Made by a program: the position numbers and the translations under genes. A DNA stretch of 64,000 nt, taken from contig NZ_JAUOTO010000008.1 in NCBI RefSeq assembly GCF_030546645.1, positions 186,001 through 250,000 of the forward strand. The letters run 5' to 3'. Of this stretch, positions 1 to 64,000 are shown in pieces (the first letter of the stretch is position 1; each line of letters begins with the position of its first letter). The DNA comes from Flavitalea plasmicola. GTDB taxonomy: Bacteria > Bacteroidota > Bacteroidia > Chitinophagales > Chitinophagaceae. The notes under the pieces were generated by a model. It had not been told where the DNA came from. It ran no database searches and saw only the letters and a program-made list of their open reading frames with translations.

Positions 1-3000
1 GGTCGAACTTTGTCGGTTTTTGTTCCTCCTGGCCGTATGTATAGACGTGCAGCCGGTCGGCTGCAAGGTGCCCTTTTTTAAGGGCTGACCCGGCGTTCTG
101 CAATACGATCAGAACATCGAACAGGGGGTTGCGGCTGATGTCTCTTTGGATGTGGAGATCATTAACCAGGTCTGCAAGCAGGTAGGGTTGGTGTTGGTAG
201 GCGTCCAGGGTTACCTGTCTGACTTTTCCCAGCAGGTCCAGATAACTGTCTTCTCCGCTAAACCGGGTCCTGAGTGCCATGATATTCATGTAATAGCCGA
301 CCTGATCTTCCAGCTCGATGTGCTCACGTCCGGCGATAGAAGTACCGACGACAATATCTGACTGGCCACTGTAGTAATAAAGCAGCGCGTTGACGGCGGC
401 CAGCAATCCCATGAACAAAGTGCCTCCCTGAAGATGGGCGAGCGTGTTCAGCTGACGGCTATTGGTCGCTTCCAGGCTGAGGCGGGTGAGAGCGCCATTG
501 AATGTCTTGACCTGTGGTCGCTGGCGGTCGTAAGGAAGCTCCAGCACCGGCGTTTCCCCCAGGAACTGACGCTGCCAGTACGATTGGTTGATCTTCCTGG
601 TCTCTCCCTCCTGCAGGGACTGTTGCCAGACAGCATAATCCTTGTATTGTATGCGTAATGGAGGTAGCGCATCCGTCTGTCCATGCAGGTACGCGTTATA
701 CAACGTTATCTGTTCGGACATTAAAATGTCCATGGACCATGCATCACTGATGATGTGATGTATGGTATAGACAAAGATCCATTTTTCATGGGCTACCCGG
801 CAAAGGCAGGCGCGGATGAGGGGGAATGCGGCAAGATCGAATGGAGCATGCAGGTCTTCCCGGATCAGCGCCTTCATTTTCCTTTCGGGCTCTTCTTCAT
901 GTGTCAGGTCGAGGCTGTGGATATGAAAGGAGATTGCGTCCTCCGGCAGGATCCATTGCCGCGGTTCATCCTCGTGGTCTTTGCGGATGACGGTCCGGAG
1001 TATCTCATGCCGCCTGATGACCATTCTGAATGCATGATCCAGGGCATCCTTTTGCAGGTCGCCTTCGAACACATAGACCTTTTGAATATTATAGGCGATA
1101 TTTCCTTCTTCGAACTGGCATGATATCCATACCAGGCGCTGGGCGGGCGCCAATGGGTAATGCGGGCCGGAAGGTGCGGGTGAAATAGCGATGAATGGTT
1201 CTTTCGCAGACTGTCTGAGCAGCTTTGCCTGGTCTTCCAGGACAGGGTTCAACAGCAGGTCTTTGATCGTGATGCGGACCCCGAGATCCCGGAGGATCAT
1301 ACTGGCCAGCCGGGTAGCTTTCAGGCTGTGTCCTCCGGACTCGAAGAAATTATCTTTTATGCCTATACGGTCTTTTTCCAACAGTTGCCGCCAGATGGAT
1401 ATCAGTTTTTCTTCCGTATCGTTACTTGGAGGCATATATCTGCCTGCGGCCGACAAGGCCAGTCCTTTTGGGTCTGGCAGGCGTCTCCTGTCCAGTTTCC
1501 CGTTGACCGTCAGGGGCAATTCAGGCAGGCGTACGAATACGGTGGGATGCATATACAGGGGAAGGTGTTGTTCCAGGTGCCTGTAAATCCCGGAGATATC
1601 CGGATCGTTGGCACTTACCAGGTAGGCCACCAGCACAGGTTCTCCATCGCTGCCGGGCTTTTCCGATACAGCCGCAGCTTCGATGCCCTCGCAGGCCTGC
1701 AGGACCTTTTCGACCTCGTCTGGTTCAATGCGATGGCCACGGATCTTTATCTGCCTGTCTTTCCTGCCGCAAAATTCAATATTCCCGTTAGGCAGCCATC
1801 TGCCCAGGTCGCCCGTCCGGTAAATCTTTTCTCCTTTACGAAAAGGATTATCAACGAATTTGGTTTGCATCAGCAGTGGGTTGTTTATATATCCCCCTGA
1901 TAGGCAATCTCCCCCGATACAGATCTCTCCGACGACCTTTTCAGGCAGCAGCTGCAGCTGATCGTCCAGGATATATACGGCGGTATTGGAGATTGGCCGG
2001 CCGATGTAGATACTGTCCATCTTAGTCTTTTCCGATGGCCGGACCACGGCGCCTTCGATCACTGCGGCTATAGCTTCCTGTTCTTCCAGTATTTCCAGCA
2101 GATGCCGGCGCGTGGTGTATGGGTTCATCAAGACCGCTCGCAGCATTACGGCAGGCGGTCCTTCCTGCATCTCGACCTCCGTGTAGGAAACGAAGGAATT
2201 GCCTGCTGCAAACTGGTGCTGCTGTATCTTTTTATTCAGATCATTAAGCGTTTGCGTCCCGGCATATCCGAATGATTTCCCTCGACGGAGATCCCGCAGC
2301 GGGAAGGGAATATACCTGTATAGGACGATGTTGAGGTCTGAGTGCCCGAATAGTTCGAAGGCTTCATTGTCGTTTATGAGTGCCCTGAACATTTGGGCTC
2401 TTTCATAGTTGGATTCGACGATGCCGGCGTAGCCTTCTTTGCCTATTATACTCAGGGCGCCGTGAAGAACGAAAGAAAGGAAGGGCCGGGAGCCTTCGAT
2501 GGTATAGCGGCCCAGGTCCTGGCTGCCTTTGCGGGCCTGATAACGTGCATTATTCTCGGAATATCGGGCCAGGGAAGGATCGCGGAAGAGGCATACACTC
2601 AATCCCATCGGGAGATACAGTTGTTTATGGCCGCAGATGGTAACTGAGTCGCCCATGGATATACCGTCCAGCTTATGCGAAAGAAGATCCGAGAACAGAT
2701 AAGCGCCGCCGAAGGCGGCATCTACGTGAAAATGCACCTGGCACTCCCTGGCGACGGCGCCCAGTTGCCGCAACGGGTCTACATTTCCGGTCTCGGTAAA
2801 CCCCGCAACGCCGATGATAGCAAGGACCAGCGCCCCTCCGGCCTTTTTCCGGCCAACCAGTTCGCGCAGGCCCGCTGAAGCTCCCGGGTCCTTCTTATCC
2901 AGCTCGAAAGGAATAAAGGCTTCCTCTCCCATGCCCAATATCCTGAGGGTTTTACCGATAGAGTAGTGGCATTTCGGGGACCCGATGACGATTGCTTCGG

Positions 3001-6000
3001 TATAATTATATGCAGCCAGCGCTGCGGCCAGCCCCTGCCTTGTCCAGCCCCGGAAGCCTTCTTTTTCCGGCAGCCGGCTTGCAAGGGCATAACTGAGAGC
3101 GGAGACATTCGACAAGGTACCTCCACCTGTGATAATGCCGAGGGCGCCGAAAGCATCTTCCGAACACCGCCGGTAGAATGCGTCCTCTTCCCTGTACACT
3201 GTCCGGTGAAGGCTGGCGATGGTTTGCTTTTCCAGCGAAGTGCCCAGGCCGGATGTTTCCACCTTTACCATGTTCTGGTTCCAAAGGTGCATCAATTTTA
3301 CCAGCTCGTTAAGCACGGGAGGGACAGGGCCGGTCATATGACCGATGAATTTGGGGGACGATACATTGACGATGCCTCCCAGCAAGGTATCTTTTACAAA
3401 AGCGGCATATTCCTCCGGTGAAGTCTTCCCCAGGTCCGGCAACTGGAAAGCAAAGGCATCTGTGAGCCCCGGTCTCCTCACGGATGTTCCGGAGGGTGCT
3501 GCGTCGCTGACGAGCAGCGCGAGTTCGCGGCCTACGCTTTCCCTGAAAAGCAAGGGAACGCCGCCGGTCATGTCCGTAATCCGCCCCCCTGCGGAAGTAT
3601 CATAGCAGGTGGCGTCTGCCGTCACTTCTGTCGAACCATAGATATTCAGCAGCCTGTGTCCGGGGAATACGTCATAGAACTTCTCTACCAGGGCGGCATC
3701 CAGCTTCTCTCCGCTGCAGGTCCATTCCCGGAGAGCTGACAGTTTGTTGCGGCAGGCTTCTTCATCCGAAAGCAGCTGCCGGAGCAGAGAAGGGACAAGG
3801 ACAATCCTGGTAACCTTATGAGCACAAAGGCTCGTCATGAAATGATCGGTATCGAGGACGTCCTGTTTGCTGAATATTACCAGGCGGATGCCTTTTAACA
3901 GCGGTCCGAATATCTCCCACAGATGGTCCACGAAGCTGATGGAGGTCTTCGCGGCACAAACTTCGTCTTCGTTGAAGGGGAAGGCTGCCCACATCCAATG
4001 CAGCCTGTTCTGCAGGTTCCTGTGCGAGATGGCTACGCCCTTGGGCTGACCGATGGAACCGGAAGTGTATATCACGGCGCATGGGTCGTCCGGCGCCGGG
4101 GGAAGGGCCGTACCTGAAAACGTTCCATAAGGCGTGGAGGTCCTGAATCGGCTGATCAGATCTGTATCGATGACCGTTCTGCAACCACTATCCCCGACCA
4201 TGTAGGCTATTCGCGAAGGCGGGTAACCGGGGTCGATCGGAACGTAGGCGCAGCTGTTCTTAAGGACGGCAAGAATGGCGATGATCATCCATTCGCTTCG
4301 CTCCATGCTGATCCCCACCCTATCACCGGGATGCACCCCGTATTCCGTCTGCAGACAACGTTGCAGTTGTCCTGACAGATCGTCCAGCTGCCTGTAAGAG
4401 AATGCACCGGCCCCGGATACCAATGCAATACGATCCGGCCTAGCCGCGGCCTGATCGAGGAAGAGCTGGGTAAGCGTGGCATCTTCCGGGTAGTCCATTT
4501 TCGTGTCGTTAAAGTTTACCAGGAGCCGGTGATGTTCTTCCGGCGTCAGGTAATCCAGGCCGTCCAGGACCACATCCGGATGTTCGACAGCGGCTTCCAG
4601 CAACTGCACGAAATGGTCAGCCATCTGCATGACCGTGCTCTTCAGATAGATATCGCTGTTATATTCTAGGCGGAGCTGGTAATCTTCTCCTTCATCGGAG
4701 AATTCGAAGGACAGGTCGAACTTGCTGCCTGTTTTCCGGCCCATGTCATATTTGCTGATCGAAAGGTCCCCTGCCGCCCTGTCAGCGGTGACATCGCGGT
4801 CCTTCGCATGCTGCAGGACCACCAGTACGTCGAACAACGGGCTGCGGCTTATATCCCTGCGCAAGTCGAGCGCCTGGGTAAGCTCGTCGAAAGGGTAATC
4901 CTGATGAGCCAGTGCTTCGAGGCTGACCTTCCGCGCTGTTCGCAGCAGGTCCCTGAAACTGTCTTGCCTGTTAAATTGCATTCTCAAAGCGAGGGTATTG
5001 ATATAATAGCCTATCTGGTCCTGCAGGACTTCATGATCCCTGCCTGCAACCAGGCTGCCCAGGATAATGTCTTGCTGGTGGGAATAGCGGTGTAATAAAT
5101 TGGCGACTGCCGCCAGGAATCCCATGAACAAAGTGGTGTTCTCTGTTCTGCCAAGGTGTTCCAGCCGGCGGATCAATGCAGCGCCAATGCATTTATGCAA
5201 TTTGTCGCCGTTGTACGTTCTTACGGATGGTCGCGTTTTATCTGCCGGCAATTCCAGCACGGGTAACGCTCCCTGGAGCTGCCGGAGCCAGTAATCCCGG
5301 TGAATGGCAAAGGCTTCGCTATTTACCATCCCACGTTGCCACGCTGCATAATCTTTGTACTGTATCCGCAGCGGCGCTCTTTCGTCCGGCGCACCAATTA
5401 CGGCCGCGTTGTAGGACTGCAGCAATTCCCTGATGAGGATATCCATGGACCAGCCGTCACTGATAATGTGATGCATGGTATAGGAGAATATCCACCGGTC
5501 AGCGGTAAGCTGGTAAAGGGAGGCTTTCAACAGGGGGCCGGCCGCCAGGTCGAAGGCGCGGCAGGCCGATGCACGGAGCATTGCGTTGGCCTGTTCTTCT
5601 GCATCCTGTCCGTACGCACGGAGGTCGTGGCAGTCTACCTGGTAACCCGCATCGTCCGAGGGGCGGATGTATTGCCGGATCTCGCCCTGATCATTAGACC
5701 GGAAGACGGTCCGAAGGCTTTCATGCCGTTCTATCAACTGCCGGAATGCGTATTCCAGGGCAGGCAAATTCAAACTTCCTTCGAATACGCAGGCTCCCGC
5801 CATATTATAAGCCACATTGCCTTCGGGGATCTGGCTCAGTATCCAGATCCTTTGCTGAGAAAAGGAGACAGCGTAGTCGGGCTGATATGCCACCAGGGGG
5901 ATATGATCATTCATCCGGAGATATTCCCGATGGGACCTGATAAAGGCGATGAGGTCCTGCCGGTAGTGTTTTATCTCGGCCAGGAGACCTTCATCCAGCA

Positions 6001-6088
6001 CCCCCCTGGGGGCCCGGATATCCAGCTGATCCCCCACGAGGTCCATGGAGACCCTGAGCTTCTTCAACCTATGATACAGATGTTCCAT
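1..6088 (-). CDS. NRPS (partial, 3' end outside window) with decarboxylase-interrupted beta-alanine module
   Basis: Fourth NRPS of the operon, 2029 residues visible; the frame is open to base 1, so the C-terminus lies outside. Start ATG (6088-6086) overlaps the TAA of the previous NRPS by one base. Domains: TubC-like docking domain (~1-55); condensation domain (~70-500; HHIISDG at 206-212); adenylation domain first part (~530-830; A3 TSGSIGQPKG at 675-684, A5 NIYGSTE at 815-821); inserted PLP decarboxylase (~831-1356); adenylation domain second part (from IGRP near 1362, ending NGKLDR); carrier domain (GGHSL, Ser1588); second condensation domain (1777-1783 reads HHIISDA, Ala for the usual last Gly), cut by the edge. 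Pocket residues by alignment to GrsA: V235 D236 W239 V278 T299 S301 I322 A330 D331, close to the known beta-alanine code VDWVISLADK. Inferred role: add beta-alanine as residue 8 of the peptide. No thioesterase or reductase is visible. Confidence 0.95.
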   Translation of the reverse strand, partial: MEHLYHRLKKLRVSMDLVGDQLDIRAPRGVLDEGLLAEIKHYRQDLIAFIRSHREYLRMNDHIPLVAYQPDYAVSFSQQRIWILSQIPEGNVAYNMAGACVFEGSLNLPALEYAFRQLIERHESLRTVFRSNDQGEIRQYIRPSDDAGYQVDCHDLRAYGQDAEEQANAMLRASACRAFDLAAGPLLKASLYQLTADRWIFSYTMHHIISDGWSMDILIRELLQSYNAAVIGAPDERAPLRIQYKDYAAWQRGMVNSEAFAIHRDYWLRQLQGALPVLELPADKTRPSVRTYNGDKLHKCIGAALIRRLEHLGRTENTTLFMGFLAAVANLLHRYSHQQDIILGSLVAGRDHEVLQDQIGYYINTLALRMQFNRQDSFRDLLRTARKVSLEALAHQDYPFDELTQALDLRRDISRSPLFDVLVVLQHAKDRDVTADRAAGDLSISKYDMGRKTGSKFDLSFEFSDEGEDYQLRLEYNSDIYLKSTVMQMADHFVQLLEAAVEHPDVVLDGLDYLTPEEHHRLLVNFNDTKMDYPEDATLTQLFLDQAAARPDRIALVSGAGAFSYRQLDDLSGQLQRCLQTEYGVHPGDRVGISMERSEWMIIAILAVLKNSCAYVPIDPGYPPSRIAYMVGDSGCRTVIDTDLISRFRTSTPYGTFSGTALPPAPDDPCAVIYTSGSIGQPKGVAISHRNLQNRLHWMWAAFPFNEDEVCAAKTSISFVDHLWEIFGPLLKGIRLVIFSKQDVLDTDHFMTSLCAHKVTRIVLVPSLLRQLLSDEEACRNKLSALREWTCSGEKLDAALVEKFYDVFPGHRLLNIYGSTEVTADATCYDTSAGGRITDMTGGVPLLFRESVGRELALLVSDAAPSGTSVRRPGLTDAFAFQLPDLGKTSPEEYAAFVKDTLLGGIVNVSSPKFIGHMTGPVPPVLNELVKLMHLWNQNMVKVETSGLGTSLEKQTIASLHRTVYREEDAFYRRCSEDAFGALGIITGGGTLSNVSALSYALASRLPEKEGFRGWTRQGLAAALAAYNYTEAIVIGSPKCHYSIGKTLRILGMGEEAFIPFELDKKDPGASAGLRELVGRKKAGGALVLAIIGVAGFTETGNVDPLRQLGAVARECQVHFHVDAAFGGAYLFSDLLSHKLDGISMGDSVTICGHKQLYLPMGLSVCLFRDPSLARYSENNARYQARKGSQDLGRYTIEGSRPFLSFVLHGALSIIGKEGYAGIVESNYERAQMFRALINDNEAFELFGHSDLNIVLYRYIPFPLRDLRRGKSFGYAGTQTLNDLNKKIQQHQFAAGNSFVSYTEVEMQEGPPAVMLRAVLMNPYTTRRHLLEILEEQEAIAAVIEGAVVRPSEKTKMDSIYIGRPISNTAVYILDDQLQLLPEKVVGEICIGGDCLSGGYINNPLLMQTKFVDNPFRKGEKIYRTGDLGRWLPNGNIEFCGRKDRQIKIRGHRIEPDEVEKVLQACEGIEAAAVSEKPGSDGEPVLVAYLVSANDPDISGIYRHLEQHLPLYMHPTVFVRLPELPLTVNGKLDRRRLPDPKGLALSAAGRYMPPSNDTEEKLISIWRQLLEKDRIGIKDNFFESGGHSLKATRLASMILRDLGVRITIKDLLLNPVLEDQAKLLRQSAKEPFIAISPAPSGPHYPLAPAQRLVWISCQFEEGNIAYNIQKVYVFEGDLQKDALDHAFRMVIRRHEILRTVIRKDHEDEPRQWILPEDAISFHIHSLDLTHEEEPERKMKALIREDLHAPFDLAAFPLIRACLCRVAHEKWIFVYTIHHIISDAWSMDILMSEQITLYNAYLHGQTDALPPLRIQYKDYAVWQQSLQEGETRKINQSYWQRQFLGETPVLELPYDRQRPQVKTFNGALTRLSLEATNSRQLNTLAHLQGGTLFMGLLAAVNALLYYYSGQSDIVVGTSIAGREHIELEDQVGYYMNIMALRTRFSGEDSYLDLLGKVRQVTLDAYQHQPYLLADLVNDLHIQRDISRNPLFDVLIVLQNAGSALKKGHLAADRLHVYTYGQEEQKPTKFD
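2021..3598 (-). other. PLP-dependent (PanP/GAD-type) decarboxylase domain inserted in an adenylation domain
   Basis: In-frame insert of about 525 residues (~831-1356 of the NRPS) between adenylation motif A5 and the IGRP segment before A6. It has the features of group II PLP decarboxylases: a PanP-like N-terminal signature (SSPKFIGHMTG, His917), a glycine-rich ITGGGTLSN segment, HVDAAFGG with the cofactor-pairing Asp1123, and GHKQLYLPMG with the Schiff-base lysine Lys1155. Its length fits a whole decarboxylase, not a fragment, and all the expected cofactor residues are present. The family includes glutamate decarboxylase and the PLP-type aspartate 1-decarboxylase PanP, which makes beta-alanine from aspartate. 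Because the surrounding adenylation domain has a beta-alanine-like code, aspartate 1-decarboxylation is the likely reaction. This is inference: glutamate or another acidic amino acid cannot be excluded from sequence alone. Confidence 0.93.
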
Positions 6089-9000
6089 TATAATAAGAAT
6101 TTCTCTTCATCACCGATGAGTTCCACCTGGGCAGTCCCCGTGCCGGCCCATTCAGCCATTTCCAGGTATTCCGCCAGGGCCATGATAGTGGGGTGTAGAA
6201 AAAGGATATCCAATCCAAGCGATATGTTGAATGCGGACCTGATCTTTGCCATGAGCCGCATGGCTTTCAGGCTGTGTCCTCCCAAATCGAAGAAATTATC
6301 ATCGATGCCGACCTTATCACAGGCCAGCACTTCCTGCCAGATGGGCGCTAACTTTTTTTCAAAGATTGTGCGCGGAGCGAGATAGGGTTTCCCTGCCGAT
6401 AGATCGGCAGCATGGGTATGCAGCAGCGCCTTTTTATCGACCTTTCCGTTGCGGGTGAGGGGAATATGGTCTACAGGGATCAATCGTTGCGGGATCATAT
6501 AATAAGGCAGCTGTTTTCGCAGCGCCGCTTCTATGGAAGCCGTCGCCTGTCCGGTGGCGTTCACAGGCTGTTGTTCATTGCCGGCAGGGATGTAGAAGGC
6601 GATCAGGTTCTTTCCTCCTTCTTCATCAGTCTTTGCCAGCACCACAGCTGTCTGCACATCAGGATCTTTTTCGAGGGTCTTTTCTATTTCGCCCAACTCA
6701 ATCCTGTATCCCCTGATCTTCACCTGTTCATCCTTACGACCTATAAATTCCAGCCGTCCATCCGGTTGCCACCTTCCCCAGTCTCCCGTCTTATACATCC
6801 TGTCGCCTTCGACAAAAGGATTGGGGAAGAATTTCAATTTATTCAGTTTTTCGTCAAGGTACCCTCGGGAAAGGCCTTTCCCGCTGATATACATATTGCC
6901 GGGAATACCTATGGGGCAAGGCTGGTCATTGTCATCGAGGATGTAGATCCGCATGTTGGCCAGCGGTTTGCCGATGAGAAAAGGTCCCTCTTCCGACAAC
7001 TCTTCAATGGTGGTTCCCACTGTCGCCTCGGTCGGGCCGTATTCGTTGAATATTCTTACAGAAGGGTTGATGGTTTTCAAAATACGGACGTGTTTACCGG
7101 ACATCTCTTCACCTCCCACCACTACGCAGGAGAGATCGGGAGAGGATAAACCCATGCCGTCCAACAGGGTAATATGGGAGGGAGTGATCTTGGCGCTGTT
7201 GATGCCGCTGCCGGCGCCGAAGCTATGCAAAAGCGCATCAGTGAGGGCATCGCCCGCTTCGTAGAGGTGCAGCCTTCCACCCGTGGTCAGTGGGCAAAAG
7301 ACAGTGGTAACCGTCAGGTCAAAAGACAGGGACGTGAATAGGCCGAAAGAAGGCCGGCCCATGTGGGAGAAGAAATGGTCAACGGACCAGCGAATATAAT
7401 TATAGAGGTTCCCATGTGTGATGGCGCAACCTTTCGGTTCTCCTGTCGATCCGGAAGTATAAATGACATATACGAGTTCGTTCTGGCCGGGCGGGGCATA
7501 CCTGCCATGATGATAAGCCGGTGAATGGACAATATCGTCAAAAGCCGATTCTGTCATGACAACCGCTTCGCAATATCCTAAGGTATCCAAATAACGGGTG
7601 TGTGTTATCAGCACTTTCAGTCCTGTGTTTTTGCAGATGTATTCTTTTCGGGCCACGGGATATTCCGGATCAATAGGTACATAAGCAGCCCCTGTCATCA
7701 TAATACCCAGTATGGATATAATGGCTGCTTCAGACCTGTCCAGCAAGATGCCGACCAGATCGCCTTTTCCAATGTGGTAAGTGTCTGCCAGGAAACCGGC
7801 CAGCCTGCCGGCCTTCCTGTCAAGTTCTCCATAGGAAACGGCAGTGTACCTGCTGGTGAGGGCTATGGTATCCGGCTCCAGGTTTGCATAGTGCCGGAAA
7901 AGAGAGAGCACTGTTTCGGTAGCCGGGTAGTTGATTGCGGTGTCATTGAACTCATACAGCACCTTCTCCCTTTCCTTTTTGCCCAGGTAGATCAGTTGGT
8001 CGATGGGCCGATCGGGGTTTTTTGCAATTGCAGCCAGGAGATTTTCGAGATGTTCTCCCATTCTGGCAACCCTGTCTTCATTAAAGATGTCCGCGTTGAA
8101 CTCGATCAGGAGTGCGAGTCCTTCTCTTGCCTCTGTAAAGAAGAACGTCAGATCGAACTTGCTGTACGTGGTCGTTTCCTCTTCATATCCTTCGACACGG
8201 AGATTGCCTAAACGATCCCATCCATCCTTTCTTTCCATAAATCTGTCCCGGAGCTCGACCATCACATCGAAGAGCAGGTTTCTGCCCATGTCCGTACGCA
8301 GCCGGAGTGTATCCACCAATTCATCGAACGGGAGCTCTTTATGCCGGTAAGCTTCCAGGGACATCTGCCGGACCTCTTTCAGTAATTCGCGATAGCCGGA
8401 AGCTCCTTGCAGTTTTGTCCTTAAAACCAGGGTATTCAAATAGCAGCCTATCTGGTCTTCCAGGTCGCTGTGATCGCGACCTGCGACGGGTGTGCCTATC
8501 AATAGATCGGTCTGTCCCGTATATCGATACAGCAATATGCCGACTGCCGTCAGGAGGCTTATGAACAGGGTCGCGTCGCCTTGCTGTGCAAGGGATTTCA
8601 TTGCAGCCGCCGTTTGTTTGGCGATCACACGCCGGACAGCCCCTCCCCGGTAGGTCCTTACGGCAGGGCGAGCCCGGTCGGAAGGAAGGTCCAAAACGGG
8701 TAGTTCTCCGTCAAGCACACCCAGCCAGTACTTTTTATGGTCATCGTATGTGCCGTCCATCAGCTGTTGCTGCTGCCACGACGCGTAGTCTTTATATTGA
8801 ATGCGTAAAGGGGGCAACGGCTCACTTACGCCTTTTACAGCTGCAGCGTAAAGCCGCAGAAGCTCGTCGATCAGCACATCCATAGACCATCCATCGCTAA
8901 TGATATGATGCAGCGTATAGGTGAAGATCCATTTTGCTTCGTCGACGCGGTAGATGAATGCCCTGATCAGGGGGCCGGAGGATAAGTTGAAAGGCCTGGC

Positions 9001-9546
9001 GGATCCCTCATCGATCAGCCAGTTGACTTTACTGCGACGGTCGTGGTCGTTTCGCAGATCCTCATAGCCGATGTCCAGTCCGGATGCATCGATGGGAAGT
9101 ATAAATTGCTGTAACTCCCCCTGTTCATTCTCCCTGAAGACCGTGCGCAAGCTTTCATGCCGGGCGATGATCTTGTTGACAGCATCTTCCAATGCCCGCC
9201 GGTCCAGCATTCCTGAGAGCATATACGTACCTGACATATTATAGGCTACGTTGGCATCGCCGAGATGGCTTAGCAACCACAACCGCCTTTGAGATGAGGA
9301 CAGGACATAAGAGGGACGTGTGGCGGCTGGCTTTATGCTGTCGAATTTACTGATATTTCCATGTCTCCTCGCAGACAGGTATCCAATGAGAGCAGGTTTC
9401 TGTTCTCTCAGGATCCCGATCCATTCTTCGTCAAGGACGCCCTTTGGTGCATTCACGATCATCTCACCTTCCCTAACGCTGACCAGAATGTTCTTACTTG
9501 CCAATTGCATGATCAATTCGTCCAGTGTCATAATGTGCAATTTCAC
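6088..9546 (-). CDS. NRPS, single module (docking-C-A-T), predicted Asn/Asp
   Basis: 1152-residue single-module NRPS. Domains: TubC-like docking domain (~1-60), condensation domain (~80-510, HHIISDG from residue 213), adenylation domain (~535-1010, A3 YTSGSTGEPKG, A5 NEYGPTE) and carrier domain (LGGHSL, Ser1092). Pocket residues read D-L-T-K-V-G-E-V-G with the A10 lysine, between the published Asn (DLTKLGEVGK) and Asp (DLTKVGHIGK) codes; Glu322 favours Asn. The short C-terminal tail ends in acidic then hydrophobic residues (DEEKFLL), as expected for a partner of the TubC-like docking domain on the next NRPS. It starts 14 bases after the stop of the 3285-aa NRPS, and its own stop overlaps the next start, so translation is probably coupled. 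Inferred role: residue 7 of the peptide. Confidence 0.96.
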   Translation of the reverse strand: MKLHIMTLDELIMQLASKNILVSVREGEMIVNAPKGVLDEEWIGILREQKPALIGYLSARRHGNISKFDSIKPAATRPSYVLSSSQRRLWLLSHLGDANVAYNMSGTYMLSGMLDRRALEDAVNKIIARHESLRTVFRENEQGELQQFILPIDASGLDIGYEDLRNDHDRRSKVNWLIDEGSARPFNLSSGPLIRAFIYRVDEAKWIFTYTLHHIISDGWSMDVLIDELLRLYAAAVKGVSEPLPPLRIQYKDYASWQQQQLMDGTYDDHKKYWLGVLDGELPVLDLPSDRARPAVRTYRGGAVRRVIAKQTAAAMKSLAQQGDATLFISLLTAVGILLYRYTGQTDLLIGTPVAGRDHSDLEDQIGCYLNTLVLRTKLQGASGYRELLKEVRQMSLEAYRHKELPFDELVDTLRLRTDMGRNLLFDVMVELRDRFMERKDGWDRLGNLRVEGYEEETTTYSKFDLTFFFTEAREGLALLIEFNADIFNEDRVARMGEHLENLLAAIAKNPDRPIDQLIYLGKKEREKVLYEFNDTAINYPATETVLSLFRHYANLEPDTIALTSRYTAVSYGELDRKAGRLAGFLADTYHIGKGDLVGILLDRSEAAIISILGIMMTGAAYVPIDPEYPVARKEYICKNTGLKVLITHTRYLDTLGYCEAVVMTESAFDDIVHSPAYHHGRYAPPGQNELVYVIYTSGSTGEPKGCAITHGNLYNYIRWSVDHFFSHMGRPSFGLFTSLSFDLTVTTVFCPLTTGGRLHLYEAGDALTDALLHSFGAGSGINSAKITPSHITLLDGMGLSSPDLSCVVVGGEEMSGKHVRILKTINPSVRIFNEYGPTEATVGTTIEELSEEGPFLIGKPLANMRIYILDDNDQPCPIGIPGNMYISGKGLSRGYLDEKLNKLKFFPNPFVEGDRMYKTGDWGRWQPDGRLEFIGRKDEQVKIRGYRIELGEIEKTLEKDPDVQTAVVLAKTDEEGGKNLIAFYIPAGNEQQPVNATGQATASIEAALRKQLPYYMIPQRLIPVDHIPLTRNGKVDKKALLHTHAADLSAGKPYLAPRTIFEKKLAPIWQEVLACDKVGIDDNFFDLGGHSLKAMRLMAKIRSAFNISLGLDILFLHPTIMALAEYLEMAEWAGTGTAQVELIGDEEKFLL

Positions 9547-9560
9547 ATGAATAAGTCGTC

Positions 9561-12500
9561 TTATAATCTTATTATCTCCCTTGTCTCACTGACAGCAGCT
9601 GCATGCAGCCACGATTCGTCCGCCCACAACTTCTTTTGGATTTCCTGTGCAAGCTTGCGGACAGTAGGATGTTGAAATATATCCATCAGGGTGATATTCA
9701 CGCCGTACTCTTTTTTGATCTTATTGACCAGGGAGGTCGCTTTCAGACTGTGACCACCCAGGTCAAAAAAGCTGTCATCGACGCCGATCTTTTCTTTTTG
9801 CAGGACCTTATGCCATATTTCCGTCAGCCCGATCTCCATGTCGGAGGACGGCGCTACGTACTCCCCACGGGCATCCAGCTTCACGCCCGGATGCGTTACC
9901 AGCGCCTTCCTATCGATCTTGCCGTTTTCCAGCAGCGGGATCTTATCCATCTGTACGAAATAGGACGGCAGCATGTAATCGGGTATCTTTTGTTGCAGGA
10001 ACCCGCGAACCCCAGCCACGTTGAGCGCGTTTTTACAAACAATATAGGCCACCAGGCATTTTTCGCCGGCACTTTCCGGGCCCGAACGCCGGGCGTTGCT
10101 CTCCAGGAGAACAGCTGCTTCTTCAACGCCATCATAACCCAGCAGCATATTTTCCACATATCCGGTCTCGATGCGATAGCCCCTGACCTTCACCTGGTCG
10201 TCAGTCCTTCCGAGGACTTCCAGTGTTCCGTCCGGCAACCATCTGGCCAGGTCCCCGGTCCTGTACATAATATTCCCATTCTCAAATGGATTGGGGACGA
10301 ACCGTTCTTCGGTAAGCGCCTGTTTGTTGATGTAACCTCTGCATACGCCGTCGCCGCTGGTATATATCTCTCCGGTCACGCCCACCGGGTTGAGGCGGCG
10401 ATAAGGAGAAAGCACGTAAATGCGGGTATTCCGGACAGGCGTGCCTACCAGGACGTTGGACGAGGCATAAGGATTGGGTATCCGGTAAGACACCGTGACA
10501 TCAGACGATTCCGTCTGTCCATAGGTGTTTATAATTTCCAGATGAGCATTCCCGGCATAACATTTATTGACGAAATACGGACTCAGTTTTTCACCTGTAA
10601 GTATGAGCGTCCTGAGCCAGGGGAGGTACAAATGTTCTTCGTGTACCAGGTATTCATTCAGCTGGGAAGGGATCAGTTCCAGGACTTTTGCTCCGGACGA
10701 TCGGCTTAATTCGAACAGCCGGCCGATGTCTTTCATTTCCTTCTTATTGCATAACGTCACGGTGCCCCCCACAGTCAGCGGCGCCCACAATTGCCATATC
10801 CCACCTACGAAATGCAGCTCCGAATTATGGCATATCATGCATCCTTCTTGCAACTGCAGCAAGTCCAGCTTGCTGAACAGGTGATTGACGACGCCCTTGT
10901 GTTCCAGCATACAGCCTTTCGCCCCTCCTGTGGACCCGGACGTGTAGATAATATAGGCGAGGTCGTGCGAACTGCCCGCGGGCGCCATATCTGTCGTATC
11001 ATAATGCTGTGCCTGTGACAGAAAACGCTGCAGTTCGTCTTCATCGATGATAGCAGTGCATTTGCAGTCATCGGTGATATATTCGATCCGGGCGGGCGGG
11101 TATTCATTGTCCACAGGCACGCAGGCACCCCCGGCTTTCAGGACTCCCAGCATTGAAATGACCATCCATTCATTCCTATCCAGGATGAGCCCTATCCTGT
11201 CATCGGATTTGACGGCATACGTCTCTTTCAGGTATGCGCACAGTCGGTTGGCCATCTCATTCAGCCAGCGATAGCTATAGGTCTTATTTTCAAACACAAG
11301 CGCCGTAAGCTCCGGCGTGCGGGCTGCCTGCTGTTCGAAAAGTGACACCAAAGTGGCCGCTCCCGGATAGGGTCTGGCCGTATCATTGAATTCCGTCAAC
11401 ACCTGCAGCTTCTCCGGGTCAGGGAGGTAGTCCAGCATACCCACCGGCTGGCGGGGCTCATCGATGAGGGCGGAAGACAGCTGTATAAGATGGCCTGCCA
11501 GCCTTTGGATCGAGGACTCGTCAAATATATCCGTATTGTATTCGATGGAGGTTTGCAATCCGTCCCCGGTCTCTACGAAATCGAAGGTCAGATCGAACTT
11601 GCTGCTGGCGTGGATAATGTCTTCGTAGGGAGTTATCTTCAATTCATGTATCTCTCCGAGCGCTGCGGAATCATCTGCCCGGTGGTTTTGAAGGATAACC
11701 ATCACGTCGAACAGGTTGCTCCTGCTGACATCGCGCCGGATATCCAGGTCTCGTATCAGTTCGTCGAAAGGATAAGACTGGTGGGCAAAGGCCTCCAGGG
11801 TCATTTTCTTGACATGCTGCAAGAGCTCCAGGAAGCTGTCGTCGCCTGAGAATTTTGTTCGCAGCGCCAGGGTGTTGACGTAAAATCCGATCTGGTCTTC
11901 CAGGTCTACGTGATCTCTTCCGGCAACGGGACTGCCGATGACAATGTCTGTTTGGCCGGAGTACCGGTAGAGCAGGGTGTCGATCACGGCGATCAGCGTC
12001 ATGAAAAGCGTTGCGCCCTGTTGAAGGGCGATAGCCTGTAATCCTGTCAATATTGCCGGCGGGATCGTTCTCCGTATGGTATTGCCGTTATAGGTCTTTA
12101 CTGCGGGACGTGCTCTGTCGCCGGGCAGTTCCAGCACCGGCAATTCGCCTGCGAACTGTTGCAGCCAGTAGTTCCGGTGCGCCAGGGCATCAGCTCCCTG
12201 TAGCAATTGCTGCTGCCAGAAAGAATAATCTTTGTATTGGATAGGCAACGGGGCCGGCCTGATGCCCGTGCCCGATGTATAGTGTTTGTAGAACAACAAC
12301 AGTTCACGGATAATGATCCCCGTGGACCAACCGTCACTAACGATATGGTGCAGGGTATAACTGAATACCCATTTATCGTCCAGGAGCTGCAGGAGGCAGG
12401 CTCGTAGCAGAGGTCCGGCTGCCAGGTCGAAAGGTGTTGCGAGCTCCTCCTGTATGAACTGGCGGGCGAGCTCTTCTTTGCCGTCACTGGTGCGGAGGTC

Positions 12501-15500
12501 CCTGTACCGGAGTTTGCCCCCCATTGCCGAAGGAAGGCAGATGAATTGTCCTGTTTCTCCCTGGCTGTCGGTGGTGAATACCGTACGCAGGATCTCATGC
12601 CTGTCGATAAGCTGTTGAAAAGCATATTCCAGGGCTTGTACGTCAAGCCTGCCTTCGAAAACATATACGCCGGGGATATGGTAGGACTGTTGCCCTTCTC
12701 CGAACTGATCCAGCAGCCACAGCTGACGCTGAGAGGCGGAAAGAGGGTAATATTCCATGGCAGGGGCCGGTCTGACAACGGCGAAAAGATCGCTTCCGCG
12801 GTGGTCCAGCAAACGAGCCAGCGCTTCTATCGTGGGATGAAGAAAGACTTCCCTGATCGGAAGCAACTGTCCCAGTTCACGATGCACCCGGTTAACCAGC
12901 GTACCTACGGATAAAGAATTAGCGCCCAGTTCGAAAAAATTATCCCTGATACCGATATCATCACGACGGAGAATAACCGCCCATATGGATGCCAGCTTCC
13001 GTTGAACGTCCGTGGTGGGGGCGATGTTGGCTGAAGCGTTAACGTCCTCCCTGGCCGGCGGCGAGGGCAATGCCGACCTGTCGATCTTACCGTTGCTGTT
13101 GAGAGGGATGGCGTCCATCCGGACATAGAGAGCAGGGATCATGTACGACGGAAGTATCGCCCTGAGGTAGGTATTAACCGCTTCCCTGTCCGGCTCCTCC
13201 TCCGTCACCAGATAGGCACAGAGCTGGTTATTGGCGGCGTTTTTGTATACGCTGACGATAGCGTCCTTTATGCCCGGGTATTTCAACAGGATGCTTTCTA
13301 TTTCTCCCAGCTCCACTCTAAACCCGTTGATCTTTACCTGGAAGTCCTTCCTTCCCAGGAATTCCATATTTCCTTCGGGCAGCATCCTTCCCAGGTCGCC
13401 CGTTTTGTACATCCTTCCGCCGAGGCGGGTGTTGAATGGGTCTGCCTTGAAAGAGGCGGCCGTCTTTTCCCCGTCATTGGCATATCCCCGGGCTACCCCT
13501 ACCCCACCTATATACAGCTCTCCGGTAACGCCTTTGGGCACAGGGCGGAGCCGGTCGTCCAGGATATAAAAATAGTTATTACGGATGGGGCGTCCGTACG
13601 GGATACTGCTCCACCTTGGTCCCACCTGCCCAATGGGATAATAGTTCGACCACACGGTGCCCTCTGTTGCTCCCCCCAGGCTTATCACCTGCGCCTGCGG
13701 GAAATATTTGCGTATGCGGTCGGGCAGTTGTACAGGTATCCAGTCTCCGCTGAGGAACACCAGGCGCAAGTCTGTCTGCCGGTGTTCTGTCGCTTCTTCT
13801 TCCATTTCACCGACCAGGAAGTTCATGGTGGTTGGTACGGAATCCCAGAAAGTGATCCGTTCCTCGGTCAGCATCTTTTTCAATCGCATCACATCCTGCA
13901 CTTCTTCACGCCGCCCGATGACCACTGTGCCGCCTGCGGCCAGGACGCCGAATATATCATATACCGACAGGTCGAAGCATATCGATGTTATAAATAACAA
14001 CCTGTCGTCATGCCCGACATTGAATGTTTCGTTGACCCACTCTATAAGGTTGACGGCGGAATGGTGTTCGATCATTACTCCTTTGGGACGTCCTGTGGAC
14101 CCCGACGTATAGATCGTATAGGCCAGCTGCCTGCTGTCGATGTGGAGCCCTGGGTTGCCGCCGGTCAGTTCTTTATACCTATCCGCGGGCGACAGCCCTT
14201 TGCCGGTATGTACGACCCGGAGGGCGCTGTCCGAAGAAGCTGCCGCCTGTTGTATCAGCGGATATTCATCATCGGTAACAAGCGTAGTTACACCGGAATT
14301 GGACAGGATATATTCCTGGCGCTCTACGGGGTAGTCCGGATCAATGGGGACATAGGCGCCGCCGGCTTTCAGGATGCCGTACAAGCCGACGATCATGCCG
14401 AAGCTCCTTGAAGCGAGCAGCCCTACGGAATGGCCCGGTCGTACTCCCTGGTCTATCAGATGCCTGGCCAGCCGGTTGGCTTGCTCATTCAACGCTCCGT
14501 AGGTAAGCTCCCGGCCATCCTGGCGAAGCGCTATTCCACCGGCGAATACGGCCGCCTGTGCCTCCAATAGTCCGTGCAGTGTCTTATTGCTGCCATAAGG
14601 TGCCTCGGTGGCATTGAAAGCAACCAGCACCTCGGTGCGCTCCGGCGTTGTCAGGAGGTCCAGGGAGCCGATGGGTTGCCTTACGTCCCGGACGATCTGT
14701 TCCAGGATGCGCTCATACAGGCTGGCCGCATAATCCACCTCTTCTTCCCGGAAATAAGCAGGTGCATATTTTATCTTTATTGTAAACTTGTCCAGCGTTT
14801 TATCCACTTCTACATCGAAAAGTGTATTGGTCATCTCGTTGGCAACCTCCATATTCGATATTTCAGGGTCCGCAAAGGAGCCTTTTAGAGAAAGGTTTTC
14901 GTATGTATGAAAATCCGTAAAGTTCAGGATCGTATCGAATATGGGGTTAGACGAAGAGGTCGTATCACCTATGATGCGGGATATTTCGCTGAGGTGGACC
15001 TCATATGGTCTCATCCCCGCCAGGTAATCGTCGGCTTGCTTCAACAGGGAAAGGAGGTCCGTCAGTTCTCCTACATTCATCCGGATGGCAACTGTATTCA
15101 GGAAACATCCCATGATCTTCTCGCCGTCTTCCAGCTCGGGCCGGTCATGGGTCACGACTCCTGTGACGACGTCTTGTTCCGAGCAGATAATATGCATCAG
15201 GCAGACATGCGCAGCTACACACACCGATTTAATGGACAGGCCATGATCCAGGGCTACCTGCCTCACGTCAGCCAGGAGCGCATCCGGCAGCATGTGCGTG
15301 ACCCGTCTCATTCCCGTCTCCCCGCAAATACGCAATCCTTTATAATTAAAAGGCAGCTTATTGCGTGTGTAGCCTTTCAATTTCCCTTTCCAGTAGGCTT
15401 CTACGTCCGCAGACCGGTCTCTGCCGAGCTGCACGGCGCAATAATCCTTATAACTGTGCGCCAGGGGCGGCAGCTCCTCTCCGGTGTAGTTCGCAAGGGC

Positions 15501-18500
15501 TGTTTTGAATACAGATACGCTCCAGCCATCCAGGAGGGCGTGGTGGAAGCTGTAGGTAATATGATATTCGTCCGTGTCCAGGCGGAAAAGGTTCACCCGC
15601 CATAAAAGGTCGCCGTCGAAGCTAAGGCGCCGATCGAGATCTTCCCGGATATAATCGTTGATCCTGGTGATCTTCTCTTCTTTTGAGAGGCCGGACAGGT
15701 CTTCATAGACCAACGGCACTGTTATTTCCTGTAAAACAATTTTCAAAGGTGTGTTGAACCTGCTCATGTAGTACACTGTCCGAAGAATAGGATGGCGTTG
15801 GACCAATTTATGGATTGCCGCAATAAACCGGTCTTTGTCTTCGATGTATATCCTATAGGAAAACTGATCGTAATACACAGGCTCTTCCGGGTTGAGCAGC
15901 GAGGAATAGATCATGCCTTGTTCTATCGGCACCATGGGATAGATATCTTCATATTGTTCAGGTAGCTGATGGAGCTCCCGGTCTTTTTCTTCCATCTGCT
16001 GCCGGATCGCATGGATCTTCTGCAGGCCGGACTGGTGATAATCCGCGATCAGCTTCTTAGTGCCGGTGAGGTCATCGGTGCCGGATTCCTGCAAAGCGGA
16101 CAGGAAAGCAGCCACTTTTTCCAGTGTCCTGAGCTCATAGAGCTTGTCCAACGGTAATTCGAGTCCCAGCAATTTATTCACCTTCACAACGAACGTGATG
16201 GCCCTGATAGAATCTCCACCCAGGGAGAAGAAGTTATCGTCCAACCCTATGCGTGACCGGCCCAACAGTGTTCTCCATTCTTCCGACAATCGTATCTCCA
16301 GGTCGCTGAGCGGAGGCCGGTAAGCGGGTTCCTGTCCTGCCAACGGCAGCTCTGCCAGTTTCCGGCGGTCGGTCTTCCCGTGTGCTGTCAATGGCAGGGC
16401 CGATACGCGTATATATGTTTCCGGTACCATGTAGCCCGGCAGTCTCCTCGCCAGCAGGCTTTGAATATTTTCCTGATCCCACGCATCGGATGTCACCACA
16501 TAGGCCACCAGCTTCCGGCTGCCGCTGCGGTCCGGCGCAGCCACTATGGCTGCCTCGTGTATGCCTTCCACTCCGAGCAATGCCTCTTCTATTTCGCCGG
16601 GCTCGATGCGGTAGCCCCGGATCTTTACCTGGTCGTCCAGGCGCCCCATGTATTTTACACGGCCGTTTGGCAGCCATTTACCTCTATCGCCTGTCCGATA
16701 TAACCGGCCTTCCCCGAAGGAGTGCTGTACGAACCGCAACGCCGTTTGTTCCTCTTTTTTCCAATAACCAAGGCCTACGCCCATTCCTCCGATGCATATC
16801 TCTCCCGGCACACCGATGGGGCACAAGCTATTCCCTTCATCCAGTATATATATCTGCGTTCCGAAAATGGGCTTGCCGATCAATACCTCCTCGCCCTCTT
16901 CCAGTTCCTGCACCATGCAACCGACCGTCGTTTCGGTAGGGCCGTATTCGTTGTATATCCGCATGCTGCCGTTGATACCGCGAAGGATGCCCACTAACTC
17001 CGGGGTCACTTCTTCTCCTCCCAGGATCACACAATGTATTTTCTCCGAACGCAGCTCCATGGCTTTCAGGAGGCGTACATGCGAAGGGGTCAGCTTTACA
17101 GAACAGACTTTCCCCTGGCCTTCAAACATATCCCGCAGCACTTGCGGCAGGTCTGCGTGATGATCATAGATGGTGAGGACGGCTCCCCGTGTCAGGGAGC
17201 AGAACAGACTTGTTACCGTCAGGTCGAAGGACAGTGAAGTAAAGAGACCGAAGTGCGATTCTTCCGCGGTATGGAAGTAATAATTATTCGCCCACTGTAC
17301 ATAGGCTGACAAGTTTCCCTGGGTGATGGCACAGCCTTTTGGACGGCCGGTGGACCCGGAGGTATACAGAACGTAGGCCAGTGCGTCGGGTGAAGTGGAT
17401 GCAGGCATGGGGGCCGGCTCTTCCTCCTGTTGCAACAGGTCCACGGCAAGGATCGTCCCATCATACCATGACAATTCCAGCAGCATGTCGGCCTGTGCAA
17501 GCAGCACTTTTATTCCCGTATCCTCCACCATGTATCTTTTCCGCTCTTCGGGATATTCCAGATCGATGGGGACATAGGCGCCGCCCGCCTTTAGTATCCC
17601 CCAAATAGCGACCACCATATCGATAGACCGCCGCATCAGGATGCCGGTCAACCCGACCGGCGCTGGCGCCAGGTGACGTCGCAAGGCCGCTGCCAATTGT
17701 TCTGACCGCCCGTCCAGCTGAGCATACGTGAGACGGTCTTCTCCGCAGATCACGGCAGTGGCGTCCGGCGATCGCCGGACCTGGTCCGCGAACAAGGATA
17801 TTACAGGTCGGTAACCGTCATAGTTGGCCGTGGTCAGGTTGAAATCTATCTGCAGCCGGCGCTGCTGTTCCCTGTCGAGGTACGGCAGCCGGCTGATGGG
17901 CAGTCGGGGCGCAAGGAGTACAGCGTCCATCAATCCTGAAAAATGTGTATGAAGGCGTTCGATCGTCTCTTTTGCATACAGGTCGCTGTTGTATTCAAGT
18001 CCCAGGGTCAGGCCATCGCCAGCATCGGTGAACATGAATGTCAGATCAAACTTGCTTACCGTCTGACCTACCATATCATATGGCTTCACGGCTGCCTCTC
18101 CCATATAACGGATCTTCGACAGGCTGCTGTTGTCATGAAAGTCGATGAATACATCGAAGAGAGGGTGACGGCTTGTGTCACGAGGCAGCTGGATGTCGTT
18201 CAGTATCTGGTCAAAGGGATAATCCTGGTGACTATGCGCTTCCCGCATTGTCTGTCTTACCAGTTCCAGTATTTTCAAAAACCCATCCTCTCCCTGAAGC
18301 CTTGTTCGCAAAGGCAGCGTATTCAGGTATAGCCCGATCTGGCTCTCCAGCTCTGGACGGTTCCTGCCCGCCACCGGACTTCCGATGATGATATCTTTTT
18401 GACTGCTGTACCTGTATAAGAGGATATTGACGATGGCCAGGAGTCCCGTGAAAGGGGTTGACCCATGGCCTGCGACAAGGGCGGTAAACTGTTCCCAACT

Positions 18501-19418
18501 GCGCTTTTCAATCGTCCGGTGAAGGATACCGCCATTATGGGTCCTGACTGAAGGACGCTGCTTATCGACAGGAAGTTCCATCACCGGGAGCTCACCGTCC
18601 AGCTGCTGGCGCCAATAAGCCCGCTGGGCTTTATACCTATCCAGGCTTATCTGCGTCTCCTGCCAAACAGCAAAGTCCTTATATTGTATTTGCAGCGGAG
18701 GGAGATCAAGGGCTTTGCCGTTCATGCCGGCATCATACAGTGACAACAGCTCGTTGACAAGGATACCCATGGACCATCCGTCGCAGATAATGTGCGGCAT
18801 CACGCAATAGAGGGCCCATTTATTTTCCGACAGGCGGATCAGGCCCGCCCGGAGCAACGGACCATGATGCAAATCGAAGGGTTTGTTATAATCTTCCCGC
18901 AACGCACGGACCAGCATGGCGTCCTGGTCCGGTTTGTTTTGGAGATCACGTTGCGTGATATGCCAGTCCATTTTTTCCAGGGTAAGGACCTGTTGACGGA
19001 TATCTCCTTTGTCGTCCGGTCGGAAGACGGTCCTGAGACTTTCATGGCGATCCATCAGCCGATGGAAGCAATCTTGCAGGAGCTGGGGATCCATCCGACC
19101 TTCCAATAAATAAGCCTGGGGCATATTATAGGCAGCGCTGCCCAGTTCAGACCGGCTTGCCAGCCATAATCTCCGCTGGGCGGCAGACAAAGGATAATCC
19201 TTCCGGTCCGGCGCAGGAAGTATGACGTCCTGGGGGCCTTCTCCCGGATTGCCCGGGCGGGTATTGGCCAGGTAGTGGATCAGCTCATCCTTGCGCTGCC
19301 TGATCTCGGAGATCAGTCCTGCATCGACGTTTCCCTGTTCCGCGAACACTTTCAGGTTTCCGTCCACTACCTCCAGCAGGATATTGTTATCCCGTATATC
19401 TTCTAATAGCTTTTTCAT
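9561..19418 (-). CDS. NRPS, three modules (docking-C-A-T-C-A-T-C-A-T)
   Basis: 3285 residues. A TubC-like docking domain (~1-55) precedes three modules. Module 1: condensation domain with PHIICDG (Pro208 replaces the first His; the catalytic His209 is kept), adenylation code D-L-T-K-I-G-E-V-G (Asn-like), carrier LGGDS (Ser1070). Module 2: condensation domain with HHALLDG (1292-1298), adenylation code D-L-Y-D-F-S-L-V-W with a GGATEG A5 motif (closest to Cys, DLYNLSLIWK), carrier with LGANSL (Ser2168) where GGHSL is usual. Module 3: condensation domain with HHIVSDG (from 2357), adenylation domain with A5 TYGQTESSD and code V-G-W-E-I-T-T-D-V, which I cannot match, carrier LGGHSL (Ser3224). No epimerisation domain is seen. 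The ATG overlaps the TGA of the upstream NRPS by four bases. Inferred role: residues 4-6. Confidence 0.96.
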   Translation of the reverse strand: MKKLLEDIRDNNILLEVVDGNLKVFAEQGNVDAGLISEIRQRKDELIHYLANTRPGNPGEGPQDVILPAPDRKDYPLSAAQRRLWLASRSELGSAAYNMPQAYLLEGRMDPQLLQDCFHRLMDRHESLRTVFRPDDKGDIRQQVLTLEKMDWHITQRDLQNKPDQDAMLVRALREDYNKPFDLHHGPLLRAGLIRLSENKWALYCVMPHIICDGWSMGILVNELLSLYDAGMNGKALDLPPLQIQYKDFAVWQETQISLDRYKAQRAYWRQQLDGELPVMELPVDKQRPSVRTHNGGILHRTIEKRSWEQFTALVAGHGSTPFTGLLAIVNILLYRYSSQKDIIIGSPVAGRNRPELESQIGLYLNTLPLRTRLQGEDGFLKILELVRQTMREAHSHQDYPFDQILNDIQLPRDTSRHPLFDVFIDFHDNSSLSKIRYMGEAAVKPYDMVGQTVSKFDLTFMFTDAGDGLTLGLEYNSDLYAKETIERLHTHFSGLMDAVLLAPRLPISRLPYLDREQQRRLQIDFNLTTANYDGYRPVISLFADQVRRSPDATAVICGEDRLTYAQLDGRSEQLAAALRRHLAPAPVGLTGILMRRSIDMVVAIWGILKAGGAYVPIDLEYPEERKRYMVEDTGIKVLLAQADMLLELSWYDGTILAVDLLQQEEEPAPMPASTSPDALAYVLYTSGSTGRPKGCAITQGNLSAYVQWANNYYFHTAEESHFGLFTSLSFDLTVTSLFCSLTRGAVLTIYDHHADLPQVLRDMFEGQGKVCSVKLTPSHVRLLKAMELRSEKIHCVILGGEEVTPELVGILRGINGSMRIYNEYGPTETTVGCMVQELEEGEEVLIGKPIFGTQIYILDEGNSLCPIGVPGEICIGGMGVGLGYWKKEEQTALRFVQHSFGEGRLYRTGDRGKWLPNGRVKYMGRLDDQVKIRGYRIEPGEIEEALLGVEGIHEAAIVAAPDRSGSRKLVAYVVTSDAWDQENIQSLLARRLPGYMVPETYIRVSALPLTAHGKTDRRKLAELPLAGQEPAYRPPLSDLEIRLSEEWRTLLGRSRIGLDDNFFSLGGDSIRAITFVVKVNKLLGLELPLDKLYELRTLEKVAAFLSALQESGTDDLTGTKKLIADYHQSGLQKIHAIRQQMEEKDRELHQLPEQYEDIYPMVPIEQGMIYSSLLNPEEPVYYDQFSYRIYIEDKDRFIAAIHKLVQRHPILRTVYYMSRFNTPLKIVLQEITVPLVYEDLSGLSKEEKITRINDYIREDLDRRLSFDGDLLWRVNLFRLDTDEYHITYSFHHALLDGWSVSVFKTALANYTGEELPPLAHSYKDYCAVQLGRDRSADVEAYWKGKLKGYTRNKLPFNYKGLRICGETGMRRVTHMLPDALLADVRQVALDHGLSIKSVCVAAHVCLMHIICSEQDVVTGVVTHDRPELEDGEKIMGCFLNTVAIRMNVGELTDLLSLLKQADDYLAGMRPYEVHLSEISRIIGDTTSSSNPIFDTILNFTDFHTYENLSLKGSFADPEISNMEVANEMTNTLFDVEVDKTLDKFTIKIKYAPAYFREEEVDYAASLYERILEQIVRDVRQPIGSLDLLTTPERTEVLVAFNATEAPYGSNKTLHGLLEAQAAVFAGGIALRQDGRELTYGALNEQANRLARHLIDQGVRPGHSVGLLASRSFGMIVGLYGILKAGGAYVPIDPDYPVERQEYILSNSGVTTLVTDDEYPLIQQAAASSDSALRVVHTGKGLSPADRYKELTGGNPGLHIDSRQLAYTIYTSGSTGRPKGVMIEHHSAVNLIEWVNETFNVGHDDRLLFITSICFDLSVYDIFGVLAAGGTVVIGRREEVQDVMRLKKMLTEERITFWDSVPTTMNFLVGEMEEEATEHRQTDLRLVFLSGDWIPVQLPDRIRKYFPQAQVISLGGATEGTVWSNYYPIGQVGPRWSSIPYGRPIRNNYFYILDDRLRPVPKGVTGELYIGGVGVARGYANDGEKTAASFKADPFNTRLGGRMYKTGDLGRMLPEGNMEFLGRKDFQVKINGFRVELGEIESILLKYPGIKDAIVSVYKNAANNQLCAYLVTEEEPDREAVNTYLRAILPSYMIPALYVRMDAIPLNSNGKIDRSALPSPPAREDVNASANIAPTTDVQRKLASIWAVILRRDDIGIRDNFFELGANSLSVGTLVNRVHRELGQLLPIREVFLHPTIEALARLLDHRGSDLFAVVRPAPAMEYYPLSASQRQLWLLDQFGEGQQSYHIPGVYVFEGRLDVQALEYAFQQLIDRHEILRTVFTTDSQGETGQFICLPSAMGGKLRYRDLRTSDGKEELARQFIQEELATPFDLAAGPLLRACLLQLLDDKWVFSYTLHHIVSDGWSTGIIIRELLLFYKHYTSGTGIRPAPLPIQYKDYSFWQQQLLQGADALAHRNYWLQQFAGELPVLELPGDRARPAVKTYNGNTIRRTIPPAILTGLQAIALQQGATLFMTLIAVIDTLLYRYSGQTDIVIGSPVAGRDHVDLEDQIGFYVNTLALRTKFSGDDSFLELLQHVKKMTLEAFAHQSYPFDELIRDLDIRRDVSRSNLFDVMVILQNHRADDSAALGEIHELKITPYEDIIHASSKFDLTFDFVETGDGLQTSIEYNTDIFDESSIQRLAGHLIQLSSALIDEPRQPVGMLDYLPDPEKLQVLTEFNDTARPYPGAATLVSLFEQQAARTPELTALVFENKTYSYRWLNEMANRLCAYLKETYAVKSDDRIGLILDRNEWMVISMLGVLKAGGACVPVDNEYPPARIEYITDDCKCTAIIDEDELQRFLSQAQHYDTTDMAPAGSSHDLAYIIYTSGSTGGAKGCMLEHKGVVNHLFSKLDLLQLQEGCMICHNSELHFVGGIWQLWAPLTVGGTVTLCNKKEMKDIGRLFELSRSSGAKVLELIPSQLNEYLVHEEHLYLPWLRTLILTGEKLSPYFVNKCYAGNAHLEIINTYGQTESSDVTVSYRIPNPYASSNVLVGTPVRNTRIYVLSPYRRLNPVGVTGEIYTSGDGVCRGYINKQALTEERFVPNPFENGNIMYRTGDLARWLPDGTLEVLGRTDDQVKVRGYRIETGYVENMLLGYDGVEEAAVLLESNARRSGPESAGEKCLVAYIVCKNALNVAGVRGFLQQKIPDYMLPSYFVQMDKIPLLENGKIDRKALVTHPGVKLDARGEYVAPSSDMEIGLTEIWHKVLQKEKIGVDDSFFDLGGHSLKATSLVNKIKKEYGVNITLMDIFQHPTVRKLAQEIQKKLWADESWLHAAAVSETREIIRL

Positions 19419-22400
19419 ATATCGATCTGGACTAAGTTTTCCTTATTTGAGCGTTGTTGATCCTGGTGAAGCGCAAAAGTGATCTGCCCGGCGATGCGTT
19501 CGATCGTCGGTTCGCTGAACATGCCCGACAGACTTATCCTGACGGAGAATGCTGTATGTATCTTCGAAATAAGCTGGGCCAGCTTCAGGCTATGGCCGCC
19601 CATCTCGAAAAAATTATCGGTAATGCCTATTTCCTCTTTTCCCAGCAATTCCTGGCAGACCGCTACCAGCCATTTTTCCATTTCATTACGGGGAGGCATG
19701 CAGGGTGTTTTTCGTCGTCTTCCCGGGAGATGCGGGTCGGGCAGACTTTTCCGGTCCAGTTTGCCATTAGGTGTCAGTGGGATGGTATCCAGCTGCACAA
19801 AACAGGCGGGGATCATGTATGCCGGAAGCAGTTGATGCAGCCATGCGGTCAACTCGGCAGCCTGCAGCCCCGGCCTGCCGGTGAAATACGCCACCAGTTC
19901 TTTTTCCCCGGAGGGACTACTGTGGGCGATCACAGCGGCCATTACCACGGATTCGTGCAATTGCAGCGCATTGACGATCTCTCCGGCCTCTATTCTATAG
20001 CCCCGGATCTTCAGCTGATCATCCTGCCTGCCCAGGAATTCGATATTGCCGTCTTCGAGCCAGCGGGCGAGATCGCCCGTATGGTACATCCTTTGTCCGG
20101 CAACGAAGGGGTCGGCCACAAATCGCTGTGCCGTCAGGGTTTCTTTATGGAGGTAGCCCCTGGCGAGCTGGATGCCTGCGATATAAAGGTGTCCTGGAAC
20201 GCCCTGTGGGACCAGGCGTCTGTTATCGTCCAGGATATATATGCGGGTATTGGCGATGGGCCGGCCGATGGTGGTACGGTTATCCGCCAGCAAAGGCATG
20301 TCTGTCAGCGTGGCGCAAACAGTGGACTCCGTAGGACCATATGCATTGACGAGGCGAATGCCATGGCGGAGGAGCTCTTTAGCTGCGTCCACATGCAGGG
20401 GTTCGCCGGCGGAAACGATAAGACGCAACCGCTTGGCCGCCTCCTTCATATTGCTGTAATAAGAAGGGGGAAGCACCGCTACGGACAGATGGTGTCGTTC
20501 GATCATTTCCGACAACAGGTGGGAGGACAACAGCGTTTCCTGTTGAGGGAGCAGCAGGTACCCGCCGCTAAGCAGGGTATTGAATATCTCATAGCATGCT
20601 GCATCAAAACTGAAGGATGCGAACTGCAGTGTCCCCATCCCTTCCTGCAGTCCCAGGGCCGCGGCCTGGCTCAGGCTGAGGTTGACGACGCCTCTATGTT
20701 CGATCATGACGCCTTTGGGCTGTCCTGTAGAGCCGGATGTATAGATTACATAAGCGAGGTCCGATGGGCTATTGATGACAGGCAGCGGTCCTTCATCATA
20801 AGTATCCTGGTGCCGGAAGAAGGCAGTGAACCATGCTTCGTCAAGCACGATCCTGCAACGGCTGTCGGCCAGCATGTAGGCTATCCGGTCAGGAGGGTAT
20901 GCTTTATCCAGCGGCAGGAAAGCTGCGCCGGACTTCAGGACACCTAAGATCGCGATGATCATATTTTCATCCCGGGGAAGGCTGATGGCGACCAGCTCAT
21001 CGGGGCGTATGTTATATTTACGGAGCAAGCACCAGGCCAGCCGGTCTGACCTTTCATGGAGGTCCAGGTAAGTGAGTATCGTCTCTCCGCAGATCACTGC
21101 TTTATTTAGGGGTGCGGCAGTGGTCTGCCTGAGGAACAAATCGACGATGGTCAGGTTGGCTGGATAGGGCGCGGGAGCTGGATTGAAGGCCAGCAGCCTG
21201 TCTATTTCCGCGGCGCCCAGGTATTCGCATGCAGCGACGGGTGATAGAGGGTCCCGGACCAGGGAGGTCAGCAGTTGTATAAAGTGGCCGGACATACGAT
21301 GGATCGTCTCTGCGTTGAAGACGTCGGTATTATATTCCAGCTCGAATAGACAACGGTCATCCATTTCCCCGAAAAGGAAGGTGCAATCGAATTTACTGAC
21401 CTCCGGTACGACGTCCCTGTTTTCTTCGATATGAAGGCCTTGCAAGCTCCGGCCAGCCACCTGTTCGTTGCCGTCATGGCGATAGACCACCATCACATCG
21501 AAAAGTGGATTTCTGCTGGCGTCGCGGTGCAGGTCCAGATGATTTACCAGCTCATCAAAGGGATACGCCTGGTGTTCGTAAGCCTCCATGACCACCCTGG
21601 CCGTAGCTGCCAGCAAGTCTTTGAAGTTGCGATCGCCGGCGGGCCGCAAGCGGAGCGCCAGGGTATTCACATACAATCCGATCTGGTCTTCCAGGCCGGG
21701 AATATCCCTGCCTGCCACAGGAATTCCTATGATCATGTCTGGTTGTCCTCCATACCTGTGCAGGAGGGCGCTGACAGCGGCCAGCAATACAATAAACGGG
21801 CTGGATCCCTTTTCAAGTCCCAGTGAGCGGACGGCGTTAGTGAGCGCCGCCGGCAGCGTTTGAGTAACTTTTGCACCTTTATAGCTCTTTATGGCCGGAC
21901 GTAATCTGTCGGCCGGCAGCTCTGTAACAGGAAGTTCATCCTGGAACAGACTTGTCCAGTAAAGGCGATGGTCTGCCATGGCAGGTCCGGCCATCCTTTC
22001 CTGTTGGAAGGAAGCATAATCTTTATATTGGAACGGCAAGCGGGGCAATGGTGAAGGACTGGCCTGCCTGTAGGTCTTGTAAAAAAAGAACAGCTCCCGG
22101 ATGACGATATTCATCGACCAGCCATCGCAGATAATATGGTGGAGGACGCAGGCGAGGATCCACTCATCGTCCCCCATATGATAAAGGGTAGCCCGCACCA
22201 GAGGTCCGGAGGTCATGTCGAAGCGTTCCGTAAATGCTTCCCGGATCCGCAAGCGAGCTGTTTCCCGGCGCTGTTCGTCCTGACGGAGATCGATGGTTGT
22301 TATGGTAAATCCCGAAGTTTCAGGCGGCAGGATCATTTGCTCCGGTTCGCCGGAAGAATTTTGCCGGAATACGGTCCTTAAAATTTCGTGTCTTTCCAGC

Positions 22401-25400
22401 AAGGATCGGAAGGCGTGGTCCATTGCGTCAATATCCAGGCTGCCTTTGATGGTATAAGCTGCCGGTAGGTTGTAGGCGGCGCCACCGTCTTCTAGCTGGT
22501 GCAGTATCCAAAGCCTGCGTTGAGCTGCGGACAATGGGTAGGCATGGCGGGAAGGAAGTGGTATGACCTGAAGGAAGGGAACCGTGGCGGCCTGTTGTAT
22601 AAGGAGGGCCTGCTGTTCCAGCGAAGTATGAACGAATAATTCCTTCATGGCCAGCCGAACCTGAAATCCCTGGTATATACGGTTAGCCAGCCGGATGACC
22701 TTCAGGCTATGTCCGCCGCGTGCGAAGAAATCATCCGTGATGCTGATGGGTCCGGTATTCAGCAGTTCCTCCCATATAGCTGCCAGCTTATTTTCCGTCT
22801 CATTGCGAGGAGCGGTAAAGCCCGTAGCGGGAGATAGGGAGAACAGTTGCGGATCCGGCAACCTGCTCTTGTCAATCTTTCCATTGGGTGTCAACGGGAG
22901 TTCTGCCAACTGTATGAAGTGACGGGGCACCATATACGATGGAAGGACACTGGCCAACTGAATGCGAACTGCCTCTGGGGTGATCGGGGTCGTGGCGACA
23001 AGATAAGCGACCAGTTGCTTTTCTCCCGGCTCATTGCCTTTCGCCGTCACTACTGCATCGGAGATCCCCGGTATGCTCCGAAGGGCGTTGTTTACTTCGC
23101 CCAGCTCGATGCGGTGCCCCCTCAGCTTAATCTGGTCATCCGTCCTGCCGGATAGGTCGATAATGCCTTCCGGCAGCCATCGTCCAAGGTCGCCTGTGCG
23201 GTATAATCTTTCGTCTTGTTTAAAGGGATGAGATACGAAGCGGTCCGCCGTCAATGCCGGCTGGCCTATGTACCCCCGTGCCAACCCTGCCCCGGCTATG
23301 TAAAGTTCGCCAATGACGCCGAAGGGCTGCAGGCGAAGGTTCCGGTCCAATATATATATATCCGTATTATCGATGGGTGCGCCGATGGGAACAGGGACTT
23401 TGTCATTTCGAAGGCGGTATGAAGTGCTATAAGTTGTGTCTTCGGTAGGTCCGTAAAGATTCCTTATCTGCATGCGGTCTGTATCGAAGTCTTCAATACA
23501 TTTGGCGGTGATGGGTTCGCCGGCCATGTTTAGTACCTGGATGTTGTGAAAATCGACCTGTTCCCTTCGCAAGGCTGCTATCACGGATGGGACGGTGTTG
23601 AGCAGGATGCCACCGGCGCCGGTGATATATTGAGGAATAGACAGTGCGTCCGGGAGGATCCGTAATTTCTTGCCACTGCAAAGGGTATAGAAAATTTCAA
23701 AGATGGAAAGGTCGAAGCATAGGGAAGTTACACCCAGCACCGTGTCAATAGACGCCTGGTCGAACTCTTTCCTGCACCAGGTGATAAATGCGAGCAGGCT
23801 CCGATGTTCGATCATCACGCCTTTCGGATATCCTGTGGAGCCTGACGTATAGATAACATAGGCCAGGCTGGAAGGCGCCGGATGTGGAAGAGAGGCTGTA
23901 GGGCGTATAGCCGGATTGGCGTCATATTCTTTAAAAGTATCCAGCACATTCTCGTCCAGCACCAACTTGCAACCGCTGTCAGAACGGATATATGCGATGC
24001 GCATCCCGGGATAAGCCGGGTCAATGGGCACGTATGCGGCGCCGGACTTCAAGACGGCCAGCACGGCGATGATCATCCATTCATCTCTGTGCAACTGTAT
24101 GCCTACCCGGTCTTCCGGCTGTAATGTATAATGATCGATAAGCCAGGCGCCCAGCTTGTCGGAGACATCATGCAACTGCCTGTAAGTAAGGGTCCTGTCG
24201 CCCGCCATGATGGCCGTACATGCCGGAGTGCGGTGTAATTGTTCTGCCAGCATATCCACAATGGTGGCGCCGGGTGGGATACTGGTGGACATGCCGCTGG
24301 ATACTTCAAGCAGTCTTCGTTTTTCCGTCGCCGGGATATATTCATGTTCTCCGATAGGCGTACCGGGAGACGCCACCAGCAGCCGCAGCAGTTGCCGGTA
24401 ATGTTCTGTCAATCGTATGATCGTAGCTCTCTCGTAGAGGTCGCTGTTATATCGAATGCCCATCTGCAGGCCATCCGGGCGTTCCCAAAACTCTATGTAC
24501 AGATCGAACATGACGGAGCAGGGTCCCATGTCCGTAATACCCGTGGGGTCTGCAGGCATGGAGTCATGAGGATTCAGGCGCGCAGACTGGTTCTGTAACA
24601 CGACCATGACATCGAATATGGCCGATCGGCTCAGGTCTCTGGACACTTCAAGATCACCCACCAGCCTGTCGAATGGATACAACTGGTTGGAGTAGGCAGC
24701 GAGCAGTACATGGCGAACTTTCTCCAGTATTCCGGAAAGATTATCTGTATGTTGAGGCTTCACCCGCAGTGCCAGGGTATTGACATAAAAACCGATCTGA
24801 TCTTCGAGATCGATGTGTTCCCTGCCAAGAACGGGCGTTCCGATGATAATATCTTCGGCGCCGCTGTAGCGGAGAAACAGGCTGTATATGCCCGCCAGCA
24901 GCCCCATGAACAAAGTCGATTGCCGGGAAAGGCAACAATCCCGCAGCTGTTCTGTCAATTCACGGTCTAGCCAGACCGAGAGTTCATGCCCGTTGTGCGT
25001 AAGCAAGGGAGGCCTTGTCCTGTCAGCCGGCAAGGAAAGTACCGGCAGTTCGCCCGACAGCTGATCCATCCAGTAGGTTCGTTGGGCGGCGAATCCAGTG
25101 CCCGAAAGTCTTCGCTGCTGCCAGCGGACGAAATCTTTGTATTGAATGCGCAGCGGCGGTCTTTCAGGGATGTCTTTGCCTGCCGCCAATATCGCGTATT
25201 CCCTGATGATATCGCTGCCCAGTATTTCCATCGACCAGCCGTCACTTATGATATGGTGCATGCAATAATAAAAGATGTGCTTCCCCCCGGAGGTATACAG
25301 CACGCCGGCCCGGAAGAGCGGTCCGTTTGCAAGATCAAATGCTTTTTCCGAAGCCGCCCGGATGTATGTTCCGGCGTCTGCAGGGGCTATGCTGTCGCTG

Positions 25401-28400
25401 TAATTAAGCGTAAAAGAATAGTCCTTCATGTCCATGACGACCTGCCGGAGCTCACCATCGGGATCCTCGCGGAAAACCGTGCGTAATATCTCATGCCGCT
25501 CTATCTGTATTTGAAGTACCTGTTCAAGCAGGACTGGCTCCAGCGTCCCCCCCCATTCCCAACTGCCCGATAAATGATAGCCGCGGCCTTCATCTTCCAA
25601 CTGGCTAAGTATCCATAACCTTCTTTGTCCGTCAGACACAGGATAGTCTGCTGCAATGGGACCTGCGGCGACAGGTTCGTAGTTATCTTTGGATCTGCCC
25701 GCAATCAATGCAGCCTGGGTACGGATGGTAAAGTTGGCAAACAATTCGTGCAGGGTCAACTTCACTTCGAAGTGCCGGTAGCAGCGATTCTGCAGTTGCA
25801 TGACCGACAGGCTATGGCCGCCCAGTTGAAAGAAGGAGTCTTCTACTCCAAACTCACCTGAAGGGAAGATCTCCATCCAAATATCGAAAAGCTGTTGTTC
25901 GACAGGTGTGAGGGGCAGGACCCTGTTGGCCCTGGCAGGAAAATGCTGCGGGCCGACGGCAGGCAGTTCCTGCCTGTTGATCTTTCCGCTGACGAGTAGG
26001 GGGAATTCCTGTAGTGGGATGATCAGATCCGGCACCATGAATGACGGCAGTTGCCGGGCAATGGTTTCTCTGACTGTCGACGCCCAATCTTCCGGCAGGG
26101 ACCGGTAAGTATCTCCCACCTGGGTGTAGGCCACCAGTAAAGGTGCCTGGTTGTATTCCCGGATACAGACAAGGCAATCACCCGCGCCGGTAGCCGATAG
26201 GATTGCTTTTTCCACCTCCCCCGCCTCTACCCGGTAGCCGCGGTAATTAAGCTGATCATCGACACGACCTGTAAAAAGGAAGTTACCATCCGACCGCAGA
26301 ATGCCTGTGTCTCCCGTCCGGTACAATCTCTTGCCTTCCCAAAGGATATGCGGGATAAACTGTTCATTTGTCAGCGTGTCGTTATTCACATACCCCTGGG
26401 CAAGTCCTTCGCCTCCCAGGTATATTTCTCCCGTCACTCCGAATGGCTGGGGCTGTCGCTGCCTGTCGAGAACATATACTTCCCTGTTGGTGATAGGCCG
26501 GCCGATAGGCACGACGGGGACAGGTTGTTCCAGGGGATAATAGGTTGCACAAACGGTGGCTTCCGTAGGGCCATAAGTATTAAATATTTTTATACCCTGA
26601 TGAAGGAGCAAATCGACCTGTTCCGTTTTAAGCACGTCTCCCCCGCTTATCAAAACGCGCAAAGAGGGAGGCATCGTCTCTGCATTTAGTTGTCTTAATA
26701 CAAGGGGGGTAGTGCTCAACACTGTCACTGACTCCTGGCGGATGGTCTGCAGCAGTTGAAGGATGTCCCTGCGATCTTCGATGATATGCAATCGTCCCCC
26801 TATGCCCAATACCGGGAATATTTCCTCCACGGAGGTGTCGAAGGAAATGGAGGCCTGTTGCAAGACCACCTCTTTTTCTGTCAGGTGAAAGTAGTCCTGG
26901 AAAGTGCATACATAGTCCACCAGTGAACGTGAGGAGATAGAGACTCCTTTGGGTCTTCCGGTCGTGCCGGAAGTGTACAGGATATAGGCGGTGGAGGGAA
27001 TGCCCGGATCATGCGGGTCAGCATGCATATTGCCGGCCGGCGAACCCAGCAGGTCTTCTATGTAGCGTACATCGGTCCCGGGAAAATGCAACGGTCTGTC
27101 CATAGATAAAGAGGTCAATAGAATGGAGCAGGCTGCGTCCTCCAGTATAAAGCCGATCCGTTCGGAGGGACCATCCGGGTCCAGCGGGATATAGGTGAAC
27201 CCGCCTATCATACTGCCCAGCATACCAAGGATCATTTTTTCCGATCTGGGCAGCAGGAGGGCGACTCTGGCATTACGCCCGGAGACCGCTGCCTGCAAGG
27301 CCCGTGAAAGCTGTAAGGCAAGGGTGTCCATTTGCAGGTACGTAAAAGACCCTGATTGGCACGAGACGGCGATGCGTTCGGGGTAGGAAAGGCAGGAACG
27401 CATCCACATAGCCGGGAAAGAAGGCCATATGTTTTCCCTTGCAGGACCTTGCGAGGATCTCAGGACCGCGATGCGGTCCTCCTCTGCGAGCAGGGACATC
27501 ATGTTCACCGGATTGTCCTCGTTCAGGGCCAGCGATGCGATGAGGTGATCCAGGCTATGCATGAAGGAGCCGATACTGTCCTTATTGAAATACGCTGTAT
27601 TATATACCAGGCGTACGTCGAAGCCATGGTCATGGTAATCCCGCATGTATATGGCCAGCTTGTCGGTCTCGTAGTGGTTGGACAGGGCCGTTGCACCGGC
27701 TTTCAATCCGCCGAAATCCGAGGTAAAAGAGAAGTCTTCGTACGACAGGCGCAGATCATAAAGTAAATTGTCGGGAGGCACCTGCAGGTCCTTTACCAGA
27801 TTGCCATAGGGGTAACGCTGGTGGCGGAGGGCAGCGGACAATTTTTCCCTTACCGACCTTGCCAGATCCCGGAACGTATCCGTCTCCCCTATTGAGAACC
27901 TCAGCGCCAGGAGGTTCATGAATACTCCTGCAGTGGAGCGGTAGCGTTTCTTCGTCCTGTTCAGCACGGGAATGCCCACAACTATGGACTGCCGGCCCTG
28001 TGTCCTGCTGAAATAGATCAATACAAGGGCAAGCAATATATTGAAGACTGAGACCTTATGCCTTTGCGCTATCTCCTCCAATGCAACTTTGGACTCCCTG
28101 GATAAATAAAGGGTATCGCTTTGCGCCGGCCCCTTTTCAGCGCCCGGTATCTTATCGGGCAGCAGGACAGGAGGGATATCCCTGAACTCCGTCAGCCAGA
28201 ATTCCCTGTCAGCGGCAGCTTCCTGGGATGCGTAATATTCGTTATCGTCCGATGCATACTCGCTATAATTGTATATCACGGGCTCGTAGTCTGTCTTTCG
28301 GGACAATGCGTTGTATACTTCCGCCGCCTGGTTCAGCAGGAGCTTAAAGGACATGCCGTCACTGATAAGGTGATGGATCTTGGCATACCAGAGATACCTG

Positions 28401-28777
28401 GAAGGTCCGACCTTAAAAAGCCGGAAGGTGTACAAGTAATTATCTTCCATCCGGAATGCAAGGCCAAAATCCTGCTGCATCCATTCGATGGCGTTTGCTT
28501 CGGCATCCGCTTCTGCAGCAAGATCGACGAGCTCGATGTCATAATCTTCCCGGTCTGTGTGGACGCAGCTTTGCAATTCGAAATCCACTTCCCGGAAGGT
28601 GGTCAGATAGACCTCCTGCGAACGGATGATCTGCCGGATAGTCTCCCGGAACAGCCTTACGGACAGGTCCCCTTCCAGGCAGGCGTATCCGCCAATATTG
28701 TACTTGGCAGATCCTCCCGATATTGCCTGATCTGTCCAGATCAGCCGTTGGGACATGGATGGCTTATAGGGCGTCAT
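19415..28777 (-). CDS. NRPS initiation enzyme, three modules starting with a condensation domain
   Basis: 3120 residues, the first NRPS in transcription order. It has no docking domain and opens directly with a condensation domain (HHLISDG from residue 135), the arrangement of lipoinitiating starter-C NRPSs, which join a fatty acyl group to the first amino acid. Module 1: adenylation code D-T-E-S-I-G-T-V-C (IGxVC tail recalls aromatic codes; uncertain), carrier Ser989. Module 2: condensation (HHIISDG from 1174), adenylation code D-L-F-N-N-A-L-T-Y + K, which matches the published Ala code DLFNNALTYK, carrier with ARGGHSL (Ser2024). Module 3: condensation (HHIICDG from 2213), adenylation code D-A-Y-V-V-A-A-V-C (hydrophobic/aromatic?), carrier MGGHSL (Ser3063). 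The tail ends NLVQIDI, a candidate docking peptide for the next enzyme. Its stop overlaps the next start (ATGA). Confidence 0.96.
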   Translation of the reverse strand: MTPYKPSMSQRLIWTDQAISGGSAKYNIGGYACLEGDLSVRLFRETIRQIIRSQEVYLTTFREVDFELQSCVHTDREDYDIELVDLAAEADAEANAIEWMQQDFGLAFRMEDNYLYTFRLFKVGPSRYLWYAKIHHLISDGMSFKLLLNQAAEVYNALSRKTDYEPVIYNYSEYASDDNEYYASQEAAADREFWLTEFRDIPPVLLPDKIPGAEKGPAQSDTLYLSRESKVALEEIAQRHKVSVFNILLALVLIYFSRTQGRQSIVVGIPVLNRTKKRYRSTAGVFMNLLALRFSIGETDTFRDLARSVREKLSAALRHQRYPYGNLVKDLQVPPDNLLYDLRLSYEDFSFTSDFGGLKAGATALSNHYETDKLAIYMRDYHDHGFDVRLVYNTAYFNKDSIGSFMHSLDHLIASLALNEDNPVNMMSLLAEEDRIAVLRSSQGPARENIWPSFPAMWMRSCLSYPERIAVSCQSGSFTYLQMDTLALQLSRALQAAVSGRNARVALLLPRSEKMILGMLGSMIGGFTYIPLDPDGPSERIGFILEDAACSILLTSLSMDRPLHFPGTDVRYIEDLLGSPAGNMHADPHDPGIPSTAYILYTSGTTGRPKGVSISSRSLVDYVCTFQDYFHLTEKEVVLQQASISFDTSVEEIFPVLGIGGRLHIIEDRRDILQLLQTIRQESVTVLSTTPLVLRQLNAETMPPSLRVLISGGDVLKTEQVDLLLHQGIKIFNTYGPTEATVCATYYPLEQPVPVVPIGRPITNREVYVLDRQRQPQPFGVTGEIYLGGEGLAQGYVNNDTLTNEQFIPHILWEGKRLYRTGDTGILRSDGNFLFTGRVDDQLNYRGYRVEAGEVEKAILSATGAGDCLVCIREYNQAPLLVAYTQVGDTYRSLPEDWASTVRETIARQLPSFMVPDLIIPLQEFPLLVSGKINRQELPAVGPQHFPARANRVLPLTPVEQQLFDIWMEIFPSGEFGVEDSFFQLGGHSLSVMQLQNRCYRHFEVKLTLHELFANFTIRTQAALIAGRSKDNYEPVAAGPIAADYPVSDGQRRLWILSQLEDEGRGYHLSGSWEWGGTLEPVLLEQVLQIQIERHEILRTVFREDPDGELRQVVMDMKDYSFTLNYSDSIAPADAGTYIRAASEKAFDLANGPLFRAGVLYTSGGKHIFYYCMHHIISDGWSMEILGSDIIREYAILAAGKDIPERPPLRIQYKDFVRWQQRRLSGTGFAAQRTYWMDQLSGELPVLSLPADRTRPPLLTHNGHELSVWLDRELTEQLRDCCLSRQSTLFMGLLAGIYSLFLRYSGAEDIIIGTPVLGREHIDLEDQIGFYVNTLALRVKPQHTDNLSGILEKVRHVLLAAYSNQLYPFDRLVGDLEVSRDLSRSAIFDVMVVLQNQSARLNPHDSMPADPTGITDMGPCSVMFDLYIEFWERPDGLQMGIRYNSDLYERATIIRLTEHYRQLLRLLVASPGTPIGEHEYIPATEKRRLLEVSSGMSTSIPPGATIVDMLAEQLHRTPACTAIMAGDRTLTYRQLHDVSDKLGAWLIDHYTLQPEDRVGIQLHRDEWMIIAVLAVLKSGAAYVPIDPAYPGMRIAYIRSDSGCKLVLDENVLDTFKEYDANPAIRPTASLPHPAPSSLAYVIYTSGSTGYPKGVMIEHRSLLAFITWCRKEFDQASIDTVLGVTSLCFDLSIFEIFYTLCSGKKLRILPDALSIPQYITGAGGILLNTVPSVIAALRREQVDFHNIQVLNMAGEPITAKCIEDFDTDRMQIRNLYGPTEDTTYSTSYRLRNDKVPVPIGAPIDNTDIYILDRNLRLQPFGVIGELYIAGAGLARGYIGQPALTADRFVSHPFKQDERLYRTGDLGRWLPEGIIDLSGRTDDQIKLRGHRIELGEVNNALRSIPGISDAVVTAKGNEPGEKQLVAYLVATTPITPEAVRIQLASVLPSYMVPRHFIQLAELPLTPNGKIDKSRLPDPQLFSLSPATGFTAPRNETENKLAAIWEELLNTGPISITDDFFARGGHSLKVIRLANRIYQGFQVRLAMKELFVHTSLEQQALLIQQAATVPFLQVIPLPSRHAYPLSAAQRRLWILHQLEDGGAAYNLPAAYTIKGSLDIDAMDHAFRSLLERHEILRTVFRQNSSGEPEQMILPPETSGFTITTIDLRQDEQRRETARLRIREAFTERFDMTSGPLVRATLYHMGDDEWILACVLHHIICDGWSMNIVIRELFFFYKTYRQASPSPLPRLPFQYKDYASFQQERMAGPAMADHRLYWTSLFQDELPVTELPADRLRPAIKSYKGAKVTQTLPAALTNAVRSLGLEKGSSPFIVLLAAVSALLHRYGGQPDMIIGIPVAGRDIPGLEDQIGLYVNTLALRLRPAGDRNFKDLLAATARVVMEAYEHQAYPFDELVNHLDLHRDASRNPLFDVMVVYRHDGNEQVAGRSLQGLHIEENRDVVPEVSKFDCTFLFGEMDDRCLFELEYNTDVFNAETIHRMSGHFIQLLTSLVRDPLSPVAACEYLGAAEIDRLLAFNPAPAPYPANLTIVDLFLRQTTAAPLNKAVICGETILTYLDLHERSDRLAWCLLRKYNIRPDELVAISLPRDENMIIAILGVLKSGAAFLPLDKAYPPDRIAYMLADSRCRIVLDEAWFTAFFRHQDTYDEGPLPVINSPSDLAYVIYTSGSTGQPKGVMIEHRGVVNLSLSQAAALGLQEGMGTLQFASFSFDAACYEIFNTLLSGGYLLLPQQETLLSSHLLSEMIERHHLSVAVLPPSYYSNMKEAAKRLRLIVSAGEPLHVDAAKELLRHGIRLVNAYGPTESTVCATLTDMPLLADNRTTIGRPIANTRIYILDDNRRLVPQGVPGHLYIAGIQLARGYLHKETLTAQRFVADPFVAGQRMYHTGDLARWLEDGNIEFLGRQDDQLKIRGYRIEAGEIVNALQLHESVVMAAVIAHSSPSGEKELVAYFTGRPGLQAAELTAWLHQLLPAYMIPACFVQLDTIPLTPNGKLDRKSLPDPHLPGRRRKTPCMPPRNEMEKWLVAVCQELLGKEEIGITDNFFEMGGHSLKLAQLISKIHTAFSVRISLSGMFSEPTIERIAGQITFALHQDQQRSNKENLVQIDI

Positions 28778-28804
28778 AATTCTTTTTTTCCTTAAAAGTG
28801 CGTA

Positions 28805-29161
28805 TCAGGAAACAGGTGGTTTCACCGATATCCGGGTGAGATAGAAAAAGGTAGTGCTGCAAAGGAAAGCCGTGAGGACATTCACGGCAATAGCCAGCAG
28901 GGGCCAAAGGACCGGGGATGTGCCGGAATGATAGGCAATTTGCCGAAGCCCTTCATTGCCGCTCCAAAAAAAAGTCCAAAAGGCTGCACCGATGACTAAT
29001 TCCAAAGCCATGATGTTCAGCAGCGGATGGCGTGCTTCCCTGATCCAGGTGCAGGATACGATCCCCAGCAAGCACCAGGCGGCTATCAGCCATGTATTGC
29101 TTAAGAAAAAATGCAACAGGAAGAATAGTATCAATAACGCGATGTACTTAATGTATATCAT
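28805..29161 (-). CDS. Small integral membrane protein of the NRPS operon
   Basis: 118 residues with about four hydrophobic stretches (roughly 4-20, 24-40, 50-68 and 85-108) and short polar loops, so an inner-membrane protein. I do not recognise the family, and there are no obvious catalytic motifs. It lies 11 bases after the acylase gene and 27 bases before the first NRPS, inside the operon on the same strand, so it is probably co-expressed with them. Possible roles are an accessory to the exporter, an immunity protein, or help for the membrane-bound acylase. These are inferences from position only. Confidence 0.75.
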   Translation of the reverse strand: MIYIKYIALLILFFLLHFFLSNTWLIAAWCLLGIVSCTWIREARHPLLNIMALELVIGAAFWTFFWSGNEGLRQIAYHSGTSPVLWPLLAIAVNVLTAFLCSTTFFYLTRISVKPPVS

Positions 29162-29172
29162 ACGGCCGGCTA

Positions 29173-31536
29173 TTATTTATGCTCGAATAATATATTTTCT
29201 CTTATGTATTTCAGCTCACGGGGATTGGCGGTAAATTGGGTTGGGTGAGGGGAATTCTTTTTCCAGTCCGCCAGCTGTTGATAGTATTGACGATCATTGA
29301 TCCGTCCGGTTTGCCCGATTGCATTGATCATCCAGGAGCTTATCGTATCATTTTTTATCTGTATCAGGGTCCTGATCACCGGGTGGGCCCCGTAATTGAC
29401 ATTGATCGTGTTGTCGCTGCCTCCCAGATCATTGACATCTATGTCAAGTCCCGGCAGGAGGGTCATTTGGGGGATATGAAAGTCGAAGGGTTTGAATCCT
29501 TTCTCGCCTTTGTACCTGGCATAGAGCGAATCAGTCATCTTTACGATGTGTTTAAAACATCGGCTGCTGCTGATGGTAACAGAGTCGTAAGAAAGAGTCA
29601 TGTCTCCTGCCAGGAAATGCATGAGCTGATCATAACCGGGCGAGGACCGGACACCGAGGGACCTGGCTAATTCTTCGCCCTCTATTTTAGCAGACCTTCT
29701 GAAGACCTTATAAAATATTGCTTCCTGGTTACCGGGGTCCAACACTCCGTCCCAGTTTCTCATTTTTTCCCATTCGGGGGAAAGCATCGTATCGGGGAAA
29801 TATAACTTCAAAAGGGCGGCGATATCCGCGGCAGACAGGTCTTTTGTATCGGATTGCATTTTGAGAAATTTCTCTCTGCCAACCTTTTTATCTTCAGAAA
29901 GCAACCCGGCTATCCTGCGTGGCCGGTAAAGGTCGTCGAACCAGCGGGAGGAGTAATAATATTTACCATTTTCCGGTTGCTGGTTGGCGGAGAACAGATA
30001 GCCTGTCCCGGGATGAAAGGAGTGCGGAAGGGAATCGAAAGGAATGTACCTATCGATGGGAGAGCGCGTTCCGTCGAGAACACCGCCGGCGTAGCCCTCC
30101 GGTTTTACTGGCATTTTACCGGCGCAGATCATCCCTATATTACCATGGACATCCGCATAGGCAAAATTCTGTGAAGGGTAGTCATAGTATCTGAGGGCGC
30201 TACCGAATTCTTCCCAGCATGAAGCCTGCATCAATCGCCAGAAGGAAGCGACAGCGTTGCAGCTATAAAGAGGATGCCAGCGAAGGCTGAAAGTAAAGGT
30301 ATCCTTTTCGACCACCTGGCCGAAAACGGTGTAGCGGACTGTAAGTTTCTGGGACGGCCTGTCTTTCACGGCGATGACAAAATCTTTTTTAGTCATGGCT
30401 TTCCATTGTCCGTCGAGCCAATAATTGTCATGGCTTTTGGGGTCCACTTTCAACAGATACTGTTCCGTGACGTCCCAGCCGCCGTTGGTGATACCCCAGG
30501 CAATCTTATCGTTATGGCCTGTCAGGATAAAAGGCACACCGGGAATGCTAAACCCATAGGCATGCAACCGGGCGCAGGACAGGTGCAGTTCATAGAAGAT
30601 ATCGGGGGATGTAAGGAACAGGTGGAGGTCATTGCAAAGCAACAACTCACCGGAAGCCGTGTGACTGCTGTCCACGACCCAGTTATTACTCCCCAGGCTC
30701 CTGTTGAATTCCCTGGGTATATAGTTATTTTTCTCCCCTGGTTTAAAAAGGGTTATTTGCGGGCCGCCGCTTGCCTCCGGCGCCGGGGAGCCCGTGTATG
30801 CCAGGTTATGCCCGGCACTGTGCCCGGAAGGTATGATAGTAGGCTGATCGGCAGGCTGAGTGGGATATAACATCTGTCGTATCGCATCCGGTAGCTTGTC
30901 CAGGATCTCCTGCCTGTTAAAATAATCGTCGTACAGTGCCAGTTCGGAGCTCATATATGACTGAACGAGGAAGATATAATATGGCTTCCATGGCCCGGGA
31001 GAGTAATTCCAGATCTTATACATCGGGTCCCTTTCCCTCGCTGATTCGGCATTGATGCAGGCATTGACCCCATCGCTATAAGCCACCAGGTAATGGTAAA
31101 GGTCCGGCGCTTTATCATGTATGCTATCCAGGTATTCCTGCGCCCTATTTTCCAACTCGAACCTGATCCAGTACCTGTCCGAACCTATCCCGGCTTCACC
31201 CAGGATCGTGGACAGACGGCCCATCACCGTATTAGCGATCAGTTCCATCTGAAAGTAGCGGTCACGTGCATGCATGAATCCGGTGGCATATGCCAGCCCC
31301 TGAAGGTCTCCTGCGAAGATATGAGGGATGCCCAAAGTATCGACGAATACTTCCGCATCCTTTCCCTGTCCTTTAATAACCTTATGGCCGGCAGATCGGG
31401 GCGCATTAAGGCTAAGCATGCCGTCATGATAATTGGCAATACCTTGAATTGAATTCAGGCCGCTGTAATGTACAGAGGTCAGGTAGACCCATGCAGCAGT
31501 CATCAGCGTCAGCAGGATTACGCGAAAGTATTTCAA
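29173..31536 (-). CDS. Penicillin acylase family (S45) Ntn hydrolase, putative peptide deacylase
   Basis: 787 residues, the usual length for a penicillin-acylase precursor. An N-terminal hydrophobic segment (~5-22) acts as signal or anchor, placing the enzyme in the periplasm. The alpha part (~50-280) is followed by LGSNNWVV, where autocatalytic cleavage would expose Ser283 as the N-terminal nucleophile of the beta chain. Downstream are family features such as PGVPFILTGHNDKIAWG, which contains the oxyanion/structural residues of this family. Members hydrolyse amides: penicillin G acylase, AHL acylases, and PvdQ, which removes the fatty acid of the pyoverdine precursor. In an operon whose NRPS begins with a condensation domain and beside a PvdE-like exporter, removal of the starter acyl chain after export is the favoured role. 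Self-resistance by hydrolysis is the alternative. Confidence 0.9.
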   Translation of the reverse strand: MKYFRVILLTLMTAAWVYLTSVHYSGLNSIQGIANYHDGMLSLNAPRSAGHKVIKGQGKDAEVFVDTLGIPHIFAGDLQGLAYATGFMHARDRYFQMELIANTVMGRLSTILGEAGIGSDRYWIRFELENRAQEYLDSIHDKAPDLYHYLVAYSDGVNACINAESARERDPMYKIWNYSPGPWKPYYIFLVQSYMSSELALYDDYFNRQEILDKLPDAIRQMLYPTQPADQPTIIPSGHSAGHNLAYTGSPAPEASGGPQITLFKPGEKNNYIPREFNRSLGSNNWVVDSSHTASGELLLCNDLHLFLTSPDIFYELHLSCARLHAYGFSIPGVPFILTGHNDKIAWGITNGGWDVTEQYLLKVDPKSHDNYWLDGQWKAMTKKDFVIAVKDRPSQKLTVRYTVFGQVVEKDTFTFSLRWHPLYSCNAVASFWRLMQASCWEEFGSALRYYDYPSQNFAYADVHGNIGMICAGKMPVKPEGYAGGVLDGTRSPIDRYIPFDSLPHSFHPGTGYLFSANQQPENGKYYYSSRWFDDLYRPRRIAGLLSEDKKVGREKFLKMQSDTKDLSAADIAALLKLYFPDTMLSPEWEKMRNWDGVLDPGNQEAIFYKVFRRSAKIEGEELARSLGVRSSPGYDQLMHFLAGDMTLSYDSVTISSSRCFKHIVKMTDSLYARYKGEKGFKPFDFHIPQMTLLPGLDIDVNDLGGSDNTINVNYGAHPVIRTLIQIKNDTISSWMINAIGQTGRINDRQYYQQLADWKKNSPHPTQFTANPRELKYIRENILFEHK

Positions 31537-31726
31537 TTGTAAACTCTTTTAAGCGAGGGAAATGAAATTATACGGGTGGCTCCGGAAAAGCATGGCTATC
31601 GCCAAGGCAAGTAACATCCTCTATTTATCAGGTGTCGAATCTTCGATACCGGGGAATAAAAATCCTGATTAAATCATAAATTAAAAATGGTGACAATACG
31701 AATTCGTCATTCGGATTTTACGAAAG
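31537..31726. other. 190-bp gap inside the NRPS operon
   Basis: AT-rich spacer between the exporter stop and the acylase start, the only sizeable gap in the minus-strand run between 35.8 kb and the left edge. No ORF, strong hairpin with a U-tract, or clear Bacteroidota promoter (TTTG and TAnnTTTG at proper spacing) could be picked out by eye. It could hold an internal promoter or a processing site. Confidence 0.4.
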
Positions 31727-33370
31727 TTATGAGGTTGTATATTCATACAATGACGACAGCTGCTGAATCTCGAACATACGTCCGCTATCCATCTTATACA
31801 GCTTATCTGCATATTGATAATAATTGTCGTCATGAGTGATCGCTATCAATGTAAATCCTTCCTGTTTGATATATCCAATGATCTCTTTATAGAACTTCCT
31901 TTTGAAGTGCGGATCCTGATCTGCCGCGAACTCGTCGAGAATGAGGACAGGTTTCTTTTCGAGCATGGCATAAATGAGGGCTAACCGCTTTCTTTGACCG
32001 GTAGAAAGATTGATATCCGAAAATCCTTGCCTGTTTACAGTCACCTTCCCGTCGATCTCAAAAAGCTTCAGATATTCGTTGGCTTTCTCCAGGTCGACCT
32101 CCGGCAATCCGTAAAACTCGTCGAACAGGTGACAGTCGCTGAATACGGGTGCGAACTGAAGTTTATAGCATTTCAGGTGTTCCTGTTTTATGGACAGACC
32201 GTTTACAAAGACTTCTCCTTCATCCTGCCGCAGAAGGCCTGTAAGAATATTAATAAAAGTTGTTTTTCCGCTGCCATTGCCTCCGCTGATAAAGATCGCC
32301 TGTCCTTTGGAGATCTGGAAATCAACAGGGCCGACGGAAAAAGGTTTGTCCTGACCGTCAGTTTCTTCGGGAATATAGGTGAAGGCGATGTCTTTCAGTT
32401 CCAGCCGGTGGAAATCGCCGGAAAATGTGATTTCTTCCGCGGCTGTATTGCCGTTTACCTGGTCTTCCAGGTCGTTTATCCTTCTCAGGGAGGCCCGGGC
32501 CTGGGAAAGATTGGGGATCAACAGAACTACCGTCTCGATGGGACTCCAGGTATACAGTAACAGGAATATAATATTAACGAGATTGGCTTTGTCGACGCTG
32601 AACAAATCACCCAGGAGCAACAATATGAGCCCAATAAAAATGTAGAAGGCAATCTGACCTATCACGCGGTTGATCAGGAAGCTGACCTGGGCTTTTTGAT
32701 TCAGGACGGAGGACGCATTTATTGACCTGTGAATGTGTCTTTCCGATATTTCTGCGCCTTTAATGGGGGCTATATTTATTTCTTTAAAACCCCTTATTAC
32801 TTCATTCAGGTATTTTATGAAGATGTCATTCTGCTCAAGCGCCAGCTTGAATAATCGCAAGGCTTTGCGGGCACAGAAATAGTAGATCACCAGGGTGAAC
32901 AGGATCAGCCCTACGACACAAACCAGTAGCTTCCAGGATAATACAGCCATATAAATCAGGCAGATCACCACCACCAGTATATTCGTGATGATGTCCACCA
33001 CATTAATAGAAGCGTTCACTATGTTATTGGTGTCGTTTGTCAGGGTGGAAAGGATCCTGCTCTTATTCCTTTCCAGTACGGCCAGCGGCGAGCGCAGGAT
33101 CATCTTCAATATTTCGATCCTGGTCTGTTTGAGGAGATGCTGGGTGAACCGTATAATGCCTATTGCCACCAGCCACCTGCATAGGACAAACGAGCATACG
33201 GAGCCCACGAACATAAACAGATACATTCGTGTGCCCGACTGGGTCCGTGTGACATAATCGTGTATGATTAGGTTGATCGTGTACAGAACGCCTATATTAC
33301 CCAGGGCGGACAGTATACTCAACACTGAAAAATAGATGTATTTATTCCAATTCCCCTTGCTGATGTTCAT
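31727..33370 (-). CDS. SyrD/PvdE-type cyclic peptide ABC exporter (fused membrane and ATPase domains)
   Basis: 547-residue half-transporter. The N-terminal membrane domain (~1-300) has about six hydrophobic segments. The ATPase domain (~330-547) has Walker A GGNGSGKTT, signature LSTGQRKRLAL and Walker B VLILDEFAADQDP followed by an FKRKFY segment. LSTGQ in place of LSGGQ and the DEFAADQDP Walker B are typical of the SyrD/PvdE family that exports NRPS peptides (syringomycin, the pyoverdine precursor ferribactin). It most likely moves the finished peptide across the inner membrane. It sits 29 bases after the FkbM gene and upstream of the acylase, in line with export followed by periplasmic processing. 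Confidence 0.93.
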   Translation of the reverse strand: MNISKGNWNKYIYFSVLSILSALGNIGVLYTINLIIHDYVTRTQSGTRMYLFMFVGSVCSFVLCRWLVAIGIIRFTQHLLKQTRIEILKMILRSPLAVLERNKSRILSTLTNDTNNIVNASINVVDIITNILVVVICLIYMAVLSWKLLVCVVGLILFTLVIYYFCARKALRLFKLALEQNDIFIKYLNEVIRGFKEINIAPIKGAEISERHIHRSINASSVLNQKAQVSFLINRVIGQIAFYIFIGLILLLLGDLFSVDKANLVNIIFLLLYTWSPIETVVLLIPNLSQARASLRRINDLEDQVNGNTAAEEITFSGDFHRLELKDIAFTYIPEETDGQDKPFSVGPVDFQISKGQAIFISGGNGSGKTTFINILTGLLRQDEGEVFVNGLSIKQEHLKCYKLQFAPVFSDCHLFDEFYGLPEVDLEKANEYLKLFEIDGKVTVNRQGFSDINLSTGQRKRLALIYAMLEKKPVLILDEFAADQDPHFKRKFYKEIIGYIKQEGFTLIAITHDDNYYQYADKLYKMDSGRMFEIQQLSSLYEYTTS

Positions 33371-33399
33371 AATAAGACGCTGAAGTTTATGTCGATCCG

Positions 33400-34209
33400 C
33401 TAGAATGTCGCGTGTGTATCATACCAGCCGACGTCCGGATATCCGATCCTCATTTTATGTAGTATGGACTTGCAAAACTTATTGTTGAAATATCCGTAAT
33501 CCCCGAACAGTCTGTACATGCGGAAAAGCCTCCTGTAAGTCTTTATGCATTCTTCGAGGGTCATCCATTTTCCGGGCAATTCGCCCCCAAACAGTCCGCT
33601 GCTGCCTTCCTTAAAAACATGGTGCACGAATTGGCCTTCGAGGGAAATTTCAGGGCATTTTTGCTGCTGGATGTATTTTTGGTTGATGATCTTGAAGTTG
33701 GTATACCCCAGGGTTTTTAAAACAGAACATTCATCCAGCAACTTTTGCCATGAGATCTTTTCCGACTCGATCGAGAGGTATTTGGGTCTTTCATGCAGGC
33801 CAGTGAGCTGTCTTATGGCCAGGAGATCCGTTCCTTCAATATCTATCTTCATGTAATAGGGCATCCCGAATTTTCTGATCAGCGTGTCCAGTCTCACCGT
33901 CCTCACCTGTTCCCGGATGGATTGTGCTCCGAACATTTCGTTCCTTTTCGCCCAGTTGATATCAACTGTTCCCCATACTGAGATCGAGGTGTTCTTATAG
34001 AATGATATCGTATCGCCGTCCTTGTCTCCGACGGCGCAATTTACGATCCTCATCTGGCCGTTGTCGATATACTTTTTAAGCGCGACCCTGCTGATCCTGC
34101 ACAGTTCTTCAGACGCCTCCACTCCTACTACCCGGAACCCCTTTTTCAGGTAAAATTCGCTGTCTTCCCCTTTATGCAGTCCCAGATCAAAAATCAAGTT
34201 GGTATCCAT
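33400..34209 (-). CDS. FkbM family SAM-dependent methyltransferase
   Basis: 269 residues. It opens with the SAM-binding motif FDLGLHKGEDSEFYL (motif I), then VVGVEAS (the acidic residue for the SAM ribose), IVNCAVGDKDG and YMKIDIEGTD, the order seen in FkbM-type methyltransferases. Family members usually O-methylate sugars or polyketide/peptide hydroxyls. It lies 9 bases after a glycosyltransferase and ahead of the exporter, so O-methylation of a sugar or of a side chain on the NRPS product is the likely task. The substrate cannot be read from the sequence. No membrane segment or signal peptide is seen, so it acts in the cytoplasm, before export. Confidence 0.88.
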   Translation of the reverse strand: MDTNLIFDLGLHKGEDSEFYLKKGFRVVGVEASEELCRISRVALKKYIDNGQMRIVNCAVGDKDGDTISFYKNTSISVWGTVDINWAKRNEMFGAQSIREQVRTVRLDTLIRKFGMPYYMKIDIEGTDLLAIRQLTGLHERPKYLSIESEKISWQKLLDECSVLKTLGYTNFKIINQKYIQQQKCPEISLEGQFVHHVFKEGSSGLFGGELPGKWMTLEECIKTYRRLFRMYRLFGDYGYFNNKFCKSILHKMRIGYPDVGWYDTHATF

Positions 34210-34218
34210 AAAAGTAGC

Positions 34219-35307
34219 TTAAGACACTTGAATGGGTGTTGACATATCAAAATTTAAATAGACCGTGCCCCTGCCCCATCCCCTGGCATTGATGGTCACG
34301 TCGTCCCTGTCGTTTTGAAAGTACCTGACGCGATTTATGCATTCACCATACCCTATGATCAAAGTATGATACAATTCATTTTCAGGAGATATCTGCCGCC
34401 AACCTTCTATCCTGCCGGCATCAGCCGTGCCAAGCATTCCTATTGCGCTTTCATTCACTATCTCCATCGGATGGTCCGGTGTCTTTAATTGCAGAACCCC
34501 GTTTTCCCTGGTAAAAGCCCCTTCCCTTTTTGATCCTTCCTGCATTGAAAAACCCCAGTAGGTATTTAGCCAATCGTGCTTCAATGCTTCATTGAAATTG
34601 AATTTTGCCTCTATGAAGGTGTGGTCCTTAAGGAGATATAGCACTTTGAACCGCTCGGATGAGACAAAGTATACGTAAATGATATCCAGGTTATCAAATA
34701 AATGATAGTTGATAAGGCGTTCCATATTGGAATGACCAATGTATCTCAGGTATTTTTCATCCTCGATGAACACCCTTTTACCACCGGCTTTTTCAAGCCG
34801 GTTGATCAGATCCACGTCATCGATCCCATATCCTGTCAGGGATTCGTCAAAGCCGCTGACAGAGTGGACGAGGTTCCTGGCGAACCCTACCTTTCCTCCC
34901 TGATCCCTGTAAGGGATCTGCGATTTTCGCAAGGTAGTTATAACGGAATTTTCACCATTGGCGGCAAATTTTGCATCTATCCAATCGGCATAACCTGGTC
35001 CGGCATAGTTGTCGGCGTCTATCATGCATACGATATCTCCTGTTGCAAGTTTAAGCGTCATATTTTTTGAATGGGACATATTAAAATACTTCGGCTCGCA
35101 TGTTTTATAATATTTAACTATGCCCATTTCGATAAACTTTCCAATAGTCTCTTTCGCCCAATTTTCCATGTTGTCGCGGGAATTATAATCAAGGATAACG
35201 AATTCAACATTGGGGTGGTGGATATTTTCAGCGATATTTACGGGAAGCGTTTTGCTTAGGTGTTTCAGTCTATTCATGCATACCGTGCAGATAGATATCT
35301 TATTCAT
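34219..35307 (-). CDS. GT-A fold (family 2-like) glycosyltransferase
   Basis: 362 residues. The N-terminus is a nucleotide-sugar binding start (ISICTVCMNRLKHL, then FVILDYNSRDN). MIDADNYAGPGY gives a DxD-type metal/nucleotide-sugar motif near residue 97. A region with GYGIDDVDLINRLEKAGG resembles the galactosyltransferase-like acceptor-site motif (family WGxEDxDL type). The last ~110 residues are not familiar to me and may be an added acceptor-recognition part. It has no membrane segment. Being the second gene of the operon, just after the antiterminator, it may glycosylate the NRPS peptide; this is inferred from context. Confidence 0.82.
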   Translation of the reverse strand: MNKISICTVCMNRLKHLSKTLPVNIAENIHHPNVEFVILDYNSRDNMENWAKETIGKFIEMGIVKYYKTCEPKYFNMSHSKNMTLKLATGDIVCMIDADNYAGPGYADWIDAKFAANGENSVITTLRKSQIPYRDQGGKVGFARNLVHSVSGFDESLTGYGIDDVDLINRLEKAGGKRVFIEDEKYLRYIGHSNMERLINYHLFDNLDIIYVYFVSSERFKVLYLLKDHTFIEAKFNFNEALKHDWLNTYWGFSMQEGSKREGAFTRENGVLQLKTPDHPMEIVNESAIGMLGTADAGRIEGWRQISPENELYHTLIIGYGECINRVRYFQNDRDDVTINARGWGRGTVYLNFDMSTPIQVS

Positions 35308-35317
35308 ACCTCTAAAT

Positions 35318-35839
35318 TTAAGCGATGCCGGGCTCAGCCCGGATCAAGTGTTCGGTTGGCAGGGAGACCAGGATATTTCTCTGTAACAATTCAACGCGCA
35401 CCAGCAATTTTGTTTTATTCCTGAACTGAACTACTTCACAGGAAAGACCGGCCAATGCTCCTTCTTTAATGACCAGTTTCTCAGCAGGCTGAAACTGGGT
35501 ATCGGACACCTCCAGATCTTCAGAATGTCCGGCGATCAACTTGATATTATCGACTACCGAATCGCTGACCTTCGCGATCGTTTTTCCGCTCCTTACATAG
35601 TACAAAGCGCCCCCCGCGTCAATTCCCTCGTAATAATCATGCATGCTATTTAAATAAATGAAGACGTAGGACGGAAAGAGAGGTTCATTTACAAATTTCT
35701 TTCGATCGTGCCACGTGCGAAGCTTTTTTGTAAGCGGCAGATAGGAGTTGATATTAATTTCGGTCAAATAAGTGTGAACAGTTTTTTCGTGGCGGGGCTT
35801 TGTGTAGATGAGATACCATCCTGCATGAAATTTATTCAT
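35318..35839 (-). CDS. UpxY/NusG-family transcription antiterminator
   Basis: 173 residues, the length of a specialised NusG paralogue. The N-terminal NGN domain starts GWYLIYTKPRHEKTV and contains FPSYVFIYL; the C-terminal part has a KOW-like stretch (KEGALAGLSCEVVQF). Bacteroidota UpxY proteins of this kind act at the 5' ends of capsular polysaccharide operons, while LoaP in Bacillota does so for antibiotic operons. NusG paralogues bind the RNA polymerase clamp and prevent early termination. It is the first gene of a co-directional run of more than 35 kb, so the likely job is processive antitermination to let polymerase reach the distal NRPS genes. An alternative start upstream was not preferred, because homology begins at this ATG. 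Confidence 0.93.
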   Translation of the reverse strand: MNKFHAGWYLIYTKPRHEKTVHTYLTEININSYLPLTKKLRTWHDRKKFVNEPLFPSYVFIYLNSMHDYYEGIDAGGALYYVRSGKTIAKVSDSVVDNIKLIAGHSEDLEVSDTQFQPAEKLVIKEGALAGLSCEVVQFRNKTKLLVRVELLQRNILVSLPTEHLIRAEPGIA

Positions 35840-36146
35840 AGTGCCAAAGGTTTAATTTAGCTTGTGATACAGCTACCGCTAAAGCGAGTAACAGCGCCTG
35901 CAACCAGGTTATCATGTGAATAGTTTTCAAGGAAGGAAATTGCCTTTCAGGGAAACAAATTAATTCAAAAAAAGCCGGATGATATTGAGTAGTAGCACCA
36001 AATTTCGATTCGGTTTTTACGAAATAAGTAATTTTCATTTGAAAAAATGCAGGCATATCATAGTGAGCGATGATTAGCAAAAACCGAAACATTATTTGGC
36101 AGTTTTACTATCTACGGATTTAGGGCTTAAGATTAGATTACAGGGC
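35840..36146. promoter_or_regulatory. Divergent intergenic region with the presumed NRPS operon promoter and leader
   Basis: About 300 AT-rich bases between the antiterminator (minus) and the antiporter (plus). Any promoter for the NRPS operon and any RNA element loaded with the UpxY-like factor should lie here. I could not find an unambiguous pair of Bacteroidota promoter boxes by eye; on the minus strand a TTAATTTG lies near 35960 but lacks a convincing upstream partner. No strong hairpin was found. Confidence 0.4.
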
Positions 36147-37448
36147 ATGAACTATAACGATATATTTATACAGTTGCTGGTAACTGTAGCAGTCATTCTG
36201 ATCTCGGCCAGGTCCCTGGGACGATTGATGGTCGTATGCAAACAACCTAAAGTAGTCGGAGAAATGATAGCCGGCATTCTCTTAGGCCCTACCTGTCTGG
36301 GATATTTCTTTCCAGGTCTTTCCGGCAGGGTCTTTTCGCAGGAAGTGATGCCATTCATTTTTTCACTGAGCAACCTGGGTTTGATCCTGTATATGTTTCG
36401 CATTGCTTTGGAGATCGATTTCAGGTTATTTACCAGGTCAACCTTCCGTCAATCTTTTTTACTGACTGTTTCTGCAACTGCAATACCGTTCCTGACAGGG
36501 TTATCAACAGGCATGTTCTTTTTTGATAAATTAAAGGGCGGCAGCACCAGCCTGCTCACTTTCAGCTTGTTCCAGGGGTGTGCGATCGCATTAACCGCTT
36601 TTCCGGTGCTTGCGCGGATATTACAGGAAAAAAAACTGATAAAGTCCAGGATGGGAGCGGTGTTGTTGCTTTCTGCGAGCATGCAGGATGTAATCGCCTG
36701 GTGCCTTCTTGGCTTCATCACCATCTCTGTACAAAAGGGCTCGCCATTTATAGGTACAAAAAACATTATTGGGATGATAGCATTCGCTATCATACTGGTA
36801 TCCGGAAAGTATATCCTGCGGGTATTATACAAAAGGGTCAAGGCAGGCAGGTTGACAAAGCAGGCCTATTCATCGGTCGTGATCGCTTTTGTTTTAACGA
36901 GTGCATTGATGACAGATCACATCGGCCTTCATTCGGTTTTTGGAGCGTTTATCTTCGGGATCCTGGCCCCCAAAAATGAAATTATTGTCCATGAACTTTC
37001 TGCCAGGCTCCAGGAGGTCACTGAGCTTTTGTTGATTCCTCTCTTCTTTGCCTATGCCGGTTTAAAGACTAACCTGCTTATACTGGGTCAGTTGAATTTC
37101 CTGTTGCCTGCCATAGTCATTTTGCTGGGGGCATTTGCCAGTAAATACACCGTTACCGCTTTAACGATGCGATGGTCGGGATTTGGGTACAGGGAGGCCT
37201 CTGCGGCAGGGGGATTGATGAATGCAAGAGGGATGATGGAGCTTATTATTGCCAACATCGGATTGATGTATGGGATCATTTCTGAAAAATCATATTCAAT
37301 TTTGATCCTTTTGGCTATTTCATCTACCATGCTAGCCATGCCGATCTATCATTTTTCGATGAATTTCAGAAGAAAAAAAACAATGCGACCCACATCGGCC
37401 CCCTCAATGCAGGCACAGGAGAGCCCTTCTGTTATGGTAAAGGGCTAA
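36147..37448 (+). CDS. CPA2-family monovalent cation:proton antiporter
   Basis: 433 residues from the ATG at 36147; an in-frame TTG at 36096 would add 17 residues that do not look like part of the fold. About twelve hydrophobic helices match the sodium/proton exchanger domain. Family segments: VVGEMIAGILLGPT (helix 2), GLILYMFRIALEID, ALTAFPVLARIL and HSVFGAFIFGILAP. It probably exchanges K+ or Na+ for H+ at the inner membrane and has no RCK/TrkA-N domain. The ion-binding helix reads SASMQDVIAW, where most CPA2 members have DD (electrogenic) or ND. It is divergent from the NRPS operon and a link to it is not shown. Confidence 0.9.
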   Translation: MNYNDIFIQLLVTVAVILISARSLGRLMVVCKQPKVVGEMIAGILLGPTCLGYFFPGLSGRVFSQEVMPFIFSLSNLGLILYMFRIALEIDFRLFTRSTFRQSFLLTVSATAIPFLTGLSTGMFFFDKLKGGSTSLLTFSLFQGCAIALTAFPVLARILQEKKLIKSRMGAVLLLSASMQDVIAWCLLGFITISVQKGSPFIGTKNIIGMIAFAIILVSGKYILRVLYKRVKAGRLTKQAYSSVVIAFVLTSALMTDHIGLHSVFGAFIFGILAPKNEIIVHELSARLQEVTELLLIPLFFAYAGLKTNLLILGQLNFLLPAIVILLGAFASKYTVTALTMRWSGFGYREASAAGGLMNARGMMELIIANIGLMYGIISEKSYSILILLAISSTMLAMPIYHFSMNFRRKKTMRPTSAPSMQAQESPSVMVKG

Positions 37449-37461
37449 GCACACGGGGCAT

Positions 37462-38145
37462 TCATTGAATGGTGCCGGTTTTTCGCAGGCCGACGGCGAT
37501 GATCTTCCTGCTAATGGCGTACTTCAATAATCCTACAGTAGACCTGACCCCAATCTTCTCCTTCATGTCCTGGCGGATCTTTTCAACAGAGCGGACGCCT
37601 AAAAAAAGCTCATCGGCGATTTCCTTGTTACTTTTCTCTTCCCATATCAATTGCAGAAGCTTTTTCTCCCGGTCGCTCAACGTAACATCTGATTTCCCAA
37701 CGTGGTTCTTGATATTGTTCTGCTTATTCCAATACAATGCTTCTGTAAATATCCGGTTCCTGTAAATACGGTTATCCGCGACTGCCCGAATGGCCTGAAG
37801 CAATTCTTCCGGTTCGTCCGCCTTGGATATATATCCGTGTATCCCGGCGTCGAGCAGATCACTGATCAGATTCATATCCGAACTCATTGACAGGACAAGT
37901 ATTTTTAAGGTGGGATGTTCCGTTCGAATAAGATTCAAAGCCTCGCTGCCATTTAATTCGGGCAAAAAAATATCCATCAACAATACGTCAATGGATGCAG
38001 CTCTTAATTTATTCATCAGGTCGAAGATGTCCGTGGCCTGTACTGTTACATTAATATTTTCCTGGTCAGAGAGAAAAGCTTTGAGCGTTTTCCTAAATAA
38101 AACATGGTCATCGACAATCGCGAGGTTAATAGGTCTCGATAGCAT
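37462..38145 (-). CDS. NarL/LuxR-type response regulator
   Basis: 227 residues from the ATG at 38145; the longer reading from 38205 adds 20 residues with no homology. The receiver domain (~1-120) starts INLAIVDDHVLFR and has the phospho-acceptor Asp in VLLMDIFLPELNG, the switch region SMSSD and the Lys in ISKAD. The C-terminal HTH (~150-215) has LSDREKKLLQLIWEEKSNKEIADELFLGVRSVEKI, of which LSDREKKLLQL and NKEIADELF are the signature parts. It is a DNA-binding two-component output protein. No partner kinase is adjacent. It converges tail to tail with the antiporter (13-base gap). Confidence 0.92.
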   Translation of the reverse strand: MLSRPINLAIVDDHVLFRKTLKAFLSDQENINVTVQATDIFDLMNKLRAASIDVLLMDIFLPELNGSEALNLIRTEHPTLKILVLSMSSDMNLISDLLDAGIHGYISKADEPEELLQAIRAVADNRIYRNRIFTEALYWNKQNNIKNHVGKSDVTLSDREKKLLQLIWEEKSNKEIADELFLGVRSVEKIRQDMKEKIGVRSTVGLLKYAISRKIIAVGLRKTGTIQ

Positions 38146-38475
38146 AAGGTTGTAGTTATAAGGTCGCACACTTCCGGTGCTAAATAAAAATCTTATTAAT
38201 AGCACATATTATCATGCCAGACATTTATTTCAGCATTTTGCAGCCATCTAATCTTTGCCTTTCCTATTTGCAGGTTAAACTGGGGACGGAAAAATCATTA
38301 CAGCCGGTAGGGGTAATTAAGTAGGTAGAGTGTGATCTTAAGTGTTGACTATACTAAAATACAATAAATCAAATAAGAAAAAAAATGTTTCGACATTAAT
38401 GAAATGTTATTACAAGGCAAAAAAATCTAATTTAACATACTTATAAAATCGTGCCATGGTCGGTTAACCATCCGA
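38146..38475. other. 330-bp AT-rich intergenic region
   Basis: Non-coding stretch upstream of the LuxR-type regulator and downstream of cytidine deaminase, both on the minus strand. It is notably AT-rich (runs such as near 38370-38440). A small palindrome GGTTAACC lies at about 38462. No ORF, RNA gene or terminator could be supported. It presumably contains the regulator's promoter. Confidence 0.4.
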
Positions 38476-38961
38476 TCATTCCAGTTCGTCGGCCGTGAAG
38501 GCCAGGGGCAATAATGAAGATGCTTGTGGAATAATATACACGGTTCCTTGCTGGCCGCCCAGAATTAACCGGATCGGTCTTCCCGCCCGCTGCTCGAATT
38601 CCTGCAGCGACTGGCGGCAGATCCCGCAGGGAGAGATAGGATTTTCGCTCGGGCCCTGCTCGTTGAAGTAGCTGATTGCCAGGGTATCAATGGGTATACC
38701 TGGATAAAAGGAAGAAGCCGCGGACATCAACACCCTCTCCGCACAAATGCCCGCAGGAAAAGAAGCGTTCTCCTGGTTGGTCCCCGTAACCACCTGCCCG
38801 TTCTCAAGCCGGGCCGCAGCGCCTACACGAAACCGGGAGTAAGGTGCATAGGCATCGCTTGTCACCAGCCTCGCTTTTTTCAACAATTCGGCATCGGCCA
38901 GCGCTAACGCTTCAGCAGAATCATACACCTCATAAGAAAATTGATGCACATGCTTTTCCAT
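38476..38961 (-). CDS. cdd: Cytidine deaminase
   Basis: 161 residues, normal for the homotetrameric type. It deaminates cytidine and deoxycytidine to uridine forms in pyrimidine salvage. Substrate and zinc motifs are complete: YAPYSRFRVGAA, TNQENASFPAGICAER (zinc Cys and catalytic Glu) and SPCGICRQ (two zinc cysteines). It follows signal peptidase I by 48 bases on the same strand and probably shares its transcript. Confidence 0.96.
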   Translation of the reverse strand: MEKHVHQFSYEVYDSAEALALADAELLKKARLVTSDAYAPYSRFRVGAAARLENGQVVTGTNQENASFPAGICAERVLMSAASSFYPGIPIDTLAISYFNEQGPSENPISPCGICRQSLQEFEQRAGRPIRLILGGQQGTVYIIPQASSLLPLAFTADELE

Positions 38962-39009
38962 GTCCTTTTATTTTCAACCGGTTGAAACATCCCGAAATGA
39001 TAATTCCAC

Positions 39010-40608
39010 CTATTTGATCTTTTTGAACAGCCGGCTCCAACGTACCCCCTTGTTCCAGCTCATCCAGATCAGCCACGCCTCTCCTACTACATGGTCTTCG
39101 GGCACAAAACCCCAATAACGGGAATCCTGCGACCCATGACGATTGTCCCCCATCATCCAATAGTAGTTCATCTTAAAGGTATATTGCGTGGCAGGCTGTC
39201 CATTGAGATAGATCTTGCCATCCTTCATTTCAAGGTCATTGTGCTCATATACACGAATGGCCCTTTCATAAATGGGGTAACTTTCCGGCGTCAGTGGCAG
39301 CGTTGCCCCCTTGGCTGGAATCCAAATGGGACCATAATTATCCCGGCTCCACACGTGAACATGATCATATGGATAAACATCGTGATTGCTGTCGATCTCC
39401 GGTACAATGCTCTTGGCCAGCCCATTCTTCAGCATTTTCTCATGAGCGCTCCAGGTCAGCAGCATGTCATATTGATTATTATTACCGTTGCCGGCACTGC
39501 GGACATCCTCACCATTGGTCATATCCAGGTTATATTCGTCCTTCATCACCGTCTCGTCCAGTGGCTGCCCCTTGGTCTCCACTTCATAATTGGTCTGTGA
39601 TTCGGGTGGGAAAACCTGCGCCTTTCCATTGATATAGACCACCTGGTCCCTGATCTGCAATGTGTCGCCCGCGACCGCTACACATCGTTTGATATAGTTT
39701 TCCTGTTTATCCACCGGACGGATCACCAACGGATAATCATCCGGCTTGCTGAGGATCACCTGACGTCCCGAATCCATATTGCCCCGGCCGATCTCCCGGG
39801 CTACGTCATAATACGGACGCTGTGACTGGAAGTCCGGCAAATTGATCACCGTATCGCCCGCAGGGAAGTTGAACACCACCACATCTCCCCTGTTCACCGG
39901 GCTGGCAAACCAACGGGTATAGGGGATCTTGATCCATTCCACGTAAGAATTCCCATTTGTGATGGGCATCGTATTATGCACAAAAGGAATGGATAAAGGC
40001 GTGTTGGGTATACGGGGACCATAACTGAACTTACTTACGAAAAGAAAGTCATTCACCAGCAGCGTCTTCTCCATCGAGCCCGTTGGAATAGTGTAGGCTT
40101 CGAAGACAAAGGTCCGGATGAGCGTAGCCGCCACGATGGCAAAGACCCCGGCGTCAACCCATTCCCGGGCCGTGCCTTTTCGATGCTTCTTCACAGGACC
40201 AGACCCCGTGAATTTATCCTTGGGGTTGAATCCTACATAAGGGAAATAGACCACTGGCAGCAGGGCCGCCAGCGCATGCTCATAAAAACGGAATTTACCA
40301 AAGGTTTTCACGAACTCCACATAGATCCCCATGGAAATAAACCAGCCCACGACAGGGATCAATTGCCAGAAAACCCAGTGCTTGGGCCGTTCTGCGAGCT
40401 CCAGCATCACCCAGGTGTTATATAAAGGAACGAATGCTTTCCAGCCGGCAGCACCTGCCTTTTCAAACATTTTATAGAGTCCGACGGAGGGTAATAAGAG
40501 TATAAGTAATTGAATGAGCACTAAGACCAGCAACTGATGAGTCGACATTCCTTTGGTTTTTTTATGATTCCGGGCAAATTTATAATAATAATCGTCCCCC
40601 CAAAACAT
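39010..40608 (-). CDS. lepB: Signal peptidase I (Bacteroidota type)
   Basis: 532 residues, longer than the enterobacterial enzyme because of an N-terminal membrane region (~20-130, about three to four hydrophobic helices) seen in Bacteroidota homologues, and large insertions in the catalytic domain. The catalytic Ser lies in PTGSMEKTL (Ser178 from the first ATG); the Lys region is NYIKRCVAVAGDTL; box E is MMGDNRHGSQDSRYWG. It cleaves signal peptides of Sec-exported proteins at the periplasmic face of the membrane. An internal ATG at 40548 (protein starting MSTHQLLVL) is an equally likely start. It sits downstream of an NtrC-like regulator and upstream of cdd. Confidence 0.95.
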   Translation of the reverse strand: MFWGDDYYYKFARNHKKTKGMSTHQLLVLVLIQLLILLLPSVGLYKMFEKAGAAGWKAFVPLYNTWVMLELAERPKHWVFWQLIPVVGWFISMGIYVEFVKTFGKFRFYEHALAALLPVVYFPYVGFNPKDKFTGSGPVKKHRKGTAREWVDAGVFAIVAATLIRTFVFEAYTIPTGSMEKTLLVNDFLFVSKFSYGPRIPNTPLSIPFVHNTMPITNGNSYVEWIKIPYTRWFASPVNRGDVVVFNFPAGDTVINLPDFQSQRPYYDVAREIGRGNMDSGRQVILSKPDDYPLVIRPVDKQENYIKRCVAVAGDTLQIRDQVVYINGKAQVFPPESQTNYEVETKGQPLDETVMKDEYNLDMTNGEDVRSAGNGNNNQYDMLLTWSAHEKMLKNGLAKSIVPEIDSNHDVYPYDHVHVWSRDNYGPIWIPAKGATLPLTPESYPIYERAIRVYEHNDLEMKDGKIYLNGQPATQYTFKMNYYWMMGDNRHGSQDSRYWGFVPEDHVVGEAWLIWMSWNKGVRWSRLFKKIK

Positions 40609-40713
40609 TGAACTGGAAAGTTTTGCTAAAACATTTGGGGAAATAACCTATTTGTCGTTAAATGGACCGGAATATTACAGGGTTCCTGCCTGTTTTTGGG
40701 CTGTCTGGGTCAA

Positions 40714-41877
40714 TTATTTCTTTGGAAGGACATAGCTTTCCACATCGTCCCGGTCGATGTTCTTGCCGGAAAGAATGATCAGCCGCTCCACCACATTCCG
40801 TAGCTCCCGGATATTCCCCGTCCAATTATGCTTCTGCAAAGCTTTAATGGCCTCTTCCTCTATAGCCTTCTTCGCAATACCATAATCAGCGCAGATATCT
40901 GCCAGGAATTTATCTACTAACAAAGGGATGTCATCTTTTCTTTCATTCAGGGATGGCACGTGAATAATGATGACGCTGAGGCGATGGTAAAGGTCCAGGC
41001 GGAAATTCTTCTCGTCCACCTCTTTGAGGAGGTCCTTATTGGTAGCAGCGATCACCCGTACGTCCACATTGATATCCTTATCGCCGCCCACCCGCGTTAT
41101 CTTCCCCTCCTGCAAGGCCCTGAGCACCTTTGCCTGGGCCGTCAGGCTCATATCGCCGATCTCGTCCAGGAACAGCGTTCCGCCATTGGCCTGCTCAAAC
41201 TTGCCAATACGCTGCTTGACCGCGGAGGTAAATGACCCCTTCTCATGCCCAAACAGCTCGCTCTCTATCAGTTCACTGGGAATGGCGGCGCAATTCACTT
41301 CGATCAGGGGACCTCCCGCACGATTGCTTTTTTCATGCACCCAGCGGGCTACCAATTCCTTTCCCACGCCGTTCTCTCCGGTCACCAATATCCGGGCTTC
41401 CGTGGGAGCCACCTTTTCTATGGTCTCCTTGATCTTCTGGATCGGTGTGGATGAACCCACCATTTCCTGCACCTTGCTTACCTTCCGCTTCAACACCTTG
41501 GTCTCGGCCACCAGGGTAGTCTTGTCCATGGCGTTGCGAATGGTGATCAGCAGCCTGTTGAGGTCCGGAGGCTTGGAAATATAGTCATAAGCACCTTTCT
41601 TCACCGCTTCCACGGCCGTCTCGATGGTACCGTGCCCCGATATCATTATAATAGGAATGTCAGGATTTGCTTCCTTCGCTTTTTCCAGGAATTCTATCCC
41701 GTCGATCTTGGGCATCTTAATATCGCAGAGTACAACGTCGTATTCCTTTTCCCTCACTTTTTTCAAACCTTCCTCACCGTCGCCGGCCTCATCGATCTTA
41801 TAACCTTCATAGGACAGGATCTCACTAAGTGTTTTACGGATAGCTTTTTCATCGTCAATGATCAGGATGTTCGACAT
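40714..41877 (-). CDS. NtrC-family response regulator without DNA-binding domain
   Basis: 387 residues from the ATG at 41877 (another ATG four codons upstream). The receiver domain starts ILIIDDEKAIRKT, with the acceptor Asp in VVLCDIKMPKIDG. The central AAA+ domain (~140-365) has Walker A GENGVGKE, Walker B GGTLFLDEIGDM, and an arginine-finger region LRELRNVVERL-like at the end. The sigma-54 contact loop normally reading GAFTGA reads GSFTSA here. The protein stops about 20 residues after the AAA+ domain (VESYVLPKK), so the Fis-type helix-turn-helix is missing. It either acts without sequence-specific DNA binding or has another role. The partner kinase is not adjacent. Confidence 0.92.
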   Translation of the reverse strand: MSNILIIDDEKAIRKTLSEILSYEGYKIDEAGDGEEGLKKVREKEYDVVLCDIKMPKIDGIEFLEKAKEANPDIPIIMISGHGTIETAVEAVKKGAYDYISKPPDLNRLLITIRNAMDKTTLVAETKVLKRKVSKVQEMVGSSTPIQKIKETIEKVAPTEARILVTGENGVGKELVARWVHEKSNRAGGPLIEVNCAAIPSELIESELFGHEKGSFTSAVKQRIGKFEQANGGTLFLDEIGDMSLTAQAKVLRALQEGKITRVGGDKDINVDVRVIAATNKDLLKEVDEKNFRLDLYHRLSVIIIHVPSLNERKDDIPLLVDKFLADICADYGIAKKAIEEEAIKALQKHNWTGNIRELRNVVERLIILSGKNIDRDDVESYVLPKK

Positions 41878-41946
41878 GAGCTTTAACAAATCTTTTTATG
41901 GAAAAATAAATGGCCAGGCTTCTCTTAGTTCCGTTCAACGAATAAT

Positions 41947-42753
41947 ATGAACCTGGCAAAATTAACGATTATAATCTTCTCTTGCTGCTGCACGCCGGCA
42001 GTTCTCAATCCTTACCCTCTTATAGGCGCCATTCCGCCGCCCGGAGGCTTCCGACGGTCGGCAGGAGACGATCCCTTCGCAGCCTGGCTACGAACACTTC
42101 CTTTGAAAAAAGACCGCACCGTTCATCTTTTCAATGGCGCCCTCAAACGCAACCAGGAGGCTCAGTTTGCCGTGCTGGACGTCTCCGTGGGCACCCAGGA
42201 TCTTCAACAATGCGCAGACGCAATTATGCGCCTGAGGGCGGAGTTTCTTTACGCACGGAAAGAGTATAAAGCCATTTGTTTTTATACCGCCCAGGGTATG
42301 CCCCTGAATTTCCTGGACTGGACCCTTGGCCGCCGCTTCCGGCAGAAAGGCGGCCAGCTCGTGGCCTGGTCGCTTCCAGGCCATAACCCTTGCGAAGACC
42401 GTGCCTGTTTCAATGAATACCTGCAAACGGTATTTTCCTATTGTGGGACACTGAGCCTGGAAAAACAGCTGGTCCCGGTCCCGCATTTCAGCGACATCCG
42501 GCCGGGAGATGTGCTCATCACAGGCGGATCTCCCGGTCACGCCATGCTGGTGATGGACCTGGCCATCGATGCCGCCGGCCATAAAGCCTACCTCCTCGCC
42601 CAAAGCTATATGCCTGCGCAGGATATCCACCTTGTCAAAAATCCTAAGGACGAAGGTGCCAGCCCCTGGTACCGGGCTGATCAATCCATTATTATTACAC
42701 CCGAATGGACTTTCTACCCTTTCCAGTTGCGCCGCTGGCCGAAAAACAATTAA
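41947..42753 (+). CDS. DUF4846 family protein, probably secreted or lipoprotein
   Basis: 268 residues. An N-terminal hydrophobic segment ending in a cysteine cluster (IIIFSCCCTP) suggests export, perhaps as a lipoprotein. The body has the DUF4846 pattern: PPGGFRRSAGDDPFAAWLR, LPLKK, a VHLFNGALKRNQ strand, AVLDVSVGTQDLQQCAD, and a C-terminal NlpC/P60-like set (RPGDVLITGGSPGHAMLVMDL) with a His after the glycine turn. The function of the family is not established to my knowledge. It ends 9 bases before a phosphopantetheinyl transferase on the same strand. Confidence 0.85.
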   Translation: MNLAKLTIIIFSCCCTPAVLNPYPLIGAIPPPGGFRRSAGDDPFAAWLRTLPLKKDRTVHLFNGALKRNQEAQFAVLDVSVGTQDLQQCADAIMRLRAEFLYARKEYKAICFYTAQGMPLNFLDWTLGRRFRQKGGQLVAWSLPGHNPCEDRACFNEYLQTVFSYCGTLSLEKQLVPVPHFSDIRPGDVLITGGSPGHAMLVMDLAIDAAGHKAYLLAQSYMPAQDIHLVKNPKDEGASPWYRADQSIIITPEWTFYPFQLRRWPKNN

Positions 42754-42762
42754 TTTTAGGAA

Positions 42763-43440
42763 ATGAGCATCTGGATCTATTCCACGGAATATAAAACTCC
42801 CATTCCTGAAAATGCCTTGCAATCATTGATAGCTGGCTTGCCCCCGGAGATCTCCGCCAAGGCGCGGCGGTTCAGACGTTGGCAGGATGCCCATGGATGC
42901 TTGTTAGGCAAGCTGTTGCTGACCACAGCCCTGAAAGTAGGAGGCTGGCCGGCTGACCTCCGTCATTTACAATACACGGATTACGGAAGACCATTTCTCT
43001 CAGGTGGCCCGGATTTTAATATTTCCCACTCAGGCCACCGGGTCGTCTGCATCCTTGCTACAGAAGGAGGGGTCGGTATCGACCTGGAAGAGATCAAAGA
43101 CCTCAACATCGAAGATTTTAAGGGCCAGTTCAGCGCCGATGAATGGGCAACGATCACAGGCGCCCCCCATCCGCTGAAAGCTTTTTACCATTTTTGGACC
43201 GCAAAGGAGTGCCTGTCAAAAGCCGATGGACGGGGACTCAATCTGCCGCTGGCAGGCCTGCGTATAGAAGAGAACAGGATCATCAGCCTCGGCAGCCGCC
43301 ACTGGCGCCTCCAAGCCCTGCCCCTGTCAGCCGGTTACGCCTGCCATATCGCCGCTGAAAGCCCCATGGACCACCTCGCTTTGAAAGAACTCTCCCTAAG
43401 GGATTTGGCAGATCAGTCTGCGGCCAATTATTTTCATTGA
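42763..43440 (+). CDS. 4'-phosphopantetheinyl transferase (Sfp type)
   Basis: 225 residues, the size of Sfp-type enzymes, which move phosphopantetheine from CoA to a serine of carrier domains. Motifs are complete: FNISHSGHRVVC, VGIDLEEIK (Mg-binding Asp and Glu) and FYHFWTAKECLSKADG (Glu and Lys). It lies 9 bases after DUF4846 and 7 kb from the NRPS operon. It is the only such enzyme visible in the window and so the best candidate to activate the eight visible carrier domains (GGHSL or GGDSI serines). Whether the genome encodes another is unknown. Confidence 0.94.
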   Translation: MSIWIYSTEYKTPIPENALQSLIAGLPPEISAKARRFRRWQDAHGCLLGKLLLTTALKVGGWPADLRHLQYTDYGRPFLSGGPDFNISHSGHRVVCILATEGGVGIDLEEIKDLNIEDFKGQFSADEWATITGAPHPLKAFYHFWTAKECLSKADGRGLNLPLAGLRIEENRIISLGSRHWRLQALPLSAGYACHIAAESPMDHLALKELSLRDLADQSAANYFH

Positions 43441-43576
43441 TAATCAGTCATTTAGCAAACCATCGTAATTATCCTACGTAAAAGAACCTTGTAGCAGGAG
43501 GCTACAGTTATTATCTTAGCTATATCTAAAATCCATGAAGAACCAAATCCATTTATAATCCAAAAAATATTTCCCT

Positions 43577-43714
43577 ATGAAGCAAGACCTCGAAATGCAG
43601 GCTCTCCCCACCGGTAAAGTGCTTTTTAAACTGACTGTTCTCGGATGCGTATTACTGGGTTGTGTATATGGTTTCCTCGTGCTGTTCAATACAGCCCTGG
43701 AAGCGATCAAATAG
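43577..43714 (+). CDS. Small single-pass membrane protein
   Basis: 45 residues, beginning MKQDLEMQALPTGK and followed by one hydrophobic helix (~17-39, with VLGCVLLGCVYGFLVLF). It is too short for usual gene calls, but has a clear topology, its own upstream spacer and a strong terminator just downstream. Family and function unknown to me. Confidence 0.6.
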   Translation: MKQDLEMQALPTGKVLFKLTVLGCVLLGCVYGFLVLFNTALEAIK

Positions 43715-43737
43715 CCTGTGCCACCTCTGAATGAATG

Positions 43738-43769
43738 AAAAAATCCCGGTCTTTGACCGGGATTTTTTT
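43738..43769. terminator. Bidirectional intrinsic terminator
   Basis: Perfect hairpin with stem AAATCCCGGTC and loop TTT, flanked by an A-run on the left and a T-run on the right, so it can end both the plus-strand small gene and the minus-strand E1 beta gene. Confidence 0.9.
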
Positions 43770-44755
43770 TATTTGTTTAAGTACATCACTTCTTTCACCA
43801 GCTTCACCGTCCGTACGACGTCTGGCAACGCTAAGCTCACCAGGTTGGGTGCGTAATGCAAAGGTGCGTCGGCAGCCGTAATACGACGGATAGGCGCATC
43901 CAGGTAGTCAAACCCCTCTTTCTGGATACGATAGGTGATCTCCGAAGAAATAGAAGCAAACGGCCACTGCTCTTCTACGATCACCAGCCTGTTGGTCTTT
44001 TTCACGCTTTCCAGGATGGTCATCCAGTCCAGCGGACGGATAGTGCGCAGATCGATCACCTCGGCGCTAACCCCTTCCTTCTCCAGTTCGGCAGCTGCGC
44101 CCAAAGCCACTTTCATCATTTTATTAAAAGAGACGATGGTCACATCTTTCCCCGCCTTTTTGACATCAGCTTTACCCAGGGGAATATAATATTCCTCGTC
44201 AGGCACCTCTGATTTGTCCCCATAGGAAACCTCGCTTTCCATGAAGATGACCGGGTCTTCTTCATAACGGATGGCCTGCTTCAACAGCCCTTTCGCATCG
44301 TAGCCGTTGCTGGGGGAGACCACCTTGATACCAGGTATATTGGCGTAGTAGCTTTCAAAGGCCGTAGAGTGCTGGGCGCCCAGTTGACCGGCAGATCCGT
44401 TGGGACCGCGGAATACAATAGGACAGCTTACCTGTCCGCCGCTCATTGCCAGCATCTTGGAGGCCGTGTTCAGGATCTGGTCCAGGGCCAGGACAGCAAA
44501 ATTCCAGGTCATAAATTCTACGACAGGCCGCAGGCCATTCTGGGCGGCGCCCACCGCAACAGCAGTAAACCCAAGCTCTGAAATGGGCGTATCGATCACC
44601 CGCTTCGCCCCAAACTCATCCAGCATTCCCTGGCTTACCTTATAGGCGCCATTGTATTCTGCTACCTCCTCACCCATTAAAAAAACACGGTCATCGCGGC
44701 GCATTTCCTCGCTCATGGCCTCGCGTAGAGCCTCCCTGAAAGCAATTTGTCTCAT
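43769..44755 (-). CDS. pdhB: Pyruvate dehydrogenase E1 component, beta subunit
   Basis: 328 residues from the ATG at 44755 (MRQIAFREAL); the frame extends 16 codons upstream, but that part is not typical. It has the transketolase pyrimidine-binding and C-terminal domains: FLMGEEVAEYNGAYKVSQG with the glutamate that activates thiamine diphosphate, VVEFMTWNFA, GPNGSAGQLGAQHS and VEEQWPFASIS. It pairs with an alpha subunit to decarboxylate pyruvate and pass acetyl groups to E2. The alpha subunit is not adjacent. A branched-chain 2-oxo acid enzyme is a less likely alternative. Confidence 0.94.
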   Translation of the reverse strand: MRQIAFREALREAMSEEMRRDDRVFLMGEEVAEYNGAYKVSQGMLDEFGAKRVIDTPISELGFTAVAVGAAQNGLRPVVEFMTWNFAVLALDQILNTASKMLAMSGGQVSCPIVFRGPNGSAGQLGAQHSTAFESYYANIPGIKVVSPSNGYDAKGLLKQAIRYEEDPVIFMESEVSYGDKSEVPDEEYYIPLGKADVKKAGKDVTIVSFNKMMKVALGAAAELEKEGVSAEVIDLRTIRPLDWMTILESVKKTNRLVIVEEQWPFASISSEITYRIQKEGFDYLDAPIRRITAADAPLHYAPNLVSLALPDVVRTVKLVKEVMYLNK

Positions 44756-44907
44756 TCGTAAAGATTTATGATCGACGGATTTTTCATCCATTTCGAGTCG
44801 CAAAATTATTGGTTGCCAGGCATATTATCAAATCAGTATTACGCCATTTGGATCCATGGTCCACTTTAGCTTTATTTTGTATATTTCCATGAGAATTTCA
44901 AAAAACC

Positions 44908-45366
44908 ATGCAAGCCACCATTGAGCACCTCGGAAAGATCGTCAACAATTACAACCGGCGACTGGAAGCCATCCCGGAAGAAGAATACAGCCGGAAACCC
45001 GGTCCCGGAAAATGGAGTAAAAAAGAGATCCTGGGACACCTGGTCGATTCGGCTCAGAACAATATCCGCCGCTTTGTCGTAGCCCAATATGAAGACCTCC
45101 CCCGGATCGGGTATGACCAGGATAAATGGGTCGCCCTGGCCGATTACCAGCACTACCCTACCAAAGACATCCTTGCATTATGGAGGTTGCTCAACAGGCA
45201 TATCTGCCGGATACTGGCAGGCATCACCCCGGAAGGTGCATTACGGAAGTGCGCAATGGGAAATGATCAGCAGTACACCATCAAATGGCTGGCGGCAGAC
45301 TACTGTAATCACCTCCTGCACCATTTGCACCAGATACTGGAGCTCGATCCCATCGCATACCCGTAA
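44908..45366 (+). CDS. DinB-like four-helix-bundle protein
   Basis: 152 residues with the DinB/YfiT pattern: RKPGPGKWSKKEILGHLVDSA near the N-terminus (first metal His in GHL) and DYCNHLLHHLHQI near the C-terminus (two further His). The family binds a divalent metal; some members are thiol transferases, many are uncharacterised. Single gene, divergent from pdhB. Confidence 0.88.
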   Translation: MQATIEHLGKIVNNYNRRLEAIPEEEYSRKPGPGKWSKKEILGHLVDSAQNNIRRFVVAQYEDLPRIGYDQDKWVALADYQHYPTKDILALWRLLNRHICRILAGITPEGALRKCAMGNDQQYTIKWLAADYCNHLLHHLHQILELDPIAYP

Positions 45367-45367
45367 A

Positions 45368-45448
45368 TAGCTGCAAGCGACAAGCTTCAAGCTACCAGTA
45401 TCGCCTAACTAAGTCCTGGCTTGCAGCTTGTAGCTAACAGCTTGCAGC
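45368..45448. repeat. REP-like inverted repeat between convergent genes
   Basis: Built from short units of AGCTGCAAGC / GCTTGCAGCT and related AAGCTTCAAGCT and GCTTGTAGCT words; the right half is close to the reverse complement of the left half, so the region folds into a long imperfect hairpin. It sits between the ends of the DinB-like gene and the first hybrid kinase. It could be a dispersed repetitive extragenic element or an attenuator. Confidence 0.65.
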
Positions 45449-46954
45449 TTAAGAGGCTTGCTCAAACACCAATATAAAGCTGGTACCCTCTCCCAGCTGG
45501 GAATTGACGTCGATCGACGCCCGGTGAGACTGCAAAATATTCCAGGTGGCGGCCAGGCCCAGCCCAAATCCATTGGTCTTGGAAGTAAAATAGGGCTCGA
45601 AAATGCGGGAAATATTCTCGTCAGGGATCCCCGCTCCATTATCGTTGATAAATACCTTGTAATAGGGGCCGTCCTCCCGGATGGTCACGATGATCCTGCC
45701 GGCCTCCTTCGGGACAGCCTCGACAGCATTGATGACGATATTCAAAAAGGCGATCTTTAACTTCTCAATATCGGCCATGATGTAAGCAGGCTGATCGGGA
45801 TAGCTCAGCTCCAGCCCGATGCCTTTCAGGGAGATCCGGTCCGAGGCCGCCGCCAGGGTCGTATCGATAATAGCCTGCAGCGGCGCTTTTTGCAGCGAGA
45901 TCTCCGCCGGACGGGATAAATCCAGTAATTCAGAGATCAGTCCGTCAATCCGGCCGCAATTCCTTGCTATGATATCCAGGTAAATATTCGCGTCCTCACT
46001 GTTGAGCTCCGGCTTCAGCTGTTCCACGGACAAATTGATATTCGTAAGCGGATTCCTTACCTCATGGGCCAGGGTCCGAAGCAGCGTAGCGGTACCCCGC
46101 AGTTTCTCGATCTGAAAAGTAGCTCGCTCGATCCTTTTTAAATTGGTGATATCATGTATGATCCCCTGAAAGTAAGTCCCCCCGCTGGAATCTGTTTGCC
46201 TCGAAATGGATAGTATACAATTCCTTTTCTCCTTGGTGCGGGTCAGCAATTCCACCTCTTCATCCTCTACCTCTCCCGTCTGGTGCAGCCGGGCCTTCAG
46301 CAATGCAGCGGCATCCTTCCTGGCAAAGAGATAATAGAGGCTCAGTTGCTGCAGGTCTTCCTTATTATATTTGAACAGGTCGCAGGTGGCGCCGTTCGCA
46401 TCTCTGAATACCAGGCCCTCGTCCCCCAGGAAAACAGCATCTTTTGAACGTTCGAAAATGTTCCTGAATTTACGCTCATTGGCTTTCAGGGCCTTAATAT
46501 TGGCGCTGCGCTCCAGGGCATAGCGGATGCTTCGTTCCAGCTTCTCCGTATTGATCTCCGACTTTACCAGGTAATCGACTGCGCCGATGGTCATAGCCTG
46601 TACATCCACCTCACGGTTGCCGATGCCGGTAAGCAACACCAGGGGATCTTCACAGCCCAGGGAAATGGCGTCCCGCAGCAGCTCCAACCCTGTCCTGGCC
46701 CCCAACAAATAATCGATGAAATAAATGTCATAGCGGCCCAGCTCGATTCGCTTCAGAGCTTCATCATATTCATAGCACCAGTCGATCAGGAACTCCTTTT
46801 CCGGGATGTCCCTGATGCACGCCTCTATAATAAGATAATCATCCTCGTCATCTTCAACGATCAGAACACGCGTCGGTAAACCGGATGGCAGCATACTATC
46901 CTTTGAATTAGCTGTTATATCTATATCTTTATTAATTCTTTCCAAAATAAACAA
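45449..46954 (-). CDS. Hybrid sensor histidine kinase (REC-PAS-HisKA-HATPase)
   Basis: 501 residues. The receiver domain (~28-150) starts RVLIVEDDEDDYLI with the acceptor Asp in YFIDYLLGARTG. A PAS domain (~165-285) follows (RKFRNIFERSKDAVFL). The dimerisation/phospho-acceptor domain has LAHEVRNPLTNINLS. The ATPase domain has NIVINAVEA (N box), NDNGAGIPDE (G1) and GFGLGLAATWNIL (G2). No membrane segment, so it is cytosolic; the receiver comes first, as in proteins that relay a signal from another kinase. Six bases separate it from the upstream kinase gene. Confidence 0.94.
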   Translation of the reverse strand: MFILERINKDIDITANSKDSMLPSGLPTRVLIVEDDEDDYLIIEACIRDIPEKEFLIDWCYEYDEALKRIELGRYDIYFIDYLLGARTGLELLRDAISLGCEDPLVLLTGIGNREVDVQAMTIGAVDYLVKSEINTEKLERSIRYALERSANIKALKANERKFRNIFERSKDAVFLGDEGLVFRDANGATCDLFKYNKEDLQQLSLYYLFARKDAAALLKARLHQTGEVEDEEVELLTRTKEKRNCILSISRQTDSSGGTYFQGIIHDITNLKRIERATFQIEKLRGTATLLRTLAHEVRNPLTNINLSVEQLKPELNSEDANIYLDIIARNCGRIDGLISELLDLSRPAEISLQKAPLQAIIDTTLAAASDRISLKGIGLELSYPDQPAYIMADIEKLKIAFLNIVINAVEAVPKEAGRIIVTIREDGPYYKVFINDNGAGIPDENISRIFEPYFTSKTNGFGLGLAATWNILQSHRASIDVNSQLGEGTSFILVFEQAS

Positions 46955-46960
46955 ATTTTC

Positions 46961-48208
46961 CTACGCCAATATTTCTCTTTTTACCGTATTCAAAGGCAAC
47001 GACACGATGAATACCGCCCCCTCTCCTGGCTTACCCCTGGCAGAAATAAATCCCTTATGCTTTTCCACGATCTTTTTACATAGGGCCAGCCCGATGCCCG
47101 TACCCTCATATTCAGCGCTGGGATGCAGCCGGCGGAACATGTCGAAGATCTGCTCGGCATACTTTTGATCAAACCCAATGCCATTGTCCTCGATCAGTAT
47201 CCTGCAATACCTGGGGTCCGGATCCTTGGCGCCGGACGACATCACCTCGTGTCGTATGTGGATCTTCGGAAGCTCCTGCTTTTTGCTGTATTTCAGTGAA
47301 TTATTGATCAGATTGGAAAAGAGTGGCACCATCAGCACTGCATTCACAGGCAGGACAGGCAAAGGATCCAGAATTATCTCCGCTTTTTTTTCCCGGATCG
47401 GACCGTCCATCTCCGAGATCACTTCTTTCACCACCTCGTTCAGGTCCACCTCCTGGAAGGATTCCTTTTCCCCCGAGATCTTGGAAAATCGCAAAATATC
47501 GTTGATAAGGTCCTGCATCCGCTTGGACACTTCCTGGATACGGGAAAGATACATCTGCCCATCCTTATTCATGTTCTGCCGGTGGTCGCTCAGCAGCCGG
47601 TCGCTGAACATCCGTATCTTCCGTAAAGGAGCCTGGAGATCATGGGAGGCCATAAAGGCAAAAAGATCAAGGTCCTTATTGGCCGTCTCCAGGCGCGCAA
47701 TATTCTCCAGCAGCTCCCGGTTCAGCTCGATCACCTTCTCTTCAGAAACCTTTCTTTCATGGATCTCCAGTTCCAGGCTCTTATTGATAGCCACTAACTT
47801 CTGTTCCTGCGCCAATAACCGGTGGTTCTTCCGGTAGAGGTCCACAAAGACGCTCACCTTAGCCCGCAACAGCTCAGGGTTGACAGGCTTGTAGATATAA
47901 TCGACGGCTCCCGCCCGGTAGCCTTTGAAAATGTTCTCCTCTCCATAATTATTGGCCGTGATAAAAATAATGGGGATATGACGGAGCCTTTCCCGTTCGT
48001 AGATCAGCGAAGCCGTCTCGAAACCATTCAGGTTGGGCATCTGCACGTCCATAAGGATAAGGGCGAAGTCGAAATCGGACAGTAATATCTTCAGGACCTG
48101 TCTTCCTGAATTGGCCTTGACAATCCGGTATCCATCCGGCTCCAGCACCGTCTCTATAGACAGCAAATTGTCCTCCCGATCATCTACTATTAAGATCTTA
48201 GGCTGCAT
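46961..48208 (-). CDS. Hybrid sensor histidine kinase (REC-HisKA-HATPase)
   Basis: 415 residues. The N-terminal receiver starts PKILIVDDREDN with the acceptor Asp in ILMDVQMPNLNGFE. A coiled linker (~135-180) leads to a HisKA domain with MASHDLQAPLRKI (the phytochrome-like HDLxxPLR type of H box) and an ATPase domain with NLINNSLKYS, IEDNGIGFDQ and GTGIGLALCKKI. No membrane segment or sensor domain. It lies 16 bases downstream of the poly-HAMP kinase and 6 bases upstream of the next kinase, so the three are likely one transcript and perhaps one phosphorelay. Confidence 0.94.
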   Translation of the reverse strand: MQPKILIVDDREDNLLSIETVLEPDGYRIVKANSGRQVLKILLSDFDFALILMDVQMPNLNGFETASLIYERERLRHIPIIFITANNYGEENIFKGYRAGAVDYIYKPVNPELLRAKVSVFVDLYRKNHRLLAQEQKLVAINKSLELEIHERKVSEEKVIELNRELLENIARLETANKDLDLFAFMASHDLQAPLRKIRMFSDRLLSDHRQNMNKDGQMYLSRIQEVSKRMQDLINDILRFSKISGEKESFQEVDLNEVVKEVISEMDGPIREKKAEIILDPLPVLPVNAVLMVPLFSNLINNSLKYSKKQELPKIHIRHEVMSSGAKDPDPRYCRILIEDNGIGFDQKYAEQIFDMFRRLHPSAEYEGTGIGLALCKKIVEKHKGFISARGKPGEGAVFIVSLPLNTVKREILA

Positions 48209-48224
48209 TCACTGGTTTTTATGA

Positions 48225-51200
48225 TTATTTGTAGAACCACACCCGCATTAAAGACAACAATTGATCGATCTTCAGAGGTTTGGTGATATAGTCTGAAGCG
48301 CCTGCCTCGATACATTTCTGGCGGTCGCCTTTCATAGCCTTGGCCGTCACGGCTATGATTGGCAGCGTGGAATTCTTATGTTCCCTCCTGATCTTCTGCG
48401 TCGTCTCATAACCATCCATCTCCGGCATCATGATATCCATCAGCACCATGTCGATCTTTTGCTTGTCGTCATTGATGATGCTGATCGCCTCTTTTCCGCT
48501 TTCCGCCGTTGTCACATTCATGTTATATCTTTCAAAAACGGTGGTAAGCGCAAACAGGTTGCGAACATCATCATCCACCACAAGGACGTTTTTCCCCGTG
48601 AGAATATCATCCTTCATCCGGATATGCTCGATGACCTTTCTCTTCTCGGCAGGAAGGTCCTTATGGTTGATATGCAGCTGCAGGATCGTCTCTTCCAGAA
48701 GTTGCTCCAGGGAGTTGACCCCCTTCAGCAGGATCGTATTGGAGCTGCGATTCAGATGATGCAACTCCTTTTTATCGAAATCCTTCGCGCTGTACACGAT
48801 GATGGGCGTGAGCTTTTTCTTGATCTCGCTGACCTGGTTGACCAGGTCTATGCCGGAGATATCCGGCAGCGTATAATCCAGGATGATACAGTCATAGTCC
48901 TTGATATTGGTCTCCTGCAGCGCCTTCTTACCCGTGGTAGCCAAGGTTACATCGATATTCTCGCCTTCCAGCATCCGGGTGATCTGGGAATAGTCCACTT
49001 CGTTGTCTTCCACTACCAGGATCTTTTTAGTCTGCTTGGCAGCAAAGGAAACAATGTCTTCAAACAGCTCGTTGAGGGCATCGTTCTCCAGCGGCTTGAG
49101 CAGGAAGCTCCTGGCTCCCCGCTTCAGCGCCAGCATTTTATTCTCTTCCCCGGAAATAAGGTGAATGGGGATATGCCGGTAGTTCAGGTCGTTGCGGAGC
49201 AGGTCCAGCACCTTCCAGCCGCTGGTATCCGGCAGCTTCACATCCAGGGTAATGGCAATGGGCGTAAAGCGATTGATAAAATCAAACACCTCGATGTAAT
49301 TTGTCGCCACAATGGCCTTCAGCTGGTAGCTGTGCGCCTTTTCAATAATGATCTTCCCGAAACGAAGGTCATCTTCCACGATTAGCACGATCTTGTCCCC
49401 CGCCTGGATGGAATGCCTGTCGTCACCCGCGTCATTGATCATTTCGCTGACGATCGTCATCTTACCCGCATCTTCATTCGTCACACGGAGGGAATTGAGG
49501 AGGGTATCGATCTCTCCGCTGTCATTTCCCAGCTGCAGCTGGTGATAGGCGTTCAGATTGTCGGAAGTTTCTTTGGAAATAACGCCCGGTGCGTTCTCAA
49601 TCGGTACAAAGAGCGTAAAAGTGCTGCCTTTGGAAGGCGAGCTCTCCAGCTCGATGGTGCCTCCCAGCAGCTCGGCCAGCCCACGGCTGATGGAGAGACC
49701 CAGGCCCGTACCCCCGTATTTACGGCTGGTGGAACCCTCGGCCTGCTGAAACGCTTCGAAGATGATGTTCTGCTTTTCCTGCGGGATGCCGATGCCCGTA
49801 TCGCTGATGGCGAAAGCCACTACTTTCTCCGCATTGTCCAGGTTGGCATTGCCTTGCTTCCAGTTATTGTCGGCCTGGTAGATCCTGAGCTTGACCTCTC
49901 CCTTCTCCGTAAATTTGAAGGAATTGGAAAGCAGGTTCTTCAGGATCTGGTTGAGACGCTGCAGGTCCGTCTCCATCGTATGCGGCAGGCGCGGGTCTGT
50001 CTCGATGGTGAACCGGAGATGCCTTGCCTCGGAAATGGGCTTGAACGTGGTCTCCACAAAAGAAGCGATCTCTCCAAACCGGACAGGAGAGATATTGGCG
50101 GAAATAAACCCGGACTCGATCTTGGAAAGGTCCAGGATATCGTTGATCAGCTGAATTAGGTCATCCCCGCAGGAGTGGATGGTCTTGGCATAACGGATCT
50201 GCTTGTCCGTAAGATTACCCTCCGCATTCTCATACAGCTGCTGCGCAAGGATCAGCAGACTGTTCAACGGGGTCCGCAGCTCATGTGACATATTCGCAAG
50301 GAACTCCGACTTGTATTTGGAGGTCAGGGTCAGCTGCTCGGCCTTCTCCTCCAGCGACCTCCTTGCTTCTTCCACTTCCTTGTTCTTGGCTTCCACCTCA
50401 TTCTTTTGTTTCACCAGCAGCAGCGCCTTGTCCTGCAGCTCGTCGTTGGTCCTTCTCAGCTCCTCCTGCTGGATCTTCAGCTCTCCGGCCAGTGACTGGG
50501 ATTGTGCCAGCAGCTCCTCCGTACGGGTGTTGGCTTCAATGGTGTTCAGCACGATCCCGATACTTTCCGTCAGCTGGCTGAGAAAGTCCAGGTGGGTCTC
50601 ACTAAAGGCATCCAGCGATGCCAGCTCGATCACGGCCTTTACCTTGTTCTCGAAAAGCACCGGCAGGATGATGAGGTTGGCAGGCTTGGCGCGGCCCAGG
50701 CCGGAGCTGATCTTGATATAATTGCCAGGCACGTTGGAAAGGATGATCCTTTCCTTTTCAAACGCCACCTGCCCCACCAGCCCTTCGCCAATGAAGAACT
50801 CCGTGGGAATATTCTTTTCGGATTTGTAACCGTAGGCGGCAAAGAGCCGCAGCTTGTCCACCCGGGTGTCTTCATCCTGCTTGAGGATGTAGAAGGCGCC
50901 ATAGTGGGCAATCACCACCTGCGCCAATTCCGAGAGGATCCGTTGTGTCACGGTATTGAGATCCTTCTGCCCCTGCAACATTTGGGTGAACTTGGCCAGG
51001 TTGGACTTGAGCCAGTCCTGTTCCTGGTTACGCAGCGTGGTCTCCTTCAGGTTCGCGATCATCTGGTTGATGGTGTCCTTCAACGCTTCCACCTCACCCT
51101 TCGCCTCCACACGGATGGTACGGGTAAGGTCACCCTTGGTCACCGCTGACGCCACTTCGGAAATGGAACGCACCTGCGTTGTAAGATTCTGAGCCAGCTG

Positions 51201-54074
51201 GTTCACGTTCTCCGTAAGATTCTTCCATATCCCGGAAGCGCCGGGCACACTCGCCTGGCCGCCCAGCCGCCCCTCGACCCCCACTTCACGGGCCACCGTC
51301 GTCACCTGGTCGGCAAAAGTGGCCAACGTATCGATCATCTCGTTGATGGTATCCGTCAGCTGCGCCACCTCGCCGCGCGAGACGATGGAAAGTTTCTGCT
51401 TTAAGTTGCCCGTAGCCACCGCCGTTACCACTTTGGCGATACCACGCACCTGGTTGGTAAGGTTGGAAGCCATCATGTTCACCGAGTCAGTAAGGTCCTT
51501 CCAGGTCCCGGCCACACCCCTAACTTCCGCCTGCCCGCCCAGCTTACCTTCCGTACCCACCTCACGGGCCACACGCGTCACCTCGAAGGCAAAGGAGTTC
51601 AGCTGCTCCACCATCGTATTGATCGTATTCTTAAGGTCCAATATCTCCCCTTTTACGTCGATGGCCACCGTCTTGGAAAGATCACCCGATGCCACGGCCT
51701 TGGTCACCTCGGCGATGTTGCGCACCTGGGCCGTCAGGTTGCCCGTCATCTGGTTCACCGAGTCGGTGAGATCCTTCCAGGTCCCGGCCACACCCGGTAC
51801 GAATGCCTGCCCGCCCAGCTTTCCATCCGTACCCACTTCACGGGCCACACGTGTTACTTCAGAAGCAAAGGCCCGCAGCTGGTCCACCATCGTATTGAGG
51901 GTCTCCTTCAGCTGCAGGATCTCACCGCGTACGTCCACCGTGATCTTTTTAGACATGTCCCCATTGGCCACCGCAATAGCAACCTCTGCGATATTACGTA
52001 CCTGCGCCGTCAGATTTCCAGCCATCTGGTTCACAGAGTCCGTAAGGTCTTTCCACGTACCGGCCACGCCCGGCACAAAGGCCTGACCGCCCAGCTTGCC
52101 TTCCGTACCCACCTCACGGGCCACACGCGTCACTTCCGAGGCAAAGCCCCGGAGCTGATCCACCATCGTATTAATGGTATTCTTCAGTTCCAATATTTCC
52201 CCTTGCACGTCCACCGTGATCTTACGGGAAAGGTCTCCGTTGGCCACCGCCGTCGTTACTTCTGCAATGTTACGTACCTGGGACGTCAGGTTCGAAGCCA
52301 TCTTATTCACCGAATCCGTCAGATCCTTCCAGGTCCCTCCCACACCCGGTACGTCCGCCTGACCACCCAGCTTTCCTTCCGAACCCACCTCACGGGCCAC
52401 ACGCGTCACTTCCGATCCGAAAGAGTTCAGCTGGTCCACCATTGTATTAATGGTATTCTTCAGCTCCAATATCTCCCCCTTTACATCCACCGTGATCTTA
52501 CGGGAAAGGTCACCCTTTGCCACCGCCGTCGTCACCTCGGCGATGTTACGCACCTGCCCGGTGAGGTTGCTGGCCATTCCATTCACCGAATCCGTTAGGT
52601 CCTTCCAGACACCCCCTACCCCTTCCACCGCCGCCTGGCCGCCCAGCTTACCCTCAGAGCCCACCTCACGGGCCACACGCGTCACTTCCGAAGAGAAGGA
52701 GTTCAGCTGGTCCACCATCGTATTGATCGTATTTTTCAGCTCCAATATCTCCCCTTTTACATCCACATCGATCTTACGGGAGAGGTCACCCGTGGCTACC
52801 GCCGTCGTCACCTCCGCAATATTGCGCACCTGGGACGTCAGGTTCGAAGCCATCTTATTCACCGAATCCGTCAGATCCTTCCAGGTCCCCCCCACGCCCG
52901 GCACGTCCGCCTGACCGCCCAGCTTACCCTCAGAGCCTACTTCACGGGCCACACGGGTCACCTCGGAAGAGAAAGAGTTCAGCTGGTCCACCATCGTATT
53001 GATCGTATTCTTCAATTCAAGTATTTCCCCTTTCACGTCCACCGTAATTTTACGGGAAAGATCCCCCTTCGCCACCGCCGTCGTCACCTCGGCAATATTG
53101 CGCACCTGCCCGGTGAGGTTACTGGCCATCCCGTTCACGGAGTCCGTAAGGTCCTTCCAGGTTCCCCCTACCCCTCTTACATGCGCCTGACCGCCCAGCT
53201 TGCCTTCCGTACCCACTTCCAACGCCACACGCGTCACTTCCGAGGAGAAGGAATTCAGCTGGTCCACCATCGTATTGATCGTATTCTTTAGTTCCAGTAT
53301 CTCCCCTTTTACATCCACCGTGATCTTCTTGGAAAGATCCCCTTTAGCCACCGCCGTCGTCACTTCCGCAATATTGCGCACCTGCGCCGTCAGGTTGCTC
53401 CCCATCCGGTTTACCGAGTCCGTAAGGTCCTTCCATACACCGGCCACGCCTTTTACCTTGGCCTGTCCGCCCAGCTTGCCCTCCGAACCCACTTCCAACG
53501 CCACACGCGTCACTTCCATGGAAAAAAGGTTCAGCTGCTTCACCATATCGTTCACCTCCTTGGCAATGCGGGAGAACTCTCCCTGTAAAGTGTGACCGCC
53601 GATCTCCAGCGGCATCTCCTGGGAAAGATTGCCTTTCGCCACAGAGCTGATGACATGCGCAATCTCAATAGTGGGATGCACCAGGTCGGAAATAAGGGCA
53701 TTGAGACTGTTCACGCCCGTGGCCCATGACCCCTTGGCATTAGGCACTTCTATCCGCTGGGTAAGCTTACCCTGCTTGCCAATGGTATTACCCGCCTTGG
53801 TAAATTCCCGCATCATCTCCTCGTTGAGAGAAATGATCTCATTCAGCGTGTCGCAGATCTTACCTTTCACACCTGTCTCGTCAATAGGCATACGAACACT
53901 GAAATTACCATTGCGCACCTGCATGAGGATGCGCAATAGCTCCTTATCGTTCAGAAGGGTTTCTTCCGGTGAGCTTTCCACCCATTGCAAAGCGGCATCT
54001 GCATCGCCATTACGGGATTGCGGTTTACGGGAGACGTTTTTGTTTTTTTTAACTTCCTTGGTATTTGTACCCAT
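48225..54074 (-). CDS. Giant soluble poly-HAMP hybrid histidine kinase with three receivers
   Basis: 1949 residues without membrane segments. After a charged N-terminus (1-60) come tandem HAMP domains (~60-1040), mostly as eight 92-residue units, each with [14 protein letters not shown] and [17 protein letters not shown], then [17 protein letters not shown] and [15 protein letters not shown] domain (~1065-1210), a coiled coil, HisKA ([11 protein letters not shown], His1264), HATPase ([25 protein letters not shown]) and three receivers follow; acceptor Asp in [16 protein letters not shown] and LMDIMMPE. The layout recalls fungal group III (Nik1/Os-1) osmosensing kinases and bacterial poly-HAMP kinases, in which the HAMP stack transmits conformational change. 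The signal is unknown. First gene of a three-kinase run, divergent from a single receiver gene. Confidence 0.95.
51217..53425 (-). repeat. Tandem 276-bp repeat encoding poly-HAMP units
   Basis: Eight in-frame direct repeats of 276 bp (92 codons), with unit boundaries near 53425, 53149, 52873, 52597, 52321, 52045, 51769 and 51493. The central copies are nearly identical at protein level and very similar at DNA level; the copies toward the kinase end (51217-51770) diverge more. Partial related units flank both sides. This suggests recent expansion or gene conversion. Confidence 0.9.
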
Positions 54075-54247
54075 AGACAGGATATTTTGATTTAACGATC
54101 AAATTTATGGTTTATCGATCTAAAAAATATCGGTGTTTCACCTTATATTGTATCATAGTTTGGCAAGGTTCTAGTATAGGACTATGCAGAATTCACCCCC
54201 TTAGAACATCAGCCTGGATTTATCAACGTTTAGACTCATGATTATTT

Positions 54248-54658
54248 ATGAAAAGCAACGAACAACCTCTTATTTTCATTGTTGATGATGATCCTGATGA
54301 CCGACAGATCATCCTCGACGCGTTCCTGGAGAATAGTCCTCAAATCGACTATGTCTTCATCGAGAATGCCGAAACGTTGCTGGAGAACCTGCATTCTGAC
54401 GAATCCGGGTTTCCAGCCCTTATCCTATTGGATCTGAACATGCCCGGGATGCTTGGGCTCCAGGCGCTCAAGGAGATCCGAAGCAACAAAAAGTTCAGTC
54501 AGATTCCCATTATCGTGCTTACAACCTCCACCCTGCATCAGGACCGTAAGACATCTTACGAATTAGGTGCCAGTTGTTTCCTTCACAAGCCCGATTCCTA
54601 CGGCGAGCTGGTTGAGATCACAAATTCCATTGTAAAACTCTGGCTACACGAAAATTAA
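54248..54658 (+). CDS. Single-domain response regulator (CheY/Rcp1-like)
   Basis: 136 residues, receiver domain only: FIVDDDPDDRQII with the acidic pair, phospho-acceptor Asp in LILLDLNMPGMLG, Thr in VLTTST and Lys in FLHKPDSYGE. The Rcp1-like form is common next to bacteriophytochrome-like or hybrid kinases. It has no output domain and probably acts as a relay or by protein contact. It is divergent from the poly-HAMP kinase across a 173-bp intergenic region, so they may work together and share regulatory DNA. Confidence 0.92.
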   Translation: MKSNEQPLIFIVDDDPDDRQIILDAFLENSPQIDYVFIENAETLLENLHSDESGFPALILLDLNMPGMLGLQALKEIRSNKKFSQIPIIVLTTSTLHQDRKTSYELGASCFLHKPDSYGELVEITNSIVKLWLHEN

Positions 54659-54693
54659 TTTTTTTTCCCAGGAGGCTCGGTAAACGTAAGATT

Positions 54694-54726
54694 AAAAAAG
54701 TGTGGAAATATTTCCACACTTTTTTA
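54694..54726 (+). terminator. Intrinsic terminator after the single-domain receiver
   Basis: Hairpin with stem AAAAAAGTGTGGAAA pairing to its complement around a short central TAT, ending in a T-run. It follows the receiver stop by about 35 bases. Confidence 0.85.
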
Positions 54727-54844
54727 ATGCCCTAAACATTCTAATCCCAATATTTTGGTTCCAAGAGCAGAAACTGCCAGGAATGAGTTTTGAACCTCCT
54801 GATAAGGAACTCACCGTATTGCACCTCATTTAAATCGACAAAAC

Positions 54845-55195
54845 ATGAAAACGATCAAAAGATGTAAGCGTTATCTGCCGCTTTTCTTCGCATTATTTAT
54901 GTTGCCGGCGTTGAACCTGCATGCAGCCGACGCCTCAGCCCCGAACTATGAAGTTCCTTCCAGAGAAGTCATTGCCCATATGACAAAAGAGCAAAAAGAA
55001 GCTCGCCTGGAAGCAATAAAGGCAAGAGTGGACGAGATCAAGGCAATGGATAGATCCATGCTTTCAAAAGATGAACGCAGGGCCCTTCGCAAAGAGCTGA
55101 GAGGCATGCACAAGGAAGCCAAAGTGATCACCGGCGTCTACATCTCCATTGGCGCGCTGATCATCATCATCCTGCTGCTGATCATTATCATTTAA
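54845..55195 (+). CDS. Small exported protein with coiled coil and C-terminal membrane helix
   Basis: 116 residues. A signal peptide (~1-27, cleavage likely after LNLHA) is followed by a charged helical segment (~40-90, rich in Lys, Glu, Arg) that probably forms a coiled coil. A C-terminal hydrophobic stretch (~97-116), nearly all Ile and Leu, could be a membrane anchor. Family unknown to me; similar small proteins are frequent in Bacteroidota. It has its own terminator just downstream, so it is a single-gene transcript. Confidence 0.8.
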   Translation: MKTIKRCKRYLPLFFALFMLPALNLHAADASAPNYEVPSREVIAHMTKEQKEARLEAIKARVDEIKAMDRSMLSKDERRALRKELRGMHKEAKVITGVYISIGALIIIILLLIIII

Positions 55196-55197
55196 TT

Positions 55198-55229
55198 AAA
55201 AACCTCCCGGCCGTGCCGGGAGGTTTTTT
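55198..55229 (+). terminator. Intrinsic terminator
   Basis: GC-rich hairpin with stem CCTCCCGGC and loop CGT, flanked by an A-run and followed by a T-run. It begins just after the stop of the small exported protein and, because of the symmetric A/T flanks, may also serve the minus-strand gene that ends at 55240. Confidence 0.9.
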
Positions 55230-55239
55230 GAAGGCGTCC

Positions 55240-55596
55240 TCAAATATCCGTCAGGACCTGGTCCCCGTGATCCTTTATAGAGATCTTTCTTATAAAATTA
55301 TCGTATCCCTCCTCATCGTCGTGGTTGCTATAGACGCCATAAGCGTCCAGGCTGTAGCCGATGAGATGATCATTGGCTTCTATAATATATAAGATCGAAG
55401 AGTCGGAAGGATTCGATTCGCCCTCAAATCGATACGTCCTTAGTATCGACAGCTCCTCCGGCTGATAGGTCTTGCCTTTCCCTGCTGTAAATCCCTCGGG
55501 TGTCCATCGGAACTCATTATCAGCCTTACGCAGGCGCAGCTTCTCCAGCACAGTGGACAAGGTGGCCATGTCATCTTTAACATTTGCATCTGCCAT
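55240..55596 (-). CDS. Small conserved-type protein of unknown function
   Basis: 118 residues, acidic, without signal or membrane segment. It contains FRWTPEGFTAGKGKTYQPEEL, SILYIIEANDHLIGYSLDAYG and YSNHDDEEGYDNFIR. I do not recall a characterised function; similar short proteins occur in Bacteroidota. The composition and the tight terminator next to it support a real gene. It stands alone, convergent with the small exported protein. Confidence 0.75.
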   Translation of the reverse strand: MADANVKDDMATLSTVLEKLRLRKADNEFRWTPEGFTAGKGKTYQPEELSILRTYRFEGESNPSDSSILYIIEANDHLIGYSLDAYGVYSNHDDEEGYDNFIRKISIKDHGDQVLTDI

Positions 55597-55749
55597 ACGA
55601 ATTGGTTTTAGATTACCGGTTTAAATGCTCCAGATAATGGCGTTCAAAAGCCATGCCCCGTCTATTCATCCCTTCCCGCCGTCCAGACGTCAAAGAGATT
55701 TCCTCCCCGCCTTTCCGGCAGCTAGCTTTGGAATAATAAAACAACCATC

Positions 55750-56964
55750 ATGCAAACACTGCTTTATAAGACTTCCAGACCCGCGCCACCACCTGTCCGC
55801 ACCCCCTTGGAACCAGCCGGCCGCCTCCTGTATATCGACAATCTTCGCTGGGTGATGATCATGCTGGTGCTAAGTATGCACGCAGCAGTGACCTATAGCC
55901 ACCTGGGAAGCTGGTATTTCATGGAAGACACCCACGTGAGCCTGCCCGAAACTTTTGTATTTGGTACTTACCAGGCCTGGCTGCAGTCATTCTTCATGGG
56001 CTTCCTTTTCTTCATTGCCGGCTTTTTCGTTCCACGCGCCTACGATTCAAAAGGGGCGATCAGATTCTTAAAAGACCGGGCTTTCCGGTTGGGCCTGCCC
56101 CTTCTTTTGTTCGTATTCCTGCTGCAGCCCGTTGCCATCTACTGCATTTATCTCTTCGACAGCCCTTCTTCCGGTGTTACTTTTAAAGGTATCTACAGCC
56201 ATTATATCAGCGATGGCCGGTGGATGGGCGGCACAGGCCCCCTATGGTTCTGTGAAGCGCTGCTCATCTTTTGCGCCGTCTATACCCTTTATAGAGTGCT
56301 GCGGGGCAGGATGGGCACGGTGGGGTCATCCGCCAGCAAGATCCGCCGGCTACCGGGAACCAGCCTCATTTGGGTATTTATCGCCCTTATCGCGGGGTCA
56401 TCCTTCCTCGTAAGGATTCCCTGGCCCAACGGCACCAATTTCTACAACCTTCAGTTCTGTTATTTCTCCCAATACGTTTTTTTCTTCAGCGCCGGCATTC
56501 TGGCCTATAGACAGGACTGGCTAAACAGATTCCCTTCCAGCATGGGTAAATACTGGGGGCGGGCCGCCCTATTCGGAGGATTGACTTTGTGGATCGCAGG
56601 GATCATCCTGGGTGGAGCCCTGAAAGGTGATCTGGCGCCTTACCAGGGCGGCCTTCACTGGCAGAGCCTTCTGGAATGCTGCCGGGAGCAGCTGGCAGGC
56701 GTAGGCATCTCTATCTTTCTCCTCCTCTGGTTCCGGGAACGCTTTTACCGACAGGGAAAGCTGGCCGGCTTCTGCTCCAGGAACGCATTTGCCGTATACG
56801 TGTTCCATACGCCTGTGCTGATAGCGCTCAGCAAGATGATGGTGGGCCTGCATTGGCCGCTGCTGCTGAAATTTCTACTGTTGACCCTGCTCAGCATCCT
56901 GGTCACCTATGTCCTCAGTGCGGTATTGCTGAGAAGGATTCCCTTGCTGAAAAATATCCTTTAA
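55750..56964 (+). CDS. Acyltransferase-3 family integral membrane protein
   Basis: 404 residues with about ten hydrophobic helices. It has the family start RLLYIDNLRWVMIMLVLSMHA (His of the proposed acyl-transfer site in the first helix), FFIAGFFVPRA and PLWFCEALLIF. Such proteins O-acylate sugars or other exported molecules at the membrane. The substrate is unknown. It is followed after 3-9 bases by a LytS-type kinase, so the three plus-strand genes up to 58727 may form an operon. Confidence 0.9.
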   Translation: MQTLLYKTSRPAPPPVRTPLEPAGRLLYIDNLRWVMIMLVLSMHAAVTYSHLGSWYFMEDTHVSLPETFVFGTYQAWLQSFFMGFLFFIAGFFVPRAYDSKGAIRFLKDRAFRLGLPLLLFVFLLQPVAIYCIYLFDSPSSGVTFKGIYSHYISDGRWMGGTGPLWFCEALLIFCAVYTLYRVLRGRMGTVGSSASKIRRLPGTSLIWVFIALIAGSSFLVRIPWPNGTNFYNLQFCYFSQYVFFFSAGILAYRQDWLNRFPSSMGKYWGRAALFGGLTLWIAGIILGGALKGDLAPYQGGLHWQSLLECCREQLAGVGISIFLLLWFRERFYRQGKLAGFCSRNAFAVYVFHTPVLIALSKMMVGLHWPLLLKFLLLTLLSILVTYVLSAVLLRRIPLLKNIL

Positions 56965-56973
56965 CTTGTGCAT

Positions 56974-58017
56974 ATGCAGAACCGATTATGGAAATATTTT
57001 TTTCCTCCTTTGTATGGGATGATCGTCTATTTCACCATCCGCCTCCTGCTGGACTCCGTCACGGGTATGAAGTTCTGGGAAAGAAAAAGATGGGGACAGA
57101 CTTCGTTGGAAGTAGTCTATTGCGTCCTGATCAGCTACCTCTTCGTATGGGTCTTCCAAAGCCTGTTCCGCTGGTTTGATAAACGCTGGCCCCACGAACG
57201 ATACAGCAGCCGCAGGATCATCCGGGAATTACTCTACGTATTCCTGGTAAACTTCGTCTTCCAGAATGTATTTCTGACGACCTTCTGCGCGCTGACGGAT
57301 GATGGCGCCCAATGGTACGACATCGCGGATATCAATACGATCCCTCTCCTGTATGTGCTGATCTATTACGGCATCATGCGCAGCCGTACCTTCCTGAAAG
57401 CTTATATTGACGGAAAGATCCAACTGGAAAAGATCACCAATGACAAGCTGCAGACGGAGCTGAAGTTCCTGAAAGCGCAATACCATCCTCATTTCCTTTT
57501 TAATGCATTGAACACCATCTATTTCCAGATGGATGAAAATGTTGGGGAAGCCAAGAAAAGCGTGGAGAAATTTTCGGAGCTGCTGCGCTATCAGCTATAT
57601 GATCAACAGCAGACTGTACCCGTCAGCCAGGAAATACGGTATCTCCGGAATTTTATCGAGCTGCAGGAGATCCGTTCTTCGGAAAAACTGCGGCTCGACG
57701 TTCGCTTCGACGGCAAATTGAACGGACAGCAGATCTATCCCCTGCTGATGCTGCCGCTGGTGGAGAATGCATTCAAATATGTCGGAGGTGATTATTGGAT
57801 CCGCATCGAAGCGACGGTCGATGAGAACCAACTTCTCTTCAGCGTAGCCAATGCAGTCCCGGAAAAAGTACCTATCCCGACCGAAAAGGCCGGAGGCATC
57901 GGACTGGAGAACCTCCGCAGGAGGCTGCAGCTGCTGTATCCGGAAAAACATCGCCTGCACATAGAAAAAAAAGACAATGAATTCCTTGCCAATATCGTCC
58001 TAAATTTAAATGCATGA
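56974..58017 (+). CDS. LytS/YehU-type sensor histidine kinase
   Basis: About 347 residues; start ATG at 56974, or GTG at 56968 adding two residues. The N-terminal half (~10-145) has about four membrane helices. The His_kinase domain has LKAQYHPHFLFNALNTI with the phospho-acceptor His, then PLLMLPLVENAFKY (N box) and GGIGLENLRRRL (G box). Such kinases pair with LytTR regulators. Its stop overlaps the start of the next gene by four bases (ATGA). Confidence 0.94.
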   Translation: MQNRLWKYFFPPLYGMIVYFTIRLLLDSVTGMKFWERKRWGQTSLEVVYCVLISYLFVWVFQSLFRWFDKRWPHERYSSRRIIRELLYVFLVNFVFQNVFLTTFCALTDDGAQWYDIADINTIPLLYVLIYYGIMRSRTFLKAYIDGKIQLEKITNDKLQTELKFLKAQYHPHFLFNALNTIYFQMDENVGEAKKSVEKFSELLRYQLYDQQQTVPVSQEIRYLRNFIELQEIRSSEKLRLDVRFDGKLNGQQIYPLLMLPLVENAFKYVGGDYWIRIEATVDENQLLFSVANAVPEKVPIPTEKAGGIGLENLRRRLQLLYPEKHRLHIEKKDNEFLANIVLNLNA

Positions 58018-58727
58018 ACGACAAGATCAAATGCGTCATTACTGACGATGAGCCTTTTGCCCGTAAAGGTTTGCAAGGGTATATGGAACAGATAGATTTC
58101 CTGGAGTTGAAAGGCATGTGCGAGAATGCCCTGGAGCTGAATTCACTTCTTAAGAAGGAGCCCGTGGACCTGCTTTTCCTGGACATCGAAATGCCTTATG
58201 TCACAGGCATCGATTTCCTGAAAAATATTACGGCGCCTCCGAAGGTCATTTTCACGACAGCCTATGAGAAATATGCCTTACAGGGATTTGAGCTGGAAGT
58301 GCTGGACTACCTGCTGAAACCCATTTCATTCGAACGGTTTATGCGGGCGGCCAATAAGGCTTTCGACTATTTCCGGGGGCTGCAGGCCCCGGCGGCAGGG
58401 GCGGATTATATCTTTGTCAAGGCGGATAGCAAGCTGGAAAAGATCCACTTCTCTGATATCCTTTTTGTGGAAGCCCTGGAAAACTATGTAGCCATCCACA
58501 CCGGGGAACGAAAGATCATCACGCACCTGACGCTTAAGATGCTGCAGGAAAAGCTGCCGGCAGGAGCCTTTATCCAGCCGCATAAATCGTATGTGGTCTC
58601 CATCGGGAAGATCAACTCCATCGAGGGGAATATCCTCCACGTATCCCAGCACCAGGTACCCATCAGCAAATATCAGAAGGATGAGATCATGGAGAAGATC
58701 GTTAACAGTAAGTTATTGAAACGGTAG
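58014..58727 (+). CDS. LytTR-family response regulator
   Basis: 237 residues. Receiver domain: KCVITDDEPFARKGL, acceptor Asp in LLFLDIEMPYVTG, Thr in FTTAYEKYA and Lys in YLLKPISFERF. LytTR DNA-binding domain (~130-235): DYIFVKADSKLEKIHFSDI, FVEALENYVAIHT, and FIQPHKSYVVSIGKI near the end. It forms a two-component system with the overlapping kinase upstream. Targets are unknown; the adjacent acyltransferase gene is an obvious candidate. Confidence 0.95.
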   Translation: MNDKIKCVITDDEPFARKGLQGYMEQIDFLELKGMCENALELNSLLKKEPVDLLFLDIEMPYVTGIDFLKNITAPPKVIFTTAYEKYALQGFELEVLDYLLKPISFERFMRAANKAFDYFRGLQAPAAGADYIFVKADSKLEKIHFSDILFVEALENYVAIHTGERKIITHLTLKMLQEKLPAGAFIQPHKSYVVSIGKINSIEGNILHVSQHQVPISKYQKDEIMEKIVNSKLLKR

Positions 58728-58776
58728 GCCTTACCCGGGCATTCTATTTGCGGCTGATCCATGAAATCAGGTTTTT

Positions 58777-59373
58777 ATGAAGAATCTATATTTTTCGGCC
58801 CTGATGTCCTGCGGTCTGCTGACAGCCGCAGCCGCTTTCGGCCAATCCGATCTCATGGTATTTAGAGAGAACAATCTGGTGATCATCCGCTGGCGGGCGG
58901 TCAATGAAAGCTTTACCACCCACTATACTGTCGAACGTTCCACCGACAACGTGAATTTTGAACCATTACATGATGTAGTGGCGCAAGGAGGCGATGATGG
59001 CGACTATTCCTACCAGGATGGTGACAGCTATCCTTCCGCCATCGTGAATTATTACAGGCTCAAAATAGTTGACCAGGACGGCAACGCCACTTATTCTCCT
59101 GTCGTGGGAACGGACAGGCCGGGTAGAAAACCACCGGTACTGCAGCCAACGGTCCTGCATATGGGCGGGACGCTGCATGTAGCGGATACGTACTATTCCC
59201 AGCCGCTGAGCATTAATTTTTTCAACCAGGGAGGCGTACGGGTAGGCAGCTTCATGGTCAACGGAACTGCCTTCGACATTCCCATCTCCGGCTGGAACAA
59301 AGGCATCTATTTCTATCGTATTTCCGATGCCACGCATCCCTTGATCGATGCGGGAAAGATCCTGGTCCTCTAA
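58777..59373 (+). CDS. Secreted protein with fibronectin-III-like fold and type IX-like C-terminus
   Basis: 198 residues. A signal peptide (~1-22, cut after AAAFG or nearby) is followed by a beta-rich region with RWRAVNESFTTHYTVERS and NYYRLKIVDQDGNATYS, typical of the domain before type IX sorting signals. The C-terminal ~75 residues, ending GIYFYRISDATHPLIDAGKILV, match the general pattern of a type A sorting domain (GxYxxxI..G......KxxV). Probably exported through the Por/type IX system. No catalytic domain is present. Confidence 0.82.
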   Translation: MKNLYFSALMSCGLLTAAAAFGQSDLMVFRENNLVIIRWRAVNESFTTHYTVERSTDNVNFEPLHDVVAQGGDDGDYSYQDGDSYPSAIVNYYRLKIVDQDGNATYSPVVGTDRPGRKPPVLQPTVLHMGGTLHVADTYYSQPLSINFFNQGGVRVGSFMVNGTAFDIPISGWNKGIYFYRISDATHPLIDAGKILVL

Positions 59374-59400
59374 GATTTACTATCTTGGGAAGGAAAATCA

Positions 59401-61641
59401 ATGTTTGCCAATATGAGCAGGTTTTTCCTTCTATTATTACTTACGTGTTTCCCGGCCATCCGCACGCTCTTCGCCCAATCATCCGTCATCGACCGGAAGA
59501 TCGAAGCCCTGCTGAAAAAAATGACGCTGGATGAAAAGATCGGCCAGCTCAATCAGTACAATGGGGACTGGGAAGCCACCGGTCCCGTTACAAAAGACGT
59601 GGACGATAAGCTGGAAGCCATCCGGCAGGGGAAGGTGGGTTCGGTGCTGAACATTATGGGCGTGGCCCATACCAGGGCCTTCCAGGAGGCGGCCGTACAA
59701 AGCCGTCTTAAGATCCCATTATTGTTCGGACAGGATGTCATTCACGGGTATAGCGTCACTTTTCCCATTCCGCTGGCCGAAGCCGCCAGCTGGGATCTCC
59801 CGGCCATCGAACGATCGGCACGCATAGCTGCTACGGAAGCAGCCGCGGGTGGTGTGCACTGGACCTTTGCGCCGATGGTGGACATAGCCAGGGACCCCCG
59901 CTGGGGACGGATCATGGAAGGCGCCGGCGAAGACCCTTACCTGGGCGCTTGTATAGCCCGGGCCCGGGTAAAAGGTTTCCAGGGCAATGGCCTTGGCAAC
60001 CTGGATGCGGTGATGGCCTGCGCCAAGCACTTTACTGCTTATGGAGCCGCCATCGGCGGACGTGATTACAACAGCGTGGACATGAGCCTGCGCACCCTGT
60101 GGGAGATTTACCTGCCTCCCTTTAAAGCTGCCCTGGACGCAGGGGCCGCCACCTTCATGAATTCATTCAACGATCTCAATGGCGTCCCCGCCACTGGTAA
60201 TAGCTACCTGATGAGGAATATCCTTAAGGGGCAATGGCATTTTTCAGGCTTTGTCGTCAGCGACTGGGGCTCCGTCGGAGAAATGATACCGCACGGTTAT
60301 GTGGCCGATAAAAAAGAAGCGGCGCGGGTCGCCCTCACGGCAGGCTGCGACATGGATATGGAAAGCAGAAGCTACATCGCAAATCTACCCCGCCTGGTGC
60401 AGGAGGGTAAGGTCCCTGTCAGCCTGATCGACGATGCCGTACGGAGGATCCTCCGGAAAAAATTCGAGCTGGGCCTTTTCGAAGACCCTTTCCGCTTCAG
60501 TGATCCCGCCCGCGAAAAAGCCGTCCTCAATAAAAAAGAGCATGTGGCAGCAGCCCGGGACATGGCAGAGAGAAGCATTGTCCTGTTAAAGAACGAGGGC
60601 CATCTGCTGCCTTTGTCCGGTGAGCTCCGGTCCATCGCGCTGATTGGCCCCCTGGTGCGATCTAAGAAGGACATGAAAGGCTTCTGGTCTCTCGACGTAG
60701 GGCCGCTGAACGATGTCGTCTCCCTGTATGAAGGGATGCAGCAGCAGGCGGGTAACACTATATTGTCGTATGCGAAAGGCTGCGATATCACGGACACCAG
60801 CCGGGCTGGTTTTGCCGAAGCCCTTTCAAAAGCCCGGGAAGCTGACGTCATCATCATGGCTGTGGGTGAAAGGGCCGATATGACAGGCGAAGCAAAAAGC
60901 AAGGCAGACATCCACCTGCCCGGCGTGCAGGAAGAGCTGATCAAAGCCGTACTGTCTACAGGACGGCCGGTCGTTGTGCTGCTGATGGCCGGTCGTCCCA
61001 TGATCTTCAACTGGACCGCAGAACATGCACCCGCTGTCCTGTATACCTGGTGGCTGGGCAACCAGGCAGGCAACGCCATTGCAGATGTGCTCTACGGGAA
61101 GTATAACCCCTCCGGCAAGCTGCCCGTCAGCTTCCCCCGGGAAATAGGTCAGATCCCTCTTTATTATGATCATTTCAATACAGGCCGGCCGGCTAAAGAT
61201 GAAAAGGACCTCAACTATGTTTCGGCCTATACCGATCTGTTAAACACCCCCCGCTATGCTTTCGGTTACGGCCTAAGCTACACCGATTTCAAATACAGCA
61301 ACCTGCAGCTGGACAAAAGCTCCCTGCACGTCAATGGATCCATCTCCGTCTCCTTCGATCTGCAGAACACTGGTAAATATGCGGGGGAAGAGATCGTGCA
61401 GCTTTACCTCCGGGATATTGTTGCGCAGCCGCTGCGGCCCGTGAAAGAATTGAAAGATTTTACCAAACTGCGGCTAAACCCCGGAGAGATAAAAAAAGTC
61501 AGCTTTACCATCGACAGGAGTAAGCTGGCCTTTTACAATGACAAGCTGGAATACATCACCCAGCCTGGCAGGTTTCAGCTGATGATCGGCAGCGCATCAG
61601 ACGATATAAGACTGGAAGCAACGTTCCAGCTGCTTCAATAA
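59401..61641 (+). CDS. bglX: Glycoside hydrolase family 3 beta-glucosidase
   Basis: 746 residues with a signal peptide (~5-26), so periplasmic. N-terminal TIM-barrel: MTLDEKIGQL, FGQDVIHGY, FAPMVDIARDPRWGRIMEGAGEDPYL, AKHFTAYGA and the nucleophile motif VVSDWGS (Asp288). The alpha/beta sandwich domain follows (AERSIVLLKNEGHLLPL, with the acid/base region around GERADMTGEAKS), and a fibronectin-III-like domain ends the protein (PGEIKKVSFTIDRSKLAFYN). It removes terminal beta-glucose from oligosaccharides. No susC/susD genes are adjacent. Confidence 0.95.
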   Translation: MFANMSRFFLLLLLTCFPAIRTLFAQSSVIDRKIEALLKKMTLDEKIGQLNQYNGDWEATGPVTKDVDDKLEAIRQGKVGSVLNIMGVAHTRAFQEAAVQSRLKIPLLFGQDVIHGYSVTFPIPLAEAASWDLPAIERSARIAATEAAAGGVHWTFAPMVDIARDPRWGRIMEGAGEDPYLGACIARARVKGFQGNGLGNLDAVMACAKHFTAYGAAIGGRDYNSVDMSLRTLWEIYLPPFKAALDAGAATFMNSFNDLNGVPATGNSYLMRNILKGQWHFSGFVVSDWGSVGEMIPHGYVADKKEAARVALTAGCDMDMESRSYIANLPRLVQEGKVPVSLIDDAVRRILRKKFELGLFEDPFRFSDPAREKAVLNKKEHVAAARDMAERSIVLLKNEGHLLPLSGELRSIALIGPLVRSKKDMKGFWSLDVGPLNDVVSLYEGMQQQAGNTILSYAKGCDITDTSRAGFAEALSKAREADVIIMAVGERADMTGEAKSKADIHLPGVQEELIKAVLSTGRPVVVLLMAGRPMIFNWTAEHAPAVLYTWWLGNQAGNAIADVLYGKYNPSGKLPVSFPREIGQIPLYYDHFNTGRPAKDEKDLNYVSAYTDLLNTPRYAFGYGLSYTDFKYSNLQLDKSSLHVNGSISVSFDLQNTGKYAGEEIVQLYLRDIVAQPLRPVKELKDFTKLRLNPGEIKKVSFTIDRSKLAFYNDKLEYITQPGRFQLMIGSASDDIRLEATFQLLQ

Positions 61642-61722
61642 GAGCTGGCCTACTGGGTTTCTCAAAGCTGGCTCCCGCCCTTATTCCGCCAATGCGCTAA
61701 GTTTGGAAGATAAACCCTGCAT

Positions 61723-62331
61723 ATGAACAATATTTTCGCTTGCGACGGGACCCAAGCTTTGCTGAAAGGCAGCACCGTCTGCCTGGAACCCGCACAGGAA
61801 GAGGATCGCGAGCTCATCCGGCCGCTGGCAAAGGACCAACGTCTTTGGGAGTTTACCAAGACCCTCCTGATCGACGACACGTACGACAGGCAATTCGATC
61901 TTTATTTTGACGAAGCATTGCGACTCCCGCAGTTGGGCGGCCAGGCTTTTGTCATCCGTACCAACAATACCATCATCGGCATGACACGCTTCTTTAATGT
62001 CGAATGGAAGGACAGACGATTGGAGATCGGCCATACCTGGTATATTCCCGCAGTATGGGGTAAGGTCTATAATAAAGAATGTAAGCTGCTCCTCCTGCAA
62101 TATGCCTTCGAACACCTGGGTTTTTTCCGGGTCGAATTCCGGGTAGCTCACCAGAATATACGTTCCCAACGGGCAGTAGAGAAGATCGGGGGCCTGAAGG
62201 AAGGTGTGCTGCGGAAATTTGCCATCCGCAATGACGGGTCCCGGCGCGATACCGTTGTCTTCAGCATCATCGATGACGAATGGCCCGAAAAAAAGAAGAG
62301 GTTGCAGGAAATGGTGCAGGCGGCGCTATAA
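61723..62331 (+). CDS. GNAT acetyltransferase, RimJ/RimL type
   Basis: 202 residues with the GNAT fold: acceptor-side start VCLEPAQEEDRELI, central EIGHTWYIPAVWGKVYNKE and FFRVEFRVAHQNIRSQRAVEKIG (motifs A/B of RimJ-like enzymes). These N-acetylate small molecules or protein N-termini. The substrate is unknown. It ends 6 bases inside the end of the following convergent acetyltransferase gene. Confidence 0.9.
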   Translation: MNNIFACDGTQALLKGSTVCLEPAQEEDRELIRPLAKDQRLWEFTKTLLIDDTYDRQFDLYFDEALRLPQLGGQAFVIRTNNTIIGMTRFFNVEWKDRRLEIGHTWYIPAVWGKVYNKECKLLLLQYAFEHLGFFRVEFRVAHQNIRSQRAVEKIGGLKEGVLRKFAIRNDGSRRDTVVFSIIDDEWPEKKKRLQEMVQAAL

Positions 62332-62847
62332 AGGCTTTCTCATCCACCAGTCCGTCTGCGTATCGCTGCCAAGGATAAAAGGATGATCGCCGAATTTTTC
62401 AAATCCCCATTTGGTATAGAAGGCAATGGCCCGGTGGTTATGTTCCCATACCCCCAGCCATAACCATTTTTTCCCTTTTCCCCTGCCCAGATCTACCGCG
62501 GATTGCATAAGGGCGCTGCCCACTCCCTTCCCGATCGCCGATTGCTCAGCATAAAGACGTACGAGCTCAATGGCCGGCCCCTGCCCCATTTCCGGCGGCG
62601 CCTCATGCTCCAGCAATCGCGCATATCCCACAGGGTTAGTACCCAGGTAAGCCAGCAGGAAAATATTGCCGGGTCTTCCGACTTCGGCCATGAGGGATTC
62701 CCTGGTAAACTGGGTCTCCATATATTGCGCGATATCCTCGGGTGTATTCTGCGCCGCAAAACTGTCATAAAAAGTTCGCCTGCTCATGTCGGCAATGACT
62801 GCTGCGTCTTCGACTGTAGCCTGTCTTATCTGTATGGTTGATTCCAT
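62326..62847 (-). CDS. GNAT acetyltransferase
   Basis: 173 residues. The start IQIRQATVEDAAVIADMSR and the acetyl-CoA binding segment LYAEQSAIGKGVGSALMQ (Q/RxxGxG/A form: SAIGKGVGSAL), then WLGVWEHNHRAIAFYTKWGFEKFG, are standard for the family. The substrate is unknown. The last residues overlap the end of the plus-strand acetyltransferase by 6 bases, a convergent overlap; the two sequences are not close relatives. Confidence 0.92.
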   Translation of the reverse strand: MESTIQIRQATVEDAAVIADMSRRTFYDSFAAQNTPEDIAQYMETQFTRESLMAEVGRPGNIFLLAYLGTNPVGYARLLEHEAPPEMGQGPAIELVRLYAEQSAIGKGVGSALMQSAVDLGRGKGKKWLWLGVWEHNHRAIAFYTKWGFEKFGDHPFILGSDTQTDWWMRKPL

Positions 62848-62873
62848 GGTTATGCAATCTAAGAAAAAAATCC

Positions 62874-63782
62874 CTACTGTCCTTTCGTATCCAGTATCAC
62901 CGGAGCGCTGCCCTTGCCCATCACGATGATCTTTGTATTGGGGGATTTGGCGATCTCCAGCTGCGCCTTGATGCTCTCATACTGCAGCTGCCGGTCGGTC
63001 AGGCTTTCACTAATGATTTTCTGGTAATCTGCGATGCCCTGGGCCTCCACTCTTTTCCTTTCAGCCTCCTGTCTTTCTTTCTGCAATACGAATTGCATCT
63101 TCTGGGCATCCTGCTCGGCTGTGATCTTTTGCTCGATGCTCGTCTTGACGGCCTGAGGAAGCGTAATGTTGCGAATAAGTATCTGTTCCAGCAACAACCC
63201 CCTGCGGTGGAAATCGTCTTCAATACTCTTGTTGATCCGCGTCTGAAACTCATCTCTTTTGGTCGAATAAAGGGAGACGGCATCATAGTACACGGCGTTG
63301 TCCCGGATCTTGGTACGGGCGAGTGGCCTGACGATCTTATCTGTATAATCGGTCCCCGTCTGCCGGAGGATCTCGGGAGCAGCCGAAGGGATCACTTTAT
63401 ACAATACTGTAAGGTCGATAACGACTTCCAGCCCATCCGCGCTCAGCACCCGGATGGCATCATCACCTTCTTTTGCGCCTTCGTTGTGAATGGCGCTCAT
63501 CGTATAGTTCTGGGTCTTGGTGTCCATATGCACGACATTCACCAGCGGATTGATGAAATGCAGACCACTGGGAAGAACGTTGTTCTGTACACTGCCGTAT
63601 AACACCTGGACACCGATCTCCCCGGCCCCTATCTGAACGATACAGGCAGCCAATACACCAATAAGAGCAATGCCAAGTCCCGCCAGGCGCAGGATACGGG
63701 CATAAGGAGATAAAGAAGAAGGACGGCGTAACGCGAGGGCTCCCACGAGGAAAAAGATAAGCCCCAAAATAAGGAGTGCCAT
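62874..63782 (-). CDS. SPFH/prohibitin-family membrane protein (HflC-like)
   Basis: 302 residues. Two N-terminal hydrophobic segments (~2-19 and 33-50), then an SPFH/band-7 domain (GEIGVQVLYGSV, LPSGLHFINPLVNV, LSADGLEVVIDLTVLYKV) and a long charged helix (~195-275, with QKERQEAERKRVEAQGIADYQKI) for oligomer assembly. Prohibitin-like proteins form large ring scaffolds in the membrane and modulate proteases such as FtsH. It lies 27 bases upstream of the acetyltransferase gene. Confidence 0.93.
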   Translation of the reverse strand: MALLILGLIFFLVGALALRRPSSLSPYARILRLAGLGIALIGVLAACIVQIGAGEIGVQVLYGSVQNNVLPSGLHFINPLVNVVHMDTKTQNYTMSAIHNEGAKEGDDAIRVLSADGLEVVIDLTVLYKVIPSAAPEILRQTGTDYTDKIVRPLARTKIRDNAVYYDAVSLYSTKRDEFQTRINKSIEDDFHRRGLLLEQILIRNITLPQAVKTSIEQKITAEQDAQKMQFVLQKERQEAERKRVEAQGIADYQKIISESLTDRQLQYESIKAQLEIAKSPNTKIIVMGKGSAPVILDTKGQ

Positions 63783-63852
63783 AAAAAAGGGTTTGGAGTA
63801 GTAAAATTACAATGTCCGGTAACGGTAGGCCCGAAGGAGTGTCCAACGGTCC

Positions 63853-64000
63853 CTAACCGTGATATTCCGGCGTAAACCCGATGCGGATGGTATGCCATCC
63901 ATCCCCGTTGACGTATGACAAAGAGAAACCATAGTTGTCGCAGATCTGACGTACGATGGCCAGTCCTAATCCCGTGCCCTCGGATTGGGAGCTCTTCGTA
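63853..64000 (-). CDS. Sensor histidine kinase, C-terminal fragment at window edge
   Basis: Reading from the right edge, 48 residues plus stop TAG are visible, starting in the G2 box of a HATPase domain (SEGTGLGLAIVRQICDNYG) and ending FTPEYHG. The rest of the gene lies to the right of the window. It is a two-component kinase of the HisKA/HATPase type; nothing about the sensor can be said. Confidence 0.85.
   Translation of the reverse strand, partial: TKSSQSEGTGLGLAIVRQICDNYGFSLSYVNGDGWHTIRIGFTPEYHG

Follow-up and report, generated by a model that had tools for sequence, protein, structure and literature searches.

The window analyzed here is a stretch of 64,000 nucleotides from Flavitalea plasmicola (contig NZ_JAUOTO010000008.1, positions 186,001 to 250,000). 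Its first part is occupied by an NRPS gene on the minus strand, whose frame runs from 6088 to 2 without a stop or frameshift, covers 2029 aa in the window and stays open past the window edge. With the flanking contig included, the frame comprises 2114 codons from stop to stop and is open to about window position -235. The domain order is TubC_N, C, A(N), PLP decarboxylase, A(C), T and C, and the Pfam matches include Condensation (residues 69-523), AMP-binding (545-832), Pyridoxal_deC (899-1259), AMP-binding_C (1458-1531) and PP-binding (1560-1624). The Pyridoxal_deC (PF00282) match, with 108.1 bits, is above the curated cut-off of 27. The features of the gene are the following:

2..6088, minus strand: NRPS gene with the interrupted module, extending beyond the window start on the same contig
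5936..6082, minus strand: TubC_N docking domain, residues 3-51 (Pfam PF18563, 31 bits)
4520..5884, minus strand: condensation domain, residues 69-523 (Pfam PF00668)
3593..4483, minus strand: N-terminal part of the A domain up to A5, residues 536-832 (Pfam PF00501 at 545-832; structure model)
3914..3937, minus strand: A4 pocket segment SFVDHLWE, with V720, D721 and W724
3614..3637, minus strand: A5 segment GSTEVTAD, with A824 and D825
2021..3598, minus strand: inserted segment, residues 831-1356 (motif positions, structure model, gap comparison)
2069..3448, minus strand: PanP-like PLP decarboxylase domain, residues 881-1340 (TIGR03799, 427.7 bits; PF00282, 108.1 bits; Foldseek 4rj0, TMt 0.73)
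2966..2968, minus strand: His1041, kept in 67/67 free and 20/20 embedded copies
2720..2722, minus strand: Asp1123, kept in 67/67 free and 20/20 embedded copies
2624..2626, minus strand: Lys1155, kept in 67/67 free and 20/20 embedded copies
2540..2542, minus strand: Tyr1183 in a low-confidence loop, kept in 67/67 free and 20/20 embedded copies
1469..2020, minus strand: C-terminal part of the A domain, IGRP and A6-A10, residues 1357-1540 (Pfam; motif comparison)
1217..1411, minus strand: carrier (T) domain with GGHS, residues 1560-1624 (Pfam PF00550, 41.9 bits)
2..1165, minus strand: next condensation domain, from residue 1642, its end lying outside the window

Within one ORF, A motifs flank a foreign catalytic domain on both sides, which is the hallmark of an interrupted A domain. 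The insert, about 525 residues long, is situated between A5 and A6. From YGxTE (A5) to IGxP the gap spans 540 residues, compared to 17-19 residues in the five other A domains of the window, out of seven, in which both motifs could be located. The composition shows no break, with a GC content of 0.557 in the insert, 0.560 in A(N) and 0.531 in A(C)-T. A sequence-only reading had described a complete PLP decarboxylase at 2021-3598 in a single open frame, with A motifs on either side, and the ORF, Pfam and NCBIfam results confirm this: the coordinates correspond to residues 831-1356 and agree with the insert, AMP-binding is found on both sides of Pyridoxal_deC, and Asp1123 and Lys1155 lie where they had been placed. 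That reading was also right about the site of the insert, which follows residue 331, the last pocket residue of the N-terminal part, and precedes the mobile C-terminal subdomain; this position is common to all 20 embedded cases known to us.

Nineteen of these cases come from a scan of 84,980 species genomes, queried with the insert aligned to five free PanPs, in which 19 of the 80 best PanP relatives retained are embedded. All 19 carry PanP at the same A-domain site, and they belong to separate assemblies from Bacteroidota, Cyanobacteriota, Thiomargarita and SAR324; Pedobacter steynii is one carrier that is in culture. With the window counted, 20/20 long-ORF cases have A(N)-PanP-A(C)-T in this order at a single site, preceded by a C domain in 19; the exception, L053, starts at a contig end. 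In each of the ten fusion genomes searched, taken from the 19 loci, no PanP-type match other than the embedded copy reaches E<=1e-40. Since the 19 other loci, in separate assemblies, share both domain order and site, the recurrence is more than chance. A single-sequence scan of genome contigs with the window insert gave 37 pattern matches, none of which was confirmed. Among 118 relatives, 60 had some match, the window's own genome being one of these; outside it the best E-value was 4.5e-35, and no match there lay in an open frame of more than 755 aa. Sampling 395 genomes from the window's phylum (E<=1e-40) and 292 from the phylum to which L041 belongs (E<=1e-80) gave one embedded copy each, in both cases the seed itself. 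The search for the same architecture elsewhere, proposed with the initial reading, has thus yielded at least 19 other genomes, and the objection of a frameshift or an assembly join is answered by their agreement and by the intact frame and even composition. The embedded decarboxylase is not an artefact.

The best family of the insert is PanP (TIGR03799, PLP aspartate 1-decarboxylase), matched over residues 881-1340 with 427.7 bits and an E-value of 5e-128 in NCBIfam, versus 92.8 bits for the next-best family. The score lies under the equivalog cut-off of 606.1 bits, as do those of all eight other embedded domains scored out of the 19 (368.8-518.4 bits), which were scored as segments, with the profile match beginning at positions 55-77; for comparison, the free PanP of L035 reaches 436.1 bits and a Vibrio copy 973.4 bits. 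Because the embedded domains miss this cut-off, aspartate specificity is not certified by sequence. Aligned with five free PanP copies, the insert is 36-38% identical, and among its relatives of known structure are decarboxylases of glutamate, cysteine sulfinate and diaminobutyrate. His1041, Asp1123 and Lys1155, which we take to be the PLP-stacking His, the Asp contacting the pyridine nitrogen of PLP and the Schiff-base Lys, respectively, are preserved in 87/87 copies together with the loop residue Tyr1183, presumably catalytic as well. Tyr1183 aligns with a Tyr of 4rit, where 4riz has Gln. Of 99 columns with at least 95% conservation across 67 free PanPs, the window copy retains 92; the altered positions include W1126F, R1002L, N1003A and A1146G. 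In five pairs of relatives the embedded decarboxylase has a dN/dS of 0.05-0.13 (dS exceeds 1 in the pair L053/L093, and two of the five pairs share L044), indicating purifying selection similar to that on the A domain. The insert is a complete and apparently active PanP-type enzyme of the group II PLP decarboxylases.

Structure prediction, which had been suggested as a check, broke neither the A nor the decarboxylase fold: in the AlphaFold models of two members both folds are preserved, with the same order of elements. Mean pLDDT values are 78.7 and 74.7 and pTM values 0.53 and 0.52, so that the placement of the domains is uncertain. In Foldseek comparisons with the window model, whole A domains align across the insert (4d56, TMt 0.86; 1amu, 0.69-0.70), the interrupted A domain 5wmm aligns with a TMt of 0.45 of 870 residues, and the decarboxylase domain aligns with 4rj0 with a TMt of 0.73.

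Catalytic domains inside A domains, with A motifs continuing on both sides, are described for TioS, TioN, KtzH and MarQ (methyltransferases), EpoB and IndC (Ox) and PchE (epimerase) (PMC11355689, PMC8949500, PMC8795117, PMC8807600). Those inserts are located at a8-a9, a2-a3 or in the C-terminal subdomain, whereas here the site is A5-A6 in 20/20 cases; a8-a9 and a2-a3 are the usual sites, as the sequence-only reading had also stated. A further Ox site, BmdB 1534/1535, reported for 13 proteins, is known by BmdB numbering. The inserted methyltransferases reportedly modify the loaded residue, whereas the PLP decarboxylase described here would make the residue before activation. The MOx-interrupted A domains of the myxothiazol, melithiazol and some corallorazine-like clusters likewise house an insert other than a methyltransferase, in their case reportedly a monooxygenase within glycine-recruiting A domains rather than a decarboxylase (PMC11342130). 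Two reviews name, in the sections available, methyltransferase, oxidase, monooxygenase and reductase inserts, decarboxylase being absent from these. An amino acid decarboxylase embedded in an A domain is not described in the freely available article text searched, in keeping with the sequence-only reading, which had named no characterized precedent. PanP (TIGR03799) itself shares with the window copy the best family and the catalytic residues, the latter differing in being embedded and below the equivalog cut-off. CrpG of the cryptophycin pathway is free-standing. It also feeds an NRPS with a beta-amino acid by alpha-decarboxylation, namely of 3-methylaspartate, but its reported identity is with pyruvoyl-dependent PanD and not with PLP enzymes, and it was dropped as a same-family precedent for this reason (PMC7459860). 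Similarly, the bacillamide decarboxylase acting with BmdB/BmdC prepares an NRPS substrate but reportedly belongs to a three-protein system and is not embedded (PMC8795117). A MOx-interrupted A domain, with the MOx site between A4 and A5, is also present in the same cluster as the decarboxylase module.

We take V720, D721 and W724 to correspond to GrsA positions 235, 236 and 239, and A824 and D825 to positions 330 and 331. The pocket code of the window A domain then reads VDWSTSIAD (GrsA 235/236/239/278/299/301/322/330/331). All 20 interrupted A domains share the code V-D-[WAV]-[ST]-[TIF]-S-[ILV]-A-D, and the A10 Lys is preserved in 20/20. The pattern V-D-x-[ST]-x-S-x-A-D, in which Asp235 is absent, is close to what we assume to be the beta-alanine code (V-D....S.A-D-K); a literature text search for a beta-alanine A-domain code returned nothing. 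Among 18 uninterrupted A domains, 11 from fused loci and 7 from the window, Asp is found at 235 in 17, the remaining one reading VG (one of the 18, L028_plain1730, aligns poorly). Beside free PanP genes, VD codes occur in 18 of the 52 A domains that reach A5, two of which yield incomplete codes, and in 14 of the 32 loci with a readable A domain, the other 18 loci having no VD code in the stretch examined. Two of the three NCBI-named PanP loci giving a code (L022, L027) are without a VD code, and L023 has VDTSISFGD. Asn occupies position 331 in 8 of the 18 VD codes beside free PanP, many of these loci being from related cyanobacteria. In the tree, the embedded A domains form a group with 19 uninterrupted ones, of which 18 are VD and one is ID, against 14 others with support of 99/95. 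Free PanP copies adjoin NRPS/PKS genes in Mycetohabitans, Paenibacillus and cyanobacteria. Chitinophaga sp. YR573 (L035) encodes the two parts as separate genes of one cluster, namely an A domain that is uninterrupted and reads VDWSTSIAD (L035:3902-5365) and a free PanP (L035:7920-9413). Each adjoins the embedded counterpart of L030 in separate trees, which may mean that the fusion can split again into two genes.

Judging from these sequence patterns, the module likely makes beta-alanine from aspartate and activates it. The embedded PanP-type enzyme would remove the alpha-carboxyl of free L-aspartate, the surrounding A domain would activate the resulting beta-alanine as adenylate, and the latter would then, presumably in this order, be loaded on the module's own T domain; the module would thus be supplied from a common proteinogenic amino acid and not from the pantothenate pool. 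As the insert occupies the short loop that follows A5, both the N-terminal core and the mobile C-terminal subdomain (A8-A10) should stay free to work. The earlier proposal that the building block is made beside the activation site finds independent support in the shared and unusual pocket code of the 20 interrupted A domains and in the presence of the same A-domain type, uninterrupted, beside free PanP genes. Because enzymes of the group II PLP decarboxylase fold are homodimers whose active site lies where the subunits meet, the insert probably holds the module together as a dimer; counting against a dimer, IndC with its inserted Ox is reported to be a monomer, and the dimer interface of PchE is reportedly not formed by its insert. 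Other observations count against beta-alanine synthesis by the module. The host genome has a normal PanD, as do all three others checked (L029 and L031 with the fusion, L035 without), so that beta-alanine is available without the insert, and inserted methyltransferases are reported not to accept free substrate (PMC11355689). More tentatively, and with somewhat less than even confidence, we propose a new class of self-supplying NRPS module, in which the embedded PLP enzyme would hand its product to the A domain housing it, acting either on free aspartate with site-to-site transfer or on a beta-aspartyl-carrier, in an insert-held dimer; the fusion would be old, mobile as a unit across phyla and separable into two genes.

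Decarboxylation could also take place on the carrier, with the A domain activating aspartate via its beta-carboxyl and the PLP enzyme turning beta-aspartyl-S-T into beta-alanyl-S-T. The insert lies within an A domain like the methyltransferases that reportedly act on loaded substrates, and a code without the usual Asp235 and with Asp at 236 and 331 does not alone exclude beta-linked aspartate. We nevertheless consider this route unlikely, given that A domains of a similar type occur without interruption next to free PanP genes, that PanP is named as the aspartate 1-decarboxylase of pantothenate biosynthesis, i.e., for free aspartate, and that the PLP site would need to admit the phosphopantetheine arm. 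We likewise hold it improbable that the same logic serves another substrate, be it a substituted aspartate (e.g., 3-methylaspartate), glutamate or cysteine sulfinate, which would give substituted beta-alanine, GABA or hypotaurine. The PanP scores under the equivalog cut-off, the activities of the solved relatives and the conserved positions changed in the window are consistent with such a substrate, but PanP is by far the best family and the pocket code is like that of the A domains beside free PanP, although only a minority of those copies were scored with the PanP model.

Less probable still is a dimerization or structural scaffold that has lost catalysis. For EpoB and BlmIII, a contribution of the Ox domain to dimerization is described as likely, and the host also has PanD; however, the four catalytic residues are kept in 20/20 embedded copies, the window departs from the free enzymes in few conserved columns (92/99 retained), and the selection on the insert in relatives resembles that on the A domain. 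An assembly join, chimera or chance fusion is in substance refuted: among 118 relatives and 395 phylum genomes (E<=1e-40) the design is seen in the window's own genome only, whereas 19 further assemblies, from distant taxa, agree in both site and domain order, and stops, frameshifts and composition breaks are absent.

The A-domain inserts named in the two reviews are tailoring enzymes, and the methyltransferases among them act after activation. If beta-alanine synthesis within the module is true, an embedded enzyme producing the residue before activation would follow a different logic, and A5-A6 would give engineering a further natural site for insertions. What embedding gains, whether supply, transfer or dimerization, can readily be compared across the fused modules, the uninterrupted A domains accompanied by free PanP and the split pair of YR573. 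The code-plus-PanP pattern may also help find beta-alanine positions in uncharacterized clusters.

A single origin of the 20 fused A domains is rejected (p-AU 0.003) when the L035 A domain is part of the tree. It is not rejected in a second tree, from which L035 and 8 further rows were left out; there the fused domains lie on one side of a branch with weak support (77/54). The PanP tree, obtained by a quick method and containing long branches, requires five changes of state; the L025 PanP, split over two frames, is represented in the tree by its longer piece alone. Since the trees disagree on one origin, we claim neither a single origin nor several. At L034 and L036, where the stretches examined contain no A domain, the free PanPs are placed within embedded groups.

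The adenylation (A) domain of the Flavitalea plasmicola NRPS is interrupted by a PLP decarboxylase within one gene:

6088->2, minus strand: NRPS fusion ORF, a single open frame
3598-2021, minus strand: PLP decarboxylase insert (residues 831-1356)

The encoded domains are, in order, TubC_N, condensation (C), AMP-binding (reaching residue 832), PLP decarboxylase, the C-terminal part of AMP-binding, carrier (T) and a partial condensation domain. On the flanking contig the frame runs beyond the window start to about window position -235, giving a single open frame of 2114 codons. Motifs YGxTE (A5) and IGxP are separated by 540 residues in the interrupted A domain. The window has seven further A domains, and in the five in which both motifs were detected the distance is 17-19 residues. 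The spacing and the unbroken frame bear out the sequence-only reading, which had placed a decarboxylase between A5 and A6. The best specific NCBIfam model on the insert is PanP (TIGR03799, 427.7 bits; second-best model, 92.8 bits); since this score lies below the equivalog cut-off of 606.1 bits, the insert is PanP-like rather than a certified PanP.

An alignment of six PanP sequences (the window insert and five free copies), run against 84,980 species genomes, matched at least 589 stretches, at least 537 of which were confirmed; the best 80 of the latter were analysed. Nineteen of these 80 matches are held by ORFs longer than 700 aa, and the other 61 are not. The search for the same architecture in other genomes, suggested earlier, thus yielded 19 further loci among the best 80 matches, all with PanP embedded in the order A(N)-PanP-A(C)-T, where A(N) and A(C) are the A-domain halves. 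A C domain lies upstream in 18 of the 19; it is missing in L053, whose contig starts within the A domain. The carriers belong to Chitinophagales, Pedobacter steynii, Saprospirales, two Tenacibaculum, Flavobacterium, two Aquimarina, two Flavobacteriales MAGs, Acaryochloris, Moorena, Richelia, Mastigocoleus, Plectonema, Hyella, Cyanothece, SAR324 and Thiomargarita, several being metagenome bins. The embedded architecture is rare in even genome samples, being found in 1 of 118 relatives, 1 of 395 genomes of the window's phylum and 1 of 292 genomes of the phylum of L041, another scanned locus, each time in the seed genome. A whole-genome search covered ten of the 19 fusion genomes, and in each of them the sole match at E<=1e-40 is the embedded copy.

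His1041, Asp1123, Lys1155 and Tyr1183, which we take to be the catalytic residues of the decarboxylase, are invariant across all 87 aligned PanPs (67 free, 20 embedded). The aligned counterpart of Tyr1183 is Tyr in 4rit and Gln in 4riz, and the title of structure 4rj0 names a Y333N mutant. Free copies have 99 columns with conservation of 95% or more; of these, the window insert retains 92 and the 19 other embedded copies 91.6% on average. The seven changed columns include W1126F, R1002L and N1003A, which recur in other embedded copies, and A1146G, which recurs in none. Five pairs of relatives, one with saturated dS and two with a shared member, give dN/dS values of 0.05-0.13 for the embedded PanP and 0.05-0.25 for the two halves of the A domain; no close relative pair was found for the window's own insert.

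The AlphaFold model of residues 534-1632, based on the alignment of 20 fusions (mean pLDDT 78.7, pTM 0.53), has predicted strands directly flanking the insert (model residues 291-297 before, 830-841 after). The model of the Moorena member (mean pLDDT 74.7, pTM 0.52) has the same order of elements; with such pTM values, domain-to-domain placement is unreliable in both. In Foldseek, the A domains of EntF, LgrA, 4d56 (TMt 0.86) and GrsA align to the window model across the insert, and PLP decarboxylase 4rj0 follows at rank 50 (TMt 0.73). In the structure prediction that had been proposed for the interrupted unit, both folds are kept.

The pocket positions, given in GrsA numbering, come from alignments to LgrA and to other A domains. 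In the window the code is V235 D236 W239 S278 T299 S301 I322 A330 D331, with Lys at A10. The 20 interrupted A domains share V-D-[WAV]-[ST]-[TIF]-S-[ILV]-A-D and this Lys without exception, and 17 of 18 uninterrupted A domains of the fused loci and the window have Asp235. The fused code resembles the putative beta-alanine code of bleomycin synthetase. Support independent of this resemblance is genomic and comes from A domains near free PanP genes. A-domain matches occur at 38 of 68 free-PanP loci, and 32 loci hold A domains reaching A5 (52 in total). Val235-Asp236 (VD) codes are present in 18 of the 52 domains and at 14 of the 32 loci, counts that are not independent because many loci are from related cyanobacteria. 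The fetched stretches of the other 18 loci contain no VD code, so the link to free PanP is only partial. The embedded A domains cluster with 19 uninterrupted ones (18 VD, one ID) versus 14 others (support 99/95). Asn331 occurs in 8 of the 18 VD codes near free PanP and may mark a related beta-amino acid. At the cyanobacterial loci L076, L095, L074, L064, L069, L103, L024 and L107, uninterrupted VDWSISLAN domains lie ~7.5-8 kb downstream of free PanP; L064, L074, L103 and L107 have a second VD domain, its code ending in Asp331, ~2-5 kb upstream.

Judging from the sequence, the module most likely decarboxylates L-aspartate in the PanP-like insert and adenylates and loads the resulting beta-alanine within the same module. 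PanD is encoded by the host, and by three other genomes checked, so that the insert would be dispensable for pantothenate; the benefit of embedding could lie in a local supply, in direct transfer between the sites, or in the two together. Rather improbably, the A domain might instead load aspartate via its beta-carboxyl, the insert removing the alpha-carboxyl on T. PLP decarboxylases with this fold are known to form homodimers. The Ox domains of EpoB and BlmIII are described as likely to contribute to dimers (PMC8795117). A dimer of this module is not a given, since IndC is reported there as a monomer (PMC8795117) and the PchE dimer reportedly forms via the Cy and A core, not via the insert (PMC8807600).

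A separated pair is found in Chitinophaga sp. YR573 (L035), where an uninterrupted A domain has a nine-letter code identical to the window's and a free PanP, the one copy in the same whole-genome search, lies ~4.1 kb beyond it. This PanP clusters with the embedded PanP of L030 (96 SH-aLRT, quick tree), as does the A domain with that of L030 (85/73, not starred). The pair looks like a fusion that separated, and it could also represent the state before fusion. Free PanPs L034 and L036 fall within embedded groups of the PanP tree, and no A domain was found in their fetched stretches; they are possibly further separated copies.

In known interrupted A domains, as covered by two reviews, inserts are methyltransferases, oxidases, monooxygenases and reductases, mostly at a8-a9 and sometimes a2-a3 (PMC11355689, 2024; PMC8949500, 2022), whereas here a PLP decarboxylase lies at A5-A6. 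The term 'decarboxyl' is absent from the main text of both, and no embedded amino acid decarboxylase is described in the portions of the literature searched. As far as these sources go, the decarboxylase is a new insert class and A5-A6 possibly a new site; a further Ox insertion is described at BmdB 1534/1535.

Further features surround the fusion gene, in the window and in L110, the flanking stretch of its contig:

L110:10766-17038 (window about -9134 to -2862), minus strand: second interrupted A domain of the same cluster, MOx type, same contig; motifs A4 and A5 flank its Bac_luciferase (luciferase-like monooxygenase) domain (149.8 bits)
L110:16983-17846, minus strand: Asp/Glu racemase gene (PF01177, 85.6 bits), ~2 kb downstream of the fusion gene
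L110:17737-19731, minus strand: 665-codon ORF, luciferase-like monooxygenase (170.6 bits)
9561-19418, minus strand: ORF whose third A domain is uninterrupted, with the unusual code VGWSITTDV, without Asp235
29173-31536, minus strand: acylase of the penicillin-amidase type (481 bits), located upstream of the NRPS genes
31727-33370: ABC transporter, beside the acylase
35318-35839: NusG-like protein, accompanying the acylase

The 665-codon ORF is possibly a degenerate or truncated A-MOx: a Pfam search of it returned no A domain, and the stretch before the monooxygenase reads by eye as an N-terminal A domain. From its code, the VGWSITTDV domain possibly takes another non-alpha-amino acid. The acylase could remove an acyl group from a peptide precursor; FkbM methyltransferase and glycosyltransferase genes also accompany it, and the cluster encodes a PKS module as well.
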